NCBI GenBank assembly: GCA_030674185.1
Contig: JAPXFY010000031.1
Span: forward strand, 1,439,908 to 1,503,907
Source of the DNA: Monoplex corrugatus
Lineage: Eukaryota; Mollusca; Gastropoda; Littorinimorpha; Ranellidae
Reading direction: 5' to 3'
Length of the DNA: 64,000 nt
Made by a program: the position numbers and the translations under genes. The notes under the pieces were generated by a model that was given only the letters and a program-made list of their open reading frames with translations, searched no databases and was not told the origin of the DNA. Positions 1-64,000 of this stretch are shown piece by piece (the first letter of the stretch is position 1; the number at the start of each line of letters is the position of its first letter).

Positions 1-3000
1 AGAACTTGTTGTTGGACATCATGTCTGACCTTGTGACAGCAAACTTGTTGTGTGGAGCATCATGTCTGACCTTGTGAACAGCAACTGTGTTGTTGGAGCA
101 CATGTCTGACCTTGTGAACAGCAATGGACATCAGTCTGACCTTGTTGAACAGCAAACTTGTTGTTGGGCATCATGTCTGACCTTGTGAACAGCAAACTAT
201 GTGTTGGAGATCTGTCTGACCTGTTGAACAGCAAACTATGTTGTTGACACATGTCTGACCTTGTGAACAGCAAACTTGTTGTGGGAGCATCATGTCTGAC
301 CTTGTTGAACAGCAAACTTGTTGTATGGAGCATCATGTCTGACCTGTGAACAGCAAACTGTTGTTGGACATCATGTCTGACCTTGTTGAACAGCAAACTG
401 TGTTGTTGGAGCATCAGTCTGACCTTGTGAACGCAAACTTGTTGTTGGAGCATCATGTCTGACCTTGTGACAGCAAACTTGTTGTATGGAGCATCATGTC
501 TGACCTTGAACAGCAAACTTGTTGTTGGAGCATCATGTCTGACCTTGTGAACACAACTGTTTGTTGGAGCATCATTCTACCTGTTGAACAGCAAACTTGT
601 TGTTGGAGCATCATGTCGACCTTGTGAACAGCAAACTTGTTTGACTCAGTCTGACCTGTTGAACAGCAAACGTGTGGACTCAGTCTGACCTTGTTGAACA
701 GCAAACTTGTTGTTGAGATCATGTCTGACTTGTTGAACAGCAAACTTGTGTTGGAGCATCTGTTGACCTTGTTGAACAGCAACTAGTTGTTGGAGCATCA
801 TTCGACCTTGTTGAACAGCAAACTTGTTGTGTGGAGCATCATGTCGACCTGTGAACAGCAAACTTGTTGTTGGAGCATCATTCGACCTTGTTGAACAGCA
901 AACTTGTTGTTGGAGCATCATGTCTGACCTGTGAACAGCAAACTGTGTTGTTGGAGATCATTCTGACCTGTTGAACAGCAAACTGTTGTATGAGCATCAT
1001 GTCTGACCTTGTGAACGCAAACTGTTGTGAGCATCATGTCGACTTGTTGAACACAAACTTGTTTGGAGCATCATGTCTGACCTGTTGAACAGCAAACTGT
1101 GTTGTGTGAGCATCATGTCTGACCTTGTTGAACAGCAAACGTGTTGTGTGGAGCATCATGTCTGACCTGTTGAACACAAACTGTTGTTGGAGCATCAGTC
1201 TGACCTTGTTGAACAGCAACTATGTTGTTGACATCATGTCTGACCTTGTTGAACAAAACTGTTGTTGAGCTCATGTCTGACCTGTTGAACAGCAACTGTT
1301 GTTGGAGCATCAGTCTGACCTGTTGAACAGCAAACTGTGTTGTGTGGAGCATCATGTCTGACCTGTTGAACAGCAAACTTGTTGTTGGAGCATCATGTCT
1401 GACCTTGTTGAACAGAAACTTGTTGTGTGGACATCATGTCTGACCTTGTTGAACAGAAACTTGTTGTGTGGAGCATCATGTCTGACCTTGTTGAACAGAA
1501 ACTTGTTGTTGGAGCATCATGTCTGACCTTGTTGAACAGCAAACTGTGTTGTTGGAGCATCATGTCTGACCTTGTGAACAGCAAACTGTGTTGTGTGGAG
1601 CATCATGTCTGACCTTGTTGAACAGCAACTGTGTTGTGGAGCATCATGTCTGACCTTGTTGAACAGCAAACTATGTTGTTGGAGCATCATGTCTGACCTG
1701 TTGAACAGCAAACTGTGTTGTGTGGAGCATCATGTCTGACCTTGTGAACAGCAAACTGTGTTGTATGGAGCATCATGTCTGACCTTGTTGAACAGCAAAC
1801 TGTGTTGTATGGAGCATCATGTCTGACCTTGTGAACAGCAAACTTGTTGTGTGGAGCATCATGTCTGACCTTGTTGAACAGGAAACTGTGTTGTGTGGAG
1901 CATCATGTCTGACCTTGTTGAACAGCAAACTGTGTTGTTGGAGCATCATGTCTGACCTTGTGAACAGCAAACTGTGTTGTATGGAGCATCATGTCTGACC
2001 TTGTTGAACAGCAAACTGTGTTGTTGGAGCATCATGTCTGACCTTGTTGAACAGCAAACTGTGTTGTTGGAGCATCATGTCTGACCTTGTTGAACAGCAA
2101 ACTTGTTGTTGAGCATCAGTCAGACCTTGTTGAACAGCAAACTATGTTGTTGGAGCATCATGTCTGACCTTGTTGAACAGCAAACTATGTGTGTGGAGCA
2201 TCATGTCTGACCTTGTTGAACAGCAAACTATGTTGTTGGAGCATCATGTCAGACCTTGTTGAACAGCAAACTTGTTGTTGGAGCATCATGTCTGACCTTG
2301 TTGAACAGCAAACTTGTTGTTGGAGCATCATGTCTGACCTTGTGAACAGAAACTGTTATGGAGCATCTGCTGACCTTAACACAAACTTTTGTGGCAATGT
2401 CACCTTGTGAACAGCAAACGTTGTTGGAGCATCATGTCTGACTTGTGAACAGCAAACTGTGTTGGCACATGTCTGACCTTGTGAACAGCAACTTGTTTTG
2501 AGCATCATGTCTGACCTTGTTGAACACAAACTATTGTTGGACATCATGTCTACCTTTGAACAGCAAACATTGGTGGGCATCATGTCTGACTTGTTGAACA
2601 GCAAACTGTTGTTGGAGCATCATGTCTGACCTTGTTGAACAGCAACTATTGTTGGGCAAGTCTGACCTTGTGAACACAAACTGTTTGAGCATCATGTCTG
2701 ACCTTGTTGAACAGCAAACTTTGTTGGGCATCATGTCTGACCTGTTGAACAGCAAACTGTTGTTGGAGCATCAGTCTGACCTTGTGAACAGCAAACTATG
2801 TTGTGGAGCATCATGTCTGACCTTGTGAACAGCAAACTTGTTGTTGACATCATGTCTGACCTTGTGACAGCAAACTGTTTTGGAGCATCATTCGACCTGT
2901 TGAACCAAACATGTTGTTGGAGCATCATGTCTGACTTGTTGAACAGCAAACTGTTGGTGGAGCATATGTTGACTTGTTGAACACAAACTAGTTGTTGAGC

Positions 3001-4412
3001 ATCATGTCGACCTTGTTGAACAGCAACTTTGTTGGAGCATCATTCTGACCTTGTGAACACAAACTTTGTTGGCATCATGTCTGCTTGTTGAACAGCAAAC
3101 TTGTTGTTGAGATCTGTCTGACTTGTTGAAGCAAACTTGTGTTGGAGCATCATGCTGACCTTGTGAACAGCAAACTTGTTGTTGAGCATCATGTCTGACC
3201 TTGTTGAACAGCAACTATGTTTGAGCATCTGTTGACCTTGTGAACACAAACTTGTTGTGTGGAGCATCAGTCTGACCTTGTGAACAGCAACATGTTGTTG
3301 GAGCATCAGCTGACCTTGTTGAACAGCAAACTTGTTGTGGAGCACAGTTGACTTGTTGAACAGCAAACTATGTTGTTGGAGCTCATTCGACCTTGTGACA
3401 GCAACTATGTGTTGGAGCATCATGTCTGACCTTGTTGAACAGCAAACTATGTTTTGGAGCATCATGTCTGACCTTGTTGAACACAAACTTGTGTTGGAGC
3501 ATCAGTCTGACTTGTTGAACAGCAAACTGTTGTTGGAGCATCATTCTGACCTGTTGAACAGCAAACTTGTTGTTGGAGCATCATTCTGACCTTGTTGAAC
3601 AGCAACTGTGTTGTGAGCATCATGTCTGACCTTGTTGAACAGCAAACTGTGTTGTGTGGAGCATCATGTCTGACCTTGTTGAACAGCAAACTGTTGTTGG
3701 AGCATCATGTCTGACCTTGTGAACAGCAAACTGTTGTGTGGAGCATCATGTCTGACCTTGTTGAACAGCAACTATGTTGTTGGAGCATCATGTCTGACCT
3801 TGTTGAACAGCAAACTGTGTTGTGTGGAGCATCATGTCTGACCTTGTTGAACAGCAAACTGTGTTGTTGGAGCATCATGTCTGACCTTGTTGAACAGCAA
3901 ACTGTGTTGTGTGGAGCATCATGTCTGACCTTGTTGAACAGCAAACTGTGTTGTGTGGAGCATCATGTCTGACCTTGTTGAACAGCAAACTGTGTTGTGT
4001 GGAGCATCATGTCTGACCTTGTTGAACAGCAAACTAGTGTTGTGTGGAGCATCATGTCTGACCTTGTTGAACAGCAAACTGTGTTGTGTGGAGCATCATG
4101 TCTGACCTTGTTGAACAGCAAACTGTGTTGTGTGGAGCATCATGTCTGACCTTGTTGAACAGCAAACTATGTTGTGTGGAGCATCATGTCTGACCTTGCT
4201 GAACAGCAAACTGTGTTGTGTGGAGCATCATGTCTGACCTTGTTGAACAGCAAACTGTGTTGTGTGGAGCATCATGTCTGACCTTGTTGAACAGCAAACT
4301 GTGTTGTGTGGAGCATCATGTCTGACCTTGTGAACAGCAAACTGTGTTGTGTGGAGCATCATGTCTGACCTTGTTGAACAGCAAACTGTGTTGTGTGGAG
4401 CATCATGTCTGG
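1..4412. repeat. 44-bp satellite array
   Basis: About 100 head-to-tail copies of a 44-bp unit whose core reads CATGTCTGACCTTGTTGAAC then AGCAAACTGTG and a GT-rich link. From about 3,840 to 4,400 the copies are nearly identical. From 1 to about 3,700 many copies lack one or two bases, such as TTGTGAAC for TTGTTGAAC or CAGTCTG for CATGTCTG. The array is cut by the left window edge and ends abruptly in unrelated sequence near 4,412. Long open frames on both strands here are by-products of the repeat, not genes. Confidence 0.97.
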
Positions 4413-4452
4413 TCACTTTTGCCATCGCATGTCTCCTGTTTATATGTCTGGT

Positions 4453-4604
4453 AGCTGGGCTGGATATGATTGGTGCGCTTGTGTAGCCAAGCCCCTGGGC
4501 TCGTTACCTCCCGTCTTGCCATCTAGCTCGTAAACAAAGTAACTGGTGACTGGTCCAAACGGGTCCTGCAGCGCATGGACAGCCCCCATTTGCTTGGTTG
4601 AATT
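4453..4604 (+). repeat. Dispersed repeat family A, copy 1
   Basis: This segment aligns over about 150 bp with 30,724-30,878. Shared blocks in order are GGGCTGGA, TTGGTGCG, GTGTAG, GTAAACAA-GTAAC, a GGGTC-TGCAGCG block and ACAGCC. Both copies are in the same orientation and neither has a coding frame. It is a small interspersed repeat of unknown class, lying directly beside the satellite end. Confidence 0.7.
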
Positions 4605-4671
4605 TTCAAGAACTACACAATATGATGCTCACTGAAATGAAACTGAAAGAGAGAAAACAAGAAAAGAAAAT

Positions 4672-4673
<2 letters not shown>

Positions 4674-4731
<58 letters not shown>

Positions 4732-4760
4732 CAGAGTGAGAGAGAGACAGAGAGAGAGAC

Positions 4761-4840
<80 letters not shown>
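4674..4840. repeat. (GA)n microsatellite
   Basis: Nearly pure GA dinucleotide run with short GACAGA interruptions. Confidence 0.98.
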
Positions 4841-5370
4841 GTATTCATCATTTCATTTGTTTTGTTTTGAAAATTCGTTTGTGTCTTAGCTGATTAGAGT
4901 TTTGCACTGGATTGCACGAAACAGACAATGATGTCCCACAGAAACCCCCCACACCCACACAGTTACACACTGCTACATCAACATCTGCACGTAGACACTA
5001 GCAGCGACAGCAGCCCCTTGACCTCTTGACCTTGGAGACAAAGGTGATGATGAATAACAGATTGTAGTGCGAAGTTAAACAATGGCCGTGTAGTTAAGAG
5101 AGGACACTTGATATCAGTTTCTTAGTGCCAGTCTTCCTGTTGCCTGGGTTCACAATTGGGGTATAGGTCTAAACTTGGAGACTACGTGCGTTGGACTGCA
5201 TCACAGTATCGTCAAGCCATGCTGGATATCTCCCCTGTTATGTTCTGAGAGAATACAAACTCGGATCACGTTCAGAGATGAAAAAGCGTGCTTGTTAGAC
5301 AACTGTTCATTGTGTTCGTTCCTTCCTTGATTTAACGTCTTTTCACTGTAAGTGATATTAGACGGCTCAT
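4841..5370. other. Unassigned spacer
   Basis: No coding frame, RNA gene or repeat family recognised. Ordinary mixed-composition DNA between two microsatellites. Confidence 0.5.
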
Positions 5371-5450
5371 TGTGCGTGTGTGTGCGTGTGTGTGCGTGTG
5401 TTGGTGTGTGCGTGTGTGTGTGTACGAGTGTGTGTGTGTATACATACGTA
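5371..5450. repeat. (TG)n microsatellite
   Basis: Interrupted TG/TGCG run. Confidence 0.95.
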
Positions 5451-5459
5451 CGTCAACCC

Positions 5460-5640
5460 CTGTCGAAGAGAGAAGGTAATAAAGATTGTAAAACATATCG
5501 GGGCATCTCGCTTCTCAGCCACACAGGGGAAATGTATGTTAAAGTATTGGAAGAGAGAATTAGACCTATTATAGAACTCTAACTGAGTGAGGCACAGTTT
5601 GGATTTAGGAAAGGAAGAGAATATATAGATGCAATCTTCG
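5460..5640 (+). pseudogene. RTE-type LINE reverse transcriptase fragment
   Basis: Translation gives a short stretch of RT palm N-terminal sequence: TYRGISLLSH, then a VKVLEERI-type helix, and after a stop an FRKGR motif followed by DAIF. These match the same positions in the larger LINE at 52-54 kb (TYRGISLLSH, FGFRKGRGCTDAIF). Only about 60 residues remain and no catalytic DD box is present. At about 5,640 the sequence jumps directly into endonuclease coding, which in a normal element lies upstream of the RT. It is a rearranged dead fragment. Confidence 0.75.
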
Positions 5641-6170
5641 CTAAAGTGGGACAGGATAGGGTAGATGATATAGTTGGATCACTTGGCCTTGGTACACAAA
5701 ATGAAAGGGGAGGGAAACTTGTAGAATGGGTACAGATGAATGATTTAATAGTAGGAAACACCTGGTTCGAGGAGCCTAATAGAAGAAAAAGGACTTGAAT
5801 GAGTCCAGGAGATAATACCAAAAATCAGATTGACTACATCCTGATTAATAAAAGATTTAGAAATTCTTTACTGTCAGCAAAAACACTACCAGGCGCAGAC
5901 TGTAACAGTGACCACAATCCTGCAGTGGGAAGATTTAGGCTGAAGATAAGGAAAAGAAAACAGACCAACAGCAACATCAAACTAAATCTTGGACTCTTAA
6001 AGACAGATGAAGTGATACGTCAAAAATTTAATGTACATGTTCAAAACAAATTCAGTGCTGTGGAAGACGTTGGTGACAATGAGGAACGAATGGACAAAGT
6101 TGAGAAATTCGATAAATGAAGCCTGTGAAGAAATCCCTGAAGTAGATAGAAAAGCAAAAAATAACTGGAT
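5641..6170 (+). pseudogene. LINE apurinic endonuclease fragment, copy 1
   Basis: The frame encodes the C-terminal half of an APE-type endonuclease of the 'craniofacial development protein 2-like' (RTE) kind. GNTWFEEPNRR is followed by NQIDYILINKRF and ADCNSDHNP, where the SDH catalytic motif is retained. A short linker toward the RT follows. A stop interrupts the frame at about 5,798 (TGA in place of tryptophan before MSPGDN). There is no start and no RT downstream, so it cannot be functional. The same piece is repeated immediately downstream with a period of 410 bp. Confidence 0.8.
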
Positions 6171-6565
6171 GACTGGTTTGAGCAGCCTAATAGAAAAAAT
6201 GGACTTGGATGAGTGCAGGAAATAATACCAAAAATCAGGTTGACTACATCCTGATCAATAAAAGATTTAGACATTCTTTACTGACAGCAAAAACACTACC
6301 AGGCGCAGACTGCAACAGTGACCACAATCCTGTAGTGGGAAGATTTAGGCTGAAACTGAGGAAAAGGAAACAGACTAAAAGCAACATGAAACTAAATCTT
6401 GGACTCTTAAAGACAGACGAAGTGATCTGTAAAACAGTTAACGTACATGTTCAAAACAAATTCAGTGCTGTGGAAGACGTTGGTGACAGTGAGGAACAAT
6501 GGACAAAGCTGAGAAATTCGGTAAATGCAGCTTGTGAAGAAATCCCTATAGCAGATAAAAAACAA
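6171..6565 (+). pseudogene. LINE apurinic endonuclease fragment, copy 2
   Basis: Tandem second copy of the preceding piece, from the TGGTTTGAGCAGCCTAATAG block onward (equivalent of 5,761). NQVDYILINKRF and ADCNSDHNP are again present. The copy diverges from copy 1 by scattered substitutions and ends in a GAT/AAT trinucleotide tract, as LINE or duplication ends often do. Confidence 0.78.
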
Positions 6566-6569
6566 CAAC

Positions 6570-6665
6570 TGGATAATGATGATGATGATAATGATGATGA
6601 TGATGATGATGATAATAATGATAATAATAGTAATAATAATAATAATAACAATGATAATGATAAAA
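6570..6665. repeat. GAT/AAT trinucleotide tract
   Basis: Runs of GAT then AATAAT directly after the LINE copy. It encodes a spurious D/N-rich tail. Confidence 0.95.
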
Positions 6666-6697
6666 GAGGATTAGCACAGAAATCAGAGCTTCCATAC

Positions 6698-6838
6698 ACA
6701 CACACAGACTGACACATACACACACGGACACACACACACACACACACATACACACACACACACACAACACAACATACACACACAATACACATACACAGAC
6801 ACACACATACACACACACCACATATACACACACACACT

Positions 6839-6870
<32 letters not shown>

Positions 6871-7032
6871 ACACACACATGGACTGACACATACACACAC
6901 ACACACACACATACACACACACACACACACGGACTGACACACACACACACACACACGGACTGACACACACACACACACACACACACGGACTACACACACA
7001 CACACACACACACCACACACACACACACACGA

Positions 7033-7067
<35 letters not shown>

Positions 7068-7098
7068 CTGACACACACACACACACACACACAGGACT

Positions 7099-7152
<54 letters not shown>

Positions 7153-7383
7153 CTGACACACACACACACACACACACACATACACACACGGACTGACACA
7201 CACACACACACACACACACACGGACTCACACATACACACACAGACTCACACACACACACACGCGTACACACACACACACAGACTGACACATACACACAGG
7301 ACTCACACATACACACGCACGGACACACACACACACACACACAGACTGACACACACACACATGGACTGACACACACACGGACT

Positions 7384-7423
<40 letters not shown>

Positions 7424-7455
7424 CTCTCTCTTTCTGTCTCTCTCACACACACATG
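6698..7455. repeat. Compound (CA)n with GGACTGACA punctuation
   Basis: About 750 bp of CA dinucleotides regularly interrupted by GGACTGACA. This gives a minisatellite built on a microsatellite. No gene; the Cys/Val-rich minus-strand frames are artefacts. Confidence 0.95.
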
Positions 7456-7667
7456 GGCACATGCGCTCATATTGTGTCGTGGTGCATTCGATATCAATTC
7501 CCTTTTTGTTTTGATGAGAGTGGTGGGTGGGTGTGCAGGGGGGGAGGGGGATGGCTGGCGGATGTTTGCTCGTACAGAAACTGCGCAGTTGATGATAACG
7601 TGACATCCCATCATTCACTGACCTCTAACAAGTCAGACAAATCATAGACAATGCATTGATAGAAAAC
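7456..7667. other. Unassigned spacer
   Basis: G-rich patch near 7,535; nothing recognisable. It directly precedes the left end of the inverted-repeat element. Confidence 0.5.
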
Positions 7668-7702
7668 CCGGTGTAACGTCCCATCTCGTCCCCCTCGCGC
7701 GC

Positions 7703-7855
7703 AGGTCCCCCGGGGGACCTATTGGTGTCCCAGATCATCCCCCGGGGGACCTACTGGTGTCCCAGATCATCCCCCGAGGGACCTACTGGTGTCCCAGATC
7801 ATCCCCCGGGGGACCTACTGGTGTCCCAGATCATCCCCTGGGGGAATTTCTGGGC
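7703..7855. repeat. 33-bp subterminal repeats of the left arm
   Basis: Four to five tandem copies of a unit built from CCCCCGGGGGACCTACTGG then TGTCCCAGATCAT. Each unit contains its own CCCCCGGGGG palindrome. The right arm (about 9,910-9,990) holds a shorter, diverged set. Confidence 0.88.
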
Positions 7856-8031
7856 AGTCCCCCCCCCCCCCCCCCCCCGGTGCTGTTCTGGTCCCCCACC
7901 TGAATTCACCAGCATGCCTGTCCCAGAAGGTCCCCCCCCCCCCTGTAGTACTCTTGTAGGTGCACGTCTGTCTGCCTGTCTGTCTGTCTGTCTCTTTTTC
8001 TCTATCTCCATGTCTGTGTCTCTGTTCCCCC

Positions 8032-8064
<33 letters not shown>

Positions 8065-8077
8065 ACCCCAGTATATC

Positions 8078-9145
8078 ATGGCGTTCAGCGCTATCTCCAG
8101 CTCTGAACTATGTCTGCAATATCCCTCACATGAAAAAATCTTCACTGATGGTTCCAAATCAGAAAATGGTGTTGCTGCTTCTGCAATCCTCTTGTCAGAT
8201 GGTGTTAAAAAATCCAGTAAACACATACCTTCTGACAGCTCTGTGTACACAGCGGAGCTTGTTGCTCTTAACCTAGCACTTGAGACAATTCTGGCTTCCA
8301 AGAGAAAGACATTTATCTTTTTTTCTGACTCACTGTCAGCACTGGAGGCTATATCATGTCGTAACTTAAACCACCCTGAGCTGCTAGACATTTTCAGTGT
8401 ATTTAGTCAACTGAAAAATCGAAACTGTGACATTGTTTTGGTTTGGGTCCCTGGTCATGTGGGTATATTCGCGGGAATGAGATGGCAGATGCTGTAGCGA
8501 AGGAGGCCACAGCAGACAGAATGTCCACTTCCGTTATACCCTTTATTGATCTAAAGTGTAAAGTCCACTCTCACACTAATGCATTATGGCAAGAAGAATG
8601 GAGCCAACAAGTAAATAATAAACGTTTTAAAATCTGTCCAACTCTTTCAGAGTCCCTTCGTTCATTGGGAGGAACCCGTAAAGAGAAAGTAGTTCTTACT
8701 GGTCTTAGAATTGGTCATACATTTTTTAACTCATTCATATTTGTTGAAGGGTGAAGGGGCCCCTTGGTGTGTTCCATGTGATGAACATCTCACAGTAAAA
8801 CATATTTTAATTTCATGCAATGATGTAAACGAGATACGGCATGAACATTACACGGCAGAGACAATACGGACCTTGTTCCTGGACGTCCAGTCATGGGCGA
8901 TCCTGGAATTTTTGAAAGAGATTGGAATTTTTGAACAGATTTGAGCCTTGAGATGACTCATATTGGTTGGCAAGGCTAAAATGACTTCTAGAGGGTTATT
9001 TTTTCAGTTTATCTTAGTTTGTGGAAAGTGTTTTGGACACTGAAGATCGGAAAAACAAACGTGGTTGAAGCTTTACGAGGTGACAGCCTTGAGATGGCCC
9101 ATGCTGGTCGACAAGGCTATAAACAACATGATTTGATTTGATTTC
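8078..9145 (+). pseudogene. LINE ORF2 tail: RNase H plus CCHC zinc finger
   Basis: The first frame shows an RNase H fold: IFTDGSK (first Asp), YTAELVAL (Glu), FFSDSLSALEA (Asp) and VWVPGHVGI. After a frameshift near 8,465 it continues with RGNEMADAVAKEA (last Asp). A second frameshift near 8,735 leads to a CCHC finger, WCVPCDEHLTVKHILISC. The RNase H domain places it with I-superfamily LINEs (I, Nimb, LOA or R1 type) rather than CR1 or RTE. After the stop near 8,942 a 3' UTR carries two GCCTTGAGATG-type blocks and ends with GATTTGATTTGATTT near 9,145. The two frameshifts and missing RT make it inactive. It sits wholly inside the inverted-repeat element. Confidence 0.85.
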
Positions 9146-9154
9146 TCTCACCCC

Positions 9155-9234
9155 CTTCTCTGTCTTTTTCGCTCTCCCTCTGTTTCTCTCTCTCTCTCTC
9201 TCTCTCTATATATACATATATATATCTGTCACGC

Positions 9235-9296
<62 letters not shown>

Positions 9297-9364
9297 TGTG
9301 TGTGTGTGTGTGTGAGTAATAAGAAATCGGAAAGCATGCACACGCACACACGCGCACACGAACA

Positions 9365-9435
<71 letters not shown>

Positions 9436-9470
9436 AACACACAAACACACACGCACAGACACTCTCTCAC
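9155..9470. repeat. Paired (TG)n and (AC)n tracts
   Basis: A CT tract is followed by (TG)n at about 9,237-9,315, a 50-bp spacer, and (AC)n at about 9,367-9,430. The two runs are complementary and could form a long hairpin in the middle of the inverted-repeat element. Confidence 0.92.
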
Positions 9471-9724
9471 ATACAGAGAGAAAGAGACAGACAGACAGAG
9501 AGAGAGAGAGAAAGACAGACAGAGAAAGAGACAGAAAGAGACAGACAAACAGAAGGATAGAGGGAAAGAGAGAGGAGAGAGACAGAGAAGGGTGGAGAGA
9601 GAGACAGAGAGAGAGACAGAATGAGTAGAGACAGAGAGAGAAGCAAGAGAGAAAGACAGAAGAGAGAGAGAGGAGAGGAAAAAGAACAGACATGGAGAGT
9701 AAGAGACAGAGAGACAGAGAGACG

Positions 9725-9786
<62 letters not shown>

Positions 9787-10024
9787 AGCCACCTACAAGA
9801 GTACTACAGGGGGGGGGGGGTGGGGAACCTTTTGGGACAGTCATGATGGTGAATTGAGGGGGGGACCAGAACAGCACAGGGGGGGGGGGGGGGGGGGACT
9901 GCCCAGAAATTCCCCCGGGGTATGATTCAGGACACTGTTTCGTCCCCTGGGTGACGATCTGGGACATCAGTAAGTCCCCCGGGGGACCTGCGCAAGAGGG
10001 GGACGAGATGGGACGTTACACCGG

Positions 10025-10280
10025 ACTGAAGCCAAACTAGGATGTCGTCCATTGTACAGCAGGGCACAGCCCTTTATAAGGCAACGCTCGGCACAAGACG
10101 GGCACAGTCGCTGAATCCAGAATTGTAGACGGTTCCATCAGAACGGACCTGAACTAACCATAGTTGGACCTGAACTAACCATCGCTGTTGCTGTTCGTGT
10201 GTGCTGTTGGAGCGTGAGCACTAAGATGTTGGGAAGCGTGTTGGTGGTGATTGTATTTGTGGGTGGTGAGTATTCTAAAA
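10025..10280. other. Unassigned spacer
   Basis: No gene recognised. A short GGACCTGAACTAACCAT duplication occurs near 10,145-10,183. Confidence 0.5.
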
Positions 10281-10284
10281 GAAA

Positions 10285-10475
10285 TATTACATAATGATGA
10301 TAATAACAATGATGATGATAATAACAACAACAATAATAATAACAACAATGATAATGATGACGATGACGATGATTATGATGATGATGGTAATAACAACAAC
10401 AATAATAATAATAATATATAATAATGATGATAATAATATTAATATTAATAATATAATAATAATAATAACAGATGA
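10285..10475. repeat. GAT/AAC/AAT trinucleotide tract
   Basis: Mixed trinucleotide runs (GATGAT, AACAAC, AATAAT), non-coding. Confidence 0.95.
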
Positions 10476-10477
10476 CG

Positions 10478-12215
10478 TATGAAATCAGTAACTAATCAGA
10501 TAGCTGAGGAGTGAAATCAGTAACTCACCAGAAAAATGAGGTTGAAGTCAGTAACTAAGCAGACAGATGAGGTGTGAAATCAGTAACTAAGCAGACAGAT
10601 GAGGTGTGAAATCAGTAACTAAGCAGACAGAGGAGGTGTGAAATTAGTAACTAAGCAGACAGATGAGGTGTGAAATCAGTAACTAAGCAGACAGCTGAAG
10701 TGTGAAATCAGTAACTAATCAGACAGCTGAGGAGTGAAATCAGTAACTAAGCAGACAGATGAGGTGTGAAATCAGTAGCTAATCAGACAGCTGAGGAGTG
10801 AAATCAGTAACTAAACAGACAGATGAGGTGTGAAATCAGTAACTAAGCAGACAGATGAGGTGTGAAATCAGTAACTAATCAGACAGCTGAGGAGTGAAAT
10901 CAGCAACTCACCAGAAAAATAAGGTTGAAATCAGTAACTAAGCAGACAGATGAGGAGTGAAATCAGTAACTAATCAGACAGATGAGGAGTGAAATTAGTA
11001 ACTAATCAGACAGATGAGGAGTGAAATCAGTAACTAAGCAGACAGATGAGGAGTGAAATCAGTAACTAATCAGACAGATGAGGAGTGAAATCAGTAATAG
11101 ATCAGTGACGTGTGAAATCAGTCATATGTCAGACAGATGACGTGTGGCTTGTAGATAATAAACCAGACACGTCACTTGTAAATTGTAAACATCAGACAGA
11201 TGACGTGTGGCTTGTGTAGATAATAAACCAGACACGTCACTTGTAAATGTTAATACATCAGACAGATGACGTGTGGCTTGTGTAGATAATAAACAGACAG
11301 TCACTTGTAAATTGTTAATACATCAGACAGATGACGTGTGGCTTGTGTAGATAATAAATCAGAAACGTCACTTGTAAATTGTTAATACATCAGACAGATG
11401 ACAAGTGAAATGTTGATTAGATCAAAACAGATCACATGTGAAATCAATACAATCAGTTTTTAATAAATCAGACATGACTTATGAAATTGTTAATAAATCA
11501 AGAGGGATGACATGTGGACTCAGACAGGTGACATATCAAATCAGTAACAAATCAGACAGATGACGCGTGAAATTGTTAATAAATCAGACAAGTGACTGTG
11601 AATCAATAATAAATCAGATGACGTGCGTGTAATAAATCAAGAAGTGACTGTGAAATTGTTATTAACAGACAGATGACGTGTGGAAATCAGTTTTAAAAAA
11701 TCAGACAGATGACGTGTGAATCAGTTTTTAATAAATCAGAAAGTGACGTGTGAAATCAGTAATGAATCAGAGATGCATGGAAATCAATGATAAATCAAGA
11801 GATGACGTGTGAAATCAGTTTAATAAATCAGAAAGTGAGTGTGAAATAAATATATCAGACGTAACGTGTAAATCAGTAATGAATCAGAGTGCTGTGATAT
11901 GAAAATCAGAAGATGACGTGTGAAATCAGTTTTTAATAAATCAGAAAAGTGAGGTGAAATCAAAATAGATCAGACGGGACGTGTAAATCAGTAATGAATC
12001 AAGCAGATGGCATGTGAAATCAATGATAAATCAGAGAGATGACGTGTGAAATCAGTTTTTAATAAATCAGAAAAGTGATGTGTGAAATCAATAATAAATC
12101 AGACGGGTAACGTGTAAAATCAGTAATGAATCAAGCAGATGGCATGTGAAATCAACGATAAATCAGACAGATGACGTGTGAAATCAGTTATTCCTCGGAT
12201 GACGTGTGAAATTGG
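10478..12215. repeat. TGAAATCAGTAA satellite, left part
   Basis: From 10,478 to about 11,100 a 32-bp unit with core GTGAAATCAGTAACTAAGC AGACAGATGAGG repeats about 19 times. From about 11,130 to 11,400 a longer unit of roughly 66 bp takes over, combining CAGACAGATGACGTG, GGCTTGTGTAGATAATAAA and CACGTCACTTGTAAATTG. Beyond 11,400 units become irregular in length, but GATGACGTGTGAAATCAG keeps recurring. The array resumes after a LINE insertion and runs to about 13,330. Confidence 0.93.
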
Positions 12216-12348
12216 TAATAAATAATAATAATATAATAATATACAATATTTTATATAGCGCAAAATCTTGATAAAATCAAATCTAAGCGCTAAAACAGAC
12301 ACACAAGCACGCACGCACACACACACGCACGCACGCACGCACGCACGT

Positions 12349-12404
<56 letters not shown>

Positions 12405-12822
12405 CACGCACACACACGCACACGGCTATAAATAGGGAGAAAGAATAAAAGCAATGGAAAATTATAGAGCATATTATATACAATTATATATTACAATGTG
12501 ATTCCACTCCGAGCGGAGACAGGCTGCAGAGAGGGATGAGTGAGGTCAGGATTTTATGCAGAGGAGAAAAGGTGAGTTTTGAGAGCGGACTTGAAGGAGA
12601 CAAAAGTAGGTTGCTGACGGACTGAGAGAGGAAGTTTGTTCCAGGAGAGTGGACCAGAAACAGAGAAGGCTCGTGGACCATAGGTATTGAGCTTAGTGCG
12701 TGGAAAGCGAAAAGTCAGAGGATCGGAGGCAGAGCGGAGGGTACGTGAGGGAACATAGATCTCAAGTAGGCTTGACAGGTAATCGGGGGCTGCGTTATTG
12801 AGGCTTTTGTAGCATAACGTGT
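12216..12822 (-). pseudogene. CR1/L2-type LINE 3' end
   Basis: Read on the minus strand, about 110 residues of the ORF2 C-terminus are clear. CYKSLNNAAPDYLSSLLE is followed by an R-rich TLRSASDPL stretch, FSVSGPLSWNKLPLSV, and SFKSALKTHLFSS. The WN-LP and FK-LKT-LF motifs are characteristic of the end of CR1/L2-group ORF2. The 3' UTR holds an (AC)n tract and ends with TAGCGC-, TATATAAAATATTGTA and ATT repeats at about 12,216-12,260. It is a short 5'-truncated insertion into the satellite, which continues on both sides. Confidence 0.85.
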
Positions 12823-13335
12823 GAAGTTGTTATTAATTTCAGACAGATGACGTGTGAAATCAGTATTAAATCGGGCAGATGACATGTAAAATCATAAATG
12901 AATCAGACAGCTGATGTGTGAAATCAGTATTAAATCGGACAGATGACATTAAAATCAGTGATACATGAGAAAGATGACGTGCGAAAGTGTTAGTAAATCA
13001 GACAGATGACGTGTGAAATCAGTAATTCCTCAGATGACGTGTGAAATTGGTAATAAATCAGATAACGTATGAAATCTGTAATAAATCATACTGACTACTT
13101 GCAAAATTAGCAATAAATCAGACAGTGACATACGAAACCAATAATAAATCAAATGGATGATGTGTGAAATCAGTAATAAACCAAGCCAGATGACGTATGA
13201 AATCAGTAATAAATCATACTGACTACTTGCAAAATTAGCAATTTAATCAGACAGTGACATATGAAACCAATAATAAATCAAATGGATGACGTGTGAAATC
13301 AGTGATACATCAGACAAATGATGTTTGAAGTCTCT
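12823..13335. repeat. TGAAATCAGTAA satellite, right part
   Basis: Continuation of the same degenerate array after the LINE insertion. GACGTGTGAAATCAGTAAT and AATAAATCAGA units recur, including a duplicated block with ACTACTTGCAAAATTAGCAA (13,080s and 13,220s). Confidence 0.9.
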
Positions 13336-13770
13336 AATCAACAAGACAGTATCTGAGTAAAAAGAAAATCAACAACAACAAAACAAATTGGACAAAAACT
13401 AAGAAGAAATCATGGCAAAACCTGTTTCAGTTCTCGTCCAAGATTGTTATTTGTCACAAAAACTGCTTCCGGATGTCCAATTGGATAATCTTGAGGAGCT
13501 TGTATGGCAGTTCCTGCTTGTAATGATGTTAACCGTCACCAGATGTGTCGACTAGCGTTGTGTCTGGTCTGTCATGCCACGGACACCGCAGCTTTCTCAC
13601 AACAAAGTAAACTTGACACCACGCAGGAGCGTACACAACTGACAGATGTTACACTCATCTTGACGGGGGATAGGAAAACTTGTCATTCTGGACCCACCAG
13701 ATGGAGGTATCTAAAGGGATTGGAACTCGACATTTTGCCACTTTACTACTGTGCCCGTCGAAATGTAATA
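13336..13770. other. Unassigned sequence, possible retroelement 3' end
   Basis: A 91-codon open frame (13,504-13,779) matches nothing recognisable. Because the segment runs straight into a (TAAG)n tail, it may be the 3' end of an unidentified retroelement rather than a gene. Confidence 0.35.
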
Positions 13771-13990
13771 AGTAAGTAAGTAAGTAAGTAAGTGAGTAAG
13801 TAAGTAAGTAAGTAAAATAAGTTAAGTAAGTAAGTAAGTAAGCAAGCAAGTAGTAGAGTAAAGTAAGCAAGTATAGTAAGTAAGAAGTAAGTAAAATAAT
13901 ATAAATAAATAATAAATAATATTATTGATAATGATATTATCATTATTGATGATGATGGTGATGATGATGATGATGATGATGATTATTGGT
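13769..13990. repeat. (TAAG)n then AATA and GAT tracts
   Basis: About 120 bp of TAAG repeats followed by AAATAAT and GATGATGAT runs. Confidence 0.95.
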
Positions 13991-14029
13991 TACCTATCTC
14001 TATCCAAGTTTACAAAAGGCGTCTACATG

Positions 14030-14620
14030 TAGGCCTACTGTAGATTCAATGGAACATGGCAGTCAACAGACAGGGGCAACATCCCAGGTGGTTCAGACGT
14101 CAGGTTTCCAGTTGGAAAGTACGAGTTCAATCCCATGTGGATATCTTCTGATGGGGAAAGGATGGAGATTTTTCTCAGTGATTTTCCCACACCTGCTAGT
14201 GTCTAAATCCTTATTGTGTGTTTATGCACACAGACCACCAACTATGCACGGTTAAGGTCCCTGACCTGCTAGTGTCTAAATCCTTATTGTGTGTTTATGC
14301 ACACAGACCACCAACTATGCACGGTTAAGGTCCCTGACCTGCTAGTGTCTAAATCCTTATTGTGTGTTTATGCACACAGACCATCAACTATGTACGTTAA
14401 GGTCCCGTAAGCCATGTTAGTGTCTAAATCCTTATTGTGTGTTTATGTACACAGACCATCAGCTATGCACGTTAAGGTCACGTACAGCCATGTTAGTGGC
14501 ACTATTGGCTTATTACAAACACACGAAAAATGCCATGCCATACATCCAGATTGCAGTTTGGAATTTGCACTCCAACCAAATCTGCCAGCAGTTATCTGCC
14601 AGACTCCCTGAGCCTGCGCA
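14030..14620 (+). mobile_element. SINE-like element with amplified 73-bp core
   Basis: A tRNA-like B box (GAGTTCAATCCC, near 14,128) with a weak A-box-like GTGGTTCAG upstream suggests a tRNA-derived head. Downstream, CACGTTAAGGTC, GCCATGTTAGTG and an ACACACGAAAAATGCCATG block resemble the conserved core shared by molluscan SINEs. Between them a 73-bp unit is repeated four times (14,191-14,480). The unit runs from ACCTGCTAGTGTCTAAATCC through TATGCACACAGACC to GGTTAAGGTCC. Assignment to a SINE core family is from memory of the motif, so it is tentative. Confidence 0.55.
14191..14480. repeat. 73-bp tandem repeat
   Basis: Four copies; the first two are nearly identical and the last two diverge (CCATCAACTATGTACG, GTAAGCCATGTTAG). 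Confidence 0.93.
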
Positions 14621-14782
14621 AAACCATATAAACTGGCAAGATCTTGATCTGAGGAGCGGAAGGGGGGGAAGGTGGGAGACCTTTGAACCACGAAGCTGCC
14701 ACAACCAGAATAACGGAAACATTCAGATGGGCAGCGAGCAGGCCAGTGTTTAATGTTGCGGTACATTGTTCTTGTCTTTGAA

Positions 14783-15046
14783 GATGTCGATGAGATACAC
14801 AGATACACATGTCATTTACACGTAACCAGGATTGTTCCAATGATAGATTGATGCAATACTAGTTTAGAAAAGGTAGACTAGGTAAAACATAGGTTAGGTA
14901 GGGCCTCAGGACCTGGCCAGCTCATGGGTTTATGTGCAGCCTTAAGGCGTGTGCCATGATCACCATGGCACCTGTAACGTTAGTGCATATAGATTTCGTT
15001 CCGAGCACCAAAACGTCATCTTGAGAAACTGAAACTGATGCTGCGG
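14783..15046 (+). repeat. Dispersed repeat family B, copy 1
   Basis: This segment is closely similar to 43,455-43,722 in the same orientation. Shared blocks are GATACACAGATACACAT, GATTGTTCCAATGATAG, GGTAGGGCCTCAGGAC, CCAGCTCATGGGTT, GTGCCATGATCACCAT and TTCGTTCCGAGC. Both copies end in GAAACTGAAAC-type hexamer repeats, which looks like a retroposon tail. No coding frame. Confidence 0.85.
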
Positions 15047-15179
15047 GGAAATGACTGAACTCAAGATATCAGATCCAGAGTACACAGCTGTATCAAAAGA
15101 AACAAGCAGGCAGAACACATTACACACTGATACTGAATCACAGCTTATGTCGGCCTACATGGCCAAGCAATACTGGTGT

Positions 15180-16258
15180 GTAACATATTATTTGGATGTC
15201 ATTATCAACACATGTGTGACATACCATTATTTGGATGTCATTATCAACACATGTGTGACGTACCATTATTTGGATGTCATTATCAACACATATGTGATGT
15301 ATCATTATTTGGATGTCATTATCAACACATATGTGATGTATCATTATTTGGATGTCATTATCAACACATATGTGACGTACCATTATTTGGATGTCATTAT
15401 CAACACATATGTGACGTATCATTATTTGGATGTCATTATCAACACATATGTGATGTATCATTATTTGGATGTCATTATCAACACAAGTGTGACGTACCAT
15501 TATTTGGATGTCATTATCAACACATATGTGACGTACCATTATTTGGATGTCATTATCAACACTATGTGACGTATCATTATTTGGATGTCATTATCAACAC
15601 ATATGTGACGTATCATTATTTGGATGTCATTATCAACACATGTGTGACGTATCATTATTTGGATGTCATTATCAACACATATGTGACGTATCATTATTTG
15701 GATGTCATTATCAACACATGTGTGACGTATCATTATTTAGATGTCATTATCAACACATGTGTGACGTACCATTATTTGGATGTCATTATCAACACATGTG
15801 TGACGTATCATTATTTGGATGTCATTATCAACACATGTGTGACGTATCATTATTTGGATGTCATTATCAACACATATGTGACGTATCATTATTTGGATGT
15901 CATTATCAACACATGTGTGACGTACCATTATTTGGATGTCATTATCAACACAAGTGTGACGTACCATTATTTGGATGTCATTATCAACACATGTGTGACG
16001 TACCATTATTTGGATGTCACTATCAACACATGTGTGACGTGCCATTATTTGGATGTCATTATCAACACATGTGTGACGTATCATTATTTGGATGTCATTA
16101 TCAACACATGTGACGTACCATTATTTGGATGTCATTATCAACACATATGTGACGTACCATTATTTGGATGTCATTATCAACACATATGTGACGTACCATT
16201 ATTTGGATGTCAATATCAACACATGTGTGACGTACCATTATTTGGATGTCATTAGCCA
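15180..16258. repeat. 39-bp satellite array
   Basis: About 27 copies of a 39-bp unit: TTATTTGGATGTCATTATC AACACATGTGTGACGTACCA, with TATG/TGTG and TACC/TATC variants. Because 39 is divisible by three and the unit lacks stops in several frames, a 359-codon frame of 13-residue repeats results. I regard it as non-coding. The right edge decays into AAATGTGCATGACATGG. Confidence 0.96.
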
Positions 16259-16354
16259 TAAATGTGCATGACATGGCATTATTCGGATGTCATTAGCAAT
16301 GGAACCATTCCATCCTTGTTGTGTTTGACCCCTGGCCCAAGCCGTCATAGGCAG

Positions 16355-16366
16355 ACAGACAGACAG

Positions 16367-16427
<61 letters not shown>

Positions 16428-16560
16428 CACACACACTCTCTCTCTCTCTCCCTCTCTCTCTCTCTCTCACACAGACACACACACACACAGACAGACACAG
16501 ACACACACGCAGACACGCACACACACGTAGACACGCACACACACACACACATACACAAGA
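16355..16560. repeat. (CA)n with internal CT tract
   Basis: GACA, CA, CT and CA runs in series. Confidence 0.95.
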
Positions 16561-16689
16561 TGCTGAGCTAGAGTACACTCAAGCCTATTCAACGAATGGG
16601 CTTTGACCCAAGTTGTCATCTTCTCTGTCACACACCCATATTCTCTTTATATTTCTCTTCTTCTTGTTGTTTGATTGTATGATTGTTTT

Positions 16690-16860
16690 TCCAAAACTTC
16701 AGAAAGGCAAGAAGGCTAATTGGGCCTCAAGGGGAGGGACCTAGCAAAGAAACCTGTTTCTCCAATAGTTTTCTGCCAATGCAGTTTGGTGAATGCCGTG
16801 CTCTTCATGGTTTTCAACGACCATGGGATCTTGGGCGTGCGCATGCCAGAAGGCACACGG
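16690..16860 (+). repeat. Dispersed repeat family C, copy 1
   Basis: It shares ACTTCAGAAAGGCAAGAAGG CTAATTGG, an AAGGGG-GGGAC block, a CAATTTT/CAATAGTTTTC block and GGCCAGAAGG-like sequence with 32,500-32,625. Same orientation, non-coding, class unknown. Confidence 0.65.
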
Positions 16861-17380
16861 GTCTGACGTACGCTACAGTATAATAGTATCCCCAGCTTCG
16901 GTAAATTATGTGCCAGAGATTTCTTCTTTTCTGTCACTTCCTTTTTTTCTGCCTTGTTCATTTCCTTTCTGTCATTTCTTGGTATTATTTTTTACTTTGC
17001 CGGTCCATTTACCAGTATGTATACTATAAAGCCTTTTACTCTTTCTTTTAGGATTGAGAATTGGGGAATTGTAGATAAACCAAAGAAACAAGACAACAAA
17101 CTAGAGTTTTGAGCCCAGTACTTCGGCCAGTGGCCTTCCTCAGGGGACTGTTTATTCAGGATGAACACACACATCAAACATTTTGAATGAAAATGAAACT
17201 GTTCACAGAGTAATCCAATCTTTTTTCTTTTCAACCACACGAGATATTTGTCCGTTCCTCCCTCCTCCACCCTAATCTTAACGTTGAATACCAAATCTTC
17301 ATCCCTCCACCTCAGCATGCTCCACTTATATGAACACAACCTTGCGCACGCGCACGTACACATGTACAACATTAAACAAA
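16861..17380. other. Unassigned region with GGCCAGTGGCC motif
   Basis: No gene is visible. Near 17,122-17,150 CTTCGGCCAGTGGCCTTCC forms a small hairpin. Its reverse complement resembles AAAGGCCAGTTGGCCGAAA near 30,112, so both may be ends of one repeat family. Confidence 0.4.
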
Positions 17381-17384
17381 CACA

Positions 17385-17490
17385 AACACTCATTTATATG
17401 CACACCCACACACACGCACACACGTACAAAAATGATACACGCACACATACGTACACACACACACACACCACACGCACACACACACCCAAC
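17385..17490. repeat. CA-rich tract
   Basis: Interrupted CA/ACGC run. Confidence 0.9.
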
Positions 17491-17599
17491 TACACTACTT
17501 TAAATTCGAACAACTACGAGGTAAACAAACTTACACATTATTATTCTAAGTGGTAACATAGATGTGCCTTTATACATGACACTAATAATTGTAGCAAAG

Positions 17600-18085
17600 A
17601 GAACAACAGTAATGTTAATCACCTTCATCATCACCACATTGACAACAACGACAACTACAGCACTGACAACGATGAAGACGACGATGACAACAACAGCTAC
17701 AACCACAACAACAGTAAGAACAACAATAATAGTAACAACGACAGCAATCATCATCGCCATCATCCTCAAAATCACCGCTGCCATCACCATCACCAACATC
17801 TCCATCACTATCATCGTAATCGTCACCATCATCGCCGTCATCCCCACCATCGCCATTATGTGTCCCACCACATGGCACTGGAGATCAGACCCTAAGCGAA
17901 TCCATCGCCTGTCCCCCGTCACCACAAGCACATCGCCCACCCCCTATATCCCCAGTCACCCCACAAGCCCGTCCAATAACAATGATGGTCGACGATGATA
18001 ACATCTATGATAACATCAACACCACACCACCACCACCACCACCACCACCAATAATAACAACAATAATTATAATAATACCTAGTAA
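17600..18085. repeat. ACA/ATC/CCA trinucleotide-rich region
   Basis: Long imperfect runs of ACA, ATC and CCA. The Thr/Ile-rich open frame is a composition artefact. Confidence 0.88.
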
Positions 18086-18094
18086 AAAATAAAT

Positions 18095-18098
18095 GATC

Positions 18099-18129
<31 letters not shown>

Positions 18130-18242
18130 GTATATATAATATGTATATATGTATATACATAGATGTATTATATGAATTTCTTTAGAGAAAGACACAGACA
18201 GACAGACAGACAGACAGCTAACTAGGTAGCTAGATGTATTTA

Positions 18243-18278
<36 letters not shown>

Positions 18279-18475
18279 ATATATATATGTATGTATGCAT
18301 GCACGTACGTACGAATGCATGCATATGTATGTATGTATGTATGTACGTACGTACGTACGTACGTATGAATGTATGTATGTATGTATGTATGTATGTATGA
18401 ATGTATGTATGTATGTATGTATGTATGTATGTATGTATGTATGTATGTATGTATGTATGTATGTATGTATGATTT
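18095..18475. repeat. (TA)n and (TATG)n tracts
   Basis: TA runs, a CAGA run, then about 180 bp of TATG/TACG tetranucleotides. Confidence 0.96.
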
Positions 18476-18479
18476 TTTC

Positions 18480-18960
18480 AATATGTTTACACTGTATGTG
18501 TAGAATAGCAAGGCCCAGTCTGTAGGACAGATTCAACAGGATCTGATACTGCTATCCTCAATTACAGTTTTTTCTTCCAGTACATGTCCTTCTTCCTCTT
18601 TCTCTCTCCCTCACACACACACACTCGCGCGCGCACACACACACACATTTCAGGGTTTTCAATCACGTAAATGTATTGAAATAGGCGTGTTTAGATTTCA
18701 GCTTTCATTCTGTTTCGGAGAGTACCAGCAGATATTTCTCAGTTTAGTTCGTGACAGTTCTTGTATCAAAAATGATGAATAGACTGAATAAATGAACGAA
18801 TAGATAAATACATAAATTAATTAATTGATATATAAATAGACAAATAAATGAATAAGTTCAACATTTAAAAGAAAATAAGTACCGTTTGATCTCCTTCTTT
18901 CAGCGGGGGTAGTTTTTACGTTTCAGAGAAGAGCTATATTATAGACCACCATATTTGGGT
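18480..18960. other. Unassigned spacer
   Basis: Contains a short CA run (18,612-18,648) and AAAT-rich stretch; nothing else recognised. Confidence 0.5.
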
Positions 18961-18961
18961 T

Positions 18962-19088
18962 CGTTGTGTTGTGTTGTGTTTGTTGTGTTGTGTTGTATTG
19001 TGTTGTTTGTGTTGTGTTGTGTTGTGTTGTGTTGTGTTGTTTTATAATTTGTTTTTGTTGTGTTGTGTTGTGTTGTGTTGTGTTGTTG
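18962..19088. repeat. (TTGTG)n pentanucleotide tract
   Basis: GTTGTGTTGTGTT runs in two blocks. Confidence 0.95.
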
Positions 19089-19655
19089 TGTTATTAGACG
19101 TTTTCATCTACGTAGTTGTGATATTTTGACCTCGATCTTTTTTATTTATTTATTTTTTTATCTTTTCAGAAAGTTTCTGAGCGATATCGTTCATGTTTAT
19201 TTAGCCTATTCTTACATTTCAGCATGCATTTTCTCCCCAGGTAATTACAAGAAAAAGTACCGGTATATCGTCTGCAGTTTGCTTCGATCAGTGCTTCTTT
19301 TTCGCCATGAAGTTCTAGCACATTGTTTTGCTTAACTTCGGTTAGTTCTACATCACTGTGACATTGCAGCACACTTTTTTTAAACTTGTCCTCAGTTTGT
19401 CGTTAGATTTACTGCACTCTGTACAACAGCATAGTGGAAGGTGGTCAGCTTGCCCAATAGATGGTGTGGTCCCTGCTCCTCTTAAGAAAAGACAAGTCTG
19501 ATTATGTGCAATGAGCAGTGAGTCCAAAATGTGTTTGGACACTAACCACGTATAATAATAATGAGTTATAATTCATATTTCCAAGATGATCTACAATTCA
19601 TATATTTCCAAGATGATTTATAATTCATATGTTTCCAGGAAGTCCCAGGATATTC
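19089..19655. other. Unassigned spacer, 3' flank of the peroxidase-like gene
   Basis: No gene recognised. A 30-bp AATTCATAT-TTCCAAGATGAT unit is repeated three times at about 19,568-19,640. Confidence 0.5.
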
Positions 19656-20957
19656 TCATTCTAGCTCACGCAGCTCTTGCATTCCAGGAAAGTACCAGGA
19701 GGCACTGCGCACATTGCGAGAGAGGCGGAAGACGTTCTGACAAGCGCTGTTGAGCTTGCCCCCTCCACACGCCGAGCTGATGAGCCGATCCAGCAGAAGT
19801 TCGTTGTAGCGGGGTGTGCTGGCGTAGCTGACGAAGAACAGGCCTGATTGTCCACCTTTATACCAGTAAGGCAGGGAATGGCGCAGCATGCAGAACGTCC
19901 GCCGGATTCTGGTGAGGCCCGGGGTGCACACAATCTGGCTTTCTGGATGTTTCTTCTGCATGTCCAGGCACTCTTGGTAAGCCTCTGTCATCCACTGATC
20001 CATGGACATGTGGGACAGCTCTGCTCCCAGCATGGATTTGAACTTCTTCTCTCCTGGAGGGCCGGCGCACTCTTCCCAAGCCCAGTCCACCCAGTCGTTC
20101 ATAGTGACGTCACCGTTGGAGGTGATGAATTCGACGTCATGCACCCATCTTTGCGTCATGACGTAATTGCCGCCGGTTTTGTTGTCCAGGGGTGCGGCTT
20201 CTCTTTTAGGTTCTGTGTCGTCAGTGCCTGTGTCACTGACAAACAGCAGGCGAGGTTTGTCCTCATTCACGGGACCAGACGGAGGAAACAGCTCCATGTC
20301 TCCTCTGGTGTACTGGTAGGTCAGGACGTTGAGCTCGTCTTCATCATGCTCCGCCTGGGTGATGTCCTCAGGGTAACGAGTCTTGCCATAGGTCTCTTCA
20401 TGGCACAGGATGCTGTCCCGGGGAAGGTTGTCCAGAACTATCTTGCTCAGGTCCATCAGTAGGTCCTCATCATTAGACTTGGCGTGGACGAGGATGTCGC
20501 CACCCACATATCTGCTGCAGATGAGACTGTGCTTGGCGTTGGTGAAATGCTGAGGAGCTCCACCCTTGATCTGCTGGTAGAACTCAGGCCCAAAGCCCAC
20601 CCCGGCAAGGACCTTCAGATTGCCACAGCAGTCGTCTACAGGTGCCTCCACTGCTTGCACGTACTGCTGTATTCTGGCAACGCTGCACGCCACCTGTTGG
20701 GGTCAGCCTCTTTCTTGACCCAGATCCACAAAAACAGTGCGTGCGCTTTGTCATGGGAGGTCACACAAGGCTGTGACCTGGCAGAGGCGGCGAGGTCGAG
20801 GTAAAAGGCGTCATCAGGACGAGGCATCAGTCCATCCCGAGGCTTCACCTCTGTCACTTGCTTTACGGGCTTTTTGACGGCTCGTGATTTCTTCAGCCTA
20901 GATTTTTTACTTTTGTTCTCAGCTCGTTTGACCAAGGACTCCCCCTGTGCCAGAGTT
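19656..20957 (-). pseudogene. DyP/YfeX-type haem peroxidase-like protein, frameshifted
   Basis: Two overlapping minus-strand frames together give about 430 residues. The N-terminal frame starts at or before 20,957 and has a basic KSKKSRLKKSRAVKK patch, then HALFLWIWVKKEADPNR. After a shift near 20,690 the second frame reads VARIQQYVQAVEAP, VGFGPEF, GGDILVHAKSNDEDLL, TGGNYVMTQRWVHD, RHSLPYWYKGG and LFFVSYASTPRYNELLL. These follow the order of DyP/YfeX peroxidases, which oxidise dyes and porphyrins with haem. The usual GXXDG motif appears degraded to FVSDTGTDD. Where YfeX-type enzymes have the haem-ligand His (SH-V), this has ESQIV. No introns are seen; a CTGTACAG acceptor-like site lies just upstream. 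The shift may be a GG/GGG sequencing slip, so the gene could be intact. Confidence 0.65.
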
Positions 20958-20959
20958 CT

Positions 20960-21745
20960 GTACAGGAGTAACTAAGTGCTAAACCTGTGGCAGTTCCCAT
21001 CAACACCGTATCTTGCCCAGCACCACAGAGCTCTTGCTGGCAAGCTTTTGCAGGGTGGCCATGACGAATCTGAATACGATGGAAGAACTTGTTATAAAGT
21101 AAGGTTGAGGATTGGCCATACACCAAGGCCACAAGCTCACGAAAAACAAAGGGGGGTGGGGTCTTGTTGTAATGTTTTGCTTGCTTTTAATATTGCTGGT
21201 ATTATTGTTGTTGGTACTGCTGCTGCTTATACTGTTTTACTACTTCTGCTGATGATAATACTGGCTATTTCTGCATCAACTGGTGTGTTACCCTGCTAAT
21301 CTGTTCCCTATCGTGAATATATGTATGACGAGCTACATCTGTGGCAGCGTGTCAAATGGACCATTAAGATTTGCTTGTTGTTTTACGAAGAGAAATGAGA
21401 TGTAGATTTGAGTCTTCTGTAGTGCAAAGTTAAACGTTCAACACGAAAAATTTTATCGACGTGTTGTGTATCAGCTTGAGCGATACAACGATTCTGAATT
21501 TTCACATAGGATGAAACAGCAGGTTTGGGATTTCATATACAGATAGTTTAAACTAGGCTGGATCCTGTTAAAAAATCAACGTCCATCCACTTTGTTCAGA
21601 TTTTTGTTAAGATACAATGTAAACGTCGCATTTTACATAATGTCAATACAGACTAGATATAAACTTATACAGGAATTCCTCGAACGTTCCATTGTTATAT
21701 GAATTAACTTGTACTTTTCCAATTATTCACAATATTCAGACCTGT
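20960..21745. other. Unassigned region upstream of the peroxidase-like gene
   Basis: Possible 5' exons or promoter of the minus-strand gene would lie here, but no exon can be supported. Small open frames have no recognisable content. Confidence 0.4.
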
Positions 21746-21747
21746 TG

Positions 21748-22035
21748 ACAAACTATTTAAATACGTTTCTTGTTATTGAAAATCTCTTCCCCCACGAACT
21801 ATTTAAATATGTTTCTTGTTATTGAAAATCTCTTCCCCCACGAACTATTTAAATACGTTTCTCGTTGTAGAAAGTCTTTTCCCCCACGAACTATTTAAAT
21901 ATGTTTCTCGTTGTAGAAAATCTCTTCCCCCACGAACTATTTAAATATGTTTCTCGTTGTAGAAAATCTCTTCCCCCACGAAGTATTTAAATACGTTTCC
22001 TGTTGTAGAAAATCCCTTCGCCCATGAACTATTTA
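21748..22035. repeat. 46-bp tandem repeat
   Basis: Six to seven copies with exact 46-bp spacing (21,795; 21,841; 21,887; 21,933; 21,979; 22,025). The unit is CGAACTATTTAAATATGTTT, CTCGTTGTAGAAAATC, TCTTCCCCCA. Each has an ATTTAAAT palindrome. Confidence 0.93.
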
Positions 22036-22500
22036 AATTTAGTGAATATGTGACGAAAGCTTCAACTTCATTTACAACAGCAATTTCCCAGAACTTGCAG
22101 GAATCAGTGCAACCTTCTGCAATGGTTGGATATAAGGAAACTCCTACTATTTTGCCATAAAACAAAATATATGACAATAATGGTCTAGCAGTTGTGTTCA
22201 TAACAACTGTAGCAGCACCAACCTGATCATTTCCGCACAATTTCTAAAGGAGCTCATAAACTACATTTAGAAGACAGCAATGTGCACACACTTTCTCGCT
22301 GCATGTAAAACAAGGTTTGCTGATGATTGCAACAGAATTTGGAGTATTTAACACCGCTGACGACTTCTGCATGAATCGACAGTATAACCCAGTTCTTTTC
22401 AGAGTTCAGGTCGAGCGAACAAGTTTGTTTTTCGTTGTTTTTGTTTTTAGGGATTTGTTCCTTTATTGTATAGTCAGATTGTATTAGTTCAAGAAAGTCT
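22036..22500. other. Unassigned spacer
   Basis: No gene or repeat recognised on either strand. Confidence 0.5.
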
Positions 22501-22501
22501 G

Positions 22502-23100
22502 TTTTGTCACAGAAATCTGTACTGCAATGCTGCACGTTTTGTCACAGAAATCTGTACTGCAATGCTGCACGTTTTGTCACAGAAATCTGTACTGCAATGC
22601 TGCACGTTTTGTCACAGAAATCTGTACTGTAATGCTGCACGTTTTATCACAGAAATCTGTACTGCAATGCTGCACGTTTTGTCACAGAAATCTGTACTGC
22701 AATGCTGCACGTTTTGTCACAGAAATCTGTACTGCAATGCTGCACGTTTTGTCACAGAAACCTGCACTGCAATGCTGCACGTTTTGTCACAGAAATCTGT
22801 ACTGCAATGCTGCACGTTTTGTCACAGAAATCTGTACTGCAATGCTGCACGTTTTGTCACAGAAATCTGTACTGCAATGCTGCACGTTTTGTCACAGAAA
22901 CCTGTACTGCAATGCTGCACGTTTTGTCACAGAAACCTGTACTGCAATGCTGCACGTTTTGTCACAGAAATCTGTACTGCAATGCTGCACGTTTTGTCAC
23001 AGAAACCTGTACTGCAATGCTGCACGTTTTGTCACAGAAATCTGTACTGCAATGCTGCACGTTTTGTCACAGAAATATGTACTGCAATGCTGCACGTTTT
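22502..23100. repeat. 35-bp satellite array
   Basis: About 17 nearly identical copies of TTTTGTCACAGAAATCTGTA CTGCAATGCTGCACG. Variants are mostly single transitions (ATCTG/ACCTG, TGTACTG/TGCACTG). The unit has no stop codon in any plus-strand frame, so three overlapping open frames of 155-230 codons arise. None shows evidence of being a gene. Confidence 0.97.
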
Positions 23101-23765
23101 CGATTCAGTTACACTGCACCTGTATTAGTTGTAAGTTTCTTACTGATTATCATTTGGATCACGTCCTGAAATCTACTTTCCTCAAAAGAAAACTGACATC
23201 TTCAGTTTTGATGTGTTGAAATCTGTTATGTCTTTTCTCAGACTGAAACACCAACACGGATCAGCATGGAGGTCTTACCAATGTTAAGCTTATCGTAGTT
23301 TAACAAAACACTGGTTGTAGTTTGGAGCAGCGATATCCTTTAACCACACTCGAGAAGTTGTCACAGTTCTTCATTTCATAGCTCTGATTTTTGCTGGAAT
23401 TTGAGTTCGTTAATGAATTCTTCAAATGATCACTTAAAATACTTGTCATTGTTCAACACCGCAGGTTCTTCTATGCCTCTGGGCGTGCAACAGCAACCAC
23501 CTCTTTTTTCTTTTTTATGAAGGGACAAACTCACTGAATGTTGGAGGTTGCACACTGAGTAGACTATTAGAAAAGGAAATAAAATGAACTAAATCACCGG
23601 CCAGAAAATTTCCATTTCTTTCTTATGGAGTTAACACGTTCAGCGGTGACTCAGCTTTGTGGTGTTACAGAATGACACTGACAGCAGACCTGTCTGCCAA
23701 AACTGTTTGACATTGCAGTGTCCGCCCATGTCCAACAAAAACAGGACAACTATAAGGAACAGTGA
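23101..23765. other. Unassigned spacer
   Basis: No gene or repeat recognised before the LINE. Confidence 0.5.
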
Positions 23766-23769
23766 TGAC

Positions 23770-24965
23770 TGATGACATTTCTGGGCCCCTGCATAGTTGG
23801 TTGGACCATTTCCTAACCAGAAGGCTCATGAAGGTAGTGGTGGATGGTGAAGAGTCAAAGGAAGTGACTGTGGACTCGGGAGTACCTCAAGGTACCGTGC
23901 TAGGACCCTTACTGTTCCTCTGTCACTGAACGACCTTCCAGACTGTGTCAAGTCGCAGGTTCGTTTGTTTGCTGATGACTGCCTCCTGTACCGACCAATC
24001 ACTTGCCAACAGGACTATCACACTCTGCAGTCTGATCTTAAGGAGCTGGAGAAGTGGGCTCATGTATGGGGCATGAGGTTTAATGCAAAAAAATGCTACA
24101 TCCTCAGCATCAGACCCAGGTCATCACACTTCTACATGCTAAACAACGAGATCCTGCAGCAAGTTCCCTGCAATCCATACCTCGGAGTCACCCTCACTGA
24201 CGAACTCAAATGGACGGCACACATTGACAACATCGTCAAGAAAGCAAGCTCGACCCTGGGGTTCCTACGAAGGAACCTACACTGCTGCCCAGCTCAAAGT
24301 AGGCGCACAGCGTACATCTCCCTGGTGAGATCACCCTTGAGTACAGTTCGTCAGTGTGGGACCCGTTCCTCCAGAAGGATGTTGATAGGCTGGAGAGCAT
24401 CCAAAGGCGTGCAGGCCTCGCTTCATCACCCAGAATTACAAAGACCGCACCCCTGGATGCATCACAACCATTCTGAAGCAGCAGAATTTACCACCACTGC
24501 AGACCAGGAGGAAGGAGCAACGCCTTACCCTGTTCTTCAAGATCGTCAGGGGGGAAATCCCAGCCATACCAGCAGAGCAGTTTCTCAGACCTGTGGCCAA
24601 ATCAAAAAGGAAAATAATACCACGCTTAGAGAAGGACCACGTAACAACTAATATAGTATCAACCATGGCCAGAAACAACAACAGGTGCTTCGTGGTTGAA
24701 CGCTCAAACACCACCACCTTTAGGAATTCTTTCTTCCCTCGAACGACAACAGAGTGGAATGGTCTGCCAGACGATATCATCACCTTATCGTCGGCACACC
24801 AGTTCAGGATGGCTGTGTCTGGCCTCAGATGCAGCGCAAAACCAGCCTGCTGAACGAGGAGGGGGCCCCAGTGACCATACTAGATGGTGCTGGGGGTCGG
24901 CTAGGCCAACTGATTGTACCAACTTTCAGCTAAAGTGAAGCCTGCCGACGGTCAGTCCCCCCCCC
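23770..24965 (+). pseudogene. Jockey/CR1-group LINE ORF2 3' half
   Basis: Plus-strand frames encode the second half of a reverse transcriptase. SGVPQGTVLGPLLFLC is followed by a frameshift, VRLFADDCLLYRPI (catalytic DD), WGMRFNAKKC, NPYLGVTLTDELKW, ASSTLGFLRRNL and TAYISLVRS. After another shift at about 24,335 come LEYSSSVWDPFLQKDVDRLE and, further on, FRNSFFPRTTTEWNGLPDD. At least three frame changes separate these blocks. The ORF ends at 24,853 and the 3' UTR leads to poly-C and poly-A tracts near 24,957-24,990. It is 5'-truncated within the RT and inactive. Confidence 0.85.
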
Positions 24966-24989
24966 CCCCAAAAAAAAAATCTCTTTTTT

Positions 24990-25200
24990 TTTTTCTAAAG
25001 TTAGGAATCCTGTGTGCTCTCCCCCAGTTTTTCCCCCGTTGGCGCGTATATCCAGAATTGGATTCTGCCGACGTCTACACATCAAGATCAAGATCAAGAC
25101 ATCAAGATAGCATTGTTGTGACATCATGGCGTCATTAAATGATGACGTCATAGATTTGCTTATTAGTGCGTCAAAGGTGATTCATTTTTAATTTTCAAAA
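24990..25200. other. Unassigned spacer
   Basis: A short ATCAAGATCAAGA repeat near 25,080; no gene. Confidence 0.5.
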
Positions 25201-25201
25201 C

Positions 25202-25265
25202 GTGTGTGTGCGTGCATGCGTGCATGCGTGCGTGTGTGTGTGTGTGTGTGTTTGTTTGTGTGTGT

Positions 25266-25304
<39 letters not shown>

Positions 25305-25323
25305 GTGTGTGGGTGTGTGGTGT

Positions 25324-25367
<44 letters not shown>

Positions 25368-25378
25368 TGTGTGTGTGT
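25202..25378. repeat. (TG)n-(TA)n-(TG)n microsatellite
   Basis: Compound dinucleotide tract. Confidence 0.97.
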
Positions 25379-25379
25379 T

Positions 25380-25990
25380 CTCTTCGGTAAAATTCTTAGT
25401 AATGCGCATAAAGCAGTCTCAGTGCACTTGGGAAAATAGAGACTACCTGGGAGTTATGTTCTGTATAAAATACCAATACACAATATCAGTACATGTACTA
25501 CCGCAGTGGAATCGATGGAGGCAATAATCAACAAATAGACAAGGATGTGGCTTGATGTCTCACCTGGTCCCATTGATGATGTGCTCGATTGTCACCAGGT
25601 AAACCTCACGATAACCTAAGATGAGTCAAAGAGAGAGAGAGCATGCAAGAGAGAGTGAGAGCAAGAGTGAGAGAGAGAAAGAGAGGGAGAAAGAGAGAGC
25701 GAAAGGGAGAGAGGGAAAGAGAGAGAGAGAGAGATAAACCATAAATTGCAATCAGACGCTCCAGCAACCTCCTACATTGCAAGAAGTAGCAAACTGTGGC
25801 CTGAAAAAGCTGTGACATCAGGGAGCGGGATCTGTTGGATGTATCGCTTGACTGCACAGCAGATCTTCCAAAATGAACAGCAACAACAACAACGAAACTC
25901 CCAGAAATCATTATAAAAACTGGCATGACACCAGATATAGTTCTTCATTCCCATTCATTTAAAACAATTCTTTCTGATCACACTAACAGT
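25380..25990. other. Unassigned spacer with (GA)n
   Basis: A GA-rich tract occupies 25,630-25,735. No gene recognised in the rest. Confidence 0.55.
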
Positions 25991-25991
25991 C

Positions 25992-27060
25992 ATGATTATA
26001 ATGTACCCTGTCGCATGGTGTTGGCAATCATGGCCCTCTCCATATGAATCTAGCCTTTGTCGCTGCAAGTACTTCTCCCACCCTCTCTGTCTTCATCCAC
26101 TGCGCAAGTCCATCCAATATTTTCTCTGTGGGTCTACCTGGTGCTTTTTTCCCTCCAGCTTTCCTGTTGTTACTAGTTGCTCTAATTTCTCTTGCCTCAT
26201 AAAATGTCCTATAAATGTTGCTTGTCTTTTCCTAATCTTCTTCATTAATGTTCTTTTGTGTCTGCCTCCTTCAGGACGGTCTCATTGTTTTCTTTGCTGT
26301 CCATGGAACTCTAAGTATTCTTTTTAAAGAAACCACATTTCAGCTGCCTCAATCTTGTTCTGAGTGCGTGTTGACTGCCCAGACTTCACATCCGTACAAC
26401 GATCACCTGTCTCACCTGTTGGCGTCACCAGGTTCGGTGTTGGCTGCTCCACATCTGAACACCACCATCTCCCTCCAGGCCACCCTGTCTGGACTTTTGT
26501 GGACACTTTCTTGAATATTTAGGCCACCGATGTTGGTTATGTTCCCGATATATTAGATTAGAAGTCTACCTTTCTTCCTTTTTACCATTTTTTTCCTTGA
26601 AAGATGGTTGCCATGAGCTCTGTGTTTTTGCTGCGTGACACAAGGCCACTGTGTTTTAGTCTTCTCTTGTTGATGTCTGCTAGTAGTTTTCTGCTGGTAT
26701 TATGTTCTTCCAGGACACTGTCATTAATTCTTCTGTCTGTCCATTTGACACTTACTAGTCTCTGACAAAACCATATCTGTGTTGCTTCAATTCTTCTGCA
26801 ATCAGTATTTCTCAGAGTCCAGGCTTTGCAGCCATAAATCATGACTGGCCAGATCACACATTTTAAAAGGCAAAATTTCAGGCCATTTGGTAAAGTACAA
26901 CAATATCGGTTATACATAACTCTCAAGAGGTTTCTTCCTGGTGGTGTTAGTTGATAGGCATTTGTTGGTAAGAATGATTTTCATTTTCTTGAATGCTGTT
27001 TTAGCTTGGCTGATTCTATTGGCTATTTCTGATGTGCATCTATCCCAGTGGGTTGCAGGC
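25992..27060 (-). pseudogene. RTE-type LINE 3' end, interrupted by a second LINE fragment
   Basis: On the minus strand 25,992-26,401 encodes the ORF2 C-terminal tail of an RTE family whose best copy lies at 31,735-32,510 (KKTNETVLKEADT, IRKRQATFIGHF). It stops in the middle of the W-T-VN region at GTACAAC (26,395-26,401). The family resumes after a second GTACAAC at 26,895 with TTGATAGGCATTTGTTGGTA and runs to about 27,060. Between them lies about 490 bp of other sequence. It includes a minus-strand frame (26,582-26,926) with MIYGCKAWTLR, TQIWFCQRL and KWTDRRINDSVLEE, the equivalent tail of a different RTE family. All pieces are broken. Confidence 0.78.
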
Positions 27061-27680
27061 GGTGCATTATGAATGGCCTTCAGATATAGTGTGGTCTGCT
27101 CTGAAATAAGCCAAGCTTGCCTGGACAAATATACTGTTTGTCCTAGACTGACTAGCAATGGTTTCCATAAGGATGAGGTGGGGAGGCACTTGGTAAGGCC
27201 ATACCTAGAAAATACCCTGTGTCAAGAGTTACCAGCCAGAATGGCATATCTAAAAAGGAACAAAAAAGACAAATACATCATTCTGACTGGGAAACCTCAA
27301 TGTCCTACGATGGAGCCATCACACTCGGGCAGGTAAGGGCCGCCCAGAGAACTAAACTTTTGTGACCACAAGTAGGCTGAAGACAGAGGTACCACGCTTG
27401 CAAGCGTCTTCTAACAAACCATGGTGTTATATGACATAAGGAAAATGTCCGCAAGATCATCATTTACACCTACCTATTCAGGTTCAATTCTAATTGAGCA
27501 ACGCTGGGTCCTGCACCTGAACAAGACCCATCCACAGTTGCTGGATATCCTTCCTGTCTGTCTTGTTGTACCAGTAGTCATAGGAGGAAAGCCACTGACA
27601 GATCTTCTGACTACTGGTCTTCATGACTGTCTGCAGAAACTGGGGAAAAGGGTCATATTATTCGCCTGAGACATGTAGAT
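27061..27680. other. Unassigned region
   Basis: Two short plus-strand frames (27,073-27,336 and 27,421-27,669) are open but match nothing I recognise. A TA-rich patch is absent and no splice pattern is convincing. Confidence 0.4.
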
Positions 27681-27684
27681 AGTA

Positions 27685-27835
27685 CACACAGACGCACGCA
27701 CGCACCCCCCACACACATATATAACACACACACATACACATACACACATGCACACAGATACACACACACACACACACACACACATGCACACACACAAACA
27801 CACACACGCACACACACATATACAAACACATACAA
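27685..27835. repeat. (CA)n tract
   Basis: Interrupted CA run. Confidence 0.93.
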
Positions 27836-28570
27836 GGCAGAATCGAACCCACACAAGCCCAACATCTTACTCACTTAATCCATCGCGCATGTCTATTTCG
27901 TTTCATTCCCCCTCCCCCTCCAAAAACTGAAACCTCAGTTTAAATCTGTACTTTGTAATATCAAACTGAATGGTGCATTGCCCGTGAAATTAGCAGTAAA
28001 TTCATGTTTAACAGAAATTTCAAAACAAATTTCGGAACAGATGTATCACATGTAACCTGATGTTTATGTCCCTCCTCTGATTCGATTCTGATGTGGTTAT
28101 CACAGACTTGAAATCAAACTGGGTAGACATAGGGGAATGTTTGTCAGAGGAACTCAGAATCACAAAACCTGTGACATGTAAGCAGTAGGAGATGAGTTCC
28201 ATTTTAATTTCTAGTGTCCAAAATACCCCGTAACTCGGAAACAGTCTTTATCTAGAAGGTATCTCTGTGCAATCTTTGTTCTCATTTTGTAATCTTTTGA
28301 AAGCTAACTAGCGTTATATTGAAATCAGCAAGTTATCAGATGTGAACATGCTTAATTAATATCTTTCTCTTTTTTGTGCCATACTTCACTGAGTTATGTT
28401 TGATATTGGTTTTGTTGTCCTCTATACCCCAGCTAAGGGTCAATAGATTTAACACTTTGAAAATTGAATTTTAAACTATGCATTCAGATTTCGTCAATTA
28501 CTTTTCCATCAGTTTCTAAAATGTACAACGCCTTTTAATGTTAATATTTGGCTATAATGTTTGACAACAC
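27836..28570. other. Unassigned spacer
   Basis: No gene or known repeat seen. Confidence 0.5.
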
Positions 28571-28571
28571 A

Positions 28572-28682
28572 GTTCTCACTTTGCGTGTTGACTGTCCATG
28601 GCCTCACATCGGTACAACAGTATTGGTTCAACATAACACTCAAGAACTCTCTACCTGATGTTAATTGATGTTTGTGACTCGA
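28572..28682 (-). pseudogene. RTE-type LINE scrap
   Basis: About 110 bp matching the minus-strand RTE family at 32,100-32,190: GTTGACTGTCCATGGCCTCAC (there GTTGACTGTCCACACCTCAC), ACATAACACTCAAGAACTCTC and CCTGATGTTAATTGAT. Too short to code. Confidence 0.7.
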
Positions 28683-28918
28683 AAAATCAGTTTTGAATAC
28701 TGTTATTGTTAAATTGTATTTACGTCCCTGCAAAGTGCCATTAGTGATTATCGTGTAGCTTCTTTCGTCCTCTGACCAACATAGCTGTAGGTAACATTGA
28801 CAGTGTGGAGTCATTTATATATCATTCGAAAGTAAATTTCATGATCTCCCCACTGATGATAATAATTTGATAACACTGACAACTACTTAGTCCCTTTTGT
28901 GAGTATGGGTCACATATA
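28683..28918. other. Unassigned spacer
   Basis: Nothing recognised. Confidence 0.45.
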
Positions 28919-28919
28919 T

Positions 28920-28943
28920 AATAGTGTGTGTGTGTGTGTGTGT

Positions 28944-28983
<40 letters not shown>

Positions 28984-29252
28984 GTGTGTGTGTGTGTGTG
29001 TACTGAGGTGTGTGTATGTGTGTGTGTTTGCATGTGTGTGATGTGTGCGTGCGTGCGCGCGCGCTTGAGTGCATGTGTGTGTTTGGGCATGGGTGTGTAT
29101 GTGTTGGTGTGTGTTTATGTGTGTGTGTATGTGTGTGCGTGTGCGAGGCGCGCGCGTGCGCGTGGTGTGTGATATTGTGTGTTTGTGTATATGTCTGAAT
29201 GTGTGCGTGCGTGTGGAGCGCGCAAGCGCGCATGCACGCGCGTGTGTATGTA
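28920..29252. repeat. (TG)n with GCGC blocks
   Basis: TG run interrupted by TGCGCGCGC-type alternating purine-pyrimidine blocks, a sequence with Z-DNA potential. Confidence 0.94.
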
Positions 29253-30723
29253 GTTTGTAAATGTTCTTTCTGTTTGCCAACAATCGATATTTGACGGTAA
29301 TGAACAACGACAATATATTGTCAGTGTTTAGCAGAGCCAATAAATCTCTGGTGTCACTGACTGCAGAGCATCCTGCAGGTGGAGGTCGTACATCATCTGT
29401 TGGTTGGTTAGATGGACCTTAACGTGTCATCAGTCGTAGTGGTGTATGTCACGTCTGTCCTTTATTTATTAAGTAATCCGGGAAAATTTGCAGTTATCTT
29501 ATGGCTGTGGTTGTTGTGAAATGCACATGAAAACAGTTCTGGTGTTGACACTGGCTTCGTTCAGCGTGTTTCTTTTTAGATAAATAAAAGCTTCGCTATA
29601 ATTGTGTACTTGGGGTGAGCTACATTAAAACTGGCCTTCTCACCATCCCATCTTAACATCATTGTAATCCTATACCGATGTCCCCCTTCCCTGGTTCCCT
29701 GAGATGGTTATCCCCTTTAGCCATATCATTCAGGAGGGTGCAGAAGTGAACACTGAACCAAATCAATCAATCAGACTGTGTACCTTTACTTGAAAAAGAA
29801 TGTTACAGCGTTTGAACTGAGAGAAACAGATCATTCACAGTAGTTCTCGTTTATGTAAACTGAAGTTTGGCGTTTCATTGTGTGGTCTTGATTAGAAGAC
29901 TATCATTCAGTGCAGTTCCTGTTTGTGTAGACCAACGTTTGCCATTGATTGAGTGGTTTAACTAAAAGAGTCCAGACAAAAACACAAAAAAGAATCAGAA
30001 CGCGTGTTTAATAGACTTTTCTCACACTGGATGAAGCACCAGGGAAGTTTCAGTCCTTTTCTCTGAATTTTTGTACTTGGTGTTTGCTCGTTTGTAATCA
30101 TACGCTTGACAAAGGCCAGTTGGCCGAAAATTTGCGCCTGTCTCGTCTGGTTGTATTAAATACGCATTCTGATAATTTTTTTTGTTTTTTTCTTCTGGTT
30201 CCCGTTTGCTTGAACGCAGACAGTCACACTTGTTTTGGATGTCGTTTGTGAGACTGAAATCTACATTTCTTTGAGTAATTTTCAGTAATAGAGAATTAAT
30301 TCAATGCATTGCTTTTCATGTAGACTGAAATATGGCATTTCATCACGCAGTTTGAATGAGAGAGCTATTATTCAACATGTTCTCTTGTGATAAATTGCGA
30401 AGAATAGTCAATGCCAGGGGCATATCCTTAGATTATATGCACGAATGCCTCGATATGTGTATTTAATCTTCTTTTCCAGTGATTTTTTTTCGTTGATATC
30501 TTGTGTACGTTTTGTGGTGTCTAGAGTATCATGCCTGGCCAAGTCATGACTGTTTGAGTACCCCCTGTGGTTGTAGTAAAGCAACGCTGGGAGCTTCTGA
30601 ATGCTACTTGTTGAGACTATAGTAAGGGAACAAAACTGTTGACTTACACAAGCTTAGGTGGCAATAGAGAGATGAGGCCCAGAATAAGGCAAGAGAGGGT
30701 TCTTCCATTCTCTATTGGTCCGG
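29253..30723. other. Unassigned region
   Basis: No gene recognised. AAAGGCCAGTTGGCCGAAA at about 30,112 is a short inverted repeat that recalls the motif at 17,122. Confidence 0.45.
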
Positions 30724-30878
30724 CGGTTGGGCTGGACCTGGTTGGTGCGTGTTGTGTAGGCATGTCCCGGGGTTTGTCATCTGTCCACCTTGACATTCTG
30801 TTTGTAAACAAGGTAACGTGATAACTGGGTCTAAATGGGTCATGCAGCGGACAGGCAGCCTTCCTTGCTTGATGAAAT
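30724..30878 (+). repeat. Dispersed repeat family A, copy 2
   Basis: Second copy of the repeat at 4,453-4,604, in the same orientation and roughly three-quarters identical by eye. Confidence 0.7.
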
Positions 30879-31184
30879 AGCTATCATTTGGCTTCAGGAG
30901 CTTGGAAGGTCCAAGAGAGGTGAGGCATTGTTGCTGTGGTTCCATTAAGCATCCTCGGGTGTTTCTTGTTAACATGTACGTTTTGAAAAGCGAGATAACT
31001 TTCCAACCAGCACCCTATCACACTTCTCAACACTGTTATAAATTCTAGCCAAACCGTGGCATCGAAACTCAATAATGTGGCACTCAAACTTACATCACAT
31101 AACTGTGTAGCTTCATCAAAGATCAAGACATCGCAACGATCTCTAGAGTCATGACGAAACAATTCATTACAATAATAATACAAA

Positions 31185-31720
31185 CCTTCCTGACATTTTC
31201 TTAAGTATTGATTTCACTAAAGCCTTTGATACAATCTGAAAATCTTTCATTCTGAAGTCTCAAACTCTATGGGCTTGACATACACTTCTGTCAACAGATC
31301 AGCTCACCAATCAGTCAAACAGAAAGTTCCATAAACCATTACAGAAGGCTTTCCGATACATATAGAGTTGAAAGTGGCATTCATCAGGGCTGCTCTCTAT
31401 CCCCTTTTTTTTAATTCATTCTAGAGATCCTAACAAGTAAAATTCGACAAAAGGGACATTAAAGGCATCAAACTCACAAACAGACTGGTATCAAACCCCA
31501 TCAGCAATGGTGGTCATCATGGCCTCATTCAAACAAACAAACAAACAATAAATATCAAGCAATAAGCGGATGACACAACACTCATCCTGCATGACACATC
31601 CGGTAAAACAGACAACATCAATTGTTTCTTTTTCAACTGGTTTATGATATGTTAAATTTAGAAAATGACAGAAAGAGAACATCAACTGGCTGATCTCACT
31701 GGCAAAAGAATTACATCAGC
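31185..31720 (+). pseudogene. L1/Tx1-like LINE reverse transcriptase scrap
   Basis: Several frames must be combined. DFTKAFDTI occurs near 31,205, then a SSPISQTESSINHYRR-like stretch. RVESGIHQGCSLSPFF, KIRQKGHIKGIKLTN and ADDTTLILHDTSGK (catalytic DD, near 31,570) follow. The HQGC-LSP motif with KG-KLTN spacing is that of L1/Tx1-type RTs. Multiple frameshifts and stops make it a relic. Confidence 0.7.
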
Positions 31721-31721
31721 A

Positions 31722-32510
31722 AACATCATCATCATCATCATGTGCCCTGCCACATGGCATTGGTGATCATGGCTCTCCATATGTATCTATCCCTTGTTGC
31801 CGCAAACACATCTTCCACCCTCTCTGTCCTCAGCCACTCTGCAAGTCCGTCCAATATTTTCTTGCTGGGTCTATCTGGTGCTCTCTTTCCCTCCATCTTT
31901 CCTGTTGTGACCAGGTGCTCTAATTCTTTTCCTCATAAAATGGCCTAGAAATGTTGCATGTCTTTTCCTGAGTTTCCTTATGAATGATCTTGTGTCTGCC
32001 TCCATCAAGACTGTCTCGTTTGGCTTCTTTGATGTATATGGAACTCTCAACATTCTTCTTAGAAACCACATCTTGGCTGCCTGATTCTTGTTCTGGCTTT
32101 GCTTGTTGACTGTCCACACCTCACAACCGTGTAACATCATCGGTTCTATATAACATTCAAGAACTCTCTTCCTGATGTTAATTGATAGGCATTTGTTGGT
32201 AAGAATGCTTTTAATCTTCTTGAATGCTGTTTTGGCTCTGGCCAGTTCTGCTGGCTATTTCTGATTGTGCATCTGCCATCTGGTGAGATGATCGTTCCCA
32301 GATATTTAAACTGATCAGCTTGTCTCAAGGTTGTACTGTTTGTTGTTATTTTGCATGAGGGAATTTCATGTTTTTTACTCAGCAAATATAGATGTTCATA
32401 TTCATATTGAAATTCATATTCGTTTCTTTTTGTCACAGTGAATTTTCCATGTGAGACTCGGGATGTTCTTCCTTCGTGCAGCACCACCAGATTTTTTACC
32501 AAGACTTCAG
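31722..32510 (-). pseudogene. RTE-type LINE 3' end, best copy
   Basis: Minus-strand frames give an ORF2 tail. From upstream: TNSTTLRQADQFKYLGTIIS, PDGRCT, RIKSILTNK-like sequence, then MMLHGCEVWTVNKQSQNK, KMWFLRRMLRV and KPNETVLMEADT. RKLRKRHATFLGHFMRK and a basic region end the frame. The 3' end abuts an (ATC)n run at 31,722-31,740, read as (GAT)n on the element strand, a tail shared with the copy at 42,535. The frame changes once between the two halves and no RT palm is present. Confidence 0.82.
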
Positions 32511-32625
32511 AAAGACAAGAAGGCTAATTGGCCTTTAAGGGGTGGGGACTGGAAAATTAACCAATTTTCAACTGGTGTGGAATCTTAAGTGTCCGCAGGC
32601 CAGAAGGTTCATGGGGAAAGTGCTC
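32498..32625 (+). repeat. Dispersed repeat family C, copy 2
   Basis: Second copy of the sequence at 16,690-16,860: GACTTCAGAAAGACAAGAAG GCTAATTGG and GGCCAGAAGGTTCATGGG. Confidence 0.65.
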
Positions 32626-32734
32626 ACATAGACCTAATACTGAAAAAGAATTCAGATTAAGAGACTCCCTCAAATCACATCATGAAGATGCAAACTACAT
32701 ACTGCTCTTTCCATTCCTATTTACCCATCCTTGC

Positions 32735-32874
<140 letters not shown>

Positions 32875-33444
32875 CAGCCTAACCTGAACCCCAAACATTG
32901 AAAGAGATACAGGGGCAGAGACAGAAAGAACGCAGTGTTAATACCACTGAATGCATGTAAAACATAACTAGGCATAAAATAGAAATGTGCCTGATGATGA
33001 TAAAACTACAAAAGAGTACGAAAATAATCCTTGAAAAAAAAAGCAAATAAAAGAGACATGATCAGAACGGGAATCTAGCCGCAATTAATTAACAAACGAG
33101 GTATGACGGATTCCCAGACTTGAATGATGAATGTGACAGAAAGAATAAAGAACCAGTCACTGGCAAACCCCACCCAGAATCCTACACTACCAGAAAAATG
33201 GACTGTGAAAACTCTTAAAGGGCGGAATGAAGAGGATACCGTTAATCAGCACATCAACTGACGGCCGAGGCCAGAAGCAAAAGTGTCACACAAACACTAA
33301 ACACACGGCAGACCTCAACTGTGTGACACAAGTGCTGACCAACTCACCAGATGAGGAAAACACTCAGGGAAAAACTTGGAACCGTCATAACGCCTGCTAC
33401 GAGGGAAGAGACAGAGCAAGAGAAACAGAGAGAGATAAACAGAG
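32875..33444. other. Unassigned spacer
   Basis: A-rich, no gene recognised. Confidence 0.5.
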
Positions 33445-33445
<1 letters not shown>

Positions 33446-33512
<67 letters not shown>

Positions 33513-33631
33513 TGTCTGTGTGTCTGTGTCTGTGTCTGTGTGTGTCTGAGTGTGTCTGTGTGTCTGTATCTGTGTCTATGTCTGTGTGTGTGTGTTGAGT
33601 GTGTGTGTGTGTTGAGTGTGGGTGTGTGTGT

Positions 33632-33670
<39 letters not shown>

Positions 33671-33881
33671 TGTGTGTGTCTGTGTGTGTGTCTGTGTGTG
33701 TCTGAGTGTGTCTGTGTGTCTGTGTCTGTGTCTATGTCTGTGTGTGTGTGTGTGTGTGTGTGTTGAGTGTGTGTGTCTGTGTCTATCAGTTGTGGTATGT
33801 GTTTGTGTGTGTGTGTGTGTTGAGTGTGTGTGTCTGTGTCTATCAGTTGTGGTATGTGTTTGTGTGTGTGTGTGTGTGTGC

Positions 33882-33938
<57 letters not shown>
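33446..33938. repeat. (TG)n with TCTG punctuation
   Basis: About 490 bp of TG with recurring GTCTG and GTTGAGTGTG inserts. It includes a 66-bp duplicated block around CTATCAGTTGTGGTATG. Confidence 0.95.
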
Positions 33939-33939
<1 letters not shown>

Positions 33940-34210
33940 ACTATCTCCCACCCTTTCTGTCCTCAGTCACTCTGCAAGTCCATCCAACATTTTCTACCTG
34001 GGTCTATCTGGTGCTGTTTTTCCTTCAAGCTTTCCTCTTGTGACCAGGCACTCTAATTTCCCTCGCTTCCTAAAATGTCCTATAAATGTTGCTTGTCGTT
34101 TCCTTACCTTCTTCATTAAATTTCTTCTTGTGTCTGCCTCCTTCAGGACTGTCTCATTTGTTTTCTTTGTTGTCCATGGAACTCTCAATCATTTTGGACA
34201 TTTTCTTAAT
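33939..34210 (-). pseudogene. RTE-type LINE 3' fragment
   Basis: Minus-strand MRVPWTTKKTNETVLKEADT and KKVRKRQATFIGHF belong to the same family as 31,722-32,510. Its 3' end is merged directly into the TG microsatellite. Its 5' side ends in CATTTTGGACATTTTCTTAA, very similar to the boundary of the copy at 42,890. Confidence 0.78.
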
Positions 34211-34246
34211 CAAATTAGGTCTTACCAGGTGGATCAGAGAACGTAT

Positions 34247-36505
34247 CATCATCATCATCATGTCGAGTTTGCTCGGCTATCCATGACACGTTTATTCCAT
34301 CCTTCTCTGTCAGACATTGCAGTAGGTAGTTTATCATACTGACAGCCCGTATCATCCATCAGTTGGTCGATGAAGGTCTTCTTTGGACGTCCTGGTCTTT
34401 GTTTGCCGTGGCTGGGTCTCCATAGTAGAACATCCCCCACCAGTTCTTCTTTGCTACGCCAGCAATGTCCCGCGAAGTGCAGTCTTTGTTGTATTGATTT
34501 ACTGATTGGTGGGATCTTACCATATAACTCTTTGTTAGTTGGATGTTCTCTCCAGGATTTGTTCAGGGCTGCACGCAGCATTCGTGTGTATGCTCCATCA
34601 ATCTTCTTCTCCAATGTCGTTGTTAGAGTCCAAGAGATTGAGCCATATGTAAGAACGGACTCTACTGCTACTCGGAAGAAGTTTCTTTTCAGGTTGTCTG
34701 GTAGCGTCTGCTCTTCTGTTCTGTGAGGGTAAAGCCGAACTTTTTGTTCTTATCCACTGTTTTCCTCAGCACATAGTCGAGACAGATGATGAAAATGTAG
34801 GGGGCAAGCGTATCTCCTTGAAGGACTCCAGCAGTGATGTCGAAGAAGTCTGTGTCTCCATCGGGGGAGCGAACCATACAGCGGGTATTCTGATATAGCA
34901 TCATGATGGCGTCTACTGTTTCCTTGGGTAGTCCATATGCAGTTAGAATCTCCTTCATCTTTCCTCGGTGGATCGAATCAAAAGCTTTGGAAAAGTCGAT
35001 AATTAGGAGAACAGCTGGGAGGTTTTTGGTTTTTATGCCTTCCAGTATGCGTCTGATGGTGAGTATTTGTCCAGATGTCGATCTGTTTTGGCGAAACCCG
35101 TTTTGGTTTTTCCTCAGAACTGGATCTATCTCTGGCCTTATCCTATTTAGGAGCATTAGGTTGTAGATCTTTGCAGCAATTGCAGTTAATGTGATTTTTC
35201 ACATTAGTTCTTTGTGAGTGTGAGGTTACCTTTCTTGGGGAAAGGAAGCAGGCATCCTTTAGTCCATTTGTCTATTGGGTCTTGGTTATAAACGTTGTTA
35301 CAGCATTCCAGCAGTGTCTGGTGAAATTCCTCTATTTTCCATACTTCCGCTAGTATCTTATCAAGTCCGCATGCTTTTCCACACTGAATGCTTTTCACTG
35401 CTATCAGTAGTTCGTCCAACGTAAACGGCCCTTTCTTGATATTCACTCCTCCGTGAAGACTGGAGTTATTTCTTCTTCAGAGATGTCTGGAGGTTTCCGG
35501 AGTAGGTCTTAGAAGTGTTGTTGCCACAGTTTTACTCGCTCTTTTTTGTTAGATGCTTTTAGCTTAGCTCTGTTACAGCTTTTTCTACCACTTATTTCGT
35601 TTACGTTTTTCCAGGCAACAGCAGACTTTTTGTTGCTGACAGCATTTGTGATCTGGTCGATCTTGCTTTGTAAGTAGTTCGTTTGCTCTGCTTCATAGGC
35701 CTCTATGAGAGCAGCTCGAGCATTATTGAGGTAAAAGATGTTCTCAGGGGATGGTTGAGAGTCTTTTAGTTGTGCAGCTTCTTTTAGTTGCTTGCGTTTT
35801 TGACAGATTTCCTCATTTACCCATGCAGTTTGTTTTTTTTACTTTGGGTTTCAGCGGGATAGTGTCTGCAGCTGTTTCTTTACAAGCCATTTCAAAGTGG
35901 TTGTATGTCATGTTAGCAGTCTTTGCTGAGGCTGTATCTTGTAGGGCAGCAAATCTATTTCTCAACCTTGTAATGAAGATGTTACGAATTTCAGGGTTGT
36001 CGTTTAGAGTTGAGTAGTCATATGGGGTAGTATTGCAAGATTTCTTTCTATTTGCTCGAAGGCACAATCGAAGTCGAGCAGAAACGATGCGGTGGTCTGA
36101 TGCAACACTGACAAACGAGTTGAATGCTCTGCAATTTTTTTCACTATTTTTTCCATTTCTTATTGATGATAATTTAGTCGAGTTGTGCTTTGGAGATTTG
36201 TGTGTCCATAGCTGACCTGGTCTTTTCTGGTATAGAGTTTTGAGGCATAAGAGATTGTTTTCATTGAGATACTCTTTTAGCGTAGAGCCAGTTCTGTTAG
36301 TCTGAGAGTGATATGCATATTTGAAGTCATCAAGGTTTCCAAGTTGTGTATTGAAGTCGCCACCAATAATGAGGATGTTGTGCTTCGGGACTTGTCTGTT
36401 GACTGATGTTAAGTCCTGATAAAATCTTTCGACTTCCACTTCATCACTTACATTTGTGGGACTATAACAGGAGACTATCGAGGTTCGAGGATTTCCGTTG
36501 AAACC
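34247..36505 (-). pseudogene. LINE ORF2: endonuclease C-terminal half and reverse transcriptase
   Basis: Minus-strand frames in order. 36,439-35,813 gives the endonuclease C-terminal part (ILIIGGDFNTQLGNLDDF and ASDHRIVSARLR, with the SDH motif). 35,446-35,204 gives SIQCGKACGLDKILAEVWK and KWTKGCLLPFPKKGNL. 35,156-34,740 is the RT core (RKNQNGFRQNRSTSGQI, LIIDFSKAFDSIHRGK, GVLQGDTLAPYIFIICLDY). 34,614-34,258 is the C-terminus (TRMLRAALNKSWREHPTN, RLHFAGHCWRSKEELV, GRPKKTFIDQLMDDT). The LQGDTLAPY box is typical of a Proto2/RTE-like lineage. At least four frameshifts or stops separate the blocks, and the YADD box lies in a broken stretch near 34,690. Confidence 0.85.
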
Positions 36506-37384
36506 TTGTCAGTCCTAGGATAAGCTGGCAAGCATCAGGAGAAGTCAAACGCTCCAACCCAGCAGATCCCCAGGTGGCGGATAGGGGAATGCCCTGTTAT
36601 GGGGTAGCTGTGAATATTCAATAAGCAGCCCCGGACCAAATCATGGGAGGCCCTTTGGCAAGGCCGAGCACCCATCAGCCACCCTTGCTGGGGTTACAGG
36701 GAAACCATGGAGAGCAGCATGGCGGATGTGCACATCAGCGGAGGAACTTTGTTTAGTCAACGGTGAAGTACACAAGACGCTGGACAGAGACGCCCAGGGT
36801 CACCTAGTTCAGTCAAAGAACTACTGCTCACACGTGAATGGAGTGGCGACCGCAAGTGCTTATCTAGCTGAAGAAAGCAATGAAATGACACTGATTCAAA
36901 GAAGTTCATCCCGCATCGCTCGTCGCGCGGTCAAACAAGGAGCGCGTCCTGCAATGGTGTCTCAGGCTGCAGTCGAAAAATCAGCTACTGAGACCAAAGT
37001 ACCAAAAACTCGAAGCTTCAATACAGGACTGATGAAAGGAAAGAAAGACATCTTCATAGCTACTCTCAATGCCCGTACACTTCAGAAGGAGGGACAGATA
37101 CCTGAAGTAATTGCGTCAGCAGAATCTACAAACCAAAACATCATTTGCCTGCAAGAACATAAATTCTTATATGAAGACATTGCAACAAAAGAACACCACA
37201 TCGGAAGTTGGAAGCTGATTACACGTTCAACCTTGAAAAACAGCGTGAATGCTGCAACTGGCGGAATTGGAATGCTTCTCAGCCAGCAGGCCTACAATGC
37301 ACTTAGCAATGTCGAAATGATATCTCCAAGAATAATGATAGCTACTTTCAACGGAAATCCTCGAACCTCGATAGTCTCCTGTTA
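36506..37384 (+). pseudogene. LINE 5' UTR and endonuclease N-terminal half, inverted
   Basis: About 210 bp of 5' leader precedes an open frame from about 36,726. Its first ~110 residues are low-similarity, Ser/Arg-rich. It then becomes the APE N-terminus: IFIATLNARTLQKEGQI, NIICLQEHKF and ATGGIGMLLS. NGNPRTSIVSCY ends the shared block, exactly where the minus-strand part begins. The frame stays open past the breakpoint only by chance, to 37,499. Without the inversion it would precede the piece at 36,439. Confidence 0.82.
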
Positions 37385-37429
37385 CAGAGAATATATAACC
37401 ACTTCTTTTCGTACGCCAAATGGTCAACA

Positions 37430-37612
37430 GATTCTTAGTGGTTATAATATTATATTCCCGGATCACATTTGGTGTATGAAAAGAAGCATAGATTGCTAGT
37501 AGTTATGTATTCCTGGATCACATTTGGTGTGTGAAGAAAAGCATAGATTCCTAGTGGTTATATATTCCCAGATCATATTTGGTGTATGGAAAGAAGCATA
37601 GATTCCTAGTAG
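37430..37612. repeat. About 62-bp tandem repeat
   Basis: Three copies of a unit containing TATTCCCGGATCACATTTGG, TGTATG, AAAGAAGCATAGATT and CCTAGTAGT, followed by a (TAG)n run to about 37,650. Confidence 0.85.
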
Positions 37613-37767
37613 TAATAGTAGTAGTAGCAGCAGTAGTAGTAGTAATAGGGATTGGCTTTCAATGGCCTAGGCCTTGCGGCCTATTTACGTCCCCTCTTTC
37701 TCAACTATTTCTAATACAGGTGTTAAAATGCGCATTTTTTTTGTTTACATAAAGTCTAATCAGGCAT

Positions 37768-40730
37768 TTAATCATCATACTCAATGAAAAGTTCTTTGAA
37801 TTTTGGAATTTCGTCCAAAACATTCTTGAATTTGTTACTAATGTTAGTATCTTGTGCAAATTTTATGTTAGTTGGGAGTTTATTCCACAAAGGGGCAACT
37901 CGATGTGAAAAAGAAAATGTTCTTGTGTTAGTACGACAGTGCTGAATAAATATCTTTCCTTCCTTGTTTCTTGTGATATTACATTGTGAAACAGAATAGA
38001 GTGAGTCAACACAAATATTATCAACTCCATTAAATATTTTATATGTTAGAATAAGATCACCTCTTGTCTTTCTGTCTTTAAGTGAGTGTAATTTCAAATA
38101 CTTCAATCGTTCTGCATAAGATTTATCTTTGCATTCTTTTAAAAGCTTTGTTGCACGTCTTTGTACTCTTTCTATTTGCGCTGACTATCTTTTCAAGGAT
38201 GGACACCATATTGCATTTGCATATTCCAAATGTGGTCTAACAAAAGATTTAAATAGTTTTAGAAATATATCCTTATTTAAATAAGAAAAGCTTCTCCTGA
38301 TAACTCCCAACATTTGATTTGCTCTATTAACTATTTTACCAATGTGTAAATCGAAGGACAACATGCTATCGAAAGTTACTCCCAAATCCTTTTCCTCTTT
38401 TAGGATTTTTATCTGCTTTATGCTGTCATTTTGTCTCATATAATATGTGTATTCTTGGTTGGTTTTACCAATATGTAGTACACCACATTTAGAAATATTG
38501 AAATATAGATTCCATACATCTGACCAATCTTGGAGTTTATAAATATCATTTTGTAAAACCGCGAATTGAGATGTGTTGTCATATAGTTTTGTATCATCTG
38601 CAAATATTTTACAGGTGCTATTTAGTGATATTGGCAAGTCATTTATAAACACTGTGAATAGTATTGGGCCCAGGATACTACCCTGAGGTATACCACTTAA
38701 AACCTTAGCTTTATTAGATCTTTCACCACCTACTCTCACATGCTGTACTAGATCTTTCAAAAAACCTTGTATCCAGTTTAATAGTTTGCCAGATATACCA
38801 TAAGCAGACAATTTGACTAGTAACCTTTCATGGGGCACAGTATCAAAGGCCTTCTTAAAATCTAAGTATATAACATCAACATTATGACCATCATCTAATA
38901 TTTTTGTCATATCTTCTACTAGTTCAAGTAATTGTGTTACACAACATCGCTTTTTACGAAACCCGTGCTGACACTTTACATACAATTCATTATCCGTGAA
39001 GTGACTTACTATTGAATCTCTAATTTTGCTTTCTAACACTTTACATATCACACAAGTTAGGCTGACTGGTCTGTAGTTTCCTGGATCTGCTTTAGAACCC
39101 TTTTTAAACAAGGTTGTTACTTCAGCTGTCTTCCAGTCTTATGGTAGGGTACCTGATTCTAATGTCTTGTTGAACAGAGAACATAGTGGGACTGATAGTT
39201 CTTCACCTAGTTCTTTTAAAACTTTTGAAGGAATATGGTCAGGTCCCTGTGCTTTATTTGGGTTTAAGTTAACTAATTTGTCACTCACTGCTTTTGGGGT
39301 AACTCTTACCCCTGACAAGGATACACCATTTGAATATGCACATTCAGCCAGTAAGGGTATATTTGTTACATCTTCACGTGTAAAAACACTAGCAAAGAAG
39401 TCATTTAGAGTTTCTGCTTTTTCCTTATCACTTACAGCCTAAGATCCATCTGGTTTATTTAGAGCACCTATATTTGTATTGATTTTTAACCTAATTTGAA
39501 CATACTTCCAAAATAATTTAGGATTATCTTTACTATCTTTTGCAACCTTTTTTTTCATATTCCCTTTTTGTTACCTTTAACAGTTTTGTGCATTTATTTC
39601 TTTCCCGTATGTAATTCATATAATTCACTCCTTATTTAGTACTTAAGTATCTTTTAAATAATTTGTACTTCTTTTTAATGCTTCTCATAGCTTTTTTATT
39701 CATCCAGATTGGGGTATATTTCTTCCTAGCATTTTTCCTTATTTTGGGGATACACTTCTCTATTCCTTCATGTATAGTATTCTTTATATACTTCCATGTT
39801 TCCTCTATGTCCATATCTGATATAACCTTCCAATCGTGTTCAATTATCATACTTCTTAATTTAGAGTAGTCCCCCCGGTACAAATTATAGATAAATTCTA
39901 CTTGATCTGTAGCTTTAAGCTTTTCCAAATTTAATTGAAATGATAAGACGTCATGGTCACTTTTACCCACCGGATCGAGATGTACAACCTCTAAAATAAA
40001 TGTATCATCATTAACTAAAACCCAGTCATCAAGAGTTGGGTTTTGCCCTAGTCTTCTTCTTGTTGATTTAGTCACCTTTTGAATTAAGAATGAATCCTGC
40101 ACCTGTCTCATGATCTCATTTCCTTTTTCCCCTGACCATTTCCCATCCCAGTGAACATTAGGATAATTGAAATCGCCCATAATGCATATCTCATCATATT
40201 TTAACATTTTGTCTGATTTTAAGATTTCAAACAGTTTGTTATTATTCACTACCGTACTGGTGTTAGGATTTCTAGACACACATCCAGTCAACACTTTACC
40301 ATTACACACACAATCCAAAGTACACCACACACTTTCTTGATACTTATATTCATCAAATTCATCACAATCACGAGCATTCAGGTGTTTATCCACATATACG
40401 GCTACACCTCGTTGGTGATCCGTATTAATGAAAATGTCAAAATTAAGGATGCAGAACTCTTTCTCACAAAAATTTCGTAAATTCTTAGGTATTAATTCAG
40501 TTCATGCAATTACGCTTGGATGAATATTATCGATCCTAGAAAACAATTCTTTTTTGTTCAAGAAACCATCAACATTAGAATAAACACATGGAAAAAAATC
40601 TGAACTTTTGTTATTTACACTATGTACATGTTTGCCTTGTAGCCAATTGCCAGAAGAACCAGCTCTAGGGGTGGCCTCAGCGTCCCCGACAGAGTGTGAT
40701 TGGCTTCTTGAGCCCGGTTTAAGTGTCACT
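37768..40730 (-). pseudogene. CR1-type LINE ORF2 (endonuclease and reverse transcriptase)
   Basis: Endonuclease: CVYSNVDGFLNKKELFSRI, then after a TGA near 40,500 GVAVYVDKHL, ICIMGDFNYPNVHW and VGKSDHDVLSFQL (catalytic SDH). Linker: ARKKYTPIWMNKKAMRSI, FFASVFTREDV and PDQIPSKVLKELG. RT (39,111-38,185): GNYRPVSLTCVICKVLE, HGFRKKRC, IYLDFKKAFDTVPHERLL, SGIPQGSILGPILFTVFIND and KIFADDTKLY. C-terminus (38,106-37,768): RKTRGDLILTYKIFNG and FSHRVAPLWNKLP. Premature stops lie near 40,500, 39,639, 39,440, 39,135 and 38,185, each explicable by one substitution in otherwise continuous frame. All catalytic motifs survive, so the copy looks young but dead. Confidence 0.88.
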
Positions 40731-41690
40731 ATTTTTCAATTTCGTATGGCCACGTTTTGTTCACCTGCCTCAGTTCTCCTTTGTTTCTCCTCTCTCAGTG
40801 CTTTGTGTTTGTCACGCTGGTTTTTCGTGAGGTCGTGGTTTATATATATCTTTGTGTCTCTGGGAGATTTATCTTTGTTCAGTTTGGGAGCTTTTTTCAT
40901 AATTTCTTTCTTCTTCTCCTCCCCTCTCACTGTCACCCTGAGCATTCTTGGTCTATGTCCCCCTTATCTCCCCAGCCTTATGGGCTCTACCAGGTCGTCT
41001 TCGTCCAGATCTACTATTTTGCTTATCACTGTTTTGGCAGCCTTCAATTCTTCTTTCCTTTTTCCTTCAATGTTTGCTTTTGTACTCTCTTTCAGATTGA
41101 CAATTACCAGATTCTTTTTCCTTTTTTCTATCTCCAGTCTTTCTTCCATCATCTCTTCCAGTTTTCTGTCCACCACCTCTTCCAGTTTTCTGTCCACCAC
41201 CTCTTCCAGTTTTCTGTCCACCACCTCTTCCAGTTTTCTGTCCACCACCTCTTCAGTCTTCTCTTCTAGTTTTTCTCCCATGCTTTTTTTTCAATCTTTT
41301 CCATCCTGACGCTAAGGGAGTGCACTAGTAGAATGAGGTCCAGGAGTTTGTCTAGTCTGGCATCCAGCTTTGACTGGATTTCTCTTTGGTCATCCATGCA
41401 GGGCTGGCAGACCCACTGCAGGTTTGTCTGTAACGGGTCAGAGAGAGTTTCAAAAGTGTCTCCAGTGCATTTCAAATGGCTCCAGTTTTTGCAAACAAAG
41501 CACTCAATGCAGTCTTCTTCTTCTTCCACTGCCTCTCAAATGCACCAGTAGGCCTAGAGGGAGTACTGGTACTCAGCTTACCCGAGTTGGCAGTCGAACT
41601 TCTTGAGCTGACCGATTTTCGGTCACTGGCACTATTAGAACTACCGTTTTTGTTTTCACAACTTTCTTTCTCTCCATGTTCAAAACATCA
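40703..41690 (-). pseudogene. CR1-type LINE ORF1 (PHD finger, coiled coil)
   Basis: A basic Ser-rich N-terminus, split by a frameshift near 41,540, leads to a PHD-like finger: CIECFVCKNWSHLKC ... CQPCM (41,529-41,390). A long helical stretch follows, then four copies of the 8-residue unit EEVVDRKL (24 bp each, 41,156-41,252). After a second break near 41,275 comes RKKNLVIVNLKES, an RRM-like motif. The C-terminal part (40,945-40,736) reads ILRVTVRGEEKKKEIMKKAP, KIYINHDLT, KALREEKQRRTEAGE, as in ORF1p-type nucleic-acid binding proteins. A TGA at about 40,736 replaces an expected Gly. Confidence 0.75.
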
Positions 41691-41700
41691 ATAGAATGCA

Positions 41701-42534
41701 AAATAAAATGAAAACTTTACATTACCTTACCTTGAAACACTTCACAGAATCACAGTAACAAAATTTAGACAAGTGCTCAGAACTCAGGAATGAAACGAAA
41801 GTGCAAAGTCGCGAATGTGGTTGAGTCAAGGAATGAATCAAAATTTCAAGAATTTTTTATCTCCTAGTACAAAAAATATGCACTGAGCAGTGACTGTTAT
41901 ATCGTACACCAATCTGTGTGTATTACTGACTCCTAATTACAAATAATCCATGACCGACTGTAAATTTTCCTAAAATTTTCTTTGATTTTTACGGAGCTCA
42001 ACGAAATGCCGGCCATATTGACGTTATATATTCCCGGATCCATCTGGTAAGACCTAATAGACCTGGCTATCTGCCAGGTAAATGCGAAGCAGGCTTCGTT
42101 TATCCCCCTTCCCCTTCTTCTTCGTTTGGGGAGAGTAGTGCTGGTCCTAGAAAAGGTGCTCTGTCGCTTTGGGAGGATCAAACGCTGCCTCTGCTTCAGG
42201 CTTATGGTGAGTGATAATCATCCTACAACCTCCTGCACATGAGGTCATGGCTAGAAAGTTCCAGCAGCATTCTTTGTCTGTTCCCGATACCACTTCCTTA
42301 TCGCCACAGAGCTTTGCTACTGCTGGTGATTGAATGTCTCGTTGTTCCAGCTTGTCTTTACCTAACTGTTGTGTTGCGTAGATGTCGTTCATTTCAATTA
42401 CCACAGAAACTACTGGGCATAGTGACTGGTAGACAACCTTTATTCGAAAATGTTTGTTGTTCAGAAGTAAATGAAACATATCTCCGAATGTCTATTCATC
42501 AACGGATAGAAGTCCGTCACGTAACATCAACATC
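41701..42534. other. Unassigned; possibly 5' region of the CR1-type LINE
   Basis: A minus-strand 110-codon frame (42,147-42,479) matches nothing known to me. Near 42,028-42,056, GGATCCATCTGGTAAGACC TAAT is the reverse complement of ATTAGGTCTTACCAGGTGGA at 34,215. Confidence 0.4.
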
Positions 42535-42895
42535 ATCATCATCATCATCATCATTATCATGTGACCTGCTGCATGGCATTGGTGATCATAGCCCTCCACA
42601 CGAATCTATCCCTTGTCGCTGCAAGAACATCTCCCATCCTCTCTATCCTCAGCCACCCTGCAAGTCCATTCAATATTTTTTCTTTCGGTCTGCCTGGTGT
42701 TCTCTTTCCCTCCAGCTTTCCTATTGTGACCAGGTGCCCTAATTTCTCTTGCCTCATAAAATATCCTATATATACTGCTTGTCGTTTCCTAATCTTCTTC
42801 ATTAGTGTTCTTCTTGTATCTGCATCCTTCAAGATAGTCTCATTTGTTTTCTTTGCTGACCATGAAACTCTCAACCGTTTTGGACATTTTTAATC
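42535..42895 (-). pseudogene. RTE-type LINE 3' fragment
   Basis: Minus-strand MRVSWSAKKTNETILKDADT, KKIRKRQAVYIGYFMRQ and LVTIGKLEGKRTPGRPKEK, followed by an (ATC)n run at 42,525-42,560 (the element's 3' tail). The 5' boundary is TTTTGGACATTTTTAATCAAAT, close to that at 34,190-34,215. Confidence 0.83.
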
Positions 42896-44040
42896 AAATA
42901 TTTTATTTCACACGAGTCTAAAATATTAAAGTTCAATTTTTGTTGGAAGTGAACAATACTCAAAACTGCACGTTAGTTATAACTGATGTTCTCTTCACTG
43001 CTCAGTCAAATAATGACACATCAATAGAAACAGACTGATGAACAAAACCAGATATAATAACAGGAACAACTTTTTCTACTTCAAGTTAAATTGACAGTCA
43101 ACTCCTTGAATTGTTGAGATTTTTTGTTTGAGACAATAGAGTCATGAAGATACATTTGACTTGGAAAATCAGACAATGTGACCCTGAAAAAAGCTTCAGT
43201 CAGAATAAAAGCTGACATGCATCAAGACAATGGTAGATTGTCACGACAATGAAAAAAGATTTGAGAAACTATCAGAAGTTCCAGCGAAAATGCTGCTTAC
43301 ATACCTTTAAAAAAGATTGATTTTAGTCCATGTGACCTTGACCATTGACACAGTCGTCCAAACTTATGCATTCGCTTCTCTTCAATGGCCCGCACCTTTG
43401 CACACACCTTTAATTATTTATTCATTTACGTTATACATATATGCTCCTTTTTGGAAGATAAGATACACAGATACACATTCATTTACATGTAACCAAGATT
43501 GTTCCAATGATAGGCTGACACAATACCAGTAGAAAACATACACTTGGTAAAACATAGGCCAGGTAGGGCCTCAGGACTTAGCCAGCTCATGGGTTCATGT
43601 ACAGGATTAAGGCTTGTGCCATGATCACCATACACATGGCACCTGTGACGTAAATGAATATGGAATTCGTTCCGAGCGCTGAGACGTTGTCTTGACAAAT
43701 TGAAACTGAAACTGAAATTGAAATCGAACACAGTCTGGTGGAGACCGTTCGAAAAAAAGCTGAGAAAACCTTGCTAATATATTGTGGTTATGGACACACA
43801 CACACTCACACGCATACTCTTGATCCTCCCAGATAATATAAAACAATTTCCCTTTTTAAAACGAATAAGGAAATAGGAAAAGAAATGAGTTAAACAATGA
43901 GTTAAATAACTGCATTACGATCAAATCTCAACATGAACAAAGCTGCCTAATTCCTCTGTTAAGACTGACAGAGAAATAGAATAGTTGCCCAGTCATATTT
44001 ATTCTTGTCCATACTTGAACTAACGTGCTGTCTGCTGCCA
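42896..44040. other. Unassigned upstream flank of receptor copy 1
   Basis: No gene seen. It contains dispersed repeat family B copy 2 (listed separately). A promoter or signal-peptide exon for the receptor may lie here but cannot be recognised. Confidence 0.4.
43455..43722 (+). repeat. Dispersed repeat family B, copy 2
   Basis: Second copy of 14,783-15,046, ending in CTGAAACTGAAACTGAAATTG. Confidence 0.85.
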
Positions 44041-47000
44041 GTCTGTGAAAACGTTGTGACACACGGAAGTACCACACACGCTACCACCAACAGTAGTTCC
44101 ACTGGTCCCGAGTACATTAGAGACAGGTGTCCAGGTGTAGACTACATCTTGAACCAGAACAAAACCAACATCACAACCCTACAGGTCAATCTCTCAAACT
44201 GCGGGGAGGGAAAAATGGCAAACGCTCTCAAACACCATAGAGTAGTGCATGGGATCTGTGCCAAGTCCGTTATTTTCTGTCTTATGCATGTAGAGGTGCC
44301 ACACAATATGTTTGTACGTGCACATGTTCAGTGGTTTTCCATCTGGTGTGATGATGCCATTAAAAGGGAGTCAAAAATATATGACGATAAGCCTTCAGCT
44401 TTGCTCTACCATCGGCAGTGCGATCGTCATTCTGTTAACGAAAGATATATTGAATCATCCACAAACCACATGTATATTGTGCACTATAACATTCCTCTGG
44501 TTAAAATAGAGATTGAAGAAATTCACTATCACAATTTCTTACAGTGAACTTATCAACACATTCAGGATATGTGATATTACCTATTCAAGGTTTGTCTGAC
44601 ACAGTTCCTCGTGATATTGGGAAGAACTGAAAGCACCCACTGGAAGTGTCATCATGGTCAGCTTTCAGGGAGCATCAAAGATACATGTTACCTGTACACA
44701 GAACTAATTTTCACAGAGACAAATACAAATCAACAAATTATCTTGCAGGTGTGTGATGAAAATAATTCTTCAACAGAAATCTTTCCAACCTCTTGCCTTC
44801 AGATACATGTTTGTATTCGAGACACAACAATGGCCATTGACAGTAGCAGGCTAAAAATATTATTTCTTTTCACATTGAGACTAAACAACCTCAACAGTTC
44901 CCCAGTGGTTTGTTCAACTGTTCTGTGGATCACTATTCCAGCTTTCAGCACCACCTGGACTGTAACCTGAAGATAGAGTGTGAAGATGGACAGGATGAAA
45001 CAGAACACTGCCCCTTCAGTAGTCCTGACTGTCAGGGTTTGGTGGCTTCACACAATAAATGTTTTCAAAAACTCACATTTGATATACCATTGACTCCAAG
45101 CCTAGGAAAAACTGAGTGTATGAATATAGGTGGAAGGACTGGCTTCAGTCAAAACCAGAAAAGAATACACGATTTCCTTCAGATTTTCAAAAACCTATGA
45201 AAGTTTTTTGTATTCTTAGGTTACTCTTCAGGTTGGAGCTCTGTGTTTTCATGTATAGTAAACTTCGTATGTGGTCTGACAACACCTTAATCTACAACGT
45301 GAAACATTTCAGGACTGCTGTTAAATATTATCCTTCAAGGACGGTCATGTCTATGTTATTTGGGTCAGTTATTAAATATCCAACTCCAATATCACGTAAT
45401 GAGTCATTGTACTGTGTGTGAAATAAAAGTACAGTCAGAAAACCTGCTTCCTGTCCAAATGATAAAGTTCCCTGTCTTACGTCCATCTCTGTCCACCTTC
45501 ACACAGACCCAGCAGGTCTTGTCTGATTGCCCAGATGGTCATGTGACACACTCATTTTTGTCATATGATTTAAAGAGTGAGTTTGGAAAAAATACGCACC
45601 ATCAGTTTTCATTGCATTGGAATATGAGTATCAATATGAACAAAGTACTAGTACCACCAGGAAAAAGTGCTTTAGTTACACTGGACATGTTTGTCTGTGA
45701 TGATGATATCACAACACTGCCTTACACCTTGGTGTGTGACTTCAAACACGACTGTCCAGATCACAGTGATGAGTCATTCTGTCAACATCCTTCATGCAGT
45801 GGTTTTCTGTGCACCAACGATCAGTGTGTTGAACAGTCAACGTTGTAGTGAACTGTCAGATTGTCTGGATGATTCTGATGAAAGTGACTGTGGCTTCACC
45901 TTCTCAGAGCCTCATAGAGAGGCAAACTGGAAGCAACGACTGTTCATTAACCTGGATGGCATCAGGTTACATTTACTCAGCAAGAAATGAATGCTAACTG
46001 AATTTGTCCTGAAACTCATTACTTATGTACAGAAGACTGGTTGTACTGTCTCCCTGTCTACACACGATGCAACGGATTTTCTGATTGTACATATGGTGAG
46101 GATGAACAAGACTGTGAGACATCACCTGTTCTGGTTTCTACCGTGTCTGGTTCCAAAGTTTGCATTCATGGAGATCATCTGTGTGATGGCTGGGGTCATG
46201 TCCACAGCGTGATGATGAATGGTTCTGTGACATGACCTGTCCTGATGGCTGTCACTGTCAAGGTCATTCTTTCTTGTGTCCCTTGGCTTTCTGTGCTGAC
46301 CTCTTTCTTTATCTACGGTACTTGGACGCTTCAAGGTCCGGGATGAAGCTTGCTGATTTCAGTGACAATGTACATCTTATTCGTCTGAGTCTTTCCTTTT
46401 GTTCTTTAGTTGATATATCAAGTGTGAAGCTCTCCGACTTACAGTTCCTTGATCTGACCTGCAACCAGCTAAAAACTCTTAATATGAAAGCGTTTCTTGA
46501 ACTAACAAATTTACAGATTTGATTTTATCAGGCAACCCTTTGACATCACTGAACAACAAAGCAAGTTTCTTTATCCACTATGCACTAAGAAAAATAGACA
46601 TGTCAAGAACACGTCTGCAGAACTTTAACACTGAATTGTTCCTGTACTTACCAGACGTAATACATATCAATCTATCGCATTCGGCCATAAGGACCATTGG
46701 ATCTGTTGGTTTAAAGACCATACCACAGTTAAACGAAATGGACATAAGAGGAAATCCAGTTCATGATTTTCCTCTGGATTTATTTTCCGGATTATGTGAT
46801 TTAAAGCGATTCTTTACTTCAAACTTTAGATTTTGTTGTAAGAATTATTTCCTAAAGAGTTGCGTACATTGGCATGTGTAGCACCACAACCTATTGTTTC
46901 ATCCTGTAAGTCGTTGTTAAAAACTGAACTCCACAAGGTTTACTTTTGGCTGATCAGCGTTATTGCCCTATCAGCAAATATGGTTTCCTTTGCACCTCAG

Positions 47001-47836
47001 GTCAGGGTAAGTAAAATGTTTAGAGGTACCTTTAATGTGTTTATTGCCATTTACGAACTGCAGATACACTTATGGGAATCCACGTGATCATAATTACAGT
47101 TGCTAATGAAATATTCCGTCAGACATACACCTACTCAGAAAAGACATGGACCAGCAGTGCCACTTGTAAAATAGCTGGTTTTCTGTCCTTTCTGTCCAAT
47201 GAAATGTCAGTTTTGATCCTCTGGTTCATCACACTGGATCACATCATTGTCATTTGTTTCCCCTTTACGACATGGATATTCAATCGACATCTGATAACTG
47301 CAGCTTGTACAGTGACCTGGTGTGTTGGATTTTTGTTGTCTGTGATACCTTTTCTTCCTGGACTGTCACATTGGGGCCTTGATGGCCAGTCTGGTCTGTG
47401 TCATCTGGCTCTGTCTGACAGTAACTCCAAAGAAGAGTTCAGGTGGTTCACAGTCACTATCGTGTTTAACTGTTTCCTATGCTCCATGGTGGTTGTTGGT
47501 CAACTCATCATTTACAGACGAACGCCAATCCATCTGATCTTAATTGATCCCACAAAAAAATTGGTTTACTCTTCAGTCCATCTGTTGATAAAAGTGGCTG
47601 TAACAGATGCTATGTGCTGGTTGTCCCTCGTCTGACCAGTATGATAACCTTAGATGGTGCATTAGACAAGGTTCATGTGACCATGGTTGTGTTCATGTTA
47701 CCAGCTCAACTCTGCACTCAACCCACTGCTGTACATATGGACTGTTGTAATGCATCAACGACAAATGGCACAGGACGATAGACTGTTACGAATGTTAAAG
47801 ACACGACTGTCACTGCAAAAGAAATATATTGCATGA
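44041..47836 (+). pseudogene. GRL101-type LDLa/lectin/LRR GPCR, broken copy 1
   Basis: Pieces follow the order of the better copy at 56.7-60.4 kb. They start at an acceptor-like TGTCTGCTGCCAG with a region holding paired cysteines (RDRCPGVDYIL, LSNCGEG), then a CUB-like stretch. Next: LDLa (FNCSVDHYSSF ... DGQDETEHC), lectin-like start (CQGLVASHNKCF, CMNIGG), and further LDLa (YTLVCDFKHDCPDHSDESFC, YTRCNGFSDCTYGEDEQDC, CIHGDHLCDGW). The LRR block follows (CPDGCHCQGHSFLC, LQFLDLTCNQLKTL, MDIRGNPV). Then 7TM: ADTLMGIHVIIITVA (TM2), SNEMSVLILWFITLDHIIVI (TM3, DRY changed to DHI), VTIVFNCFLCSMVVV (TM5) and LNSALNPLLYIW (TM7, NPxxY kept). Stop TGA at 47,834-47,836. About a dozen frame breaks occur; some sit in homopolymers (e.g. 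near 46,520), but their number suggests a pseudogene. Confidence 0.85.
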
Positions 47837-49585
47837 TCAAAAGATCAACCGACAATTCTGGTGAAAACCCTGTCATGAATACAGCCTGCGCAACCTCCAC
47901 GGCCAATAGAATTTGGCTGATTTGCATGAACTGAAAGGGGCATTTTACTTAAACTCTAATGTCTTCAAAACCATTTCTAACAAGATACAAAAACAAACAT
48001 TATTAGCAAATCAGAAGCATTTATATTAAAATCTAAAGTTCAAAATACATACACGACATCCACATTTTCAACAAAGGATCAATCTGACTGAAGTACAGTC
48101 AATGTTGCTCAACTATAAAAGATAAATGCACAAACTTAGACAACAAATCTATATCTCGAGGGCTGCCATTTTGAAAAGGTCAGAGTTACACTCACTTGAA
48201 ACGTTTGGAAGCTCATAAAAAAATCAGATCGTCATGCAAAATGTTCACAATTTGGTGAGAATGTAGAAAATCCAGTTTACACGTATACATCACAAAATGG
48301 TTGCCACTTATAAATCGATAGTCCGTTGTTGCTTAACTTTTGTTTTAGAAAGAGGACAGAGGTTTTGAGCAACAAGGGAAACTGTCAGTTTTTCCAGTTT
48401 TGCATGAAAGGAGACTCCAAGAATACAGACACAAGTTTAGGCAACAACCCTATATTTACTCAATAGCCCGTTGTACCATATCATGATGAACACATAAGCT
48501 GTTGTTCAAACAAAAATATTGCGTGCGATCTATAAGATAATCTGACCAAAAACAATTACTCTGTGCACAGTGAAGTTCGCAGGCAAAAAAACATACGACA
48601 CAGCGATAGCCCAGTGTTGCACGCACAAGCACAGCAGCTGAGCCAAGTCTTTCAGGGGTAAAAACAGTTTATCTGAGAAGTATTCCAGTGTTACCTGAAC
48701 AAATACAGAACAACAGATGGTTTTAGTGTAGTGCAACAGCTTCAGAATGACAATGTTTGTTTGTAGGTTGATAATATTAGGCAAAAAATGCCAAATAGTG
48801 GCCTTCTTAAAACAGTATTCCAGTTTTATCATTATTTCTCTAATGTTTTCGCACATTTGGGCACTGCTTATTGTGAAAGTAAAGGCTCCTCCTGTACAAG
48901 GCAACTTTCGAAACTTATCTGCTGTCTGTCATCATGTCTGCAAATGTTTTCTTCTTCTTAATCTGGGCCAAATCAGCTATATGTTGCTGTTTTTTTCTTT
49001 TCCTCAAATTTGGCCTTTGTTTCTCCAAGATCGTGAACAAGGGACACTGATTCAATAAGTGGATTATGATGTATAATAATCACATTATCGGTAAAAGATA
49101 TGTATTCATTGCTCACATTTTAAGTGGATTACTTTGAAATAAGCAAACCCATGAAAAGCCAGACAAGTGGTAATATAGATTCTAACCATGGCCTCTGTTT
49201 GAAAGGAGGTTTAAATTCATAAAAAGAAAAAAAATCACATACCTTTTTGCGGTGAAGAACAGCACGTTAATACTTGCACACAACTTATAGCACACAAATT
49301 CTCAAAGCAGTAATGAAAATGTTCACAAGTATTTAGTCACACAGATCAATGCAGAGTCGAAAAATATCAAGAAACCTTCCATTAAGTTACAAACCCATTT
49401 TTATTGTTTATATGCATGTGATTCGAGATTAAGGAAAAGCACAACGAAGATGTGAGACACACGGATCATCAGTGATAGAGTATCCAGACTCAAACAGCAG
49501 AACATCAGAAAGTACCGCAAGAAATCTACTGATGTTCATTATGTCATCCTTTGCACTCCTCTGTACTCATCACAGAACAGCCAAT
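47837..49585. other. Unassigned intergenic DNA
   Basis: AT-rich, no gene recognised; a 124-codon minus-strand frame at 48,530-48,904 has no recognisable domain. Confidence 0.45.
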
Positions 49586-49589
49586 GTAT

Positions 49590-50930
49590 TGGATCACACA
49601 AACTAATTATCACAGATCACCAAGCCAGTCAGTGATGTGTGCTTGTCCCCAGACCATTCTAATCATTGTTGGTATAATCCTGATTTTCTGTGATGTCAAC
49701 TTCACAACAGCAGCTGAACTGGACAAATTTTGGTAGAATTCTTGGTGATATGTTTTGGTATGACGCCTGCATTGAACAGCTCAAGCAAGTCCTTTGTCTT
49801 TATTTGTTACACCTCCAGTCCACTGGTGAATAACAAAGGTTGGGTTGCAGTTACAATCTGAGGATGTCCAGGGCATACACAATCCTTCTGTCTCTCATAG
49901 TTTCAAATTGATAAAATGTTTCAAAAATTCCATGTCTTTCCTCATGATGAATTTTCTCTGTACAGTGCAGTTTACTCTTGCTGGAATCAACATCTTCCAT
50001 AGTTTTTGCATCTGTGAGTTTGCATCTGTTGCTTTTGTGCTGCTGTCCCTTGAGTTTCAACACTGCTCCGATTATTCATTCGTCTTCCAGTTGTCAGGGT
50101 GAGCTGTTCTTTTCCTTCTGCATCTCTTTTCGGGCAGTGTACACACACACTGAGGATAACGGTTGAGTTGGAACCTGTATTTTCTGTATCGTGTACATCC
50201 AGGACGCACATGGAGTTAGGGCTGATGTGAGGTAGCTTGGTCACCTCTAACTTCACATTCTGCAGCTAGGGGTGATTGAGGCTCCTGAAGTGTCATGGCT
50301 GAATGTCACAATATTCAGAACCAGGAGATTCTGCAGCACAGACCTGGTCACCGAGGAACTCCTGTAGGGGAGCTTCATGCATGGTAGAGGCTGTGTCCCC
50401 AAATTCCATGTAGATATTACGTTTGTTGATCAAGCAGCCATCGTAATGATCAGGCTGACCCCTTGATGCCAGAAATGTCAGGCAGATGGTGTTGAAGCTG
50501 TGGAAAGTCTGCCCATGTCGTAAGATGGGGGTGATGTCCCAGTGTGGTGTCCCAAGCCTGCTGTAATATATCTTCACTCATCTGTTGATATAAATAACCA
50601 GTGCCAAAGGAAACATGTCACCAGCACTGAGATTCTTGTATGCATTGTCTCTAAGTTCTTCCATACTAACAAGAGTTTAGTGCCGTTTTTCTACTTCGTC
50701 TGCTGCTCCTTGAAAAGAAATTCCACGTAATGATCGATGTTGTTCTCCATCTGACGACAGAGGCCTTGTCGTAGTCACACACAGTCATGCCTGATGACAC
50801 GTAGATATTCAGCAACTAAATAAAGCAATGATTCAGGAGCTTGTTCACCCTTTTGTCAAGTAGTTTGGTAGTACTCTGGTGCAGGGAATGTATTCTCTGA
50901 CTTTCTCTGACTGCTGAACTCAATGGATCA
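49590..50930 (-). pseudogene. Unidentified minus-strand coding-like region
   Basis: Minus-strand frames of 62-94 codons join plausibly when frame breaks are allowed. TVCDYDKASVVRWRTTSI is followed by an IYYSRLGTPHWDI stretch (50,577-50,293) with NTICLTFLASRG, HYDGCLINKRNIYMEFGD and PGSEYC. Then comes KLEVTKLPHISPNSMCVLDV (50,256-49,987) with further Cys pairs. Composition is protein-like with spaced cysteines and could be an extracellular CUB-like domain, possibly a relic of a third receptor of the neighbouring type. No known motif confirms this. Confidence 0.35.
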
Positions 50931-50994
50931 TCAATCTGCTTCTCTACAACATATAATTCACATGGACACTGTAGTCTGTGCATTTATGCAGAGC

Positions 50995-51073
50995 ATCTCT
51001 CTCTCTCTCTCTCACACACATACACACACACACAACACACGTACACACACATACATACGCACACATACAAAGT

Positions 51074-51117
<44 letters not shown>

Positions 51118-51200
51118 AGCACACACGCACATATACACATACACACACATACAAGCACACACACACGCACGCACGCACACATATACACACACTTTTATCC
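50995..51200. repeat. CT/CA microsatellite
   Basis: CT run then interrupted CA runs. Confidence 0.93.
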
Positions 51201-51880
51201 ATCCACACAGAACAGACGTATGCAAGCATTTAACCAGCAAGCAAGCATACATGTATGCATACATACATAAACAGATGGAGAGACAAAGTGACAAACAAAA
51301 TGAAACACAGACAAGACAAAGAGATGTTTCCACTATATGGAAATCTCAAACAAAGCAATAAAGATGTATGATGTAATGCAAAGAAAAGAAAAAAAAAGAA
51401 AGAAACAATGATTCAGGAGGTTGGTTGAAAACTTCCACTGATAATAAAGACATACTCACTTGTGTCACAAGAAAATGTCATCTACATCGGACCAACATTC
51501 GTCATCCATCATGATCAGTGTCCTAAGGCAAAGAAAAGGAAAAAATGTATTCAGTGATGATGATGATGACGATGATGATGATGATGATGATGATGGTGAT
51601 CCTAAAAATAATGCTGTTTATGGAATGTATTGTATCAGTATTAACGGATAATAAAAAAAAATCTATCAAACAAGATTCCTTATCATTTAAAGTCTATCAG
51701 ACTGCGTTGTTTTAATTATCAATTATATACTACAAGATTTCTCTAGACCTGAGATTATTTAGCTGTGCTGTGTTAAGAAGCACTTGTTGCTAAGTTCTGT
51801 GTAATGATTATGTCCACAAAAGATTTCACGTTTATTGAAGAGAAATGAGAACACAAAAGAATTATTCTTGTCCTCTAAAT
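51201..51880. other. Unassigned spacer
   Basis: Includes a GAT run at 51,556-51,600. No gene. Confidence 0.5.
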
Positions 51881-51884
51881 TAAA

Positions 51885-52080
51885 GAATCGCCTAGGTTCG
51901 ATCCCCGGCGTGGGAAAAAAAAATAGACAACAGCAGAAGGGCATCCAGGAGTCATGACCTGGATGTGGCCCGGCCCCCGAGAGTGTAAGGAATTCAGGGC
52001 CGAAACACTTGTCTAAAGGGGGTTACTTCTCTGAAGACCTGTTGTCTAGCTCTCCCTAGAGTTTCTTTCTATCTATCTAC
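51885..52080 (+). mobile_element. Possible tRNA-derived SINE fragment
   Basis: TAGGTTCGATCCCCGGCG (51,894-51,911) is a good tRNA-type B box followed by an A run. No A box or cloverleaf is found upstream, so it is not a tRNA gene. The downstream 150 bp (CATCCAGGAGTCATGACCTG onward) could be a SINE body. Confidence 0.4.
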
Positions 52081-52164
52081 ACTAAAGCAGAGTTTATGCA
52101 GAATGTTTTTATTTCTAATCTTACTACCGATATGTATATATACATATATATTTACTTTTACTTT

Positions 52165-54245
52165 ACTTTTTCCTTCCGCTTGTACCGGTGGGCGTCGCGG
52201 GGAGATACAGTCATCTGTCAGCATCAAGGTGGGTGGCCTGGAGAAGGGACATCTCGTGAGCTCTGAGGGTGTTTGCCACGGAGTCGCTCCATCGTCGTCT
52301 TGGTCTTCCTCTGGCTCTCCAGCCAGAGTATCTGGTGTTGTATGCCCGAAGAGCTGGATGGTTTAGGGGCATACGTGTGAGGTGTCCGAACCACTTGATC
52401 CTCATATGTTCGATGTGTTGTAGGATTGGTGTTGCTCCTACCATGTCTCGTATCACCTCATTTCTGATCTTGTCCCGCCTTGTCTTGTTTACTGCTTTCC
52501 TCAGGCATTTCATTTCATTGGTGACCAGTTTTCTCTCGAGGACTTTAGTTAGGGACCATGTCTGGCACTGGTATGTCAGCGTTGGTAGAAAAATGTTGTT
52601 GATGAGTTTCGCCTTAGTGCTGGTTGGAATGCCGGGGTGTTTCAGGAAAGGGGCAAGTTGGTAGCTGACTGCGTTGGCTTTCTGGTATCTAGTCTCGATT
52701 TCTCTGTCTAGTTTGCCATTTTCAGTGAAGATGCTACCCAGGTATTTAAATTCACTGGCTTGCTTCAACTGGGTTCCGTTGATGTTGATATCCAGTTTGT
52801 TTGGTCTCTTACTGACAGTCATGACCTCGGTCTTGCTGACGCTGATCTTCATGCCGTATGTCTCGCAGCTTTCATTGAGCTGGTCTGTGTGCTCCTGTAG
52901 CTGTATCTTGTCATTGTTCACCATTGCCTGGTCGTCCGCAATCATGAGTTCATTGAGTGCCTCAAGGTCTGGGTTTGCCTCCTTCGTAATCTGATCCATA
53001 TAGATCACGAAGAGAAGAGGGGAGAGATTACAGCCCTGCCTTACTCCCGATGTCACTGGGAACCAGTCAGATGTTCCACTGGCGGTGCGGACTGCACTCC
53101 TGCTGTTGGCGTAGATGGCCCGAATGTTCTCTAGCAGCTGGCCCTTGACGTCGTACTGCTCGAGGACCTTCCATAGCTTGTCTCTGTTGACTCGAGCAAA
53201 GGCCTTTTCTTGATCAACGAATACAAGATGGAGATCTCGGTCGTATTCGATCGCCCTCTCGCACAGTTGTCGGAGTGCAAAGATTGCATCGGTGCACCCT
53301 CTTCCTTTTCTGAAGCCAAATTGGGCGTCACTGGGGAGATGTTCTGTTTTTGCTCGAGTGCGTTGCTCCAGGATCTTTGCGTACATTTTCCCTACATGGC
53401 TGAGTAGTGATATGCCTCTGTAGGTACTGCAGTCTTTCTTGCTGCCCTTCTTCTTCCATATTGGCACCACTATTGCATTTTGCCAGTCTTCTGGTACTTT
53501 TCTCTCCTCCCAAGCTTTCTGAAAGATGGTGGTGAGCCACTGAATTCCGGTTTCACCACACACATGGATGGCTTCAGTTGTTATGCCGTCGTCTCCAGCT
53601 GCCTTGCCTTTAGGATTGGTCTTCACTGCTTTTCTTACTTCACTCTCTAGGATGGTAGGTTCTGAGTGGTCTGGGTGGCTGGGAGTGAACCGGGACTGTG
53701 TGTCTTGTGCCCGTACTCCTGATGGGTTGAGTAGGTTTTTGAAATAGTTTTCCCATCTCTTCACTATTTTCTCCTCTTCATGCAATGTTTCCCCGTTTGC
53801 ATCGTTGATGATAGTGGTTGGATCGAAAGGTTCATCTCGCACTCTCATCGCTTTCACACTCTTGTAAAACTCTCTTGGGGAAGCTTTACATGTTTCACAG
53901 AGTTTTTCACCATACTGGGTCCATGACTTTTCCTTTGCTGTTCTCACAACTTTCTTGCTGTGTCTTCTTGTAAGTCTGTACTTGATGTAGTCCTCTTCAT
54001 CCTTTGACTTGACCCAGATCTTGTATAGTTTCTTCTTTCCTTGATAGCATCCTTCACTTCTTTGTTCCACCAAGCTGTTGCCTTTCTGTTTCTTCCTCCT
54101 GTCTTCTTGGTGCCACAGGCTTCTTTTATAGTGTCCAGGAGGACTGTCTTGAAGATGCCCCAAGCTTCCTCTACGTTTAATAATGTAGGGTCACTAGAGT
54201 CCAATTTTTCACTGATGGTGCATCTGATCTGAGTCTGCACCTCTT
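52165..54245 (-). pseudogene. RTE-type LINE ORF2, 5'-truncated
   Basis: A 650-codon minus-strand frame (54,163-52,211) covers the linker, RT and C-terminus. Motifs: PKGKAAGDDGITTEAI, TYRGISLLSHVGKMYAK, FGFRKGRGCTDAIFALRQL, LVFVDQEKAFARV (first Asp kept, FD changed to FA), SGVRQGCNLSPLLFVIYMD, MIADDQAM (catalytic DD kept), SEFKYLGSIFTENGKLD, KWFGHLTRMP and GRPRRRWSD. Upstream, another frame (TLLNVEEAWGIFKT, TAWWNKEVKDAIKE) joins at about 54,040 after a one-base slip in an A/G-rich run. There is no endonuclease. The left side is the 3' end with AAAGTAAAGTAAAAG. It lies between the two receptor copies, opposite in orientation. Confidence 0.9.
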
Positions 54246-54515
54246 CGGTATATATATACATATATATATGTATACATGTATAACACACACACATATATAT
54301 ATATAAGTATGTATATATACATATATACATATATGTATACATACATGTGGATATGTGTGCATTTATATAATACAGGTTGTAATCTTACCAATACTTCTAC
54401 TACTACTACATCAAGAACAACTACTATTACTACTACTACTACTGCTACTACTACTATCTACTACTAATATCTACTACTACTATCTACTACTACTATCTAC
54501 TACTAATATCCTGTG
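54246..54515. repeat. (TA)n and (CTA)n tracts
   Basis: TATACA runs then ACTACTACT and ATCTACTACT units, at the 5' break of the LINE. Confidence 0.94.
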
Positions 54516-54851
54516 CGCTTTACACACACACAAAAACAAAAACAATGAATGAGTAATAAAATAAACAAATAATAACATTAATTAAAGCAAAATTACAGTC
54601 CACGTATAAGATAATACAGAGTAGTAAAATGTGTGACGTGTATTTACTTTGCATGAATACATGATGTGTGTTCAGTTGTGTTTACACATGAATTTATAGA
54701 AGAGAGAATGGAAAACAGGAAGAGAAGAAGGAAGCCAAAGAAGGAGTAAGGGGAGACAGACAGACAGACAGATAGACAGACAGACAGACACAGCAAGACA
54801 GACACAGAGAGACAGAGCTACAGACAGAGAGAGAGGGTGAGAGAGAGAGAG

Positions 54852-54904
<53 letters not shown>

Positions 54905-56510
54905 ACATACCAGACAAACTCCAAAATGTATGTCGGACACAGGCAAAATGAAGTCTTGAATTTAAGTTCTTTTCTGAAAATGGCTGAGAAGAGAATGAAT
55001 CAGTCTTTGGTGGAGCAAGGATAAAAAAAAAGACTGGAATGTGGGATATTTTAGTCTTTCTTTTTCTCATGGTGCCAAAGGCAGTCCATGCAGAGCCAGA
55101 TATGCCTTTGTTTATAGATAAGTGGCTGGCCATTAGGGTTCACAGCCCAGGCAACAAGGCTTTTTATGCTATATGTCCCTTTTTGCAACAGAAGCTGCAC
55201 CTGCTGGCACTCTCCTTACAGTGAAAGCATGGTCTAACTCAGTAATAGACCTGTGTTGTCCAGAGAGCTCCTTATCCCTCAGTTGTCAATCTTCCAGGCA
55301 ACACTGGTTTTCAGTTCTGATAGTCTGTTGTTGCAGAAACTATTCCTTAGCTGTTGGTACTGAAGTGTGGGGGAAGAAGGCGGTATTTCACAGTGATCCA
55401 TTCTTCCCTGCAAAAAGCCTGTAAGCTTGTTTTGTACAACAACAGTTTTTATAGTAAAACTTTGAAATTTGATAAACAGCTTTTTGGCACTTGGTTATCA
55501 TGACTTTTATAGTAATATCTTCCACACATCAAAAACATTGAAAAATGCAATATTTTTTAGATAGACCGTTGTTGCTCTAAGGTACCGACACATAGGTTCA
55601 TGTTTATATTGCTTAAAGCTTAGCTGACTACCAGAGCCATATCAGGGCTAATACATAGGCAGGTCGTAGAAAAACCAATGTATATCAAAGAAGGAATTTA
55701 TCAAACCTCTTCTGAAACAAGGGATAGATATGGTAGCCATTTCTCTCTAAAAGTTTGCAAATTTCACCTCTGTTTTGCATTATATATTTATCTGTTTGGT
55801 GTTTTGGGTCAGATATCCTATAAAAGAATTGGTGTTTGGCAGCGGTTTTTTTTCTTCCCAAATTTGCTATTGTAAATATACATTTCTCCTAGAATTTTGT
55901 CGTTAATTGTAATATTGAATCAGTGCGTGCATTTTCATTAGCATCGATTAAAATTACATTTTTAGATAAATCTAATCTCAGCACAAGTGACACATGTTGA
56001 TTTCAACAATTCTTCTGTCAATTCCCAGAATCTGTTGACGTATCAACACTTTCAAAATATTTTATCAATGTTGTCCTTCGTTTCCGAACAGAAGTCACAG
56101 CAAATTTTATTTACAAGTTCCTTTTCTTTTACAATTACATTACTTCCCAGACTTCTATGCACAATGTGTATTTAAAGTTTTTAATTCACACTCTTGTAAT
56201 ATATGAATTTCATTTAATTCCTTTTCCCTTGGGCCATTTCTTCTCAATTTCTCTACTCGGAGTACAAAATTGAAAACGTATCGTCTGTAGATAACATCAT
56301 TGTATAGCTTGCTTCTTTTTGCACAGAGTAAATTGCAGTCTGTGCAGTGGGACTATCATTTTGCACAACCATGTGGTATGCAACTATATTTATACTGCAA
56401 TAATGTACTGACATGCCAGTCCTCCCCTCCCGCCCCCCCCCCCAAACTCTTTTTTTTCCTTAATATGAAGTGCAGCAAGTGTTCTTTGACCTCGATGTTT
56501 AAGCTATACA
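54516..56510. other. Unassigned upstream region of receptor copy 2
   Basis: A GACA/GA tract occupies 54,756-54,905. The rest is AT-rich with small open frames and no recognisable domain; a 5' exon could hide here. Confidence 0.45.
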
Positions 56511-56514
56511 AATG

Positions 56515-56544
56515 GTTACTATCATTATCATCATCATCAGCACT

Positions 56545-56594
<50 letters not shown>

Positions 56595-56598
56595 TGTT

Positions 56599-56631
<33 letters not shown>

Positions 56632-56735
56632 ATCATTATTATCATTATCATTATTGTTGTTGTTAAGTTATTCTTGTATTACTTTTATCATTACTATTGT
56701 TATTATAATTATTATCACTCTTATTATATGAACTA
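56515..56735. repeat. ATC/ATT trinucleotide tract
   Basis: About 75 bp of pure ATC then mixed ATT/ATC/GTT runs directly upstream of the receptor. Confidence 0.96.
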
Positions 56736-56739
56736 ATGC

Positions 56740-59700
56740 CTTCACCAAACTGTCACAGTTGTCAAGTGGACCAAATGGTTTAACACATATTACAGCCACA
56801 TCATCTCTGTCAAGTAGAGTAACTGGAGACATGGCCAAGTACAACTCCTCTGACCACCAAGCCCCATGGCAGCCAGCAGGAACTGGAAAGAAAACCGCCA
56901 TACTCATCGTCAGACCATGTAGTCAGTGAACGAAAGAAAAATATGGCCATGATCACCATAACAGGTAGGTAAGATTTATACAATGATCCCAACGAAATTT
57001 GATGATAGCTACCCATCTATTTATTCAGACATAACTGCCACCATGAAAAATAGATATAAACATTTCTATGCTTTTTTAATTCAAGGAAATGATGGGTTTC
57101 AATTCAACAAAAGAATCAGTGGAACACGTACTATTTATGTGAAAACATCACCAACATCTGGATACATCACGCCAAACGAGAAATACCATTTTGAAAATGA
57201 TCGGTTATCATGGACAAGAAGTATACCTGTCCTTACTGGGCACGTGGTTATGATCAGTCTGAGAAGAACATATGTTTATTTTGATTCAATACCCCTAGAA
57301 TTATACACATCCAGCACCAATGGACCAAAATTGTTTGTGGGAATTGACAGTGGGTATGAAGATTTCATCACTTCTGTGTTTCAGACAACAAAAGTCATTG
57401 TTGTGCTCAGAGGCTGGGGCTGTTCAAATTCACCCTGTTTTCGAGTGTTCTTTTCCTTTCATTCTGAAAAACTAACACCACAAAGCTATCAAGTGGTTCG
57501 TTTAACTGTTCTGTGGATCACTATTCCAGCTTTCAGCACCACCTGGACTGTAACATGAGGACAGAGTGTGAAGATGGACAGGATGAAACAGAGCACTGTC
57601 CCTTCAGCAGTCCTGAGTGTCAGGGTCTTATAGCGTTATGTAACCACTGCTACAAATATGTCAGTTATAATATTCTGCGTGGATTTAAAGCAAGAGGACA
57701 GGATTTATATCAGACTGATACAAAGTACTGTCAGGCCATGGGGGGTATACTTGGGATACCTAAATGTGAAACTAACTGGATTGCAATGATAGCAAATATA
57801 ACACTACCATATCTGTATTTCTCAAAACGCATTTCATCTGGTTTGACAGTTGGTGATATTTCTTTACCTGATATGTACAGGAGGAATGTCATTAGTGAAG
57901 ACAGGACAGTCTTCTACCATTCTCTTCTTATCGGGTCTTCTGTGAACATGGAAGGATATAAACAATGTGTTCGCATTCACTTTGGTGGACAATTTCATGC
58001 ATTAGGATGCTTTTCGTATGACAGGAGACAAATAGTTTGTGAGTTCACACAAAAACAGAGCCAAGCATATCCTCATCGTTCATCAGCAATATTACTTAAC
58101 AGCACACGATTTTCAATGCGCTTAGACCAGCAATCTCTGACCACCTGTCCTGACGGTCATATTACACACACAGTTCTGTTGTGTGGTTCACAGCTGTATG
58201 AAGTGTGTGCCCAAGGTCACACATTTTCTTGTACTTTTCCTGATCACCTGTCACACACACATGGTGGGCTTCATTCAACAAAAGTGCACGTAACTCTTGT
58301 TCCTTTATTTACCTGTGATCATGATGTTAGAACGCTGTCATACACCCTGGTGTGTGACTTCAGACCTGACTGTCAAGATAGAGCTGACGAGTCTTTCTGT
58401 AAACATTCTCCTTGTGTCAACATGTTTACTTGCGCTAACGGTCAGTGTGTGTCCTATGGTTTTGTCTATGACTTCGCTTCCCAATGTAAAGATGACTCAG
58501 ATGAAAATATCTATACTGAACGCAGAGTAACAAGAGCCCAATATCGATATTTTCCTTCTCCTGCTCTCGTCTATTTTGATAATATCAATATTTTCATGTC
58601 AACTCCAATGAAGTCAAATGAGTCCTGTCCTGACACCCACTATCGTTGTCCTGGTAAGTTCAATGACTGCCTGCCTCTCTACTCACGATGCAATGGGATG
58701 CATGACTGTATTGGCCACGAGGATGAAGCAGAATGTGAACAAAGCATATGTCCAGGATTGTTCCGATGCAGAGCTTCCAGAATATGTCTACATGATGAAT
58801 ATTTGTGTGATGGCTGGACTCACTGCCCACTGGATGATGATGAACTGTTGTGTGATGTAGATCTGACCTGTCCTGTGGGCTGTCTGTGTCAAGGTCACAC
58901 ATTTCTGTGCCATCAACCTTTCTCTGCTCATCACTTCCCACAGCTCCGTTATTTGGATGCCACAGGTACAGGAATGAATCTGTCTGATGTGTGTAATCAT
59001 ACCTATCTTATTCATCTGATTCTTGCTCAGTGTTCATTGACTGTCCTGTCCAACATGGAGTTGCCTAACTTACAGTTTCTTGATCTCACTGGCAACAAAC
59101 TACAACATGTCAACATGGCATACTTTGTTGGCTTAGAAAATCTACAGACACTGACCCTGTCTGACAATCCTATTGTCTCACTCTGCTCTGATCCATCATC
59201 TGTCATTCAGCAAATTACCCTCACAGTGATAGATCTGTCACACACCAAACTGACAACATTTGGCACCAATATTTTGTCAGCGTTTTTGCGCTTGCAGAAG
59301 CTTAATTTAACGTACACCAAGATTCATACCATCAGCACTGGTGGTTTTCAATCAACGCCACAGTTAGCTGAATTGTACATGAAAGGTAGTCCCTTGAAAC
59401 AGTTTCCACGCGATCTATTCAAAGATCTTAACTATCTGCATCTCATAACAACACAAAACTACAAATTATGCTGTGGTGAAATACTCCCACGTGGTTTTCA
59501 TGATGCATTTTGCTATGCCCCCAAAGACGAAATTTCATCATGTGAAGATTTACTGCAGTCAGGAATGTATCGCGGATTTCTCTGGCTGATCAGCTGTCTG
59601 TCAGTGACTGGTAACATCTTCTGTTTTCTTGTTCGCTTGAGTGCACACAAGATGACTTCTTCAAGTGGCTTCACTGTGTTTGTCACCAATCTGACCATGG

Positions 59701-60441
59701 CTGACTTTCTGATGGGTGTCTATATTGCTATTATTGGTGTGGCTGATGAACTGTTCCGTGGTAGATATCTTTATTATGATGACACATGGAAAGCAGTGTG
59801 GCCTGTAAGGTGGCTGGATTTTCTGTCTCTGCTGTCCAGTGAAGTATCGGCTCTCATCATCTGCCTCATCACACTGGATCGTTTTATTGTCCTTTGCTTT
59901 CCATTCACACCTTGCGATTTGAGAGAACATCAGCAGCAGTGGTTTGTCTGTTGACTTGGTTGGTTGGTTGGCTTGTTGCCTTGTTACCTTTGCTTCCAAT
60001 GACATCTCACACTGGGAGTTCTACAGTCAGACAGGCATCTGTATTCCACTACCTGTCACTCGTAAAACTTTAAAGGGCGGGTTTATTCCTTTGGTGTGTT
60101 GATCGTCTTTAATTTCATTCTGTTTGTGTTGATCTCAGCTGGCCAAGGTTTTATCTACTGGTCAATACAGAAAAATGCACTAACAATCAACACGACCAAA
60201 GTATCACGAGGACATAATCATAGCTCGGCGGTTGATTTCTGTGGCTGTAACTGATTTCATGTGCTGGTTTCCCATTGGACTGTGTGGATTTTTGGCATTG
60301 GCTGATATTCCCGTCCCTGGAGAGGCAAATGTAGCCTTGGCTATTTTCGTACTGCCCTTAAACTCTGCTCTGAATCCATTCATTTACACATTTAACACAC
60401 TGGCAGAAAAACGTAGAAAATCCAAGAAAGTAAAGTGTTAA
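56740..60441 (+). CDS. GRL101-type LDLa/lectin/LRR GPCR, copy 2
   Basis: Putative cell-surface receptor of the relaxin-receptor (type C LGR) group. A CUB-like region spans 56,983-57,500, with weaker coding from 56,740 after an acceptor-like CACTG-TCACAG. An 813-codon frame (57,513-59,954) follows. It holds LDLa 1-30, C-type lectin-like 36-177 (ending GCFSYDRRQIVCEF), and LDLa 264-296, 300-335, 372-408 and 412-447. LRRs occupy 453-650 (CPVGCLCQGHTFLC cap, LQFLDLTGNKL), and the hinge 650-682 (NYKLCCGE, CYAPKDEISSC). TM1 is 687-708, TM2 719-743 (NLTMAD) and TM3 768-797 (LDRF). TM4-TM7 follow after small shifts near 59,910, 60,015, 60,065 and 60,205: LVGWLVALLPLLP, FGVLIVFNFILFVLISAGQG, ISVAVTDFMCWF and LNSALNPFIYTF. 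Stop at 60,439. No intron is needed. Most shifts vanish if a homopolymer gains one base, so the gene may be intact; otherwise it is a recent pseudogene. Confidence 0.8.
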
Positions 60442-60712
60442 AGTGGCTGGAATCCCAAAGTGATTTGCTTGCAGGTAACAGATTATGGTTACCAAGTTGT
60501 CATCAGCATTAACAATTTCAACAGCCTGAGCAATCTCCTCAGTGTGGCAAGTTTTGGCTGTTCTTTATAAATGGAAAAATGCACTTCACTTAAAATCTAA
60601 CATCTTCCAAATATTTCAACCAAACGTTTACGATCTGGCGCCCTGATTCAAATGGGATTGCTTTGCAGTGTAATAATATCAAAATAATACAATGCTTCCA
60701 CTGTATGTGTGT

Positions 60713-60767
<55 letters not shown>

Positions 60768-61020
60768 GTGTGTGGTCTGTCTGTCTGTCGTTTTTATATA
60801 AACTCGCATCTATCGACTAGGGTAAAAATGTTTTAATGGCATTGTATGTTTTCGTTAATGTCATCATTTTCATCAGTATTCAAATCCATGACATCTTTAC
60901 AGTTTTGCTTTTAAGTAATGATTTTTACTTCAGATCACTATCTACAATACCCTTCATATCGATAAACTAGCACACAGTTGGCGTATATGTATCGAGCAAT
61001 ACACTGCAATTTCACTACAC
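60442..61020. other. 3' flank of receptor copy 2 with (TG)n
   Basis: A TG run lies at 60,708-60,768 followed by CTGT repeats. No gene. Confidence 0.55.
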
Positions 61021-61023
61021 AAA

Positions 61024-61305
61024 TTAGACAAATCATGGGTGCATTTGCACTACACAAATTAGACAAGTCACGAGCGCATTTGCACTTCCCACATTGGACA
61101 AATCATGAGTGTGTTTGCACTACTCAAAGTTTACAAGTCATCAGCACATTTGCACCACTCAAATTAGACAAGTCATGAGTGCGTTTGCACTTCTCAAATT
61201 AGACAAGTCACGAATGCGTTTGCACTACTCAAATTAGACAAGTCATGAGTGCAATTACACTACTTAAATTAGACAGGTCACGAGTACATTTGCACTACTC
61301 AAAGT
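61024..61305. repeat. 35-bp tandem repeat
   Basis: Eight copies at exact 35-bp spacing: TTAGACAAGTCATGAGTGCG TTTGCACTACTCAAA, with substitutions but almost no indels. Confidence 0.93.
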
Positions 61306-61440
61306 ATCAACTAAAATCTACAAGACTAGGAGACAAATGCTACTTCTCGTTTGAGTAGGATGTGACTGCAAAGGGTTGGTAAATTGGGATTCTTTCTCAC
61401 TTTAATTGTCCCTGTGAGAGAGAAGGCTTTACCTTTCTGT
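61306..61440. other. Unassigned spacer
   Basis: A GTGAGAGAGAAG duplication near 61,416-61,450; no gene. Confidence 0.45.
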
Positions 61441-62130
61441 GAGAGAGAAGACGATGTCATAATCTTTGCTGACAACAAAGAACGCCTAAGTCAAATGCTT
61501 GTAGAACTGAACGAAACCAGCTTAGAGTTGGATTGAGCATGAACATGACGAAAATTAAAATAATGTGTAGCGACCATGTGGAAGACAAAGACAAACGATC
61601 GTAATTGACAACCACACAGTAGAAGAAGTCGACCACTATATCTACCTAGGTCTGTACGTATCGATGGACTCAGCCTATAAGGAACAAGAGATCAGACGTC
61701 GCATTACGCTCGGATAGCAAGCATTCGGTAAAGCAAGCGCCATCTTTAGAAATAAAGATATGCCAATTGTATTAATTATGACCCTTCATGGCCCGTAACC
61801 CCTTGGCAAATGGTTGCGCCTGAACATAAAAAGGGTGTGGCAGTGAAAGGGTTAAACGCCGAGTGTAGGACGCATGCATAACTCCGACTGTGACATATGG
61901 AGCCGAAACATGGAACCTGACGAAACGGCAGCTCCTAAAACTGCTAACTATGCAAAGGGCTCACGAACAGATCATGATGGATGGGTAAGAGGAAGAACGA
62001 AGGTCCAAGACATAATAGATACAGTTTGTGAACGGAAGTGGAACTGGTCTGGTCATGTCATTAGGAGATCTGACAACAGATGGACCACCAAAGTGACGTT
62101 CTGGATCCCGCGAAGCCAAAAAAGGAACAG
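61441..62130 (+). pseudogene. RTE-type LINE RT C-terminal fragment
   Basis: Plus-strand pieces: IFADNKERLSQMLVELNETS (RT box with AD-N), a broken YLGL-type stretch, and FRNKDMPIVL. Then, after an insertion, TVTYGAETWNLTKRQLLK, TMQRAHEQIMM, RTKVQDIIDTVCERKWNWSG, HVIRRSDNRWTTKVTFWIPR and KRNRGR. This is the standard ORF2 tail of RTE-like elements common in invertebrates. Several stops and shifts. A 76-bp TTAA-flanked sequence splits it at 61,776-61,851. Confidence 0.8.
61772..61855. mobile_element. TTAA-flanked mini-insertion, possibly piggyBac-like MITE
   Basis: A 76-bp segment is flanked by TTAA on both sides and interrupts the LINE tail between MPIVL and the RRV/K region. Its right end, read inward, is CCCTTTCACTGCCACACCC. 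The left end has CCCTTCATGGCCC offset by six bases, a loose inverted match. TTAA duplication and CCCTTT ends are features of piggyBac-type elements. Confidence 0.5.
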
Positions 62131-62147
62131 AGGTCGCTACCTTCTGT

Positions 62148-62380
62148 CCTGATGGTGCCGCCTTCACCTTCTGTCCCGCTGGTGCCAGCCTTCACCTTCT
62201 GTCCCACCGGTGCCGCCCTCATCTTCTGTCCCGCTGGTGCCGCCTTTGTCTTCTGTCCTGCTGGTGCCGCCTTCATCTTTTGTCCTGCGGGTGCCGCCTT
62301 CGTCTTCTGTCCCGTCGTTGCTGCCACGCTGGTGTCGCCTTCATTTTCTGTCCCGTCGGTGCCGCCTTCATCTCCACCTC
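62148..62380. repeat. 30-bp tandem repeat
   Basis: Seven to eight copies of GCCGCCTTCATCTTCTGTCC CGCTGGTGCC with variations. It reads through as 10-residue repeats on either strand and sits just before the LINE endonuclease frame. Confidence 0.9.
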
Positions 62381-62384
62381 GGCC

Positions 62385-64000
62385 ACTGCCATGTGACTGT
62401 GATAAACTAAAACTATGCCTTTTTAACGCTAAGTCAACATGCAAAGATGGCAAAGCCAATGTCATTGCTGACTTCAACGCAGATGAGCATGTTGACATTG
62501 CTTTTCTCACCGAAACATGGCTTAACCCTCTTGGTCATGAACCTATACATGTGAGTCTCACTCCGAGTGGTTACAGGCTTGCTTCTTTCCATCGCTCATC
62601 CCGAGGTGGTGGCATCGCCATCCTCTACAACGACTCACTCCATTCCCGCCTATCTTTCTAGCAGTCTCTGCCTTTTCCCATCCTTCTTTCGAGCACATTG
62701 AAGTATCCTTCCAATCCACCCCTCACCCCATCACCTTCTCCTGTGTCTATCGACCTCCACCTAGCTCTGCCAACAAGCTCACCACATCCACGTTTCTCTC
62801 TGACTTTGACCAACTACTTGACTACTACTGCCTCTTACCTGGAAATCTCATCATTCTAGGTGACATCAATGTCCACTATGACAACACTCACCGTTATGAC
62901 ACAAGACATATCATCAACTCGCTGTTCAATCACAATATGACTCAACACATTTCTGAACCAACCCATCAAAAAGGTCACACTCTTGACTGGATCATTTCTG
63001 GTGATCACCACAATTCAGCTACTGACAACTGCTTAGTTCTTTCTACCCGTCTAACTTCAGCCCTTCCATCTGACCACTCTGCAATTCTCTGTTCTTTTGA
63101 CATTTCTCCTTCTTCCCGTACCACGCGCACGGTGACTCGACGCAATCTCAAATCTATCGGCCTCTCCACTTTTTCATCTGATGCCTCCCGTCTCCTTTCT
63201 GAAAAGTCACATAACCTTGCCGATGAATTCTATACTACTCTCCACCATCTTCTGGACACTCATGCTCCAGCCACAACCCGTCTTTTACCTGACCACCCCC
63301 CTACCCCCTGGCTCACTCATGAGACTGCCTGTGCAAAACATGCCCGCCGCAGAGCAGAGCGCCGCTGGTGCAAATCCAAACTCACTGTAAATAGGCAACT
63401 TTTCCAAGCCTCTAAAACAAAAGTATCCACCCTCATTGCATCTGCAAAAACAAGCTATTTCCAAACCAAAATCCTGAATGCCTCTTCTTCAAAAGAACTC
63501 TTTACGACCATGAATCATCTCCTTGGCACACGAAAAGATTTACCTCTCCCAACAAAACACACAAATGAAGAACTCCCATCTGTATTCTCCAAGTATTTCA
63601 CCACCAAAATACAAAATCTTCGTGACAGGCTTGACAGGACACCCTGTCAACCATGCCCACCTGACCCTTCCTTCTCTGGCACACCTCTTACTACTTTTAC
63701 CCGTCTCACAAGAAGAAATTCTCACAACAATCAGATCCATGTCGTTCAAAACCTGCGAACTGGATCCTCTTCCAGGTTCTCTCTACTCCGACTGTCTCCC
63801 TACTCTCCTCCAATTCATCACTGACATCATCAACACTTCTCTTCAAACTGGAACTGTCCCAGATTCTTTCAAGTCTGCTATTGTTCACCCTCTCCTCAAG
63901 AAATGCAATTTAGACCCAAATGAACTGAAAAATTACCGGCCTATCTCTAATCTCTCTTTCTTGTCAAAACTCATCGAAAAAGTTGTCCTCAACCAGCTGA
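62385..64000 (+). pseudogene. L2/CR1-type LINE ORF2, 5' part, cut by window end
   Basis: Endonuclease begins CLFNAKSTCKDGKANVIADF and DIAFLTETWL, then GGGIAILY. After a frameshift near 62,660 it continues with TFSCVYRPP, LIILGDINVHYDN, HTLDWIISGD and SDHSAILCSFD (catalytic SDH). A basic linker (HARRRAERRWCKS, SAKTSYFQTKI, FTTKIQNLRD) leads, after another shift near 63,715, into the RT start: SFKSAIVHPLLKK and NYRPISNLSFLSKLIEKVV. The RT continues past base 64,000. Two frameshifts in 1.6 kb, at least one of which could be a sequencing slip. Confidence 0.85.

Follow-up and report, generated by a model that had tools for sequence, protein, structure and literature searches.

We propose, with belief and doubt evenly weighed, that a receptor gene in 64,000 nucleotides of Monoplex corrugatus DNA (contig JAPXFY010000031.1; the window) forms a linked pair with a second GRL101-like LGR gene, in which it is the canonical partner, and that the other, atypical partner may serve in a heteromer as a subunit that either does not signal or has a modulating role. 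In this model, a variable head comprising the CUB-like part, the lectin-like domain and a linker would bind diverse external ligands of microbial, parasite or environmental origin, and the signal would pass through the leucine-rich repeats (LRR) and the hinge to the canonical 7TM part, much as signal transfer in RXFP1 runs through LRR and hinge to its 7TM part. The atypical partner would either complete or modulate the heteromeric receptor. A wider version of the model, which we hold tentatively and are inclined to doubt, is that some snails carry a large germline repertoire in which a G-protein-coupling LGR and a linked 7TM partner that lost the coupling residues, both with variable CUB/lectin heads, duplicate as a unit and would serve to recognize diverse foreign ligands.

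The receptor at 56740-60441 presents, in order, a CUB-like module, one LDLa module, a lectin-like module, four further LDLa modules, the LRR, the hinge and the 7TM part, with the two ends lying in other frames than the middle (Table 1). The middle is a single open frame on the plus strand (57468-59954; 828 codons, 0 stops) that carries LDLa, the lectin-like module, four LDLa, the LRR block, the Cys hinge and TM1-TM3. An earlier sequence-only reading had assigned the modules to one frame; this holds from LDLa1 to TM3, whereas the CUB-like part occupies another frame (56962-57558), and where that reading had several LDLa modules before the lectin there is only one. Its LDLa, LRR and 7TM assignments were borne out by domain search, with Pfam matches to Ldl_recept_a (3.3e-15, five stretches) and LRR_8 (1.3e-17); the 7tm_1 match (5e-6) is under the curated cut-off in the window protein, where the frame breaks after TM3, and is 1.2e-26 in the best relative, P0004. 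The LRR ectodomain, hinge and rhodopsin-type 7TM part of an LGR are thus all present, and there are multiple LDLa stretches (five) ahead of the LRR, as in GRL101 and the type C2 LGRs. The proposed likeness of hinge and 7TM part to relaxin receptors was likewise upheld: the closest PDB entry by sequence is RXFP1 (7tmw; 3.1e-32, residues 530-814), a type C1 LGR that aligns with the window receptor over LRR, hinge and TM1-TM3. RXFP1 has one LDLa module and neither a CUB nor a lectin module. Relatives match (E<=1e-3) only from 57097 on, so that 56740-57097 has no counterpart in them and the 5' end is provisional. Separate genes for the lectin/LDLa and LRR/7TM parts, the case that the earlier reading had named as fatal to it, and a chance juxtaposition of the two were both considered and set aside; separate genes appear unlikely because in the relatives P0004 to P0006 a single protein spans LDLa1 through TM7.

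Table 1. Features of the window, in coordinates counted from its first nucleotide
Feature	Position	Strand	Support or remark
CUB-like module frame	56962-57558	+	Relatives match between 57097 and roughly 57480; frame lost beyond
LDLa1	57492-57596	+	Pfam
C-type-lectin-like domain, GCFSYDRR..IVCEF	57618-58046	+	
LDLa2 and LDLa3	58308-58508	+	Pfam; limits partly by eye
LDLa4 and LDLa5	58620-58862	+	Pfam
Leucine-rich repeats with Cys-rich cap	58863-59459	+	Pfam LRR_8; RXFP1 alignment
Hinge, CC...C...SSCEDLL	59460-59567	+	Aligns with RXFP1
TM1-TM3, TLDRF (D3.49-R3.50)	59568-59906	+	RXFP1 alignment; local frame disturbance near 59790-59820
TM4-TM5 region	59907-60186	+	Spread across several frames
TM6-TM7 (CWFP, NPFIY) and C-terminal tail	60187-60441	+	Terminates at stop
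Second receptor, atypical class	about 44017-47836 (relatives' matches to 47893)	+	Matched by the same relatives
LINE-like reverse transcriptase and endonuclease pieces	52211-54190; 38185-39138; 39632-40501; 35813-36508	-	Pfam
Endonuclease/reverse-transcriptase-looking stretch at window end	62074-63999	+	Three frames, by eye
Dyp-type peroxidase C-terminal domain, short match	19656-20702	-	5.9e-7
Minisatellite array, 44 bp x 106	125-4411		Long array
Minisatellite array, 39 bp x 28.6	15187-16299		Long array
Minisatellite array, 35 bp x 17	22501-23100		Long array

Elsewhere in the window, the LINE-like pieces match RVT_1 (2.5e-35 and 6.1e-33) and PF14529 (1.3e-9 and 3.8e-6, the latter just below the cut-off), and 62541-63821, within the stretch at the window end, gave no Pfam match at 0.01.

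In the window protein, neither Lectin_C nor CUB was matched by Pfam at E<=1. A full-length relative, P0172, which is 39% identical to the window protein across 825 columns, contains both (Lectin_C, 4.7e-7; CUB, 1.6e-6), and fold comparison supports a C-type-lectin-like fold for the lectin module, so that the lectin-like domain of the earlier reading stands. Its CUB-like module, a candidate CUB domain, gains support from P0172; for the CUB-like model the first Foldseek rows were CBM and GOLD domains, with 0 rows at E<=0.001. The EPN/QPD and WND motifs mark calcium-dependent sugar-binding C-type lectins. They are absent from the window lectin piece as read by eye, and none of 116 lectin regions, found by a loose pattern among the fetched relatives, holds either; by these motifs the module is not a lectin of that kind. 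Among the matches listed, the C-type-lectin-like domains of NKR-P1 and LOX-1 are 12-18% identical to it; both are single-pass receptors, unlike the 7TM receptor of the window. Together the modules may make up a multi-ligand ectodomain.

This layout had been taken to go beyond GRL101 and RXFP as something new, a claim that we do not maintain: at SudRes2 of Biomphalaria sudanica, clustered GRL101-like receptors combine LRR, LDL and C-type-lectin-like (CTL) domains in the ectodomain of a GPCR, and this region shows an association with resistance to schistosomes (PMC12297450). The likeness is one of description; the main text of that paper is without the word CUB, and in the part available it describes no atypical sister class. 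GRL101 of Lymnaea and the type C2 LGRs, treated in PMC4079206 and PMC6267866, share with the window receptor multiple LDLa, LRR and 7TM parts (see also PMC12297450), and GRL101 differs by description in that PMC12297450, as far as available, terms the lectin domain unique to the SudRes2 genes.

As to the earlier suggestion of a receptor expansion, a large family of relatives is supported by the matches listed, from which 175 were classed. A search with the window protein yielded at least 118 proteins, headed by Nucella lapillus and ENA records; a single Littorina protein and a handful from elsewhere were also among them. The match lists are partial (at least 118 proteins in the first, the best 120 of 131 in the second, 79 in the third), and the 175 were drawn from lists one and two after removal of P0118 and three mammalian FSH receptors; 12 fragments among them were assigned by BLAST rather than by tree. 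Matches new in the third list entered only the domain-wise trees (22 aligned), and rows that were too short were dropped from the trees. In the tree, the window protein has six Nucella proteins as its closest neighbours, which points to a caenogastropod snail. No Biomphalaria-named protein occurs among the matches listed, most of which are listed without an organism name, and viral contigs, when scanned, contained no relative. One relative, P0208, labelled a Planctomycetota MAG protein, has LDLa and 7tm_1, perhaps reflecting animal DNA in the bin.

The residue at position 3.50 sorts these relatives into a canonical and an atypical class. In readable sequences, the canonical class keeps R3.50 in 91/92, P6.50 in 77/90 and Y7.53 in 82/89; the corresponding figures for the atypical class are 0/62 (His in 49), 2/61 and 12/61. 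A second receptor, upstream of the window receptor on the same strand, reads DHI where the canonical receptor has DRF, with DH at 3.49-3.50 and Ser at 6.50, and the trees place it inside the atypical clade and the window receptor in the canonical class. In a tree of 165 rows, this clade (support 1.0) contains 63/64 sequences without R3.50 and 0/92 with it. It returns in a tree of the 7TM part only (63/66 non-R and one R sequence, P0198; support 1.0) and in one from LDLa2 to the LRR, without the 7TM part (62/65 non-R, 0/103 R; support 0.999); in a tree of LDLa4-5 and LRR the split holds 59/64 non-R and 0/103 R at a support of 0.222, with P0096 (Nucella) and P0099 outside it. R3.50 was also lost outside the atypical clade, in P0095, P0192 and P0193; the latter two have Gly, and here the coupling residue was probably lost independently.

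The two classes tend to occur together. With relatives put on the same contig solely by equal length of the source sequence, 22 of the 25 contigs with at least two members hold both classes (label shuffles average 14.0, and 10 of 20,000 get as high), and when residue 3.50 by itself sets the labels, 17 of 20 contigs are mixed (64 of 20,000). The non-mixed contigs are one with two atypical members and two with two canonical members, in one of which P0073 branches beside the atypical clade. Nucella locus numbers agree with closeness (056773/056774; 062727/062730; 025673, 025674 and 025677); 007560 and 007574 are both canonical. The distances between partners are also correlated (Mantel; pairs taken only from contigs with exactly one tree member of each class, fuller contigs being dropped): across 13 pairs r is 0.92, and across the 12 without Nucella it is 0.83 (0 of 20,000 each), with 0.81 in the LDLa4-5 and LRR trees (11 pairs, 2 of 20,000) and 0.72 in the 7TM trees (11 pairs, 0 of 20,000). 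Agreement of the nearest pair, at 6 of 12, is low. If the relatives mix several species, common descent could by itself increase this correlation. The tendency of the two classes to co-occur suggests a two-part recognition system; we searched the open-licence PMC literature and found no canonical/atypical pairing in print.

It is the outer head that varies most. Mean identity among 69 canonical proteins is 29% for the CUB-like part (2,076 pairs), 31% for the lectin and 28% for the linker; among 52 full-length canonical proteins it is 32% for the lectin and 29% and 32% for two linkers, compared with 53% for the LRR, 76% for LDLa4-5 and 73% for TM1-3. Canonical pairs at least 80% alike in the 7TM part (mean 83%) average 41% in the lectin (167 pairs), 40% in the CUB-like part (160 pairs) and 40% in the linker; 25 atypical pairs average 70% in the lectin and 91% in the 7TM part. 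A hypervariable lectin alone was considered and rejected, and because the CUB-like part and the linker match the lectin in divergence it is the outer head as a whole that diverges fast. Both diversification of a binding head and relaxed constraint would fit these sequences.

As assembled, the canonical copy in the window cannot encode a full-length receptor. In a frame-aware comparison with three relatives per copy, it shows 7, 8 and 6 frame changes, of which 7, 7 and 5 lie at or past about 59790 (the disturbance near 59790-59820 being seen against two of the three), and the neighbour shows 18 and 16 against two long relatives and 12 against a partial one, with 2 in-frame stops each. Either recent pseudogenisation or assembly error fits these breaks. 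Homopolymer errors may be a cause: runs of at least four lie near 17-38% of the canonical break sites, compared with 10-11% of random sites, on 6-8 sites only; for the neighbour the values are 11-19% and 14%. That both copies are decaying pseudogenes, silent on function, so that the relatives alone are informative, seems to us a reading on which the scales are level. The breaks and stops speak for it, as does the neighbour, whose pieces keep 41/46 conserved residues, below all but one of 60 controls (median 42/43); yet the lowest of these controls, itself an atypical Nucella protein, keeps only 38/46. Moreover, the canonical copy has an unbroken length of about 2.3 kb and before its broken end it keeps 107/110 conserved residues (median 110/112 in 69 controls), and its break near 60440 coincides with the stop, where a diverged tail may explain it, all of which argues against decay.

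Linked co-duplication requires no physical partnership between the classes, and the co-occurrence and correlated trees bear on readings other than a heteromer. Atypical chemokine receptors act as decoys or scavengers, and GABA-B is a receptor with one non-coupling 7TM subunit. Both offer a possible analogy for a 7TM partner without coupling residues, although they belong to unrelated families. A decoy or scavenger in place of a subunit, with pairs kept together because signal receptor and decoy are needed in matched doses, would account for co-occurrence and correlated trees and for the loss of R3.50 while the ectodomain was retained. These observations fit a decoy and a subunit alike; we judge the decoy quite unlikely. 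We also think it rather unlikely that the pairs arose solely because a two-gene unit was duplicated in tandem and that the classes act independently, for example as receptors for relaxin- or insulin-like peptide hormones. The resemblance of hinge and 7TM part to RXFP1 is in keeping with such receptors, and insulin-like peptides have been suggested as ligands of type C2 LGRs (PMC6267866, in the part available); as a matter of argument, however, many copies and a fast-diverging head suit diverse ligands better.

The family could instead be chemosensory, with a role in sensing food, mates or habitat and not in immunity, which we regard as a serious possibility while leaning away from it. Chemoreceptors typically form large variable families, and in starfish the sensory tentacles show raised levels of a GRL101-like receptor, according to the available part of PMC6267866. 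On the other hand, in snails the closest lead to a function is schistosome resistance at SudRes2, itself an association, and the validated and top variants lie in a neighbouring non-receptor gene (PMC12297450, in the part available).

Lectin-bearing LGRs sit in a region associated with schistosome resistance of a snail vector, as described in the available part of PMC12297450. If our proposal is true that a signalling receptor and a linked non-signalling one diverge together as a pair, it would provide a concrete, testable model of such receptors, and the recognition of diverse cues by molluscs would be opened to co-expression and complex assays.
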